42,119 nucleotides of DNA from an archaeon (GTDB lineage: Archaea; Nanobdellota; Nanobdellia; Pacearchaeales; GW2011-AR1), in NCBI GenBank assembly GCA_009992175.1, contig JAACWA010000011.1:1-42119 (forward strand), written 5' to 3'. The translations under genes and the position numbers were made by a program. Of this stretch, positions 1 through 42,119 are shown one piece after another. The notes beneath the pieces were generated by a model that had not been told where the DNA came from, searched no databases, and was given only the letters and a program-made list of their open reading frames with translations. Positions within the stretch are counted from its first letter, which is position 1; each line of letters starts with the position of its first letter.

Positions 1-3000
1 TGTTTTTTCAAATTTTCTTCTAATGTTGCTCCCAAACTTGTAAGAGTGTCTCCTTTAGTTTTATCAAAATTAAAAACATCAGTACCAGAAAGACTTTGTT
101 TATCTATCCAACAACGTATATTTAAATTTCCACAATAACCAACATCAATCCATCTCTGATTTGTTCCAGGATAAAGTGGATCATTTCCTTTTCCAGGATT
201 TTCAGTTGCACAAACTCTAGTAACTCCTTCATTTGCTAAATCTGGAGAAACTGCATTAGAGATTCCTGCTTCTAAATTTGGATTCAAAAGACTAATTAAA
301 TTTGGACTTCCAGAGACACATTCTTGTTGACTTGTAATGTTAGAATTTATTGCTTGGTCTTTGATATATTGGTCACTCAAATAATCCACTGCAAAGTCTG
401 TACTTACAGTTCCAAAACCACACTCTTCTTGATTATTCACTTGAACACAGAGTTGGTTATATCCTTCAGCAGCTGTAAAGTCTTTAGTTTGAGTTTCATA
501 TTCTCCAGGAGGAATATATCCAGAATCAACTGAAATTGGGCTTGAAGAATCACTATAATATGAAGACCCATCTCCTTTCAAATAAACCCTATAATATGCC
601 CCTTGACTATTTCCAGCAAAAATATGGTAAAACACTTTATACTGAACTTGTGGGGGATTTGTTACACTTGAAAAAGGAATCACATCAAACTTAGCAGTAA
701 ATTGTGGGGGACTTCTAGATTGAGTTAAAGCATCTAGTGCTCCTTGACCTTCTGGATAAACTACTGACAAAAAGTTTTTACAAACAAGACTTCCAACTTC
801 TTCTTGACTTCTTGCTTTAAAGGCACTGTTAGCATTAAGTGAATAATATTGAACTAAGTAATCAGCTGAACTTTTGGCATTTGCAAGTGCTCCTTGTATT
901 CCTCCAACATACTCTCCTCCATTTCTTGCTCCTCCTCCAAAAATCCAACTGTCAATTTTTGGAACAGCTAAGTTTAACAAAGGTAATGCTTGTCTCCAGA
1001 AAAATTCACACATATAAATACTATTAATTTCGTCACAAATTCCAACAGTTTCTCCCTTTTCAAGACTAGTGTTTAAACATTCTCTGTAAGACTTTGCAAC
1101 TGAAAGGAAGTTATCTACTCCAGCTTTAACTCCCGTTAAACAAACAGGGACATAAATTCCTTCATCCCAATTTGGTAAACAAAGCATAACACTTCCAACA
1201 ACTCCAGATTGAATTACATCTCTTACAGTGTAGTCTCCACCATAATTACATCTAGAGCTCGGACAAATTACTGGGTCACAAGCATTAAATAAAATTTTAC
1301 AATCGGCTGGACTCATAATATCAGTACATTCTACTAATGGAACATCAACTGCAGGAGAACCAACTTTGTAAATAGTGTCATCATTGTCAAGCTTCAAATT
1401 TTTTATTCCATCTTTGTAAGCCCTTGAAACTTTTTCTATATTTTTAACAGCCCTATCAACCAAAGTTATCGCTTCCCCTCCTTTTAGTGAACCAATACTT
1501 GTGTAACTGTTAGAATTTCCTAAATTAATTAATTGACAATTGTCATTCATTGGATTGTATTCCACCACTCCATCTGAACCTGCATTACAAATCCAAAAGC
1601 TGTTTATTCTAGCGGATAAGTCATAAGTTCTCGAGGAAGAAGATGCTGAAACAGTCTGAGGAATATAAGCATACCACCCTTTTTGAGCTTCAACTGGAAC
1701 CAAAGCTGGAAGTCCTTTATAGGGATCTGTTTCATAATATTTTATTTCAGGATTTTTAATTGGAGTTCCTTCAGAAGTATCTTTCTTTTTGAATGAAGAA
1801 TATTTTGATTTAATTGATTTTGAAACTTCATCTGAAACCTTATTTTTATTTTCCCCATAAACTTCATTGATATAATACTCTCCAGAAGAAGCTGGTTTCA
1901 AAGTAACATAATATAAATTATTTTCATAAACAATTGGTTGAACCGGTTCTCCAGCTTTGAGTGAACCAAATCCATTAGGAACAACTGCTCCATCATAAAT
2001 TTCTTCAATACTATTTTTGTCTGAACGAATTCTAATTGTTGCTCCTTCTAAACCAGAATCTTTTATTTTTTGGTCCGCATTAAGTCTAACAAGGTTTTCA
2101 TTAACATTGTTTTCAACGCCCTTAAGAAGAATAAACAATCTTTCTCCATATTCTAATTCTTTATTTCCCAAATATAAATTTGCATAAAGTTCAATTTGCT
2201 TTGCATCTTCAAGGCTATAAATTCTTCCAAGGTTTTCTCCAGTTAAATATTCTTTAACCTTTTTAACATCAACAAATTCTCCTTTAGTTTTTGGATTTTC
2301 AAAATTATCTCCCAGGAAATTCAAACTCTCTTTAATTTTTTGTGAATACCCTTTGTCCATCAAAGTCTTTTGATTAACAATATCCTCTCCAAAAATTCCT
2401 CCCGAGTTTGTTACTCCATCAATTTCTTGAAGAGTTTTAAGTCCATCATTTTGTTTCTCCATTTCTTTAGTCATCTGACTAACTTGGTCTTCTATTTTTC
2501 CAGAATTGTCAAACAAACATTGTTCTTTAGTAGAATATTTTATATCAATTTGACCTTCACAATAAGAATTCCATTCCCTCATAACATTTTTTCTTGCAAG
2601 AGATTCAACTCCTGAATTAAGAAGTAAATTTTTGAGTGTCAAAACTGCTCCAGTAATTTCACAAGTTGTTTGGAAAGTTTTAACAACAGTTCCAAGGTTG
2701 TCTGAAATTCCCTGTAAAACATTAATTCTATTTGTCCAACTTTCAATTCTAGCTTTTGTTTCTTCTGGAGAAAGTTGAATAGACCTTTTTTCAATTCCAA
2801 TTGTGAAATTAAAGTCAACATTACTAATGTCTCTAACCTTTGTGTTCACTGAAACTTTAGCAACCTTTTTGAGATTAATTTTTGTAACAACAAAGATATA
2901 ATCTGTTCCTCCAATATTGAATGGAACATCTTTTTCTAAATTTGAATTTATTGAAGTTAAAAAAGATCCAGTTTTTGAAAGAATACTTCTTCCTTGCAAA

Positions 3001-5261
3001 CTAAAATCTAAACTTGCCCATTTTTCATCTTTAATTTCATTTAATTTAATGTACTCTTGATTATTTGAATTTTCCGAACTAGTTACAGAAGAAGTTCCAG
3101 TTATTTGAAGTTGTCCGTCTTGAAAATTTTTCCATTTAAGAGAATTCAAGAAAGTAATTGACTCTTGGGGAAGAGTGTAATCTTTAAAAGATCCAGAAAC
3201 AACTTTATATTCAGAGGTATCCATCCAAACCGATTTATCTGGAGACCATAACCACCCTATTTTAGGAGATTGATATGTTGTTAAAGGTTGATTTAAAGGA
3301 ACCCCATATTTAAAATATAAAACACCGGATCCTCCTGGTTTATTCATTGTAAAAATTTGATTTTGTTGGGTTGATGAACTAGTAGAAGATTTGAATAAAT
3401 TTCCTAGATAAACAATCTCTCCTTTTCTCATTTGAATTGAATTTTTAACAACCTCCTCTCCTTTTTTTATACTAATTTCAATTCCATACTCCTCGAAACT
3501 TGGTTCACGAACTCCTTCAAAAGAAATTTCTTTGTAATCTCCATCTATTAAAAAAGTCTGTCTTGAAACTCCAACATTAGAATATCTTGGAATGTTTTCA
3601 CAAGGGGATATGTCTAAATTAGAACCAGAATATTTTGATTTAAAGTCTTCACAATATTTTTTCAAGTCTTCACTTTGGTACAATTTATCTGAAAGATTAA
3701 TTAATTGTGCTAAAGCTTGTTCTCCTAAATATCCATCTAACTTTTCTTCATATTTTTGATTCGCAAAGTTTTCTTGAATTTGTTTATAATCTCTAACTGC
3801 ATTATTTTGGTATCCAATAAGAGTTTGATTCTTCAAATCTAAATTTGTTCCAACTCCAAAACTTTTAATTTGTACTTTTGTTCCAAAGGCCTCTTGAGCT
3901 GAACCATAATTAATTCTTTTAAAATTGTTTCCATCAAATAACCAATTAAATTTGGGTTCTACAAAACCAAAAATGGTTTTGAAAACATCCGAAGCTGATT
4001 TATCCTTTCTCAAATCATTTTTTGCATATCTTGCAACTTTACTTAATGTATCTGAATCTAATTTATCAACCGGTTTACCAGGAACTGTAACTAAATAAAT
4101 TAAAGAATTTTGAATGGCATCTAATTTGGATTTGGGGTCTGTTCCAACATACCCCAAGTAAACTGCCTTTTCATCATAATTAAATGGAAGACGATCTCCA
4201 ACTTGATAAGTCTTCTCTGAAGAGCCACCAATAGATAAATCAATTGTAGGTTCAATTCTTAAAGGAAAAGTTTGTGTTTTTTCATCCCCTTCACAACGAA
4301 CATCAACTGTTTGCCTTAACCCTTCCTTAATTGGATCCGAAACAACTTGACATTTATTGTCATAAAAATATTCTCCTTTTTTTACTTCAAAAGTTTCAGA
4401 ATTAACTTTCATAACTGCTCTTGTGTCTTGCCCTTCTACTGAATCTAATTTTAATGTTGAAGAAGCCATACATCCAAAACCAGGAAGGAAAAAACTAGAA
4501 GATTCTTCACCAACATTTAATTTTTTGCTTAAAACTTTTTGTTTTTCGGCTCCTCCAGAATTTGCATTGAGTCCTGAATAAATTGAAATTGAGGCAGAGG
4601 TGGTTTGAATGTCATCGGCCCTCAAGTAACCCATATGATTAAAAAAAGCATATTGACCATATAATTCTTTGAATTCGGGGTCAGTCATAAGGGAAAGGTA
4701 AAACCTATAATTTTCTAAACCAAAAGAATTTCTCAAGTCATAAATAATTCTTGCTGAAAGTCCTCCAACAATTGATTCAGGCATTGAAGACTCATTTCCA
4801 TTTCTTGCTAAAAATATTATTGCATAACCTATATTATTCCATTGTCCATTACTTAGTTGAGTATTTAATCCTAAAGCAGGATAACTCGGAATAAACCCAA
4901 CACTACTAACTCCTTCTGGTAAACTTGATCCAAAATCAATTGATTTAATTGAAGTAACTGTGATTAAAGGATTAACTTTTAATGCTTGAAGTTGGCAATA
5001 AACTGGAACATTTTGTTCTTCAAGTAAATCACTTCTAACAACTGGAGGAGTACATCCACCTGGAACAACTCTTATGATAAAATCCTGTCCACTAGAACAA
5101 ACTTCATTATTAAAATTGAAATCTTGGTTTGTTCCAAAACCAAAAGAAGAACCAGCTAATCCTGGTTGAGTAAGTTGAAAACTAGATTTTTCATAAGCAG
5201 AAGTAAAACTAAGAATAAAAATAAGAATAAAAATTCCAAGAAAAATTTTATTTATTTTCAT
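1..5261 (-). CDS. Very large secreted protein, 3' end beyond left edge (>=1753 codons)
   Basis: Not in the ORF track because it runs off the edge. Minus strand from ATG at 5261..5259 reads MKINKIFLGIFILIFILSFTSAYEKSSFQLTQPGLAGSSFGFGTNQDFNFNNEVCSSGQDFIIRVVPGGCTPPVV... and I followed it open to position 1 (...DVGYCGNLNIRCWIDKQSLSGTDVFNFDKTKGDTLTSLGATLEENLKK). N-terminal signal peptide, many Cys. ATG overlaps the stop of the upstream gene (ATGA, 5258-5261). Confidence 0.9.
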   Translation of the reverse strand, partial: MKINKIFLGIFILIFILSFTSAYEKSSFQLTQPGLAGSSFGFGTNQDFNFNNEVCSSGQDFIIRVVPGGCTPPVVRSDLLEEQNVPVYCQLQALKVNPLITVTSIKSIDFGSSLPEGVSSVGFIPSYPALGLNTQLSNGQWNNIGYAIIFLARNGNESSMPESIVGGLSARIIYDLRNSFGLENYRFYLSLMTDPEFKELYGQYAFFNHMGYLRADDIQTTSASISIYSGLNANSGGAEKQKVLSKKLNVGEESSSFFLPGFGCMASSTLKLDSVEGQDTRAVMKVNSETFEVKKGEYFYDNKCQVVSDPIKEGLRQTVDVRCEGDEKTQTFPLRIEPTIDLSIGGSSEKTYQVGDRLPFNYDEKAVYLGYVGTDPKSKLDAIQNSLIYLVTVPGKPVDKLDSDTLSKVARYAKNDLRKDKSASDVFKTIFGFVEPKFNWLFDGNNFKRINYGSAQEAFGTKVQIKSFGVGTNLDLKNQTLIGYQNNAVRDYKQIQENFANQKYEEKLDGYLGEQALAQLINLSDKLYQSEDLKKYCEDFKSKYSGSNLDISPCENIPRYSNVGVSRQTFLIDGDYKEISFEGVREPSFEEYGIEISIKKGEEVVKNSIQMRKGEIVYLGNLFKSSTSSSTQQNQIFTMNKPGGSGVLYFKYGVPLNQPLTTYQSPKIGWLWSPDKSVWMDTSEYKVVSGSFKDYTLPQESITFLNSLKWKNFQDGQLQITGTSSVTSSENSNNQEYIKLNEIKDEKWASLDFSLQGRSILSKTGSFLTSINSNLEKDVPFNIGGTDYIFVVTKINLKKVAKVSVNTKVRDISNVDFNFTIGIEKRSIQLSPEETKARIESWTNRINVLQGISDNLGTVVKTFQTTCEITGAVLTLKNLLLNSGVESLARKNVMREWNSYCEGQIDIKYSTKEQCLFDNSGKIEDQVSQMTKEMEKQNDGLKTLQEIDGVTNSGGIFGEDIVNQKTLMDKGYSQKIKESLNFLGDNFENPKTKGEFVDVKKVKEYLTGENLGRIYSLEDAKQIELYANLYLGNKELEYGERLFILLKGVENNVNENLVRLNADQKIKDSGLEGATIRIRSDKNSIEEIYDGAVVPNGFGSLKAGEPVQPIVYENNLYYVTLKPASSGEYYINEVYGENKNKVSDEVSKSIKSKYSSFKKKDTSEGTPIKNPEIKYYETDPYKGLPALVPVEAQKGWYAYIPQTVSASSSSRTYDLSARINSFWICNAGSDGVVEYNPMNDNCQLINLGNSNSYTSIGSLKGGEAITLVDRAVKNIEKVSRAYKDGIKNLKLDNDDTIYKVGSPAVDVPLVECTDIMSPADCKILFNACDPVICPSSRCNYGGDYTVRDVIQSGVVGSVMLCLPNWDEGIYVPVCLTGVKAGVDNFLSVAKSYRECLNTSLEKGETVGICDEINSIYMCEFFWRQALPLLNLAVPKIDSWIFGGGARNGGEYVGGIQGALANAKSSADYLVQYYSLNANSAFKARSQEEVGSLVCKNFLSVVYPEGQGALDALTQSRSPPQFTAKFDVIPFSSVTNPPQVQYKVFYHIFAGNSQGAYYRVYLKGDGSSYYSDSSSPISVDSGYIPPGEYETQTKDFTAAEGYNQLCVQVNNQEECGFGTVSTDFAVDYLSDQYIKDQAINSNITSQQECVSGSPNLISLLNPNLEAGISNAVSPDLANEGVTRVCATENPGKGNDPLYPGTNQRWIDVGYCGNLNIRCWIDKQSLSGTDVFNFDKTKGDTLTSLGATLEENLKK

Positions 5262-7093
5262 ATGAAACTAACCTCCACTTTTTTTGAATCAACTAAAGTA
5301 TAAACCACTTGAAGTTCCTCGAGGGAAGTTGGAGAATTATACCTATCAACATCAATCTGAAGTTTATTGTTTGAACTTAAACTTGATTCACTTACAGTAA
5401 AAGTTTCACTCCCCCCTCCAACTAAAACGTTTGAAATATTTTGTTCAGGTACAGCTACATCACTACATTCTTCATGAGTTATTCCAAAAATTCCTCCAAT
5501 TCCAGAAGGAACGTCTACACATTGTTTAATTGTTGTTGCATCAAACTTTATACTTGAATTGTCATACAAATAAACTTTAAGATTATACTCTCCAGCACTC
5601 AATTTTATTTTATTTTGTTCAGGATAAAGAAATACTTTGGAATCATCATCAGAAGAAAAATAAACTACCGCTTTTTCATTAAATTTACTGTTTTTAATTT
5701 TTAATGAAACTTGTTTTTCATATTCTTTATCTAAAATTAATGAAACACTTCCCCCATTAACTGTTGAAATTTCTTCAGATTTTTCTTTATATCCTTTTGA
5801 ATTTACAATTATTTTTCCATTTGCACATTGAGGGAAAGCGCCTTCCAGAGTTCCCCCTTTAGTTTCTCCAATTTGGCAACTTGAACCTAAACAGTCATAA
5901 CTTATATTTCCCTCGACATTTCTTAAATCTGAACTAGAAAGCTCAACTGTAAAATTAGAAAATGGACCATCACACAAAGGATAAGAATTTTCAACGAACT
6001 CTCCAGCTGTTGAAACTTTTTTTGCAACGTTTCCATCAATCACAATTGCTAAAGGAAATTGAAATGTTTCGCCATTATTTGTTAACTGTACTAAAACGGG
6101 ATATTTCAAACTATAAACAAAATGGTAAGGAGCATAACAGAACCCTAAAATTCCCAATCCTTGTTGAATTCCAACAGGTTTTGAAACTAAAACCGCAGAA
6201 CTTGCAGGTTCAACTTGATAATTACTGGGCCATTCTTGAAAATTAAGAACTTTTACTTCGGAATCTATTGGAATCTTTAAATTAAAATAATCATTCTTCT
6301 CTCCTGAATTTTTTAAAGCAAAAAAATTGTCTTGGGTTGCTCTCTTTAATGTTGAAAAAATTTCATCTGCATTCCAAATTTTTGGAGCACAAGTAAGTTC
6401 TACTCCATCAACAGGAGCATAAGTTCTTAAAACATCAACCGAATAATTTTCTAAGAAAAGTTCCTTTCTTTCCTTGTTGTCAAAACTAATTGCATCATTG
6501 TATAAATTTCCAAGTTCAGAATCAACTTCAACTTGATGTGTTGACATAGTAGCTGTCTCTGCATCTTTAGTTACTTGAATGTCCATATCCACAAAAACCT
6601 GAACTAAATTGTCCTTAATCACAACTTCTGAAGTTGGAACTCCTTTAGTAATTTTATATCCTTCTTTAACAAAAGAATCAAAATTACAATTTGGAATTTC
6701 TTGGTCTAAATAAGTTTGCATTTGATTTTGAAGTTCTTTTTTTTCAGGAACTTGATTTATTTCTAAATTGTTTTCACTAATTGAATGCCAATAAGGAATT
6801 CCGGTCCCTAAGAAATCTAACTGTGAAGAAAAAGGCATGTAACTTGAACCAGGAATAAATTCAGGATTAAAGATATACCCTCCTTTTGACTCCATAATTT
6901 TTATTCCAACTAAAGTTTTTTCCTTTACACAATTTAAAAAATTTGTTTTAATAGGTTCAAAAGTAGAAGAAACTGAACTAGGAAAAAGAGTATCTTTAAA
7001 CACAAAATAAGAAGCAATTGCAACAACTAAAACAATTGCAATAATTACAAAAAATGTAACTTGTCCTCCCTTGTTTACACCCCTCCTGGCCAT
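5258..7093 (-). CDS. Large prepilin-like membrane-anchored surface protein (611 aa)
   Basis: N-terminus MARRGVNKGGQVTFFVIIAIVLVVAIASYFVF: basic leader, KGG cleavage-like site and one hydrophobic helix, as in class III signal peptides; large Cys-containing ectodomain. Confidence 0.8.
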   Translation of the reverse strand: MARRGVNKGGQVTFFVIIAIVLVVAIASYFVFKDTLFPSSVSSTFEPIKTNFLNCVKEKTLVGIKIMESKGGYIFNPEFIPGSSYMPFSSQLDFLGTGIPYWHSISENNLEINQVPEKKELQNQMQTYLDQEIPNCNFDSFVKEGYKITKGVPTSEVVIKDNLVQVFVDMDIQVTKDAETATMSTHQVEVDSELGNLYNDAISFDNKERKELFLENYSVDVLRTYAPVDGVELTCAPKIWNADEIFSTLKRATQDNFFALKNSGEKNDYFNLKIPIDSEVKVLNFQEWPSNYQVEPASSAVLVSKPVGIQQGLGILGFCYAPYHFVYSLKYPVLVQLTNNGETFQFPLAIVIDGNVAKKVSTAGEFVENSYPLCDGPFSNFTVELSSSDLRNVEGNISYDCLGSSCQIGETKGGTLEGAFPQCANGKIIVNSKGYKEKSEEISTVNGGSVSLILDKEYEKQVSLKIKNSKFNEKAVVYFSSDDDSKVFLYPEQNKIKLSAGEYNLKVYLYDNSSIKFDATTIKQCVDVPSGIGGIFGITHEECSDVAVPEQNISNVLVGGGSETFTVSESSLSSNNKLQIDVDRYNSPTSLEELQVVYTLVDSKKVEVSFI

Positions 7094-7170
7094 GAATAGA
7101 AAATGGAAAACACGTATATAAATATTTGTTTAAAAAAGAAGAAATGTTCGAGATAAAAAAAAGATAAAAA

Positions 7171-7380
7171 TTAAATCCTTCTCGAAAAGAAGATTAAATA
7201 AAAAAGATTAAGAATGAATAAAATTCCTCCAAAAAGAACAAAAATTGAATCAACTGGAGCTCCAAAATTAAAATTTCCAAAAAAAGATAATTTAGAGTTT
7301 AAAAAATAAAAACCCAAAATTAAATTTAATAAAATTAAAACCCATTTTTTGCCATCTTTTTTGTAAACTCCACTTCCCAT
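7171..7380 (-). CDS. Small two-helix membrane protein, unknown
   Basis: 69-aa ORF with two hydrophobic segments (WVLILLNLILGFYFL; FVLFGGILFILNLFYLIFF). Confidence 0.5.
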   Translation of the reverse strand: MGSGVYKKDGKKWVLILLNLILGFYFLNSKLSFFGNFNFGAPVDSIFVLFGGILFILNLFYLIFFSRRI

Positions 7381-7417
7381 TCCTTTTTAAATGAATTTCT
7401 AAGTATTTAATTCTTAC

Positions 7418-7696
7418 TTAATTCTTAAGGCGAGTTCTTTTTCCTCCCTTAACTTGCCCCCAATTGTTATCTAAAATTTCAAAAACTAAATCTTTCTTTT
7501 CTAGTTTTGAAAGGTTACACAAGTTTTCTACAAGGTTTAAGGTAATTACTCTTCTCTCACAGTAATAATTTTTAAGAGAATTATAATTAACATCCACTCC
7601 TCGATTAATTAATTCTTTTAAATTTGGGCAACCCAATATTTCTAACACTTTTTTGATAAAATCTCTTTGTTTTCCTAGAGGAAATTTTGCTTTCAT
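7418..7696 (-). CDS. Small conserved-looking protein, possibly nucleic-acid binding
   Basis: 92-aa ORF MKAKFPLGKQRDFIKKVLEILGCPNLKELINRGVDVNYNSLKNYYCERRVITLNLVENLCNLSKL...NWGQVKGGKRTR; helix-turn-helix-like pattern and basic C-terminus. Confidence 0.5.
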   Translation of the reverse strand: MKAKFPLGKQRDFIKKVLEILGCPNLKELINRGVDVNYNSLKNYYCERRVITLNLVENLCNLSKLEKKDLVFEILDNNWGQVKGGKRTRLKN

Positions 7697-7756
7697 AATT
7701 TAACTGCGACACCAAGCTATAAAAAACTTTATAAAGCAATTTTAACAGAAAATTAT

Positions 7757-8068
7757 ATGAAGATTCCAAAAACTACAAAAAGATATTGCCCACATTGTAA
7801 AAAAAGAACTGAGCAGAAAATAAAAGCAGTTTCAACTGGAGGAAAAAGAGGAACCTTGAAAAGAGGAGGAATTGCAAGGGCAAAACTTAGGGGATTAGGA
7901 ATAGGAATTGGAAACAAAGGTAAATGGGGTTCAAGACCAGCAATTTCAAAATTCAAAAGAAAATCAAAAACAACTAAAAAGACAAACATTATGTACACTT
8001 GTAAAGTTTGTGGAAAGTCAAAATATCAAAAGAAAGGTACAAGAGCAGGGAGGGTAATACAAGAATGA
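7757..8068 (+). CDS. rpl44e: Ribosomal protein eL42 (L44e)
   Basis: MKIPKTTKRYCPHCKKRTEQKIKAVSTGGKRGTLKRGGIARAKLRGLG...YTCKVCGKSKYQKKGTRAGRVIQE; two CxxC zinc pairs typical of L44e. Confidence 0.93.
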   Translation: MKIPKTTKRYCPHCKKRTEQKIKAVSTGGKRGTLKRGGIARAKLRGLGIGIGNKGKWGSRPAISKFKRKSKTTKKTNIMYTCKVCGKSKYQKKGTRAGRVIQE

Positions 8069-8129
8069 TAGAATATCAAAAACAAACTAAGGGAAAGTTT
8101 CATAAAGAAAACCGGAGGTTGTCTTTATA

Positions 8130-8672
8130 ATGGCACAAGCAAAAAGAAAAAAAAGATTTTTTAATGTTGAAATTCCACTAATAAAAAAGACCACTCAGCT
8201 TCAAGCTTATGAAATAAAAGAGTTGGATAAAAGATTCATAAAATATGACCTTACAAGAATTTTGAAAGGAAAAGCAACAATTATCACTCTTAAAACTAAA
8301 GTAAACGGAGAGGAAGTTTTAACCTTTCCAAAAGAAATGAGACTTCTTCCATACTACTTGAGAAGAATGGTAAGACGTGGAACAAATTATGTTGAAGACT
8401 CTTTCTCTACTGAATCTAAAGATTCTCAAATAAGAATTAAACCTTTCTTAGTTACAAGAAGAAAAGTTTCAAGAGAAGTAAGAAAAACACTTCGAAACAA
8501 AGCAAGAGAAGAATTGATTTTATGGGCAAAAGAAAGTTCAACAGAGAAAATATTTGACGAGACTCTTAAAGGAAAAATCCAAAGAGAACTTAGTATCAAA
8601 TTAAAAAAGATTTATCCTCTTTCACTCTGTGAAATAAGAGTTTTGAATGTGGAAAAAGAAAAGAAGAAATAA
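8130..8672 (+). CDS. rps3ae: Ribosomal protein eS1 (S3Ae)
   Basis: Characteristic segments DLTRILKGKATIITLKTKVNGEEVLTFPKEMRLLPYYLRRMVRRGTNYVEDSF; follows L44e. Confidence 0.9.
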   Translation: MAQAKRKKRFFNVEIPLIKKTTQLQAYEIKELDKRFIKYDLTRILKGKATIITLKTKVNGEEVLTFPKEMRLLPYYLRRMVRRGTNYVEDSFSTESKDSQIRIKPFLVTRRKVSREVRKTLRNKAREELILWAKESSTEKIFDETLKGKIQRELSIKLKKIYPLSLCEIRVLNVEKEKKK

Positions 8673-8724
8673 TTTTCCAAGACAACAACTTTTAAAAAAC
8701 ATCGATTTCTCTAAATTTAATCAT

Positions 8725-8796
8725 GCCTGTATAGCTCAGTGATAGAGCAACTCACTTGTAATGAGTAGGTCGGGGGTTTGAATCCCTCTACAGGCT
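8725..8796 (+). tRNA. tRNA-Thr (TGT anticodon)
   Basis: Cloverleaf: acceptor GCCTGTA/TACAGGC, anticodon stem ACTCA-CTTGTAA-TGAGT with TGT anticodon, T-loop TTTGAAT. Confidence 0.93.
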
Positions 8797-8817
8797 TTTA
8801 TTTTTTTAAAAATAACT

Positions 8818-9141
8818 TTATTTTAATTTAACAGCTGTACCAAAAGCAAGCATTTCTGAAGCACCAGCCATTATGGTTGAAGTCATAAACCTCATCCCAA
8901 TTATTGCGTCAGCTCCTAAACTAATTGCTTCATTTACCATTCTGTTATATGCTTCATCTCTTGAGTGGCTTGCCATATCAGTATAAGTTTTTATTTCTCC
9001 ACCTACAAGATTTTTAAAAGCAGCACCAATATCTCGTCCGACATTTCTTGCTCGGACAGTGTTTCCACGAGCAACACCTAAAATTTGAACAATTTTTTTT
9101 CCAGGAATTTCTTCTCCGGTTGTAACAATCATTTCTTTCAT
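8818..9141 (-). CDS. YbjQ/UPF0145 family protein
   Basis: MIVTTGEEIPGKKIVQILGVARGNTVRARNVGRDIGAAFKNLVGGEIKTYTDMASHSRDEAYNRMVNEAISLGADAIIGMRF matches the UPF0145 pattern. Confidence 0.9.
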   Translation of the reverse strand: MKEMIVTTGEEIPGKKIVQILGVARGNTVRARNVGRDIGAAFKNLVGGEIKTYTDMASHSRDEAYNRMVNEAISLGADAIIGMRFMTSTIMAGASEMLAFGTAVKLK

Positions 9142-9332
9142 TTTTTCTTACCCCCTTTTTTGTAGACTATTTCTTCAATTTCATCTTCTTCCTTATTAAA
9201 AAAAACAATGATCCCAATAATTAAGAGGGGAATTCCATAAATTAAAGTTATAAAAGATGCCAAAGGAGAAATAACAATTAAAACAATTCCCGCCAAAGCC
9301 AAAATTAATCCTGAAACTTCTCTCTTATTCAT
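9138..9332 (-). CDS. Small membrane protein, unknown
   Basis: 64-aa ORF with hydrophobic segments, overlaps the ybjQ-like start (ATGA), likely same operon. Confidence 0.6.
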   Translation of the reverse strand: MNKREVSGLILALAGIVLIVISPLASFITLIYGIPLLIIGIIVFFNKEEDEIEEIVYKKGGKKK

Positions 9333-9363
9333 ATAAAAATCAACCTTCTATGATTATTAAATC

Positions 9364-9708
9364 TTACCAAACAACAATCCTCTTCTTAAAAGTTCCAACC
9401 CAATTGTCAAGAGTCTCATTAACCAATTTTCTTATATTCTCTTTATCTTTAATTCTGTATAAAAAAATATATCCTCCAACAGACTGATTTATTTGTGAAC
9501 GAAAAACTAAATTTTTTTCATGTAATTTTTTTATCGATCTTTGAATTGTTGATTTATCTAACCTTAACTTTTTTGAAAGTTCATCGGTTGTGAACTTATT
9601 TTCATGTTCTGACAAAAATTTTAATAGACGAAACTCTGACTTGCTAAGTCCAAGTACACATTTTATGACTTCTTCTAAGTCAAATTTTTTACATGCAAAG
9701 TCTATCAT
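9364..9708 (-). CDS. Winged-helix transcriptional regulator (MarR/TrmB-like)
   Basis: LSKSEFRLLKFLSEHENKFTTDELSKKLRLDKSTIQRSIKKLHEKNLVFRSQ: canonical wHTH pattern; directly downstream of thioredoxin. Confidence 0.75.
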   Translation of the reverse strand: MIDFACKKFDLEEVIKCVLGLSKSEFRLLKFLSEHENKFTTDELSKKLRLDKSTIQRSIKKLHEKNLVFRSQINQSVGGYIFLYRIKDKENIRKLVNETLDNWVGTFKKRIVVW

Positions 9709-9725
9709 TTTAAAAATTTAATATT

Positions 9726-10055
9726 TTAAATTTTTGAAAGAATTGAATCAATTTTTGATTTTAGTTGTTCTTCACCCATGAAACCCACAATTCTTCCAAC
9801 TTCCTTTTTATCATTAACTAAAACCAATGCAGGAATTCCTTGTATTCCAAATTGCATTGCAATCATTTCTTCGTTCTCAGTGTTAAGTCTTCTAAAATTA
9901 AGTTTCCCTTCATATTCTCCACTTAATTTTTCAAAAACAGGTTTCAACATTTGACATGGACCACACCAATCAGCAAAGAAATCAATGATTACAGGAGTCT
10001 TTGAATTCACAACTTCTTCTTCAAAATTATTCACGGTTAAATCTTTTACTACCAT
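9726..10055 (-). CDS. trxA: Thioredoxin
   Basis: PVIIDFFADWCGPCQMLKPVFEKL active site (WCGPC) and thioredoxin-fold spacing with cis-Pro (GIPALVLV). Confidence 0.93.
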   Translation of the reverse strand: MVVKDLTVNNFEEEVVNSKTPVIIDFFADWCGPCQMLKPVFEKLSGEYEGKLNFRRLNTENEEMIAMQFGIQGIPALVLVNDKKEVGRIVGFMGEEQLKSKIDSILSKI

Positions 10056-10078
10056 TTTTTTGTTTTTATCAATTTAAT

Positions 10079-10108
10079 TACTGCAAGAAGTTAGCAGTAC
10101 TTTATAAA
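10079..10108 (-). promoter_or_regulatory. TATA box plus adjacent palindrome upstream of thioredoxin
   Basis: On the minus strand TTTATAAA (10101-10108) is followed immediately by TACTGC-N9-GCAGTA (10079-10099), before the trx ATG. Confidence 0.45.
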
Positions 10109-10185
10109 CCCTGTCAAGAACTGCAAAAAAGAACGAAAAAATCACAAAACTTAAAAAATAAAAAATAAAAAAAATTGAATTGAAT

Positions 10186-10356
10186 TTACTTTTGGTAAAA
10201 TATCAATTTTAAAAGACTTCCCAGAACAAGAACTGCTCCAACAAATCCTCCCCAACTTAAGAAAGGCCAGTAGACGTTTAAAAGAATTAAAATTCCTAAA
10301 ACAAGCATCCAAATAGACTTTCCTTTATGGTCGCAACTTTCCATCGCTTTTGCCAT
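10186..10356 (-). CDS. Small two-helix membrane protein (56 aa)
   Basis: Below ORF-track length cutoff. Reads MAKAMESCDHKGKSIWMLVLGILILLNVYWPFLSWGGFVGAVLVLGSLLKLIFYQK*, preceded by GGAGGT-like sequence. Confidence 0.65.
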   Translation of the reverse strand: MAKAMESCDHKGKSIWMLVLGILILLNVYWPFLSWGGFVGAVLVLGSLLKLIFYQK

Positions 10357-10415
10357 TTATTTTACCTCCATAAATCTAAAGAAATGCTCATTTTTAACTT
10401 TTTCTTTTTAAAGAA

Positions 10416-10982
10416 CTATCTCTCCATACTTTCAGCTACCTTGTCTGAAAGAAAAATCTGGGCTATTTCTTTTGGAAGGTTTGAAAATTGACCAATTGCA
10501 TAAGGCCCATACTTTTCTCCTTCTGAAGATTTAAATTCATTAACGTCTTCCAAAAAAACGACAAGCATGTTATTTTGAATTTCCTCTTCACTTCCAGAAT
10601 TAAGAATATCATTCAATTTCTTGTCTGAACTCTCAATACATTTCATAAGCTCTTCAAAAAGATTTTTTTCGACTAAAAGCATATTATTAAAATCTAATTT
10701 AGAAATTCCTGTTTCACTTGCAATTAAAACCAAATTTAAAATTTTCTTTCTCCTTCTTCTTAAAAGCTCTTGAAAAAGAGTTACAGCATTCTCAAGTTGT
10801 TTTTTTGTCTTTAACAAAACATCAGAAAAAACATCATCATCCTTTGAAGCTGCGGCTTTTTTGTCCTTAAGATATCTCGAGACATCTTTTACAAAATTTT
10901 TTGAAATAGGTTGTAATTTTTCAGAATATCTCTCTTTTTTTGCTGCCTCATAAATATCTTTGTAAGTAATCATAGTTATCAA
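10416..10982 (-). CDS. DNA replication factor GINS, archaeal Gins51-like
   Basis: MITYKDIYEAAKKERYSEKLQPISKNFVKDVSRYLKDKK...LFQELLRRRRKKILNLVLIAS: archaeal GINS N-terminal pattern. Confidence 0.75.
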   Translation of the reverse strand: MITMITYKDIYEAAKKERYSEKLQPISKNFVKDVSRYLKDKKAAASKDDDVFSDVLLKTKKQLENAVTLFQELLRRRRKKILNLVLIASETGISKLDFNNMLLVEKNLFEELMKCIESSDKKLNDILNSGSEEEIQNNMLVVFLEDVNEFKSSEGEKYGPYAIGQFSNLPKEIAQIFLSDKVAESMER

Positions 10983-11043
10983 AAAATCATCTTTCTTTTT
11001 AATTATTGTTGTTCCACTTTAAAATAAAAACAAATCAAGAAAT

Positions 11044-12288
11044 TTATTTTAAAAATCCAATTTTTTTTATCAAATCCTTACCAAAAACTCTTCCAAATTT
11101 ACCTTTTCTCGCTTCAGCCTCGCTAAAATGTTTTTTTCCTTTTGGAATTTCTCCATTATAAAACAAAACTGGTACAGGGTCATCCGAATGACCTTTAAGT
11201 TTGCATGGAGTTGAATGGTCTCCTGTCACAACCACTTTTATTTTTTTCATGGGGGCTGTTCTTGCCAGAAACTTAAACAAGGTTTTATCCAAATATTCAA
11301 TCATCTCTTTTTTTTCATAAGGTTTGTTATCGTGGCCAGGTAAATCTGTTTCTTTAATATGAATATAACAATAATCTGCCTTTTTCAAATTTCTTTTTAT
11401 AACTTTTATTGAATGTTTTGATGCTTTTTTTAGTCCTTTCCAAAGGTTTTCATAGGCATCTAATCCTTTCAAAGGGGGATACTTAAAAGAAAAATTCTTC
11501 ATTGAACTTAAACTAGAAAACCCTATTTCAAGAGGCATATAATGTGCTGAAACCCAATTTGAATATTTTTTTAATTTGGGTTTTTCAGTTCCTGCTCCCC
11601 TAACAAGTAAATAATTTGCAGGAAGAAGCCCTCTTTTTTTTCTTTTGATGTTAACTGGATGATTTCTTAAAACTTCATAACTTAAAATTAAAAATTCATT
11701 TAAAACTTTAGCAGTATGAACTGCCTTTTCTTGTTTTACGGTTGCCTGACATTCTGAAAATTTTTCTATTTCTCTTGCACTTCCTTTGTGATAAGTTAAA
11801 TCATTTCCAAGAATTTTTTCTGAAAAATCCCCTTTTATGACTAAAACTGCTCTATGTTGATTTGTTGCAACAAATTCAAACTTATAGGAAAATTCTATTT
11901 TATTAATTGCAAAGGCAAGTTCTTTAGCCTCCTTAGTGGTTAAAGTTCTTCCCGCACGTCTATTTACTACTTTTCCTTCCCCTAAGGAGCTAATCGTTCC
12001 CATGTCTACCCTCAAGGCTAAATCTCCTTTCCTTAAATTTAATCCTGCCCCTCTTGCTTCAATTTCACCCCTACTTATGTTTTTAATATCATTTCCAAAT
12101 AAATTGAGTATTGATTCATCCGAACTAGGAGCATATCCTGGCTTAATAGGATACATATACCCCATTTCTCCTCGAGTTGCTAAAAAATCAAGGTGAGGGG
12201 TCTCTGCTGCTTCAAGGGGGGTCTTATCTCCGAGTTGTCTATTAGGTAAATCCCCGAGTCCATCAAGAATAACTAAAATTCCTTTCAT
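11044..12288 (-). CDS. apgM: 2,3-bisphosphoglycerate-independent phosphoglycerate mutase (archaeal type)
   Basis: GILVILDGLGDLPNRQLGDKTPLEAAETPHLDFLATRGEMG ... HIKETDLPGHDNKPYEKKEMIEYLD ... VVVTGDHSTPCKLKGHSDDPVPVLF: metal-binding motifs of archaeal iPGM. Confidence 0.93.
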   Translation of the reverse strand: MKGILVILDGLGDLPNRQLGDKTPLEAAETPHLDFLATRGEMGYMYPIKPGYAPSSDESILNLFGNDIKNISRGEIEARGAGLNLRKGDLALRVDMGTISSLGEGKVVNRRAGRTLTTKEAKELAFAINKIEFSYKFEFVATNQHRAVLVIKGDFSEKILGNDLTYHKGSAREIEKFSECQATVKQEKAVHTAKVLNEFLILSYEVLRNHPVNIKRKKRGLLPANYLLVRGAGTEKPKLKKYSNWVSAHYMPLEIGFSSLSSMKNFSFKYPPLKGLDAYENLWKGLKKASKHSIKVIKRNLKKADYCYIHIKETDLPGHDNKPYEKKEMIEYLDKTLFKFLARTAPMKKIKVVVTGDHSTPCKLKGHSDDPVPVLFYNGEIPKGKKHFSEAEARKGKFGRVFGKDLIKKIGFLK

Positions 12289-12322
12289 GATTTAACAAAT
12301 TAGGACTTATTTATAAAAATTC

Positions 12323-13627
12323 CTAAAGAAAAAACAACAACCCCAGTCCAACAAGTAAAACAATTGAAAAAACTCCCACAATTGTTTTTCCATATTTTTT
12401 ACTTCCTAAAAAGAATGCAATTCCCATTTTTACAAGAGTATTTGAAATAGCAGCAAAAAGAATGGAAGTGGATGCAACAACAGAAGTAATTTCTCCAGTT
12501 TTGCTCAAACTAGACATAGATAAGGTAATTGCATCAACATCTACTAAACCGGAAAGAATACTTGCCCCATAAATTCCAAGGTGACCAAAAAGAATTTGAC
12601 CTATTTTTGAAACCAACAAAACCAAAAGAAAAAGAAGACCAAATTTAATTGCTGGACCCATTGCAAAAGGTTGTTTGAATTCTATTTCCTTTGCATGAGG
12701 ATTTTTATCTTCTGTTCTTAAAAAATAAAATGAAAAAACTAATCCTAAAACAAACATCCCCATTAAAGGCAAAAATAATTTTCCTAAAAGAATTGGATTT
12801 AAAACTGCAACTTCAAAGATAATTCTAATAAACATAATTGACATTGCAATAATTGTTGCGAGAATGTATGGTGAAACTTTTGTTTTTCCTTGACTTTCTT
12901 TTGACATTGAAAGGGTTACAGCAGTTGAAGAAACAAGTCCTCCAACAAAACCGGTAAGACCATGTCCTTTCTTTGAACCCAAAAAACGAACTAAAAAATA
13001 TCCAAAAAAACTAATTCCGGCAACAAGGATAACCATCCACCAGATATGATAAAAATTAAAAACATTTAATTGAGAAAGAAATTCATTGCTCACTCCAAAA
13101 TTATTTAATATTTCATTTAATCCGGGAAGGTCTGCAGGGGAGAAATTTTTATCTGGTAAAAGGGGTAAAACAACTAAAGAAATAATTGCAAACTTTATTA
13201 CTCCAGAAACTTCTTTTCTATTCATTTTTTTGATGAGTCCATGAAGTCTTTCTTTAAATGCTAAAAATGCCACAATTAAAATTCCAAAAATAATTGCAAG
13301 ATTCATAAACCCAGTTGTACACATCACTCCTAAAATAAATGCCATAATAGACACAACTTCAGTAATAATTGACATTACCTTAAACTTTACAAAAGTTAAA
13401 ATATATGAAAGCGCTGAAAAAAGAATAATTCCTGCAAAACCAATAATCACAGGGAGAGAATTAAAATCTCCTCCTAAAAAACCTAAAATTGCTCCAAACA
13501 ATGTAATTAAAATAAAAGTTCTAATTCCTGCAAAACGAGTAAAATTTTCTTTTTGAGGAGCAAATTCTCTTTGCATCCCAATTAATGCCCCTAAAAAGAT
13601 TGCAATCCCAAAATTGAGGAAATCCAT
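12323..13627 (-). CDS. MgtC/DUF4010-family integral membrane protein
   Basis: MDFLNFGIAIFLGALIGMQREF (MgtC-type N-terminus), multiple TM helices, C-terminal DUF4010-like SGLVDVDAITLSMSSLS. Confidence 0.85.
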   Translation of the reverse strand: MDFLNFGIAIFLGALIGMQREFAPQKENFTRFAGIRTFILITLFGAILGFLGGDFNSLPVIIGFAGIILFSALSYILTFVKFKVMSIITEVVSIMAFILGVMCTTGFMNLAIIFGILIVAFLAFKERLHGLIKKMNRKEVSGVIKFAIISLVVLPLLPDKNFSPADLPGLNEILNNFGVSNEFLSQLNVFNFYHIWWMVILVAGISFFGYFLVRFLGSKKGHGLTGFVGGLVSSTAVTLSMSKESQGKTKVSPYILATIIAMSIMFIRIIFEVAVLNPILLGKLFLPLMGMFVLGLVFSFYFLRTEDKNPHAKEIEFKQPFAMGPAIKFGLLFLLVLLVSKIGQILFGHLGIYGASILSGLVDVDAITLSMSSLSKTGEITSVVASTSILFAAISNTLVKMGIAFFLGSKKYGKTIVGVFSIVLLVGLGLLFFL

Positions 13628-13678
13628 AATTAAGAAAAATAAAAAAAACTATTTAAACATTTAGAATTTAGATTTTTA

Positions 13679-14887
13679 ATGTTCGGAAAGCTAAAAGACA
13701 AGTTAAAATCATGGATTGGGAAAGTTTCTGAGGAAACTCCAAAAATTGAAGAAGCAGTTGAAAAACCAAAAGAGAAAATTTCTAGAAAAGAAAAGAAAAA
13801 AACTGAAAAACAAATTAAAAAGAAAAACGAAAAAAAGAAAGTTTTTGAAAAAATTGATGAAGAAAATATTGATGAAAAATTAAAGAAAGAAGTTTCAAAA
13901 GAAAAATATGTTGAACCTGAAAAAGAATTTAATAACGGAATGGAAATGTTCCAACCTGAACCAGAAAAAACTCTTGAAAAAATAAAAGAAATCTCAAAAG
14001 AACCTGAAAAAGAAAAAAAACATTTTTTTAAAGATATTTTCTCCGGGAAAAAAAGAATTTCAAGTGAAGAATTTGAATCTTATTCTGAGGACTTAGAAAT
14101 GATTCTTTTAGAAAATAATGTTGCCCTAGAAGTTGCTGAAAAAATAATTTATGAATTAAAAGAAAAAATTGTGGGTAAAGACCTTGAAAAGAAAGAAATA
14201 GAAAATTTAATTAAAAAAAGCCTAAAAGAAATTATAGAAAATGTTCTTGTCAAACCTTTTGATATTGTTAAAGAAATAGAAGAAAAAAAGTCTCCTTATG
14301 TAATCATTTTTTGTGGAATAAATGGGGCTGGAAAAACAACTACTATTGCAAAATTTGCAAACCTCCTAAAAACAAAAAAAATAAGTTCGGTTTTGGCAGC
14401 AGGAGACACTTTTCGTGCAGCATCAATAGAACAATTAAACCAACATGGAGAAAAATTGAATTTGAAAGTAATAAGTCATGAATATGGTTCAGACCCTGCA
14501 GCAGTTGGTTTTGATGCCGTAAAATATGCTGAAAAAAATAAAATAAAAGCAGTATTAATTGATACTGCTGGAAGGATGCACACTGCAACTAACCTTTTGA
14601 AAGAGATGGAAAAAATAAAAAGAGTTTGTAAGCCTGATAGAGTAATCTTTCTGGGGGAATCAATTACAGGTAATGATTCAGTTGACCAAGTTAAAGCATT
14701 TGATGACACAATTGGAATTGATGGAATAATTTTGAGTAAAGCTGATATCGATGAAAAAGGTGGAACAGCTCTTAGTGTGGGATATATTACAAAAAAACCA
14801 ATTATATATCTAGGAACAGGACAAGAATACAAGGACTTTGAAAAGTTTGACAAAGAAAAATTTATTGAAAAATTAGGATTGGATTAA
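13679..14887 (+). CDS. ftsY: Signal recognition particle receptor FtsY
   Basis: Charged N-terminus, NG domain GINGAGKTTTIAKFA, AAGDTFRAASIEQL, IDTAGRMHTATNLL, LSKADIDEKGGTALSV. Confidence 0.96.
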   Translation: MFGKLKDKLKSWIGKVSEETPKIEEAVEKPKEKISRKEKKKTEKQIKKKNEKKKVFEKIDEENIDEKLKKEVSKEKYVEPEKEFNNGMEMFQPEPEKTLEKIKEISKEPEKEKKHFFKDIFSGKKRISSEEFESYSEDLEMILLENNVALEVAEKIIYELKEKIVGKDLEKKEIENLIKKSLKEIIENVLVKPFDIVKEIEEKKSPYVIIFCGINGAGKTTTIAKFANLLKTKKISSVLAAGDTFRAASIEQLNQHGEKLNLKVISHEYGSDPAAVGFDAVKYAEKNKIKAVLIDTAGRMHTATNLLKEMEKIKRVCKPDRVIFLGESITGNDSVDQVKAFDDTIGIDGIILSKADIDEKGGTALSVGYITKKPIIYLGTGQEYKDFEKFDKEKFIEKLGLD

Positions 14888-14889
14888 AA

Positions 14890-15183
14890 ATGAAAGAAGT
14901 AAAAACTGGAATATATAAAAGGATTATAATAAGACTTCCTGAAAAAGAATTAACAATTCCAGTAAAAAATCTTGAATCAAAAATTAAAGAATTAAATATT
15001 CTAATTAAAGAAAGGTCCCAAGATCTGGAAAAGAGAGGAAAAAGGGAAAATATTGAAAGACTTAAAAAAATTTGTAAAACGGGCAATTTATTGATGAGAG
15101 GATAATTAATAAATGAAATCACAAAAGAACTAAATTTAAAATATTCAACCGTTGAAAGTTACATTTCTTACTTAGAAAATTAA
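14890..15183 (+). pseudogene. Small HTH-like gene with an in-frame TAA stop (71 aa, stop at 15103-15105, then 24 further sense codons)
   Basis: Same frame reads MKEVKTGIYKRIIIRLPEKELTIPVKNLESKIKELNILIKERSQDLEKRGKRENIERLKKICKTGNLLMRG*LINEITKELNLKYSTVESYISYLEN*; the sequence after the stop resembles a recognition helix. Confidence 0.5.
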
Positions 15184-15222
15184 ACCCAAAAACTTAATAA
15201 TCAACCATTTACTTCTAAAAGA

Positions 15223-16593
15223 ATGTTAGAAAAGTTAGGAAACGCTCTGAAAAAGGCAACAGACAAAATATCCAATGCTATATTTTTGGATAAAAACTTA
15301 GTGGATACAATCGTTCGTGAACTTCAACGTGCCCTAATTGAAGCAGATGTAAATATTACCTTAATAAAAGAAATTTCTGAAAAGTTAAGAAAAGTTGCAT
15401 TTGATGAAAAAATAAAGGGAATTGAAAAAAAGGAGCACTTAATTAAAACTCTCCATGATGAACTCGTTAAAATTTTAGGAAAGAAAAAAGAATTAAAAGT
15501 TAGTGAGAAAAACCAAACAAAAATTATGTTAGTTGGGCTCTATGCTTCAGGTAAAACAACAACTGTTGCAAAATTGGGAAATTATTTTCAAAAAAGGGGT
15601 AAAAAGGTTGCACTTGTGGGGCTTGACGTTTGGAGACCTGCAGCAAAAGAACAATTAATGCAACTTGGAGACCAAAATAAATTGCACATTTTTACAGATT
15701 TGAAAGAAAAAGATCCATTGAAAATATGGAAAAAAATTAAGCCTGACTTAAAAAAGTTTGATATTATAATTGTGGACACTGCAGGAAGGCACGACTTAGA
15801 CAAAGAACTTGTTGAAGAAATTAAAAAATTGAATAAAGAAATCAAACCTGATGAAACTGTTCTTGTTATGCCAGGGGATATTGGTCAAGCAGCAAAAAAT
15901 CAATCTCAAAAATTTTCAGAAAATTTGAACATCACAGGAGTAATTGTAACCCGAATGGATTCAACTGCAAAAGGAGGGGGAGCTCTAACTGCATGTGCTG
16001 AAACAAAATCTGGAGTTTATTTTATCACCACAGGTGAAAAAATAAATGATATAGAACACTTTAATCCTGAATCATTTTTGTCACGTCTTCTTGGAATGGG
16101 GGATTTAAATGCTTTAATTGAAAAAGTAAGGTTAGCTACTGATGAAAAAACAACCAAAAAACTTGAAGAAAATCTCAAAGAGGGAAAATTAACCCTAAAA
16201 GATGTTGTTGAACAAATAAAATCAATGAATTCTATGGGAGGATTTGAAAAATTAAAATCAATGGTCCCGGGAATAAACACTGCAAAGATTCCTGAAAATG
16301 TTTTGGAAAATCAACAAAAAAAAGTTTCAAAATGGGAACACATTTTAAAATCTATGACTGAAAATGAAAAGGAAAACCCTGAAATTTTAAAAAAACAAAC
16401 AACAAGGATTGGAAGAATTGCAAAAGGAGCAGGAGTAAATTCTTCAGACGTCCGAAGCCTCTTAAAACAATATGATATGCTTGCGAGTATGGTAAAAGAT
16501 TCTGATGGACTTGACATGAGTGAAGGAATGAGCCAAAAACAAATGCAGAAACTAATGAAAAAATTTGCCCGTGGTGGCAAGATGAAACTTTAA
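15223..16593 (+). CDS. srp54: Signal recognition particle 54 kDa protein
   Basis: N/G domain GLYASGKTTTVAKLGNYF, VGLDVWRPAAKEQL, VDTAGRHDLD, TRMDSTAKGGGAL, and Met-rich M domain (MSQKQMQKLMKKFARGGKM). Confidence 0.97.
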   Translation: MLEKLGNALKKATDKISNAIFLDKNLVDTIVRELQRALIEADVNITLIKEISEKLRKVAFDEKIKGIEKKEHLIKTLHDELVKILGKKKELKVSEKNQTKIMLVGLYASGKTTTVAKLGNYFQKRGKKVALVGLDVWRPAAKEQLMQLGDQNKLHIFTDLKEKDPLKIWKKIKPDLKKFDIIIVDTAGRHDLDKELVEEIKKLNKEIKPDETVLVMPGDIGQAAKNQSQKFSENLNITGVIVTRMDSTAKGGGALTACAETKSGVYFITTGEKINDIEHFNPESFLSRLLGMGDLNALIEKVRLATDEKTTKKLEENLKEGKLTLKDVVEQIKSMNSMGGFEKLKSMVPGINTAKIPENVLENQQKKVSKWEHILKSMTENEKENPEILKKQTTRIGRIAKGAGVNSSDVRSLLKQYDMLASMVKDSDGLDMSEGMSQKQMQKLMKKFARGGKMKL

Positions 16594-16650
16594 ACTTCCC
16601 AAAACCCCTCTCCCCAAAACCCTTTTAAAATATATTTCCCCCCCATTAAA

Positions 16651-17049
16651 ATGAAACACAAAGTTTTAGTCTTGATATTGACCGTTTGTTTATTTGCATC
16701 TATAGTTCTTGCTTTTTTGCCTGTTGAACAAATATGTGGAATAAAGTCAGGTTGTGAAGCAGTTCAAAGTTCTCAATATAAAGATTTTTTAGGGGTTAAC
16801 AATGGTTACCTTGGAATTCTTGCATTTTTTATCCTCTTAACATTAACAATCTCCCACATTAAAGCTCCTAGAAAATATAAACATGCTTTAATTCTAATTG
16901 GAATATCTATTGGTTCATTAATTGCTCTTTTCTTTATATATCTCCAAATATTTGTGATAAAAGCATTTTGCACATATTGTCTTGTGGTTGATATTGGAAT
17001 GATTCTTGGTCTTATTTTGATATTTCCAAGAAAGAAAAAGGCAGAATGA
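16651..17049 (+). CDS. Vitamin K epoxide reductase (VKOR) family protein
   Basis: Four-TM pattern, CGIKSGCEAV loop and CTYC active-site motif in the last helix. Confidence 0.85.
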   Translation: MKHKVLVLILTVCLFASIVLAFLPVEQICGIKSGCEAVQSSQYKDFLGVNNGYLGILAFFILLTLTISHIKAPRKYKHALILIGISIGSLIALFFIYLQIFVIKAFCTYCLVVDIGMILGLILIFPRKKKAE

Positions 17050-17657
17050 CAAAAAAAATTCTAAGTCAGGGAGCTGAAGCAATAATTTATTTAGATAAAG
17101 GAAAAATAATAAAAAAAAGAGTTTCAAAAGAATACAGAATTAAAGAATTGGATAAAAAAATAATAAAAAGAAGAACTAAAGCTGAGACAAAAATTTTAAA
17201 AAAAGCTTCTGAAATAATTAATTCTCCTTTCCCTGAATTTTCAAAGAATGAAGATACAATTTTAATGCCCCTAATTAAAGGAGATAAACTCTCTAAAGAA
17301 TTAAACAATTATTCACTAAACAAACAAAAAGCAATTACTAAAAAAATTGGAAAATCAATTGGTTTGTTACACAAAGAAGGAATAATTCATGGAGATCTCA
17401 CAACTTCAAACATTATTTTTAGAAATAATGAAATTTATGTAATAGATTTCGGATTGGGTTCATTAAATGGAAAATATGAAGAAAAGGGTGTAGATATTCA
17501 TTTGTTTAAAGAAGCCTTAGAATCAAAACATTTTGAAAATTCAAAAAAACTTTTTGAATCATTTAAATCTGGTTATGAATCAATAGATAAAAATGAATCA
17601 AACAAAGTTTTTGAACGCCTTAAAGCAATTGAAAAACGTGGGAGGTATAGGCATTAA
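17046..17657 (+). CDS. bud32: Kae1-associated kinase Bud32 (KEOPS)
   Basis: GAEAIIYLDKGKIIKKR, IGLLHKEGIIHGDLTTSNIIF, VIDFGLGSLNGKYEEKGVDIHLFKEAL: Bud32 kinase motifs; overlaps VKOR stop. Confidence 0.92.
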   Translation: MTKKILSQGAEAIIYLDKGKIIKKRVSKEYRIKELDKKIIKRRTKAETKILKKASEIINSPFPEFSKNEDTILMPLIKGDKLSKELNNYSLNKQKAITKKIGKSIGLLHKEGIIHGDLTTSNIIFRNNEIYVIDFGLGSLNGKYEEKGVDIHLFKEALESKHFENSKKLFESFKSGYESIDKNESNKVFERLKAIEKRGRYRH

Positions 17658-17681
17658 TTTTTAAAATAATTAATTAAAGGT

Positions 17682-17849
17682 TCAATAAAAAAAAGAATAA
17701 ATATTATTTGAATAATTTTCAATTTTTTCATAAAAAGTATCCTTTAAAAGAAAATCTAATTCTTTATTAATTTGATTTGTAGTTGGAAAATTATCAACAA
17801 AACTATCTAAACCCAAACAACTTGAATCACAATGGTTATCTAAACTCAT
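17682..17849 (-). CDS. Possible short ORF (55 aa), unknown
   Basis: Minus strand reads MSLDNHCDSSCLGLDSFVDNFPTTNQINKELDFLLKDTFYEKIENYSNNIYSFFY*; below track cutoff, ends just after an 8-A tract. Confidence 0.25.
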   Translation of the reverse strand: MSLDNHCDSSCLGLDSFVDNFPTTNQINKELDFLLKDTFYEKIENYSNNIYSFFY

Positions 17850-17870
17850 CACCAAGAGGAATATTTAAAA

Positions 17871-18962
17871 TTATCCAAAAGTAAAAGTGTAGATTTTAAA
17901 CCCTTTTTCCACTTTAAGTTTTAAAGTATGAGAATTGTAATCTCCTTCACTAATTACATTATAGAGCTTTTGGTCTTTAACTTCTACTTCCTTTCTTTTT
18001 TCTCCATCTAAGTAAGAAGTAACTTGAACTAAAGAATTTGCTCCAGCAACAATATTTACATCCTTTGAAAAATATTTTAAATCAACTTCTCCAGTGTCAG
18101 AAACCAATTCCATACTATCTAAATTATTTTTCCAACTTCCAGATAAATAAAATTTATCTTCTTTAAGTTTTTCTGGAAGAGAATATTCCCCAACTTGTTC
18201 TGGCTTCCATCCTCCCCTGTTTCCAAGCTGTCCTCTTGAAAATTTATAACCAAAATAAATTTCAGGAGTTTTTATTCCTGAAAATTGGATAGTTGAATTT
18301 CCTTGGGTTAATCCCGAGTTTATTGTTTCATTCATTCCTAAAACTTCAAGCCTTTCCTTTAGAGCATCTTGAATTGCAGTTTCAGTTTCAGCATAACCTC
18401 CCTCTCCAATATGATCATGAACAATAAATCCATCAATATCAATTAAGTATTCTCTTGGCCAATACTGATTTCCATAAGCTTGCCAAGTTAAATAATTGTT
18501 ATCAAGAACAACTGGATATTTTATTCCAAATTCTTCAGTTGCTTTTTGCACATTATTATATTCTTTCTCAAAATTAAATTCGGGTGTGTGAATCCCTATA
18601 ATTAACAACCCCTTGTCAGAATATTTTTCATTCCAACTCTCTAAATAAGGAAAAGTTCTCTGACAATTTATACAACTGTAAGTCCAAAAATCAAGCAAGA
18701 TTACTTTTTTTCCAATGTAGTCTGACAAATTAAAAGGATTAATATTGATAAATCCATCCGGATGAACCAGTTCTTTTGCAGCAGGATAAAGTTTACTTTT
18801 CTCAAGAACTCTTTCACTTACAGAATTTGAATTTATTTTTGAAGAATTCTCTAGTTTAATAAAAGATACCTTACTAAACTGTAAAATTACAATTATTAAT
18901 ACAATTGCAATTACCACTAAGATTGAAATAATCTTTTTATTTTTTAATTTTTGTTTTTCCAT
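17871..18962 (-). CDS. Membrane-anchored thioredoxin-like protein (TlpA/DipZ C-terminal-type)
   Basis: N-terminal TM, then VILLDFWTYSCINCQRTFPYLESWNEKYSDKGLLIIGIHTPEFNFEKEYNNVQKATEEFGIKYPVVLDNNYLTWQAYGNQYWPREYLID: DipZ-type redoxin with CxxC plus a C-terminal domain. Confidence 0.88.
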   Translation of the reverse strand: MEKQKLKNKKIISILVVIAIVLIIVILQFSKVSFIKLENSSKINSNSVSERVLEKSKLYPAAKELVHPDGFININPFNLSDYIGKKVILLDFWTYSCINCQRTFPYLESWNEKYSDKGLLIIGIHTPEFNFEKEYNNVQKATEEFGIKYPVVLDNNYLTWQAYGNQYWPREYLIDIDGFIVHDHIGEGGYAETETAIQDALKERLEVLGMNETINSGLTQGNSTIQFSGIKTPEIYFGYKFSRGQLGNRGGWKPEQVGEYSLPEKLKEDKFYLSGSWKNNLDSMELVSDTGEVDLKYFSKDVNIVAGANSLVQVTSYLDGEKRKEVEVKDQKLYNVISEGDYNSHTLKLKVEKGFKIYTFTFG

Positions 18963-18964
18963 TT

Positions 18965-19675
18965 TTAATTTCCAATAAATAATTTATTTAATACACTGAA
19001 ATTGGCAAGTAAATTCAAATTTTGAGTAAAAACTAATATTCCAAGGATAATTAGAAATCCTCCAATCACCCAATTATAATACTTCATTTTAGGGCCTATT
19101 TTCTTTATAATTCCTTGAGACCGGTCCAAGAAAAGTCCAACAATTAAGAAAGGAATTCCAAGCCCTAATGAATAAATAAACAAAAGGATGAAACTCATTC
19201 CAGGTTGAGTAATTGCAAGAGTTAAAATGCTTCCCAGTACAACTCCAACGCAAGGAGTCCATCCAACCGCAAAAACAACTCCGAATAAGAAACTGTTTAA
19301 GTAAGTTATTTTAAATTTCTTTTTTACATCAACAGTATAACTTCTCTTTAAATAAGGAATTTCAACTAATCCTGTTAAATGCAAACCAAAAATAATTATT
19401 AAAATGCCCCCAATTCTAGCAAGCCAGGTTTGCACAATATATGAAGACCCGCTTAAGACAGTATTAAATAAAATTCCAATAAGTGAAAAAACAAGAGTGA
19501 AACCTAAAACATAAAAAAGACTATTAAAAAAAACAACCCTTCTTTGTGCCTTTTCTTTTGGGGAAATTGTTCCCGCTAAATACCCTAAAAACCCAGGAAC
19601 AATAGGTAAAATGCAAGGACTAAAAAAGGACACTATTCCTGCAAAGAAAACAATTAGAATACTTGCTTGAACCAT
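18965..19675 (-). CDS. ccdA: CcdA/DsbD-family thiol-disulfide transmembrane protein
   Basis: FFSPCILPIVPGFLGYLAG and VFAVGWTPCVGVVLGSIL: paired Cys-Pro motifs of CcdA. Confidence 0.92.
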   Translation of the reverse strand: MVQASILIVFFAGIVSFFSPCILPIVPGFLGYLAGTISPKEKAQRRVVFFNSLFYVLGFTLVFSLIGILFNTVLSGSSYIVQTWLARIGGILIIIFGLHLTGLVEIPYLKRSYTVDVKKKFKITYLNSFLFGVVFAVGWTPCVGVVLGSILTLAITQPGMSFILLFIYSLGLGIPFLIVGLFLDRSQGIIKKIGPKMKYYNWVIGGFLIILGILVFTQNLNLLANFSVLNKLFIGN

Positions 19676-19681
19676 TTGAAG

Positions 19682-19966
19682 TTATCTCCAGGTAATAAAA
19701 TTTAATATTGAAAATGCAATAGTTTGAAGAATTGAAAAAACAAAAGCATAAACTTCAACACCTTGAGAATAATAAGGCATCATGGTAAAAAGAAAGTAAA
19801 GAGCAATCACATTTTGGACCAAAAACAAAAATGCAAAAATAAACAATCCAAAAGTGAAAGAAGATTTGAATTTAACTAAATTTTTTAGATAAACATAAAG
19901 AAGAGATACAATTAAAAATAAATTAAGAATTAAAATCCATTTCGAAACTTCCATCATAAATACCAT
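19682..19966 (-). CDS. Three-helix membrane protein, unknown
   Basis: 94-aa hydrophobic ORF between ccdA and a wHTH regulator, same strand. Confidence 0.65.
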   Translation of the reverse strand: MVFMMEVSKWILILNLFLIVSLLYVYLKNLVKFKSSFTFGLFIFAFLFLVQNVIALYFLFTMMPYYSQGVEVYAFVFSILQTIAFSILNFITWR

Positions 19967-19989
19967 AAATAAAACGAGAAAAAAGCCTT

Positions 19990-20289
19990 TTAATAACTTT
20001 TTCCCAAATCTTTACCTAATTTGTTCCATATCTCCTTAAAAAAAGAAAAATTCATTTCGAGTTCCTTGCTCAAAAAAAACATTGCTCCATAATTTCCTTT
20101 ATTTATTATTTCGAGAAATCCATGTTTCTCTAGAACTTTTAAATGATGTTTTACAGTTTTATAATCCATTCCAAGAACACTTGAAATTCTATGTGCATTC
20201 AGGGGGGTACTTTTCAAAAGATTGATTATTCTTCCCCTAGTTTCTCCACCACGGGTCCCAGTTATTAAGTACAAAATAATGTTTTTCAT
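19990..20289 (-). CDS. Winged-helix (ArsR-like) transcriptional regulator
   Basis: RGRIINLLKSTPLNAHRISSVLGMDYKTVKHHLKVLEKHGFLEI. Confidence 0.82.
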   Translation of the reverse strand: MKNIILYLITGTRGGETRGRIINLLKSTPLNAHRISSVLGMDYKTVKHHLKVLEKHGFLEIINKGNYGAMFFLSKELEMNFSFFKEIWNKLGKDLGKSY

Positions 20290-20427
20290 AAGAAATAAAA
20301 AATAAAATTGTATTTAAAATTAATTATCTCTCATTATTTCAACCTAATCCACTCTAGAGGGAGAATACTCCTTAGTTACTTTTTTGTTAACACGAATCTA
20401 TTAAAAGAATTCTAAATTTTACTCCAA

Positions 20428-20529
20428 ATGGAAACTGAATTTTGTATTGTTTGTGGACTTGAAACAACTGGAATAAAATGTAAATTTACTTGTCCAAACT
20501 GTGGAACGAAAAAAGACTGCTCTAACTAA
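20428..20529 (+). CDS. Zinc-ribbon microprotein (33 aa)
   Basis: Below track cutoff. Reads METEFCIVCGLETTGIKCKFTCPNCGTKKDCSN*; CxxC pairs. Confidence 0.5.
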   Translation: METEFCIVCGLETTGIKCKFTCPNCGTKKDCSN

Positions 20530-20536
20530 AAAAATA

Positions 20537-20606
20537 GCCCCCCCAGGATTCGAACCTGGGTCCCTGGCTTCAAAGGCCAGTATACTTGACCACTGTACTA
20601 GGGGGC
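20537..20606 (-). tRNA. tRNA-Gln (TTG anticodon)
   Basis: Reverse complement folds: acceptor GCCCCCT/GGGGGGC, anticodon stem CTGGC-CTTTGAA-GCCAG, T-arm CCAGG-TTCGAAT-CCTGG. Confidence 0.92.
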
Positions 20607-20901
20607 TTTAATAGAAATTTAATCTAAAAAGAATTTATAAGAGTTTTGATATTGAAAAATCAATTAAAGCCTTTTAAAAGAAAACAATTGGCCAAAGTGA
20701 CAAAATTAATGAAAAATTTTAAACTAAACCTCCTCCTTTTTTTAACAAGTAAAAAGTTCTGATAATTCATTCACATTCCTTCCTTTATGCAAGTGTCCTT
20801 TTAACTGGAGGAAAGGAACCTCTTCCTTTAACTCTTCAATCCTAACTCCTAACCCCTACTTAATAATTTTAATGAATTAATATAAAGAATTTTCAACAAA
20901 A

Positions 20902-21132
20902 ATGAATATGGAAAAAGCAACACTTTATTGCCCTAGGCAAAAAGTTTTTTTCAAAAACCTGTTAATTGAGAGGTATATTGTTCCCGCAAAGGAATTTATG
21001 CTCTCAAAAACAAGTAGACTAGAAGTAAATATATTGGGAATCGTCGGAGAACAAGCTTTGGTACTCTTACCAAAGAAAACAGCTAGAGGGGAACAAAATA
21101 CGGCACTAATTGATATGAATTACTTTGTATAA
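20902..21132 (+). CDS. Small protein of unknown function (76 aa)
   Basis: MNMEKATLYCPRQKVFFKNLLIERYIVPAKEFMLSKTSRLEVNILGIVGEQALVLLPKKTARGEQNTALIDMNYFV; TATA-like sequence upstream, followed by a hairpin terminator. Confidence 0.5.
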   Translation: MNMEKATLYCPRQKVFFKNLLIERYIVPAKEFMLSKTSRLEVNILGIVGEQALVLLPKKTARGEQNTALIDMNYFV

Positions 21133-21160
21133 TTTGAAAAAAAAGTCTTGAATTTTTAGG

Positions 21161-21197
21161 GCTTTGTCAAAAGTTTATTTTCTTTTTTTGACAAAGC
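21161..21197. terminator. Inverted-repeat, possible bidirectional terminator between convergent genes
   Basis: GCTTTGTCAAAA (21161-21172) pairs perfectly with TTTTGACAAAGC (21186-21197), with T-rich sequence on both strands nearby. Confidence 0.55.
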
Positions 21198-21219
21198 ACT
21201 TTATTTTTTTATCTTTCTA

Positions 21220-22011
21220 TTAAAAAATAGTTTTATAAAAAAGTTCCCGATTAACGTCTTGCCTTTTTGGAGAAACATTCTGAAATATTTCTTTTATTCT
21301 AAAAGGGGCATATTTTTCTCCAGTTAAACAAGCTGCAAGTTTTTTATATTCTATACTCAAATTGGAATTTGGTTTTAAATAAGTTGAAGGAGTAAAATAA
21401 TACTGAGCCTTTAAAACTCCCACATCATGAGGAATAACTGCAAGAACTGGTACTTCACTAGTTTTTTCAATGTCCTCTAGACTAAGTTCAAATTTATTAT
21501 TATAAACCTTATTTAAGATTAAACCTGAGATTGGAGTTCCCCTTTTTTTTGCAAGAGCAATTGCTTTTAGGGTCATAGTAAGAGTAGAATAATCTGGAGT
21601 TGAAACAACAAAAAGTTCATCTGAAGAAACTATTGCTGCAAGAGTTTCATTATTCAAAGCTGGAGAAGAATCGATTAATACAAAATCATAATCTCCCTTC
21701 AACTGTTTTATTTTTTCTTTTAATTTTAATGGATCAAATTGTTTTTTAGGATACATTGAAGCGGGAATTAAATCAAAACTATCGAGTTGATGTATTGCCT
21801 CTTTAATAGAAAAATCTCCATTCAAAACATGATGAATTGTTTTTTCTGGATTTATAACATTTAAATGAATTCCTAAGTTTGGAGCAGAAAAATTTGCATC
21901 CACTAAAAGAACCTTCTTACCAAAAGAAGCGAGTGCTGCACCAAGTGAAACAACACTAGAAGTCTTTCCAACCCCTCCTTTTAAACTTAAAATTCCAATC
22001 ACCTTGCCCAT
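21220..22011 (-). CDS. MinD/ParA-family ATPase
   Basis: From the internal Met: MGKVIGILSLKGGVGKTSSVVSLGAALASFGKKVLLVDANFSAPNLGIHL (deviant Walker A). The longer ORF (to 22071) has a 20-aa N-terminal extension that looks like upstream DNA. Confidence 0.9.
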   Translation of the reverse strand: MGKVIGILSLKGGVGKTSSVVSLGAALASFGKKVLLVDANFSAPNLGIHLNVINPEKTIHHVLNGDFSIKEAIHQLDSFDLIPASMYPKKQFDPLKLKEKIKQLKGDYDFVLIDSSPALNNETLAAIVSSDELFVVSTPDYSTLTMTLKAIALAKKRGTPISGLILNKVYNNKFELSLEDIEKTSEVPVLAVIPHDVGVLKAQYYFTPSTYLKPNSNLSIEYKKLAACLTGEKYAPFRIKEIFQNVSPKRQDVNRELFYKTIF

Positions 22012-22104
22012 ACCTAAAAGAGAAAAGAATAATTTAAATACCTTGTCTTTTAATACTAAAACACTTGCCACAAGCTTTAAAAAAGAAAATTACAACTAAA
22101 TAAC

Positions 22105-22470
22105 ATGACAAAAGAAGTTAAAGAAAAAATGAAAGAGAAAAAAAAGGAAGTTAAAGAAGAAAAAAAGCTTTCCCAAAAAAAATTTGAAGAAAAGGTAAAA
22201 AAACTCGCTAAAGAAGGATTAACCTCAGAAAAGATTGGGCAAAAATTAAGGGATGAAGGAATTCACCCAAAAGAATATTCTGGAAAAATTTCCCATATTT
22301 TGGGAGAACTTTATAAAAACCCCGATTTAAAAAATGTGGAAGAAAAACTCAACAGAATTGAAAGTCACTCAAAAAAGAATAAGCAAGATAAAAGAGCAAA
22401 AAGAGAAAAAGATAGAGTTTTCTCTCAATTAAGAAAGTTAAAAAAATATTTTGGAATAGAAATTAAATAG
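22105..22470 (+). CDS. rps15: Ribosomal protein uS15-like (divergent, Lys-rich N-terminus)
   Basis: KKLAKEGLTSEKIGQKLRDEGIHPKEYSGKISHILGE...EEKLNRIESHSKKNKQDKRAKREKDRVFSQLRKLKKYF resembles archaeal S15; followed by a RecJ-like gene, a common archaeal pairing. Confidence 0.7.
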   Translation: MTKEVKEKMKEKKKEVKEEKKLSQKKFEEKVKKLAKEGLTSEKIGQKLRDEGIHPKEYSGKISHILGELYKNPDLKNVEEKLNRIESHSKKNKQDKRAKREKDRVFSQLRKLKKYFGIEIK

Positions 22471-22500
22471 TCTTGTTTCTTTCGGAAGTTAGTAATTAAA

Positions 22501-23856
22501 ATGAAAGATGGTGAATTAGAAATAAAATTGGAAGAGACTGTGAATTCATTTTTAGAAAATTCAAAAGGAAAAAATATTGAAATTATTAGCCATTTTGACA
22601 CAGATGGAATTACTTCTGCATCAATAATTATCCAAGCATTAAAAAGGTTAGATCAAAAATTTTCATTGAGAATTATAAAAGGACTAAATAAAGAAATAAT
22701 TAATTCACTTAGCAAAGAAAAAATAATTCTTTTTTTAGATTTGGCTTCCGGAAGTTTAAAAGATATTGAAGAAAGAAATTTAAAAAAAGTTTATATAATT
22801 GATCATCACGAAATAGATTCTAAAAAAATTCCCTCAAACGTGGAAATAATTAATCCCGAGTTAACTTCTAAACAAAAAATTTCTTCCTCAGGTTTGACTT
22901 ACCTTTTTTGTAAAAAAATTGATGAAAGAAATAAAGATTTGGCTAAACTTGCTGTACTCGGAATGATTGGAGATATGCTCGAAAAAGAAATTGATGAATT
23001 AAATAACGGAATTTTAGAAGAAAGTGAAATTTTAAGAAAAAGAGGATTAACAATCTACCCTTCAACAAGACCATTAAATAGAGTTTTGGAATTTTCCTCC
23101 AACCCATTTATCCCTGGAGTAACTGGAAACCCTAAAGGAGTCTTTGAATTATTAAGGGAAGCGGGATTAAACCCTGAAGGAGGGAAATACAAAAATTTGA
23201 TTGACTTAACTGAAGAAGAAATGGAGAGACTAGTTACTTCAATAGTCTTAAGAAACCCTGAAAAAAAACATAAAGATTTAATTGGAGACCTTTTTTTACT
23301 CAAATTCTTTGGAAAACTTGAAGATGCAAGAGAAATCTCTGCAAAAATAAATGCATGTTCAAGAGAAGGAAGGCCTGAAGCAGCAATAGGCTTCTGCCTT
23401 GAAAATCTAGAATACAAAAAGAAAGCTGAATCAATACATACTAAATATAAACAACAATTAATTTCTGGAATAAAATTTGCACAAGACCAGAAAAAAATAA
23501 ATGGGAAAGGATACATCATTCTAAACGCAAAGGACAATATAAAAGACACCATGATTGGAACCATTTCAAGTATTCTTGCAAACTCTCCTGATTATGAGAA
23601 AGGAACTGTAATTATTGGAATGGGATATGATGGTAAAGAAAAAATAAAAGTTTCTGGAAGAAATTGTGGAAGAAAAGGAAGAAATTTAAGAGAACTTTTG
23701 TCAAACGTGATGGAATCCTTTAATGGAGAAGTTGGAGGACACCATTCTGCAGCAGGATGTGTTCTGGACATAAAAGATGAAGAGGAATTTATTGAAAGAA
23801 TAAAAAGAGAATTGGAACTAGAAATAGTAAAAATTGGTGAACATCAAAACCTTTAA
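22501..23856 (+). CDS. DHH-family phosphoesterase, archaeal RecJ-like nuclease
   Basis: HFDTDGITSASIIIQALKR, FLDLASGS, IIDHHEID motifs; C-terminal DHHA1 GGHHSAAGCVL. Confidence 0.92.
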   Translation: MKDGELEIKLEETVNSFLENSKGKNIEIISHFDTDGITSASIIIQALKRLDQKFSLRIIKGLNKEIINSLSKEKIILFLDLASGSLKDIEERNLKKVYIIDHHEIDSKKIPSNVEIINPELTSKQKISSSGLTYLFCKKIDERNKDLAKLAVLGMIGDMLEKEIDELNNGILEESEILRKRGLTIYPSTRPLNRVLEFSSNPFIPGVTGNPKGVFELLREAGLNPEGGKYKNLIDLTEEEMERLVTSIVLRNPEKKHKDLIGDLFLLKFFGKLEDAREISAKINACSREGRPEAAIGFCLENLEYKKKAESIHTKYKQQLISGIKFAQDQKKINGKGYIILNAKDNIKDTMIGTISSILANSPDYEKGTVIIGMGYDGKEKIKVSGRNCGRKGRNLRELLSNVMESFNGEVGGHHSAAGCVLDIKDEEEFIERIKRELELEIVKIGEHQNL

Positions 23857-23880
23857 AACACAAGCTTTCTCTCTTATTTT

Positions 23881-24582
23881 ATGGAAATTGAACCAGGAGA
23901 TATCTTAATCTGTAATGTTGAAAAAATTGTTGGAACAACTGTTTTTGTTGAAATAGTTGGAACAAAAATGCCTGGAACAATCATTTTAAGTGAAATTGCA
24001 GCTGGAAGAATAAGAAATTTAAGGGATTATGTCGTTCCAAAAAAAACAATTATTTGTAAAGTATTGAGGATTATGAATGACCATATCGAACTTTCTCTAA
24101 GAAGAGTAAAAGAAAAGGAACAAAAAGAAGTTCTTGAAAAAAATAAATTAGAAAAAAGTTATATTAATATTTTAAAATCAATTTTAAAAGAAAAAACTTC
24201 AGAAATAGTAGAAAAAATTAAAGAAAAGGCTCCACTACAAGAATTTCTAAACCTCTCAAAAGAAAATCCAAAAGAACTTGAAAAATTAATCGGAAAAGAA
24301 GACTCAAAAAAAGTAATTGATATCTTAAAAAAACAAAAAGAAAAAGTTTTTTATCTGAAAAAGGAGATTAAACTCACTTCAACAAATCCAGAAGGAATTA
24401 ATTTAATCAAAAAGATCCTCTCAAATAGGAAGGGAGTGGAAGTAAAATATATTGCTGCAGGAAGATATTCCCTAATTTCAGAAGGAGAAAATTTAAAGAA
24501 AACAGATCAGAAAATAAAAGAATTTATAGAAGAAATAGAAAAAGAATGTAAGAAAGAAAATATGGAAATGATTGTTGCCTAA
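23881..24582 (+). CDS. eif2a: Translation initiation factor aIF2 subunit alpha
   Basis: N-terminal S1 domain and C-terminal alpha/beta domain (EIKLTSTNPEGINLIKKILSNRKGVEVKYIAAGRYSLISEGENLKKTDQKIKEFIEEIE); Nop10 lies downstream. Confidence 0.88.
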   Translation: MEIEPGDILICNVEKIVGTTVFVEIVGTKMPGTIILSEIAAGRIRNLRDYVVPKKTIICKVLRIMNDHIELSLRRVKEKEQKEVLEKNKLEKSYINILKSILKEKTSEIVEKIKEKAPLQEFLNLSKENPKELEKLIGKEDSKKVIDILKKQKEKVFYLKKEIKLTSTNPEGINLIKKILSNRKGVEVKYIAAGRYSLISEGENLKKTDQKIKEFIEEIEKECKKENMEMIVA

Positions 24583-24637
24583 ATATCACTCAAAAAAGAA
24601 ACTAAATACTTAAATACCCGAAATTTCTAAAAAAAAT

Positions 24638-25030
24638 ATGGAAACCTCAAAATTTTATGTAAAAATTGTGGGAATAATTTTTGACCCGAAAAAGAGAAAA
24701 CTCTTAATTGGAAAAAATGTAGGAGATGAAAGATACTCTTTTTTAGAAGGGGACTTAGGGTATGAGCAAGAATTGGATGAGAAGTTAAAAGAAGTAACAA
24801 AGGAAAAAACAGGATATAAAGTTCATAATTTGGGTGCAGTTTATGCAGAAAACATGCTAAAAAACCAAGAAAAATTAAAAATTCATTTTTTATGTGAAGC
24901 TACTGAAGGAGAAGAAAAACCGGGGGAAAATGTAGAAGAACTAGTTTGGGTTAAACCTTCTGAAATAGAAGAAAAACTGGGAGTAAAACTTCCATCAAGA
25001 TTAAGGGGATACTTAATTGGGTTAGAATAA
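24638..25030 (+). CDS. NUDIX hydrolase-like protein
   Basis: YVKIVGIIFDPKKRKLLIGKNVGDERYSFLEGDLGYEQELDEKLKEVTKEKTGYKV: NUDIX-like fold pattern with degenerate box. Confidence 0.65.
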   Translation: METSKFYVKIVGIIFDPKKRKLLIGKNVGDERYSFLEGDLGYEQELDEKLKEVTKEKTGYKVHNLGAVYAENMLKNQEKLKIHFLCEATEGEEKPGENVEELVWVKPSEIEEKLGVKLPSRLRGYLIGLE

Positions 25031-25036
25031 ATTTCT

Positions 25037-25162
25037 ATGAAATTGAAAAAATGTGTGAATTGTTCTGAATATACTCTTAAAGAAATTTGTAAAAAATGTG
25101 GAAAGAAAACTTCTGAAGCCCATTATAAATTTATTAATTTGAAACCCTTTCAAAAAAAGTAA
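25037..25162 (+). CDS. nop10: H/ACA RNP protein Nop10
   Basis: Below track cutoff. Reads MKLKKCVNCSEYTLKEICKKCGKKTSEAHYKFINLKPFQKK*; CxxC-YTLKE-CxxCG-KT-AH pattern of Nop10. Confidence 0.87.
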   Translation: MKLKKCVNCSEYTLKEICKKCGKKTSEAHYKFINLKPFQKK

Positions 25163-25203
25163 TTCTAAATGAATTATATAAACTTCAACCTCCTTAATTA
25201 ATC

Positions 25204-27024
25204 ATGGAAGATTTATTTGAAATAGATAAAGAAAAAAAAGATTTTTTTAGAGAAGCGATTGACTTTTTAGAAAAGTATAAAGAATTTTTTGATAGGGATT
25301 TGAATATTAAGGTGGGAAACTATCTCATTTTAGAAGACCATTCTAAAGAACAAATTTACGCTGGATTTTTTCAAAATCCTAAAGAAGAAATAAAAGAAGA
25401 AATAAGGAAGAAATTTGGAAAAGAAGTTCTAAAAATACTTGAAGAACAAAAAAAATTAAAAGAAATAATCAAAAAATCTAATAAAGAAAATAGTGAAATT
25501 TTAAGAAAAGTGATTATTTCTTCAATTGAAAATATTGAAGGGATTGAAATTGAAACTATATCTAAATTTATAGTCCTTTGTGAGAAAAAAGAAAAAAATC
25601 TTGCAAAGGAAATGAATGAATTCTATGCTCCTCTTTTGGGAAGATTAGGTTTAGAAAATATTAGAAAAAAAATACTAAATGAATCTTTCAAAATTTTAAA
25701 TCCCAAAAAATACTTAGAAATTTCTAATTTTCTTAAAATGTCTAAAAATGAAAGAGAAGAATTTATAAAAAAAATCATAAAAGAATTTGAGATAAGATTA
25801 AAAAAGGAATTAAAAGGAATTAAAATAAAGGGAAGAGAAAAACAAATTTATAGTATTTATGAAAAAATAACAAAAAGAAAGGTTCCATTAAACGAACAAA
25901 AAGATCAATTTGCAATAAGGATAATTACTCCAAATATTAAAGATTGTTATAGTGTATTTGAAATAATTTCTCAAGATTATGAAGTATTGGAAGAAACAAT
26001 AAAAGATTATATTAAAAATCAAAAAGAAAATGGATATCAATCCTTACACTTTTGCATTTTATTTGAAAAAAAACTTTTAGAAATACAAATAAGAACCAAA
26101 GAAATGGATGAATTTGCAGAAGAAGGAAAAGCTGCACATTGGGCATATAAAAAAATAAAGGGGGATAAAAAATTTGAAAAGAAAACAGGTTGGTTTAAAG
26201 AATTATTAAAGTTAAAAGAAAATAAGAACTCTTTAATTAATGAACTAAAAATTAATATTTTCCAGGATAAAATTTATTGTTATACTCCAAAAGGAAAAGT
26301 GATTGAATTAAAAAATGGTTCAACTGTCTTAGATTTTGCTTATAAAATTCATGCTGAAATAGGAAATCAGTCAATAGGAGGTGTAGTTGATGGAAAATTT
26401 GTTCCATTAAAAACAATTTTAAAAAACAACCAAACAATAGAAATTACCACAAATAAGTTTCAAAGACCAAGAAGAGATTGGATGAAATTTGTAAAGACTA
26501 GTTATGCCAAAAAGATTATTTCGAGGGAGGTAAAAAGATTTGAGAATATTCCTGTGCCCAGGTCAAAACCTCTTGAAAATTCTAAGGAAAACAAAACTGA
26601 AAACCCTGTAATAATGAAAGAATTTAAAAATCATTTGTTAACATTTGCAAAATGTTGTAATCCTCTCCCTGGAGAAAAAATAATTGGAATAATCAAATCC
26701 CATAAAAGGGGTTTAATACACAAAAAAGGATGTAATAGAATTAAAGAAGCAAAAAAAAACCAAGTAGAAGCATCTTGGAAAGAAACTTTTGAAAAACAAA
26801 TAAAATTAACAGTGGAGGGAAGAGATAGGCCAGGAATTTTGGCTGACATTTTGAACACCATCTCAAGAAAAGGATTTAAAGTCGTTGAAGCAAACGCAAA
26901 ATTAGCAGGAAATGAAAATACAGAATGTTATTTTATTTTAAAATTAAACTCTCTTGAAGAATTAGAAGAAATTATTGAAAGGGTTAAAAAAATAGAGGGA
27001 ATAAAAAAAATTTGGTTAGATTAA
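25204..27024 (+). CDS. rel: Long RelA/SpoT homologue ((p)ppGpp synthetase with TGS and ACT domains; HD domain degenerate)
   Basis: Synthetase motifs KGREKQIYSIYEKI, KDQFAIRIIT, NGYQSLHFCI, LEIQIRTKEMDEFAEEGKAAHW; TGS IYCYTPKGKVIELKNGSTVLDFAYKIH; Cys motif FAKCCNPLPGEKIIGI; ACT LTVEGRDRPGILADILNTISRKG. Confidence 0.93.
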   Translation: MEDLFEIDKEKKDFFREAIDFLEKYKEFFDRDLNIKVGNYLILEDHSKEQIYAGFFQNPKEEIKEEIRKKFGKEVLKILEEQKKLKEIIKKSNKENSEILRKVIISSIENIEGIEIETISKFIVLCEKKEKNLAKEMNEFYAPLLGRLGLENIRKKILNESFKILNPKKYLEISNFLKMSKNEREEFIKKIIKEFEIRLKKELKGIKIKGREKQIYSIYEKITKRKVPLNEQKDQFAIRIITPNIKDCYSVFEIISQDYEVLEETIKDYIKNQKENGYQSLHFCILFEKKLLEIQIRTKEMDEFAEEGKAAHWAYKKIKGDKKFEKKTGWFKELLKLKENKNSLINELKINIFQDKIYCYTPKGKVIELKNGSTVLDFAYKIHAEIGNQSIGGVVDGKFVPLKTILKNNQTIEITTNKFQRPRRDWMKFVKTSYAKKIISREVKRFENIPVPRSKPLENSKENKTENPVIMKEFKNHLLTFAKCCNPLPGEKIIGIIKSHKRGLIHKKGCNRIKEAKKNQVEASWKETFEKQIKLTVEGRDRPGILADILNTISRKGFKVVEANAKLAGNENTECYFILKLNSLEELEEIIERVKKIEGIKKIWLD

Positions 27025-27605
27025 AAAAATTTCTCTTGTGAAATTTCTTTTTTTACAATTTCCATATCTTTTTCCCAAAGTGGAAGTAATTTCCGATTGT
27101 AAATTATTGCGGCAGGATGAAATAAAGGAATGAGCTTAATTTCCACTCCATTAATTTTAACAAAATTAACTTTTCCATGAACTTGAGTAATTCCAGGTTG
27201 CTTACCCATCAATTCAAGATTTCCTTCACTTAAAAAAAATTTAGTTGAATAATTTCCGAGTGAACAAATTACTTTTGGTTTTATTTTTTTTATTTGTTCC
27301 AATAACCAAGGAGTGTGTGCCTTAATTTCTTCTGGTAAAGGGTCTCTGTTTTCAGGAGGTCTACATTTCAAAATATTTGCAACATAAATTTCATCCAAAC
27401 TAAGTCCAACATTACTAAGAAGTTTATCTAGATTTTTTCCTGAAGCCCCAACAAAAGGTAAACCTTGTAAATCTTCATTTTTTCCTGGAGCTTCCCCCAC
27501 AAAAAGAATATCAGAAGTAGGATTTCCCTTCCCAACAACAATGTTTGTGCAAAGCTTACAAATTTCTGTTTCTTTCACAAGACGAATATAATCTGGTTCA
27601 ACCAT
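27021..27605 (-). CDS. Family 4 uracil-DNA glycosylase
   Basis: CKLCTNIVVGKGNPTSDILFVGEAPGKNEDLQGLPFVGASGKNLDKLL...ILKCRPPENRDPLPEEI; HPAAIIYN. Start taken at the internal MVEPDYIRLV. Confidence 0.93.
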   Translation of the reverse strand: MVEPDYIRLVKETEICKLCTNIVVGKGNPTSDILFVGEAPGKNEDLQGLPFVGASGKNLDKLLSNVGLSLDEIYVANILKCRPPENRDPLPEEIKAHTPWLLEQIKKIKPKVICSLGNYSTKFFLSEGNLELMGKQPGITQVHGKVNFVKINGVEIKLIPLFHPAAIIYNRKLLPLWEKDMEIVKKEISQEKFF

Positions 27606-27653
27606 ACAAAAAAGAAAACAAATCTTTTTAAATAAATTTTTATTCAACCAATT

Positions 27654-28109
27654 ATGGAAAGAACATTAGTTTTAATAAAACCGGATGCAGTTGCAAAAAG
27701 AATTGCTGGACATGTAATAAGTGATCTTTATTCTACTAATTTGAAGATGATTGGATTAAAAATAGTCAATGTCAAAAAAGAACTTGCTGAAAAACATTAT
27801 TATGATATTCCTCAAAAACATGGTCAAGAAGTTTTTGAAAAATTAATTAAACATCTTATAGGTGATCTTCACAACCACGCAAATGTAATTGCAATCGTTT
27901 ATGAGGGTGAAAATGCAATTAAAAAAATAAGAGAACTTGCAGGAAGCACCCATCCTGAAAAAGCAGATTTTTGCACACTACGTGGAAAGTATGGAAGAGT
28001 TAATTCTGAAACAGACTGTTTTGAAAATGTAATTCATGCCTCGGATTCTCCAGAATCTGCAGAAAAAGAGATTTCTTTATGGTTTGATGAAAAAGAATTA
28101 ATAAATTAA
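27654..28109 (+). CDS. ndk: Nucleoside diphosphate kinase
   Basis: MERTLVLIKPDAVAKRIAGHVISDL ... NVIHASDSPESAEKEI with active-site His. Confidence 0.95.
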   Translation: MERTLVLIKPDAVAKRIAGHVISDLYSTNLKMIGLKIVNVKKELAEKHYYDIPQKHGQEVFEKLIKHLIGDLHNHANVIAIVYEGENAIKKIRELAGSTHPEKADFCTLRGKYGRVNSETDCFENVIHASDSPESAEKEISLWFDEKELIN

Positions 28110-28162
28110 AACAGCTCTTTTTCCCCAATAATACTTAAAAAACATCGAATTAATTTTAATTT

Positions 28163-29551
28163 ATGAAACTTAAAAAAAGTCTTTTACTTTTACTCTCTCC
28201 CCTCTTCCTAATAGGATGTTCAAATTTTCCAAATATTTCCAAAGAAGAAACTCCAAAACCTAAAATTGATACAGTTTATGTAACAAAAGAAATTCCAGTA
28301 AAAATAAATCCCCTTGACACTTTGAATGGACCTAATGCTTATTCAAAAGCAAAAGAATTTTTTGAAAGAGGACAAAATTTTTATGAAGAAGGAAAAGATG
28401 ATTCTTCAAAAGTTTATTTCCAAAAAGGAATGAGACTACTTTCACAATCAGCCCTTTCATTAGAAGATTATAATTTTATAGACCCTCTTGAAAATTTGTA
28501 CAACCTTGAACAATATAAATCACAAAAAGAAGCTTTAGAAAATGAAATAGAAGTTTCAAAAGAAGAGATAGCAAATGCTGAAAAAAAATTCCCAATGGGA
28601 GAAAGATTTGCAGAAAAAATTGCTTATTATAAAAAACTTTACGAAACTAGACAAAACAAATGGTTTATGAATTCCTTAGAAAAATTTTTACAATATAAAC
28701 CTTTTATAGATTCTGTCTCGAATGAAAAAGCAATTCCAAATTTGATAAAATATATGTATCCTGTAGAAAGTGGTATGGAAACCTACATAAAATCTAGAGC
28801 AGGAGCAAAAGGAATTGCTCAATTCATGACTCAAACAGCAAAATTATGGGGACTAAAAGTAATGGGAATCTGGTATGATGAGAGGATGGACCCATTAAAA
28901 GCAATCCCTGCTTCAATGGATTACATAAATTTTCTTTATTCTGATTTGGGGGATCCTAGTCTTGCAATAGCTGCTTACAACTGTGGAGAAGGAAGAGTCA
29001 TTGACAAATTAAAAAGATTTAACTCTTTTAACTTTGATGAACTTTTAAAAAAAAGAGTTTTGCCAAGAGAAACATTAGAACACCTTCCAAAAATATATGC
29101 ATATCAGGAAAAAAGCGAAGGAATAAATTTTGAAAATCCTAAAAAAGATACTATTCTAGACAATTTATTAACAAAAAATTTTGATACCTTAAATGTACAC
29201 CAACAAGCTAGTTTTGGAATTCTTGCAAAAATTTTGGGAATCTCAAAAAAAGATTTAAAAAAATATAATCCTGCATATGGGCTCGATGCAACCCCTCCAG
29301 AAAAAATAGTAAAAGGTGAATATTCTTTTGAAATAAGAGTTCCTAAAGGAACAAAAGAAAATTTAGTAAAAAAATTTTCAAAATTAAAAGAAAAGTATGT
29401 TTTTGAAGGGGGAACTTACACCATAAGAAAAGGAGATAACCTTGGAAAAATAGCAAGAAAATTTGGAGTTTCTTTATATCAATTAAAAAAAGCAAATGGA
29501 TTTCCAATAATTATTTATGCAGGACACAGATTAATTATTCCGGGAAATTAA
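28163..29551 (+). CDS. Lytic transglycosylase (SLT/MltD-like) lipoprotein with C-terminal LysM
   Basis: Lipobox LLLLLSPLFLIGC; SLT motifs YPVESGMETYIKSRAGAKGIAQFMTQTAKLWGL ... AIAAYNCGEGRV; LysM YTIRKGDNLGKIARKFGVSLYQLKKANGFPIIIYAGHRLIIP. Confidence 0.93.
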   Translation: MKLKKSLLLLLSPLFLIGCSNFPNISKEETPKPKIDTVYVTKEIPVKINPLDTLNGPNAYSKAKEFFERGQNFYEEGKDDSSKVYFQKGMRLLSQSALSLEDYNFIDPLENLYNLEQYKSQKEALENEIEVSKEEIANAEKKFPMGERFAEKIAYYKKLYETRQNKWFMNSLEKFLQYKPFIDSVSNEKAIPNLIKYMYPVESGMETYIKSRAGAKGIAQFMTQTAKLWGLKVMGIWYDERMDPLKAIPASMDYINFLYSDLGDPSLAIAAYNCGEGRVIDKLKRFNSFNFDELLKKRVLPRETLEHLPKIYAYQEKSEGINFENPKKDTILDNLLTKNFDTLNVHQQASFGILAKILGISKKDLKKYNPAYGLDATPPEKIVKGEYSFEIRVPKGTKENLVKKFSKLKEKYVFEGGTYTIRKGDNLGKIARKFGVSLYQLKKANGFPIIIYAGHRLIIPGN

Positions 29552-29554
29552 TAT

Positions 29555-29824
29555 TCACTCTTCCTTTTTATTAAAATAAAAAAAATTTCCTTGGTTTTTA
29601 ATTTTAAAATCTCCCATTGATTTTTCATCAAATTTAGGATTTTTTTCAAAAAAGTTTTCAAGTCTTCTTCTAGTAACAAAAATTCCTGAAATATTCTTCT
29701 TCTTTTCAGCGTTAATTTTAGAAAGATAAAGAACAAAATTTTTATGATGTTGACCTAACTTCAAACTTCTTCCAAAATAATACCATCCTAAATTTGAAGA
29801 TTCCCCATAATTATTTGATTCCAT
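29555..29824 (-). CDS. Small protein of unknown function (89 aa)
   Basis: ORF MESNNYGESSNLGWYYFGRSLKLGQHHKNFVLYLSKINAEKKKNISGIF... immediately upstream edge of radA, same strand. Confidence 0.55.
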   Translation of the reverse strand: MESNNYGESSNLGWYYFGRSLKLGQHHKNFVLYLSKINAEKKKNISGIFVTRRRLENFFEKNPKFDEKSMGDFKIKNQGNFFYFNKKEE

Positions 29825-29826
29825 CT

Positions 29827-30858
29827 TTATAATTTATCTTTAATTCCTTGGTTTGTCACAAAATAAACCGCTTCACCATCTGGTAAGTTTGGACTATCAA
29901 TTAATTTTGCAACACGACTTCCTTGTTTTGCTCGACGTAAATAAAGACGAAAAGTTGAAGCATGACCTACAATATTTCCTCCAATTGGAGAAGTTGGATC
30001 TCCAAAAAGTTGAGCAGGATTAGCCATCACTTGATTTGTAACATAAACTGCTAAGTTATAAGTTTCAGCAATTTTCATTAATTCATGCATATACCTATTA
30101 AGTTTTTGTTGTCTATCTGCTAATTGCCCTCTTCCTGCAAACTCTGCTCTAAAATGAGCAGTAAGTGAATCAATAACAATTAATCTGATTGGTTCCCCTG
30201 CTTTTATCATTTCCCCAATTTTTTCTAAAAGAAGAATTTGATGGTCTGAATTAAATGCTCTCGCAACTAAAATATTTTTTAAAACCATTTCAGGGTTAGC
30301 CCCAATTCCATCCGAAATTTGATTTATTCTTTCTGGTCTAAAAGTTCCTTCAGTATCAATATAAACCGATTTTCCTCCTGCTCCCCCTTGTTCAATTGGA
30401 AGTTGTGCATTTACCGCTAAGGAAAGCCCTAACTGAGTTTTACCCGAACCATAAGCCCCAAAAGCTTCTGTTATTGCCTTACTTTCAATCCCTCTTCCAC
30501 CCAGAAGTTCATCTAAACTTTTACTTCCGGTAGTAATATGTAAAACGTTAGATCTTTTTTTTGCAAATTCCATTCCATCACTAAAACCTAATTCCAAAAT
30601 ATTTCGAGCAGCTTGAATTGCCTTTCTTGCAACTGCACCACTAACTCCTGCAGCATCAGAAAGTGAAGCTGGACTCATTACTGCCAACCCCATCATGTCA
30701 TATACTCCTGCATTTTCCAATTTTGAAAGAGCAGCAGGTCCAATTCCAGGTAAATCAGTTAATTCTAAGGATTTTTCTTCTTTTTTAGATTTAGATTTTT
30801 TCTTTTCATCGTCAGAAATTGCGTCTTTAATCTCCTCAATTTCTTTTTTTGTAGCCAT
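29827..30858 (-). CDS. radA: DNA repair and recombination protein RadA
   Basis: HhH DLPGIGPAALSKLENAG; Walker A GAYGSGKTQLGLSLAV; L2/Walker B region LIVIDSLTAHFRAEFAGRGQLADRQQKLN. Confidence 0.97.
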   Translation of the reverse strand: MATKKEIEEIKDAISDDEKKKSKSKKEEKSLELTDLPGIGPAALSKLENAGVYDMMGLAVMSPASLSDAAGVSGAVARKAIQAARNILELGFSDGMEFAKKRSNVLHITTGSKSLDELLGGRGIESKAITEAFGAYGSGKTQLGLSLAVNAQLPIEQGGAGGKSVYIDTEGTFRPERINQISDGIGANPEMVLKNILVARAFNSDHQILLLEKIGEMIKAGEPIRLIVIDSLTAHFRAEFAGRGQLADRQQKLNRYMHELMKIAETYNLAVYVTNQVMANPAQLFGDPTSPIGGNIVGHASTFRLYLRRAKQGSRVAKLIDSPNLPDGEAVYFVTNQGIKDKL

Positions 30859-30898
30859 AAAAAATTAAAAGACCCTTCGTTTATAAAGTTTATAACAA

Positions 30899-31360
30899 TT
30901 AAAGATATACTTCAAAGATTAATTTAAAAATTAAAAACAAATCAAAAATTCCAAAGAATAAAAATAAAAAACTTTCAATTTTTCCTCCTGTTTTTAAAAA
31001 TCCATGAATTCTAAATTTAAATGGATAAAACAACCTCAATCCTTGTTTGGTAACTAAATCTCCCAATAGGTGAGTTCCATAACCAACTAAAAAGCCCAAG
31101 GAAATACTTGGAAAATAAAAATAGAATAAAAAATAAAAAACTCCCAAAAAGAGTAAACTATGCATAACCCCTCTATGTTTTGTAAAAGCAGTCAAAACAC
31201 GAGAAAAAAACCTCTTTCCAAATTTTGAAGTATAAGAATCCAAATCAGGAAGAAAAGTAGAAATTAAAACAGCAATTAAAAAAATTATTGGATTTGAAAC
31301 ACTTTGAATTAAAAGAAGACCAACAAATAAAGAGAAAACTAAGTGTGTTCTTGATAACAT
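30899..31360 (-). CDS. Membrane-bound metal-dependent hydrolase (YdjM/DUF457-like)
   Basis: MLSRTHLVFSLFVGLLL ... FLPDLDS ... KHRGVMHSLLFL ... GYGTHLLGDLVTKQGLRLFYPF. Confidence 0.85.
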   Translation of the reverse strand: MLSRTHLVFSLFVGLLLIQSVSNPIIFLIAVLISTFLPDLDSYTSKFGKRFFSRVLTAFTKHRGVMHSLLFLGVFYFLFYFYFPSISLGFLVGYGTHLLGDLVTKQGLRLFYPFKFRIHGFLKTGGKIESFLFLFFGIFDLFLIFKLIFEVYL

Positions 31361-31361
31361 C

Positions 31362-32285
31362 CTAAATATCTAATTCATCAATAAGTCTTTCAACATTAAT
31401 TTCGTCTACTGAATCAACAATTAATTCTGGATTATTAAAATATGAATTGAGCCTTACATTTCCTCCAAATACAAATTCTTTCCCTAAAAGATTATTTTTT
31501 TGTTCTTTCATTTTTTGTTCATCTTCGTATTCAGTTAAACCTGTTTTTTGAACCATCTCATGAAAAAGGACTGCACGTGTGTTTTCAGTTCCATCATCAA
31601 TTACTACGTTTAGAATTGCACGTTTCTCTGTTGGAACTCCTGAAGAAACTTCTTCCTCCGTCGCTTTTCTACCTGTATCGATATTTGCATTAAAAAATCT
31701 TAAATCAAAAGCTTGAACAACAAAGGCACGAGTATTAACTTTATCCCCCACATTAAATTCTTGAATATCTTTCTTTTTTATTGGTTTTTCAGTTTTTACT
31801 TCTGGAAATTTTTCTTCACTTAATTTTAATTCGGCAAAACTTCCCATATGAACTTCTCCCTGCCTCATATTTCCTGAAGAAACCTCAATAGAAACTCCTT
31901 CTTTAATTGTCCCATCTTCAATCATTTTAATGTGGTTTGTATCCCAAAGAACAAGTTTTATGTTGGAGGTTTCATCCGCAACAATCATATTAACAACTTT
32001 TCCCTCTTCCCCTGACTTAGTAGTGAAAGTTCTTATGGGATAAACAGTTATAACCTTCCCAGAAAAATGCACTTTTCTCATTCCTGGAAGAAGTTCATCA
32101 ATTTTTAATTTTTCATTGTCAAAAGAAATACCTAACTCGGCAGCAATAACCTGAAGAGCTCCTTCACGACTAATCAAACCAGATAATTTAGACCTTTTAG
32201 CTTCAACCCTCCTATCAATTTCTCCCTCTTCTATCCCAGAAACCTTAGATAATTTAGATAAAATTTTTTCATAACTTCCTTCCAT
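31362..32285 (-). CDS. Replication protein A-like OB-fold ssDNA-binding protein
   Basis: OB-folds: VHFSGKVITVYPIRTFTTKSGEEGKVVNMIVADETSNIKLVLWD and VNTRAFVVQAFDLRFF...RAILNVVIDDGTENTRAVLF. Confidence 0.85.
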   Translation of the reverse strand: MEGSYEKILSKLSKVSGIEEGEIDRRVEAKRSKLSGLISREGALQVIAAELGISFDNEKLKIDELLPGMRKVHFSGKVITVYPIRTFTTKSGEEGKVVNMIVADETSNIKLVLWDTNHIKMIEDGTIKEGVSIEVSSGNMRQGEVHMGSFAELKLSEEKFPEVKTEKPIKKKDIQEFNVGDKVNTRAFVVQAFDLRFFNANIDTGRKATEEEVSSGVPTEKRAILNVVIDDGTENTRAVLFHEMVQKTGLTEYEDEQKMKEQKNNLLGKEFVFGGNVRLNSYFNNPELIVDSVDEINVERLIDELDI

Positions 32286-32439
32286 TATATTTTTCTCCCA
32301 ACAAAAATTAAATTTCTATTAATCATCTCTTAAAAAAATCAACATTCTTTTTAAGCATTTTGTAAATTTCAAAGTAACAATTCAAAAAAGATTTACCAAA
32401 ACCCTAAACGTTTATAAACTCTTGAAATTTTTAAAAAAA

Positions 32440-32712
32440 ATGACTGGAATAAACGGAGCAAAATATAAACTAATGCCTACCTCTCCAGAAGTGAGTCTAG
32501 AAAATATTTCTGAAAAAGCAAAAAAAATTGTTGAGGAATTTGGTGGAAACAATAAAGAATATTCCATTGAACCAATTGCATTTGGATTAAAATCAGTAAT
32601 TGTTTTCTTCTTTTATCCTGATGACAAGAGTACAGAAGAATTAATTGCCAAATTTGAGGGTATTGAAGATGTATCTTCAGCTGAACTTATTGATATGAGA
32701 AAGATTGCCTAA
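32440..32712 (+). CDS. ef1b: Elongation factor 1-beta (aEF1B)
   Basis: YKLMPTSPEVSLENISEKAKKIVEEFGG...SIEPIAFGLKSVIVFFFYPDD...LIAKFEGIEDVSSAELIDMRKIA. Internal Met preferred over the listed start at 32422. Confidence 0.9.
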   Translation: MTGINGAKYKLMPTSPEVSLENISEKAKKIVEEFGGNNKEYSIEPIAFGLKSVIVFFFYPDDKSTEELIAKFEGIEDVSSAELIDMRKIA

Positions 32713-32744
32713 ATATTTATTAATAAAAATTTCTTAAAAAAAGT

Positions 32745-33014
32745 ATGAAATTAACTCTTAAAGATAAAATTGAATTAATCAATCTTTCAGAAAAGGCTTC
32801 GGATCTCTTAATAAAAGTTTTAGAAGAAAAAATTCCAAAAAAAGAAACTCCAACAAAAAATGATGTTGAATTTCAAAGAACTTTAACTTATATAAATAAA
32901 ATTTCTCCCCTTTTGTCAGAGGGATACACTAAAATGTACAATTATATTCAAGAAAAAAAATTAAATGAAAATAGCACTTATCTAAAAAAATTAACAAAAA
33001 ATGACACAAACTAA
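32745..33014 (+). CDS. Small helical protein, unknown (89 aa)
   Basis: ORF overlapping the start of the downstream HIT-like gene; charged, helix-prone. Confidence 0.6.
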   Translation: MKLTLKDKIELINLSEKASDLLIKVLEEKIPKKETPTKNDVEFQRTLTYINKISPLLSEGYTKMYNYIQEKKLNENSTYLKKLTKNDTN

Positions 33015-33660
33015 AAAAGATTTGGAAAACATTAAAGAAAAGCTAATTGAACACATAAATTCCAATTATGAAAAATCGCAAGCAGAAGAATTTATAAAAA
33101 ATATAAAAGGGATGAATGATGAAGAATTTACTAAATTTTTAAAAGAACAAGGGTTAATTGGGGGGGAAAATCAAAAATCTCAATGTATCTTTTGCTCGAT
33201 TATTTTTGGAGATATTCCTTCCACTAAAATTGGAGAAAATGAAAAAGCGATTGCAATTTTAGATATAAAACCAGCTTCATTAGGACATTCTTTAATAATT
33301 CCTAAAGAACATATTGAATCAAAAGAAAAGTTACCTGGAGAAGTAGGTAAATTGGCAATCACAATTCAGGAAAAACTAAAGAAAACTTTTAATCCTAAAA
33401 AAATAGACTTAATTTCAACAAATGTTATGGGCCATGAAGTTTTGAACGTTCTCCCTATTTATGAAGAGGAATCTCTTGAATCGGATAGAAAAAACTTAAC
33501 CCCCGAAGAATTAAAAAAAGTAAAAGAAAAAATAGAAAAAGAAACTAAAAAAGAAGAACCCAAAGTTAAAGAAAAAGATAATAACAAAGAAGATTCGGAA
33601 GAAAAAACAAAAGAAGAAATTAATGAAAAAAATACTTGGCTCCCAAAAAGGATTCCTTAA
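33001..33660 (+). CDS. HIT-like domain protein with degenerate histidine triad
   Basis: CIFCSIIFGDIPSTKIGENEKAIAILDIKPASLGHSLIIPKEH matches HIT family; triad region reads GHEVLNVLP. Lys/Glu-rich tail. Confidence 0.8.
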   Translation: MTQTKKDLENIKEKLIEHINSNYEKSQAEEFIKNIKGMNDEEFTKFLKEQGLIGGENQKSQCIFCSIIFGDIPSTKIGENEKAIAILDIKPASLGHSLIIPKEHIESKEKLPGEVGKLAITIQEKLKKTFNPKKIDLISTNVMGHEVLNVLPIYEEESLESDRKNLTPEELKKVKEKIEKETKKEEPKVKEKDNNKEDSEEKTKEEINEKNTWLPKRIP

Positions 33661-34514
33661 AACCCAATACTTCTAAAAAACAAATCAAAAAAAGTTGTCT
33701 CTAAAAAAATCCAAAGAAGAATAAAACTAATAAGAAAAACTGGAGCAAACTGAATTCCATAACGAATCAATACCTTTTTTCCTCTTTTCTTTAAACGATT
33801 AATTTCTTCTTCACTAAGTCCATCCCAATTTGCTCTAAAAGTTTTACCTTTAACTTTAATGTCTTCGCTTAACCAATCTCCTGGAGTCAATTTAGAGGGA
33901 ATAACTTCACGCACCATACAAAAATCATCAACAGATTTTAAGAATAAATAAAAATAAGGAAAAACAAAAATAAGAATTCCAAAATAAAAGAGATAATTGA
34001 TATAAAAACTTAACAAGATAAAAACAAAAGCAAAGAAGGTACCCCAAATTATCAATTTTTTATTTTTATTAAATAAAACTAAAAATCCTTTTTTAAATTT
34101 TTTAAAATTAATAACTCCAATTATTAAACTTAAAAATATTCCATATATTGCTCCCACAAAAAGATAAATCAAAATAAACAATAAAAATAATTTCAAATTC
34201 TGAGCAAAACTAGAAAAAATAGGAAGAACAGCTCCTAAAGAAATCATAAGTTTCATATCTCCTCCAGCAAACATTTTATTATAATAAAATAAATTTCCCA
34301 ACACTAAAAAAATTGAAAAACCTAAAATTCCTTGATAAAAAAGTGAAAAATCAGTTGAAACAAAAAGAGAGTAAAAAAACCTAAATCCAAAAGCAAAAGC
34401 AATTAAACTAAAATTAAGCCAATTTGGAATCTCTCTAGATTTGAGGTCTGAAATTACTGCAAAGATTAACCACACAAAGGCCAACCCATATAAAAAAATT
34501 ACCTCAATCATCAA
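33657..34514 (-). CDS. Type IV prepilin peptidase (A24 family)
   Basis: AVISDLKSREIPNWLNF and FAGGDMKLMISLGAVLP catalytic-Asp motifs; multi-TM. Confidence 0.9.
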   Translation of the reverse strand: MMIEVIFLYGLAFVWLIFAVISDLKSREIPNWLNFSLIAFAFGFRFFYSLFVSTDFSLFYQGILGFSIFLVLGNLFYYNKMFAGGDMKLMISLGAVLPIFSSFAQNLKLFLLFILIYLFVGAIYGIFLSLIIGVINFKKFKKGFLVLFNKNKKLIIWGTFFAFVFILLSFYINYLFYFGILIFVFPYFYLFLKSVDDFCMVREVIPSKLTPGDWLSEDIKVKGKTFRANWDGLSEEEINRLKKRGKKVLIRYGIQFAPVFLISFILLWIFLETTFFDLFFRSIGF

Positions 34515-34542
34515 GATAAATAGGATTTAGAGTTTATAAAAA

Positions 34543-34692
34543 TTAATTTTTCTTCTTTTTCTTTTTGTCAGCCGATTCTTTCATCTTGATATTTCCAAGC
34601 CTAAACTTTCCCCCTGTTTTGTAGGGATGCTTCTTCTTCTCTCTGAGCTTATCTTTCTTCTTATTTCTTCTTTCTTCACTATCTCTTGCCAT
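34543..34692 (-). CDS. Very basic small protein (49 aa)
   Basis: Below track cutoff. Reads MARDSEERRNKKKDKLREKKKHPYKTGGKFRLGNIKMKESADKKKKKKN*. Confidence 0.6.
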   Translation of the reverse strand: MARDSEERRNKKKDKLREKKKHPYKTGGKFRLGNIKMKESADKKKKKKN

Positions 34693-34752
34693 AAATATCT
34701 AAAGAAGAATAAGTTTAAAACAATTACTAATTATTAAAAAACAAATAAAAGA

Positions 34753-35196
34753 CTAATTAATAAAACACTTGTCTTCTTTTGCTAAAGAACTAACATCATA
34801 CTTTCCTGTGCTTACACTGTTAACTCCTTTCTTTCCATCAATTACAATGTCTTCACATTTTAAATCACAAGAGATTGAGGCACATGAAGGAATTTTATAT
34901 TTTGCAAAAGTTTTTTCGCTTGAAAAAACTGCACAACTAGATTTAATCTTTAAATTATCTTCATTTGATTTCAAAGTTCTCTCACCAGAACAATAACCAT
35001 ATTGATTGTTTAAAGTACATGCAACATTACAATCGTCAATAACCGAATCTACATTTGAGGGATTAAAATATTTCTGAAAAGCACTCCATCCTGTGGCAAA
35101 ACCCCAAACAAGAGCAACAAGAACAATTAAACCTAAAATTAAAAGAATTATGGTATTTGTACTCATCCCTTGTCCTTTTTTATTTTGAATTGTCAT
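34753..35196 (-). CDS. Prepilin-like protein
   Basis: MTIQNKKGQGMSTNTIILLILGLIVLVALVWGF leader, then Cys-rich ectodomain. Confidence 0.75.
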   Translation of the reverse strand: MTIQNKKGQGMSTNTIILLILGLIVLVALVWGFATGWSAFQKYFNPSNVDSVIDDCNVACTLNNQYGYCSGERTLKSNEDNLKIKSSCAVFSSEKTFAKYKIPSCASISCDLKCEDIVIDGKKGVNSVSTGKYDVSSLAKEDKCFIN

Positions 35197-35238
35197 CTCT
35201 CTTCAAGTAAATAGAGTAAAAAATATTTATAAAACTTC

Positions 35239-35598
35239 CTATGAGGGGACCTGGTACTGAACTGAAAACAAAAGAACCTTTTTACCTCCAAAAAATAAGA
35301 CTCCCCCCTTGGTCTCAAACTTTTCTTCATAAAAATAATTTCTCCCGTACTCCTCTGTAATATTAAAAAAAGTTTTTAATTTGTCCTCCTTCATTCCATT
35401 ATTTTTATAAAAAGAATATTCATCCGCATTTGAATTAACCTTTTGTAAGATACTTATTCCTACAAAAGAATTACCTGCCCTAAAATCTGAAATAAAAAAG
35501 GTGAGAAGGGCAAATCCACAAAGAGCAAAAATTCCAATAACTAAAAGAGTTACTGGAAGGTCTCCTTTCTTATTAAAAGTTTTAATTTTTTTAATCAT
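35239..35598 (-). CDS. Prepilin-like protein
   Basis: MIKKIKTFNKKGDLPVTLLVIGIFALCGFALLTFFI leader. Confidence 0.7.
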   Translation of the reverse strand: MIKKIKTFNKKGDLPVTLLVIGIFALCGFALLTFFISDFRAGNSFVGISILQKVNSNADEYSFYKNNGMKEDKLKTFFNITEEYGRNYFYEEKFETKGGVLFFGGKKVLLFSVQYQVPS

Positions 35599-35930
35599 TT
35601 TTTACTATATCTCAAAGCAACCTCCGCTTTTGTTTGATTATAATCTAAATTAAATTTATCTTCACTTGCCATTTTAGAAAGAGTTTTTTCCATAATCAGT
35701 CTTTTTGTTTCAGAACCAATTGAAACATAAGTGAAAAGAGATTTTTTCAAAAAAGGGTCTCCTCCCTCAAATGAAGATTTTCCAGTAATTCCTGGACGGA
35801 AATTTCCTATCTTTTTTGTTCCCCCCAAAAGAGAAGCTCCAAAAATAAAAAAAACCATCATAATTACAATTAAAATAGTTGCAACTAACCAAGTTAGAGT
35901 CTCACCTATTTGTGCTTTTTTAGTTTTCAT
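35595..35930 (-). CDS. Prepilin-like protein
   Basis: MKTKKAQIGETLTWLVATILIVIMMVFFIFGASLL leader; internal start preferred over 35963 since it abuts the upstream stop at 35932. Confidence 0.7.
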   Translation of the reverse strand: MKTKKAQIGETLTWLVATILIVIMMVFFIFGASLLGGTKKIGNFRPGITGKSSFEGGDPFLKKSLFTYVSIGSETKRLIMEKTLSKMASEDKFNLDYNQTKAEVALRYSKK

Positions 35931-35931
35931 T

Positions 35932-36606
35932 TTAATTTGTGTTTTCTTCAACTTTCCCCACAATTGAAAGAACCTTAATCAAATAAACTGAATCTGAATT
36001 TAATTTCGCAAAAAATTCCTGATTAAAACAAGTTGCAAGTTTACTTTTTCCTGAAACGGAAACATCACAATCAGATTTCCAATTTTTATTCCCTTCTGAA
36101 ATTAAAAGAGAAGATTTTCTTAAATCTTCCTCTAAAAAAAATTCAACTTCGAAGTAATAAGGGGGCCTTTTAAATTCTTCATTAATTGTTAAATTTAAAG
36201 AACATTTTTCTAAAAAATTATCTTTAAAGTCTTCTCTGAATCCTCCTTGGTTATTTAATAAAAGAGGATTAAATTCCCCCCCAAAATAAATACAATCTGC
36301 AACTTTTTGACCTAAAATTTCGGATTCTTGCTTTCTTACATCATAATTTTTTCCATAAAAAGAATTTACCATTAACACTACTCCTACTGCAACAATAACA
36401 AGAATTGCAAACCAGTAAATAGAAAGAAGTTTATCTCCCTTTTTATTTATGCCCTTGGGAGTATTTATGCCCTTGGGGGTATTTATGCCCTTGGGAGTAT
36501 TTATGCCCTTTAGGGTATTTATGCCCTTGGGAGTATTTATGCCCTTTAGGGTATTTATGCCCTTGGGAGTATTTATGCCCTTTAGGGTATTTATTTTTTT
36601 TATCAT
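35932..36606 (-). CDS. Prepilin-like protein with repeat-expanded leader
   Basis: MIKK(INT[L/P]KG)x8-INKKGDKLLSIYWFAILVIVAVGVVLMVNSFYG. Confidence 0.8.
   Translation of the reverse strand: MIKKINTLKGINTPKGINTLKGINTPKGINTLKGINTPKGINTPKGINTPKGINKKGDKLLSIYWFAILVIVAVGVVLMVNSFYGKNYDVRKQESEILGQKVADCIYFGGEFNPLLLNNQGGFREDFKDNFLEKCSLNLTINEEFKRPPYYFEVEFFLEEDLRKSSLLISEGNKNWKSDCDVSVSGKSKLATCFNQEFFAKLNSDSVYLIKVLSIVGKVEENTN
36444..36587. repeat. Eight-unit 18-bp tandem repeat within a coding sequence
   Basis: Plus-strand units TATTTATGCCCTTGGGAG or TATTTATGCCCTTTAGGG, eight copies, then a ninth partial TATTTAT. Confidence 0.97.
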
Positions 36607-37016
36607 TTTATTTTTGAAAAAGTTAAGATATAAAATCCTTCACGGCCAGGATCAGTATCCTTGTACGCGGTCACATTTATATCATTAAAGAAGTGATACT
36701 TTGTTCCTCCTTTTTCGCTTAATTTAATTGTAACATCATTTCCTTCAATTTTTAAAATATCTGAAAAATCAATTCCATTTTTATCTGAAACTTCTTTTAA
36801 ATCTTGAAGATTCACATACATTTTCATTGTGGGTCTTGCTGAATCAATCAAAAGAGCTATATTCTTAGAATATGCATCTTCAAGTAAAACTGCTCCACTT
36901 CCTTGTTTAATAAGAAATAAAACAAGAATCATTAAAAAAAGAATATTTAGAACAATAAAGATTATATTCTCCACCAAAAACTCTCCTCTTTTATTTTTAC
37001 CTTTGAATGAGTTCAT
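36603..37016 (-). CDS. Prepilin-like protein
   Basis: MNSFKGKNKRGEFLVENIIFIVLNILFLMILVLFL leader with Glu after the KRG site. Confidence 0.75.
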   Translation of the reverse strand: MNSFKGKNKRGEFLVENIIFIVLNILFLMILVLFLIKQGSGAVLLEDAYSKNIALLIDSARPTMKMYVNLQDLKEVSDKNGIDFSDILKIEGNDVTIKLSEKGGTKYHFFNDINVTAYKDTDPGREGFYILTFSKIK

Positions 37017-37051
37017 AACTTAGAGAAGAAAAAAGGAATTAATAAAGTTTT

Positions 37052-37960
37052 TTAACTTGAAGTTAAAATTTGATCACAATTTAAAGCCTTAAATTCAGGA
37101 GAATTTACTTCAACAATCCAGGAAGGAACATATTCATTTCCACTTTGTCCTCTTACAACCGCAGCAACCAAAACTCCTCCAGTAAGCCCGGTAACAACTC
37201 CTCCAGCAACTGCAACCTTTGCTCCAGTTAGTAATGCTGCTGCACCAAATCCACTCGCTCCTCCTGTTAAAGGAGTCAAAGCAAGACCTCCTGCAACGAG
37301 ACCTGCACCCGCTCCAATTCTCCAAATCCATCCCCAAGTACTAACATCACTAGTAATTCCCATCAAAGAATAATATTGTTTATCCAAATTTATTTTTCCA
37401 TAATCTCCAGAATAAGAACTAAGAAAGTTTCTTAAATTTAAATAATCTAGATAAGTCTGGCCATCAGCTCTTTTTGTTTTATCAAGATAATTATAAAGTT
37501 CCTTTTTATCAAATTCTCCAGTTCCATTAAAAATTTCTTTTTTAACCGAATCATCAAAAGCTATCATGTCACAAATTGAACATTGCAAATCAGGAATTAC
37601 TTCCGAACCCACATAATTTACCTTACCCTCACCAAACATCCACCAACATTCTGCTAATTGGTCCGCAAGAGCTTGATAAATTTCATCCTTTGTCTCAACT
37701 TTAATGACATCTGGTTTAGTCATTACTTCACAACTTCCATCCACACTTAAACAAAGATACTCTCTTTTACATTGTAATGGAAAAGTGTCAGTGGGTAAAA
37801 TTGATTTTCCCCGGGTTATAACAGAATTGTGACATATATCTTGTTCAGTTTCTTTTCCTAAATTCAACCTAAAAATAAAAAATAAAATAACTGCAAAACT
37901 TACAACTAAAATTATTAAAATAACAATTTGTTGTGTTGTAAGTTCTCCTTTTTTAAACAT
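37052..37960 (-). CDS. Prepilin-like protein with Gly/Ala-rich hydrophobic segment
   Basis: MFKKGELTTQQIVILIILVVSFAVILFFIF leader; internal RIGAGAGLVAGGLALTPLTGGASGFGAAALLTGAKVAVAGGVVTGLTGGVLVAAVV. Confidence 0.75.
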   Translation of the reverse strand: MFKKGELTTQQIVILIILVVSFAVILFFIFRLNLGKETEQDICHNSVITRGKSILPTDTFPLQCKREYLCLSVDGSCEVMTKPDVIKVETKDEIYQALADQLAECWWMFGEGKVNYVGSEVIPDLQCSICDMIAFDDSVKKEIFNGTGEFDKKELYNYLDKTKRADGQTYLDYLNLRNFLSSYSGDYGKINLDKQYYSLMGITSDVSTWGWIWRIGAGAGLVAGGLALTPLTGGASGFGAAALLTGAKVAVAGGVVTGLTGGVLVAAVVRGQSGNEYVPSWIVEVNSPEFKALNCDQILTSS

Positions 37961-38062
37961 CTAAATTACCCCCAGATTTCTAAACAAAGTATAAAGTCCT
38001 ATTAAAGCTATCGAAAAAAATACAATCCAGATAAGATATTTTATGAATTCATCTAAATTCAT
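37961..38062 (-). CDS. Single-helix membrane microprotein (33 aa)
   Basis: Below track cutoff. Reads MNLDEFIKYLIWIVFFSIALIGLYTLFRNLGVI*; start overlaps the upstream gene's stop region and its stop abuts the downstream ATG. Confidence 0.6.
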   Translation of the reverse strand: MNLDEFIKYLIWIVFFSIALIGLYTLFRNLGVI

Positions 38063-38565
38063 TTTTTCTTAACCTCAATTTTATCTTCAGATTTGGAAAT
38101 TTCAACATTTGTTCCCCCATTAGATGGTTTTTCTATTTCGAAAGTAGTAAATTTGTTTAAATTTTCTACTATCAAGCAAACTCCTGAATTGTCACACTCA
38201 CTAATTTGTCTGTCTTTAAACCATAAAGCATTGTCAAAACTAACTTCATCACAAATACATAAACAATTTTCTCCTGCACAAGAATTAGGTTTGGTTTCTC
38301 CCCCTACAAAACTAAAAATGCTCCATGAAGAAGGAGTAATGTCTGTTAATTTTTCACTAGAAATATCTCCTGAATTAACCCTTTGAAGAATCTCTTTCAT
38401 TCTTCCAATCGTTGACTTTGCCTCATTTAATTTTTGATCCTGAGAACTTGAATAATAGATAGAAAATAAAAGATAAATTAAAAGAGAAATTCCAATTAAA
38501 GCAATAACTAATTTTACTACTTCTGTTGCGAGAAACATCCCTTTTTTATTCTTTTTTTTATCCAT
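38059..38565 (-). CDS. Prepilin-like protein
   Basis: MDKKKNKKGMFLATEVVKLVIALIGISLLIYLLFSI leader, Cys-containing ectodomain. Confidence 0.75.
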   Translation of the reverse strand: MDKKKNKKGMFLATEVVKLVIALIGISLLIYLLFSIYYSSSQDQKLNEAKSTIGRMKEILQRVNSGDISSEKLTDITPSSWSIFSFVGGETKPNSCAGENCLCICDEVSFDNALWFKDRQISECDNSGVCLIVENLNKFTTFEIEKPSNGGTNVEISKSEDKIEVKKK

Positions 38566-38728
38566 AAAAAATTCTCCAAAAGTTTCCTAAGCTAGCGTTC
38601 GTTGGAAGAAGATTAAAAAATTCCAAAATTCTATCTTTAAAAATAAAATAAACTCCTAAAACTACAGCGACAACTACAAGAGCTCCAACAATTAATTTAA
38701 TTATTTGTTCTACCGTTAATTCCGACAT
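38558..38728 (-). CDS. Single-helix membrane microprotein (56 aa)
   Basis: Below track cutoff. Reads MSELTVEQIIKLIVGALVVVAVVLGVYFIFKDRILEFFNLLPTNASLGNFWRIFYG*; overlaps next ATG. Confidence 0.65.
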   Translation of the reverse strand: MSELTVEQIIKLIVGALVVVAVVLGVYFIFKDRILEFFNLLPTNASLGNFWRIFYG

Positions 38729-38734
38729 TTTATT

Positions 38735-38905
38735 TTATCCTCCCCTAAAAATTCCTTTTAATCCATCTAAAACGGAAATCCCCTTTCCCTTTAAGAAAAA
38801 AATTGAAATCATTAAAACAGTAAGGATAGCAAGAGAAATTAAAATCCATGGAAGATACTCTGAAACAATTCCTTTTTTACCAAAAAATCTCCTCTTTCTA
38901 TTCAT
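38735..38905 (-). CDS. Prepilin-like microprotein (56 aa)
   Basis: Below track cutoff. Reads MNRKRRFFGKKGIVSEYLPWILISLAILTVLMISIFFLKGKGISVLDGLKGIFRGG*; KKG leader. Confidence 0.65.
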   Translation of the reverse strand: MNRKRRFFGKKGIVSEYLPWILISLAILTVLMISIFFLKGKGISVLDGLKGIFRGG

Positions 38906-38948
38906 AAAATTAAGAAGTTAAATGGATTTAATAAAGATTACTAAAACC

Positions 38949-41099
38949 TTATCCTAGTAAACCACTAAGCACAGTTCCACTTAAAATTGAAAGGGCAAGA
39001 ACACTTAAAAGTGCAACAATGAAATAAAGAATCATTCCTTTCTTTAAATTAATTCCAATTTTATTTGTCATTTCTAATTTGTCTTCCCCTGAATCAATTG
39101 TTACAAGTGTTGAAGTTAAAATAAAAATTATTTCAATTAAATAAATTCCAACAGAAATTTGTAAAAAATATGGAGGAATCATGTCCTTATATTTAAAAAT
39201 ATCAACCAAATTTCCAATGGAACCTAAACTACTTGCCCCCACCCCGGAGAGGTCAGCAACATTTAACATCCCCAAAATTGAAGTAATCATCGCTGCAAGA
39301 CCAACAACAATTCCTGAAAGAAGAGGAGCTAAAAAAGTCATATTACTTTTCATGTCACTAGTAATTTCTGCGAGTAAATCTCTTAACCTCATCGTAATCT
39401 TATCTAAATTTTTTATATATTCAGAAATACTCATTAAACTCACAGCTGCAATTTTTAATCCTTTTTTACTTGATTCAATTAAAACCCTCATTGAAGTTGA
39501 AATCAAATCCGAGGGGAAAAATCTTATTGCTCCCCTAGTTTTGTCAAAGATTGCTTTTTCGACACTCATTCCCATTTGTCGAATATTATAATTTACTTTT
39601 CCAAAAAATTCTCCAGTCATAAGGCCTCTATTTGATTCTGCAACTTTACCAAAAACCAATTCCGGAGGAACTCCATTTCCAAGTCTATTCCCCAATTGAA
39701 ATAATGAATTATTGAATTCACTCTCAAGTTCTTTTGTTTTCTTTCTCTCTTTAATTAAATCTTTTGTTTTTTCTTTATACGCGATTGAAAAATAAAGAGC
39801 AATTGAAATTGGAAAAAGCATTCCTAAAAGAAGTGCTCCAAGTCCAAAGGGACCTTTAACTCCCGTAGGAGTTTCAATAAAATCAAAAAAGTTTCCATTT
39901 CCTAAAAAACTAAGTCCAACTTGACTAAAAGAAAAATCTTTTGCAATTCCGAGTGATTCTGGAATAGGTGTAAACTGAAAGATTAAGGGAATTAAACTTA
40001 AAATTATGAATGGCAATACTATCCAAAAAGCTTTTCTGTAGGGGGCACTACTTTTATACTTAGGATAAAGAGGATTTTTTTCAAGCAAAGTTGTTTCTCC
40101 ATATCCTCCTGGACGCATATTCAAAACTTTATCTGTTAAGTAATAAACCATAAAAGGAACAATTAAGTTAAACAAAATAAAAACATGAACATAAGTTAAA
40201 ATTCCTCCAATCATTGCTGAAGCAAGAGGAATTAAAGCTAAACCTAAAGTGGGTAAAACTACTCCCAACATATACACATTTGTTAATGGACTTCTAACCG
40301 AATGACTAAATTTAAGCATCTTCTCATAAACTCCATCAAGAACAACTTGTAATCCTTTTTCTAAAGTTGAAATACGACGTGAAGAATCTGGTTCAAATAA
40401 ACTAGATTCAATTAAGTGAAAACCTTCAATAAATTCTGTAGAATATCCTCTCCAACTTTCTAAGTAGTGATCTAAACTTTCTTTAATTGTGGAATATTTC
40501 CCTATTTCAACATTATAGAATATTTTTTTGAAATCAAGTGCAAGAGGATATTGTAAATGTTCTGATGCAAACTGAATTGCTTTTTCTAAATTGGGAGTGT
40601 GTCTCATATAAACCACAATATAAAGAATTGCAGGTACCATTTGACTTGATGCCTTAAGCCTCCATTTGTTAGCAAGTCTCTCAGGATATTGATTCAAAAA
40701 ATAAAAAAGAAAAATTGAAAAAATAACCATTAAAAAAAAGAAAAGAAAAGGAAACTCACTTCCAATTAAAGTTACACCAACTGAAAACAAAAGTCCAATT
40801 AAAAAAACTGCTAAAAATGCAGTAACTGAAAGCCCTATCGCTTGCCAAGGTTCAACAGAAAGGTGAGCAGATTCTAAACTTTTAACAATTTTCTCTTCAT
40901 CTTTTTTAGAAGGTTTTATATGAATAAAATTTCCAAGGCTGTTAGCCCATCTTTCATAAGTTGTATACTCTCTTGAAATTTCTCCCTTAAATTTGTCATA
41001 TGAACTACTGTAATCACTAACACTACCAGAAGAATTCATTTGACCTTCTATTTTAGCTCCATATTTTTTCAAAACCTCATCTACACTTTCTCTTTTCAA
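38949..41099 (-). CDS. Type II/IV secretion system F-family platform protein (TadC/FlaJ-like, duplicated)
   Basis: 716 aa with two F-domain-like halves (VPAILYIVVYMRHTPNLEKAIQFASEHLQYPLALDFKKI... and FNNSLFQLGNRLGNGVPPELVFGKVAES...) plus multiple TM helices. Confidence 0.87.
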   Translation of the reverse strand: MKRESVDEVLKKYGAKIEGQMNSSGSVSDYSSSYDKFKGEISREYTTYERWANSLGNFIHIKPSKKDEEKIVKSLESAHLSVEPWQAIGLSVTAFLAVFLIGLLFSVGVTLIGSEFPFLFFFLMVIFSIFLFYFLNQYPERLANKWRLKASSQMVPAILYIVVYMRHTPNLEKAIQFASEHLQYPLALDFKKIFYNVEIGKYSTIKESLDHYLESWRGYSTEFIEGFHLIESSLFEPDSSRRISTLEKGLQVVLDGVYEKMLKFSHSVRSPLTNVYMLGVVLPTLGLALIPLASAMIGGILTYVHVFILFNLIVPFMVYYLTDKVLNMRPGGYGETTLLEKNPLYPKYKSSAPYRKAFWIVLPFIILSLIPLIFQFTPIPESLGIAKDFSFSQVGLSFLGNGNFFDFIETPTGVKGPFGLGALLLGMLFPISIALYFSIAYKEKTKDLIKERKKTKELESEFNNSLFQLGNRLGNGVPPELVFGKVAESNRGLMTGEFFGKVNYNIRQMGMSVEKAIFDKTRGAIRFFPSDLISTSMRVLIESSKKGLKIAAVSLMSISEYIKNLDKITMRLRDLLAEITSDMKSNMTFLAPLLSGIVVGLAAMITSILGMLNVADLSGVGASSLGSIGNLVDIFKYKDMIPPYFLQISVGIYLIEIIFILTSTLVTIDSGEDKLEMTNKIGINLKKGMILYFIVALLSVLALSILSGTVLSGLLG

Positions 41100-41159
41100 A
41101 ATTGCTCACCTCTGAAATAACAGTTAAAAATAATTAATAAATGTTTAGAAAACCAAGTT

Positions 41160-42119
41160 TTACGGAGAAGGGTTTGTGGCATTATCTCCTAAAATACATT
41201 TTCTATAATTAACAGAGCCAAGAGAAACAATATTTAGAATTCTACACCCTATAGATTTGAAGAGTCCTGTTTGGGTGTCTATTTGAGCTCCTAAACCAAT
41301 ACAAATTCCATTTGAACATTGATTACTAGAACACTCATAATTATTTTGACATTTGATTAAAACATCTTTAACTCCCTCTTTTTGGGGTTTTACAGTCCCA
41401 TCAATATCACAATAAGCATTAATTGTATCTGCAACTCTTCCTAGAGCAGTATAGGTTAAAGTGAGACGAATATAACTGTTCTCATAATTTTCAGAATCAT
41501 AAAAAACTTCATCAACAAAGAAACTTAAGTTTGTGATTTCATTTTGCCATCCTTCAACATTCACTTTAACTGTATCTCCCTTAACAAAAGTATAGTTCTG
41601 GTTCCCCCAATCTTTAACATTAAATTTCACAACTCCCTTTGGAGAAATAGAAAAACTGACTCCTTCGTCTTGAGTATCATTTATTCTTAAAGTTACAGAT
41701 TGTTTTCCATCTTGTAATTCAAGATTCCATCCAATTTGACTCTCAAACCTAAATCCATAAGGGATACACCTGTTATCTCCAATTGCATTACTTTCAAACC
41801 ACTTTGGAACCAAACATCCAGAACAAATTCCTGGATTACAAGAAATCTGACTCTTTATTTCTTGATTTTCACAACCATAATCTTTACAAGTTTGAGTTTG
41901 ATATCCATATTCTGGACAAATAGTAGGTTCAGTTATACAAATCCATTGAGGACTACAAAAATCTTGAGGAATTTCAGAAGGACAAATATTTATTGAATTA
42001 AAAACTTGATTCGAAAAAAGCCATTCAAGATCGAAATGTTTCCAATCTAAATATTTGGCTCGATTGTCTTCTAAAGAATATGACGTCCTCCGCACCCTGA
42101 AGGTTTGATGCTTCGCATC
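41160..42119 (-). CDS. Cys-rich secreted protein, 5' end beyond or at right edge
   Basis: Frame open to position 42119; track start at 42095 is a GTG and no internal Met is present, so the true start is uncertain. Cys clusters NICPSEIPQDFCSPQWICITEPTICPEYGYQTQTCKDYGC and CQNNYECSSNQCSNGIC. Confidence 0.7.
   Translation of the reverse strand, partial: DAKHQTFRVRRTSYSLEDNRAKYLDWKHFDLEWLFSNQVFNSINICPSEIPQDFCSPQWICITEPTICPEYGYQTQTCKDYGCENQEIKSQISCNPGICSGCLVPKWFESNAIGDNRCIPYGFRFESQIGWNLELQDGKQSVTLRINDTQDEGVSFSISPKGVVKFNVKDWGNQNYTFVKGDTVKVNVEGWQNEITNLSFFVDEVFYDSENYENSYIRLTLTYTALGRVADTINAYCDIDGTVKPQKEGVKDVLIKCQNNYECSSNQCSNGICIGLGAQIDTQTGLFKSIGCRILNIVSLGSVNYRKCILGDNATNPSP

Follow-up and report, generated by a model that had tools for sequence, protein, structure and literature searches.

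Two conserved type IV pilus-like loci have been described in DPANN lineages by Hamm et al. 2024 (PMC11291902). Locus 2 contains a CpaF ATPase, a TadC protein and two coiled-coil proteins likened to viral attachment proteins, and the lineages with it are Nanohaloarchaeota, Woesearchaeota, Pacearchaeota, Nanoarchaeota and Aenigmarchaeota; the filament proteins named in the figure legend belong to Locus 1 only. Makarova et al. 2016 (PMC4858521) mention a nanoarchaeal ATPase of the 4F type for which no pilins had been identified. The kind of machine discussed here and a related DPANN locus are, in other words, already known. Set against the open-licence literature, the new detail is two leaderless subunit-like proteins of 33 and 56 aa.

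The DNA analyzed (the window) is the whole of contig C26, which ends at 42119, in a 609-kb, 45-contig, 84%-complete assembly. The closest named genomes are Candidatus Pacearchaeota (DPANN). The locus very likely encodes one half of an archaeal type IV filament machine, with its pilins, its platform and its peptidase. Read inward from the contig end, the minus strand carries a cut ORF, a platform of 716 aa, ten ORFs with a single helix (eight of them prepilin-like, PP1 to PP8), a 49-aa ORF and an A24 peptidase:

41160..42119 (-), C-terminal portion of a larger protein rich in Cys, truncated where the contig ends
38949..41099 (-), membrane platform of 716 aa, TTG start, both halves GspF/TadC-like (AlphaFold2, Foldseek, Haloterrigena match)
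38735..38905 (-), PP8, prepilin-like, 56 aa, leader ...GKKG/IVSEY (leader scan)
38558..38728 (-), 56-aa leaderless single-helix protein, start MSELTVEQ (hydrophobic helix without basic leader)
38059..38565 (-), PP7, prepilin-like, leader ...NKKG/MFLAT (leader scan, ortholog comparison)
37961..38062 (-), 33-aa leaderless single-helix protein, start MNLDEF (corresponds to mini-proteins that carry a leader in distant relatives)
37052..37960 (-), PP6, prepilin-like, KKGELTTQ, the largest with 302 aa (leader scan, AlphaFold2)
36603..37016 (-), PP5, prepilin-like, leader ...KRG/EFLVE (leader scan, ortholog comparison)
35932..36606 (-), PP4, prepilin-like, KKGDKLLS, leader extended by an 18/36-bp tandem repeat
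35595..35963 (-), or from an internal ATG at 35930, PP3, prepilin-like, leader ...KKA/QIGET (leader scan, orthologs)
35239..35598 (-), PP2, prepilin-like, leader ...NKKG/DLPVT (leader scan, ortholog comparison)
34753..35196 (-), PP1, prepilin-like, KKGQGMSTN, leader MTIQNKKG, 147 aa with 8 Cys (recognizable in other orders)
34543..34692 (-), very basic 49-aa ORF (like ORFs, KRNKxK...KKHPYKxGG, in the same place in several relatives)
33657..34514 (-), A24 prepilin peptidase with about eight predicted membrane segments (PF01478, E 1.9e-13; hydropathy)

Many adjoining genes of the cluster overlap by a few bases (36603/36606, 35595/35598, 38059/38062, and 38558/38565) or abut without a gap (37960/37961), which suggests a single transcription unit. 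Each of the ten single-helix ORFs is small or medium-sized, with its one hydrophobic helix at the N-terminus. An earlier note on this DNA had pointed out the cluster; the two leaderless ORFs, the basic ORF and the ORF cut by the contig end are additions to it. All eight leaders quoted in that note, each with its hydrophobic helix, are found between the platform and the A24 peptidase on the minus strand. We scanned for a leader ending in [KR][KR][GA] and followed by a hydrophobic stretch of 17 residues. Within the cluster, the scan returns the eight prepilin ORFs and one false match inside the platform, and in the remainder of the window one match only (a 611-aa ORF at 5258-7093); in 60 third-order Markov sequences, the mean is 0.03 and the maximum 1. 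With the strict FlaFind consensus ([KRDE][GA][ALIFQMVED][ILMVTAS], as quoted in PMC5517150), a check that had been proposed for each ORF, four of the eight agree, but the other four fail, solely at the last position.

The basic site is mostly conserved in the orthologs of the prepilin genes (13-17 loci per gene) and the helix persists too. Whole-protein identity among orthologs has a median of 31-41% for the prepilins; the platform reaches 63% and the ATPase discussed below 69%. A conserved leader with a divergent ectodomain is the pattern expected of pilins. In a Pfam and NCBIfam run on every cluster ORF, the prepilins have no match. That they otherwise look unrelated, as had been claimed, agrees with pairwise blastp, where the best E-value is 2e-4, the rest are weaker, and the alignments begin mostly in the leader or helix. 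The leader of PP4 contains (36444-36594) 8.4 copies of an 18-bp unit coding for INTPKG/INTLKG, with a 98% match at period 36; a single unit of this repeat is present in the closest relative (L062). The AlphaFold2 model of PP6 (pLDDT 82) has a long N-terminal helix and an alpha/beta ectodomain, mostly confident, and a fold search with it against the PDB gave no match. A hydrophobic Gly/Ala-rich stretch at about 215-265 (with low model confidence at 217-260) occurs in many PP6 orthologs and is absent from some; it is a possible membrane-inserting element.

The assignment of the last gene of the cluster to the A24 peptidases holds: next to its Pfam match, the protein has a catalytic-type Asp, D23, and a GGDxK motif at D86. 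No match to it was found among PDB sequences. It is the only A24 peptidase detected in the genome. Class III prepilins and a peptidase thus occur side by side, with eight leaders (four of them in the strict consensus) and one A24 enzyme that would, judging from the sequences, cleave the leaders.

The two leaderless proteins sit upstream of PP6 (33 aa) and of PP7 (56 aa). Both start at about the position where a mature pilin begins, with the initial Met near mature position +1 and an acidic residue close to +5. A concealed upstream leader was considered for both and rejected, since in the window in-frame stops occur two codons 5' of each start. At other loci, the small protein ahead of PP6 does carry a leader (for example, KKA/QMSELFRYLLW, KKG/QMEWLFKILLW, or KKG/VMDQFVKW), and the leaderless start MNLDEFIKYLIW is similar to the mature start of these leadered counterparts. 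The leaderless or leadered state, labeled by a simple pattern match, was placed on a platform tree of 51 loci, and 28 of the 32 leaderless cases fall within one clade of 31 (SH-aLRT 100). The state requires 8 changes on that tree versus 15.4 in shuffles, and none of 500 shuffles is as low. Judged by the outer branches, the direction would be loss of a leader, rather than gain, in the lineage of the 33-aa protein; for the 56-aa protein, the evidence is thinner. Because they begin near the start of a mature pilin, these proteins may be subunits or adaptors that need no trimming, and, with Met near +1 and an acidic residue close to +5, entry into the filament or its base without the peptidase is conceivable. 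That two of about ten subunits of a system with a near phylum-wide platform join untrimmed, without a signal peptide, is an idea we put forward tentatively. The leaderless mini-proteins constitute a natural test of whether the leader must come off for pilin assembly.

The platform had been described as FlaJ/TadC-like. The ORF of 716 aa is real, but no Pfam or NCBIfam model names it FlaJ or TadC, and a sub-threshold T2SSF match is present in only 2/19 platform orthologs (best E 0.0023). With the AlphaFold2 model (pLDDT 78, pTM 0.73), Foldseek returns PilC, EpsF, and OutF at probability 0.69-0.96 (TM up to 0.71), every other match among those listed being at 0.14 or below. All the Foldseek E-values are above 0.001 despite the high probability, and the result is for that reason supportive, not conclusive. 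The "double TadC platform" of the earlier note is a single protein whose two halves match, half by half, a 604-aa platform of Haloterrigena (when this is compared with the platform family of the window, both halves align, with 151 bits and E 1.7e-47). In profile-profile comparisons, neither the platform profile against the T2SSF platforms of the same genome nor the two halves against each other reach significance, so that the double domain is argued from the fold search and the Haloterrigena match; the profile has no match among PDB sequences. By these fold matches and the Haloterrigena match, with no Pfam match over the cut-off, the protein is of the GspF/TadC type.

As had been stated, no secretion ATPase is present in the window, and the contig stops at 42119. 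One was to be sought just beyond that point, where the contig gives nothing further, but a candidate exists on contig C33 of the same assembly. Three secretion ATPases are encoded in the assembly, on contigs C21, C11, and C33. The one on C33 (about 765-784 aa, depending on the choice of start) ends 129 bases from the contig edge. It matches T2SSE (PF00437, E 2.4e-16), and its best solved relatives are AfGspE2 (E 1.3e-30), CpaF (E 2.9e-27), and FlaI (E 3.7e-16), as for an ATPase of the VirB11/GspE type. In relatives, the ortholog is directly upstream of the platform on the same strand; counted over loci whose sequence extends 5 kb or more upstream of the platform, a same-strand ATPase lies at most 3 kb upstream in 16/19, 35/52, and 13/16 loci. 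In relatives, the ATPase ortholog is preceded by genes for two membrane proteins and by a divergent pair for soluble proteins (117 and 221 aa). Because of the order of ATPase and platform in relatives, C33 very probably joins C26 via the cut ORF, across an unsequenced junction.

The cut ORF probably encodes a surface protein. In CG11_30_13, a relative of at least 784 aa (64% identity over 307 aa; L062/L205) precedes the platform, and in that genome the ATPase and the platform are likewise on separate contigs. Elsewhere among the loci searched, we did not observe relatives of the cut ORF, apart from one match in L088 that is weak and partial. The content of the slot between the ATPase and the platform differs by genome, with some of the genes secreted-looking (L043 11271-12539, L059 7905-8501, and L205 1-2368).

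The platform is present in 173/180 genomes of the order. Its profile matches 232/237 genomes sampled across the phylum (those beyond the order all from the same class) and 202/207 of the sampled genomes with a completeness of 90% or more and a contamination of 5% or less. A few genomes have a second platform copy, weaker-scoring. At least four leadered ORFs lie downstream of the platform, no more than 8 kb away, in 15/20 order-level, 33/46 named, and 5/17 other-order loci; prepilins are absent beside it in about a quarter of the Pacearchaeota loci and in most loci of other orders. Loci L046 and L056 have a platform without adjoining prepilins. In L046, glycosyltransferase-like genes (10826-15218) stand in their place, and in L056 an A24 gene (8099-9036) comes after the platform with only a 41-aa ORF between. 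The platform is retained by nearly all sampled genomes of the phylum despite their very small size, which suggests something basic, perhaps host contact; since it is found in nearly every one of them, it may serve cell-cell touch in probably host-dependent cells.

Several other genes of the window deserve mention. RPA, RadA and a small membrane protein like YdjM-type hydrolases (29827-32285) are frequent neighbors of the pilus locus, also in L162, L163, and L164. A 462-aa protein (28163-29551) looks, from its sequence, like a lytic transglycosylase that ends in a LysM-like part; a lytic transglycosylase of such a kind has been reported for small-genome Pacearchaeota (PMC8204110). At 21220-22071 there is a MinD/FleN-like P-loop protein, by motif, and MinD/FleN-like ATPases are connected with archaeal type IV pili (Makarova et al.). 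The region 3-7093 encodes a secreted-looking protein of 1753 aa, truncated at the contig start; the 611-aa protein, with a KGGQVTFF-type start, lies upstream of it.

Because ATPase, platform, peptidase and prepilins are all found, membership in the type IV filament superfamily is well supported. The multi-component surface apparatus proposed in the earlier note, read as a type IV filament, finds good support in the ATPase upstream in relatives, the single A24 peptidase, the recurrence of ATPase and prepilins beside the platform in relatives, and the phylum-wide platform. Two outcomes had been named there as speaking against it: most leaders scoring negative as class III signals, or neither an ATPase nor a conserved neighborhood in related genomes. 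Neither came about, though the strict FlaFind consensus accepts no more than four of the eight leaders. In the machine as we picture it, the C33 ATPase would power the two-domain platform, the A24 peptidase would remove the basic leaders of the eight prepilins, and the trimmed helices would be drawn from the membrane into a filament or a short pseudopilus, with the shaft perhaps made of one or a few subunits and the tip or base of the remainder. Its most likely use would be adhesion to, or contact with, other cells, and, granted the identity of the machine, we lean toward attachment as the main one. Attachment to a host by the predicted filament is plausible. In cryo-TEM, pili-like appendages from ultrasmall cells of CPR/DPANN size extend into hosts; in the same study, the large size fraction, which is taken as host-attached, is enriched in Pacearchaeota (PMC7906910). 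Attachment would fit this biology of Pacearchaeota, and those appendages may serve as general context for the locus. The text of a Pacearchaeota metaproteomics paper contains no mention of pili.

The subunits could also form a short pseudopilus for the secretion or display of surface proteins, for instance the variable ones encoded between ATPase and platform. The unlike prepilins resemble a set of minor pilins with no obvious major pilin among them, and a variable ORF lies in the slot in several genomes (for example, the Cys-rich one of at least 784 aa in CG11_30_13, or, in L043, one of 422 aa whose N-terminus is Sec-like). On the other hand, that slot is empty in L044, L045, and L061. A piston has less use in archaea, which as a rule lack an outer membrane to cross, and we consider a pseudopilus rather unlikely.

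The proximity of RPA and RadA brings to mind a DNA-uptake filament, for natural transformation, that would feed these two proteins. RPA lies downstream of the platform, on the same strand and at most 10 kb away, in 12/20 order-level loci and 26/46 named ones, and in L163 and L164, which belong to other orders, it comes 13 and 2 bp after the last small membrane ORF. RPA and RadA are, however, housekeeping genes whose linkage may be ancestral, and in the window three opposite-strand genes stand between the A24 gene and RPA. The ComEC channel (PF03772) is absent from the genome, an absence that weighs little because archaeal control genomes lack it too. DNA uptake appears improbable. An archaellum would share the superfamily, with a FlaI-related ATPase and a platform, but a swimming filament is hardly to be expected here: the C33 ATPase is closer to AfGspE2/CpaF than to FlaI, and PF04659 (Arch_fla_DE, for ArlC/D/E) is absent in this 84%-complete genome, the controls Methanocaldococcus jannaschii and Haloferax volcanii being positive. 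Attachment by a type IV filament is the reading we prefer.

The same genome has PilB3-like loci on C21 and C11, similar to the present one in combining an ATPase, a platform and several prepilins. They differ by a platform split into two canonical T2SSF proteins, a shorter ATPase (517-518 aa) and the absence of an A24 gene from the two stretches. These two loci have syntenic flanks, and other genomes of the genus have one such locus. The C11 ATPase is 81% identical to that of C21; C11 may be contamination from a sister species, which is unproven because the GC content is the same as in C21.

On plasmid pHTUR04 of Haloterrigena turkmenica, the ATPase (38.5% identical over 41% of the query length, with E 9e-55, and among the closest in the plasmid collection) is one of the two closest plasmid-borne relatives of the C33 ATPase, and it is followed by the 604-aa platform, a "secretion system protein". 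There, the ATPase and platform are shorter and the annotated stretch has neither an eight-prepilin cluster nor an A24 gene. A tentative link of the C33 ATPase to subclade 4F comes from this relative and from the remark of Makarova et al. 2016 (PMC4858521); the Cys-rich N-terminal domain of 4F (variable, and frequent rather than universal) is not seen in the C33 ATPase, which has 1 Cys. The archaeal type IV pili surveyed by the same authors (PMC4858521), subclade 4F among them, also comprise ATPase, TadC, peptidase and several minor pilins, whereas neither Pfam nor NCBIfam has a name for the prepilin families of this locus.

Locus 2 of Hamm et al. 2024 is alike in the ATPase, the platform, the two soluble proteins by the ATPase and the lineages, a likeness at the level of composition. 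This composition is present on C33 and C26 and, contiguously, in relatives, the coiled coil being judged by periodicity only: the 117- and 221-aa proteins have no predicted membrane segment, and a heptad-like periodicity is clear in the 221-aa protein and weak in the 117-aa one. Unlike Locus 2 as the figure legend presents it, the platform is followed here by eight prepilins and an A24 peptidase, and the counterparts of its coiled-coil proteins look cytosolic. The prepilins of this locus may already stand in the supplement of Hamm et al. 2024. The set offers candidate subunits for a Locus 2-type system, and PP1 to PP8 with the mini-proteins make a concrete candidate list for the filaments of cultured relatives.
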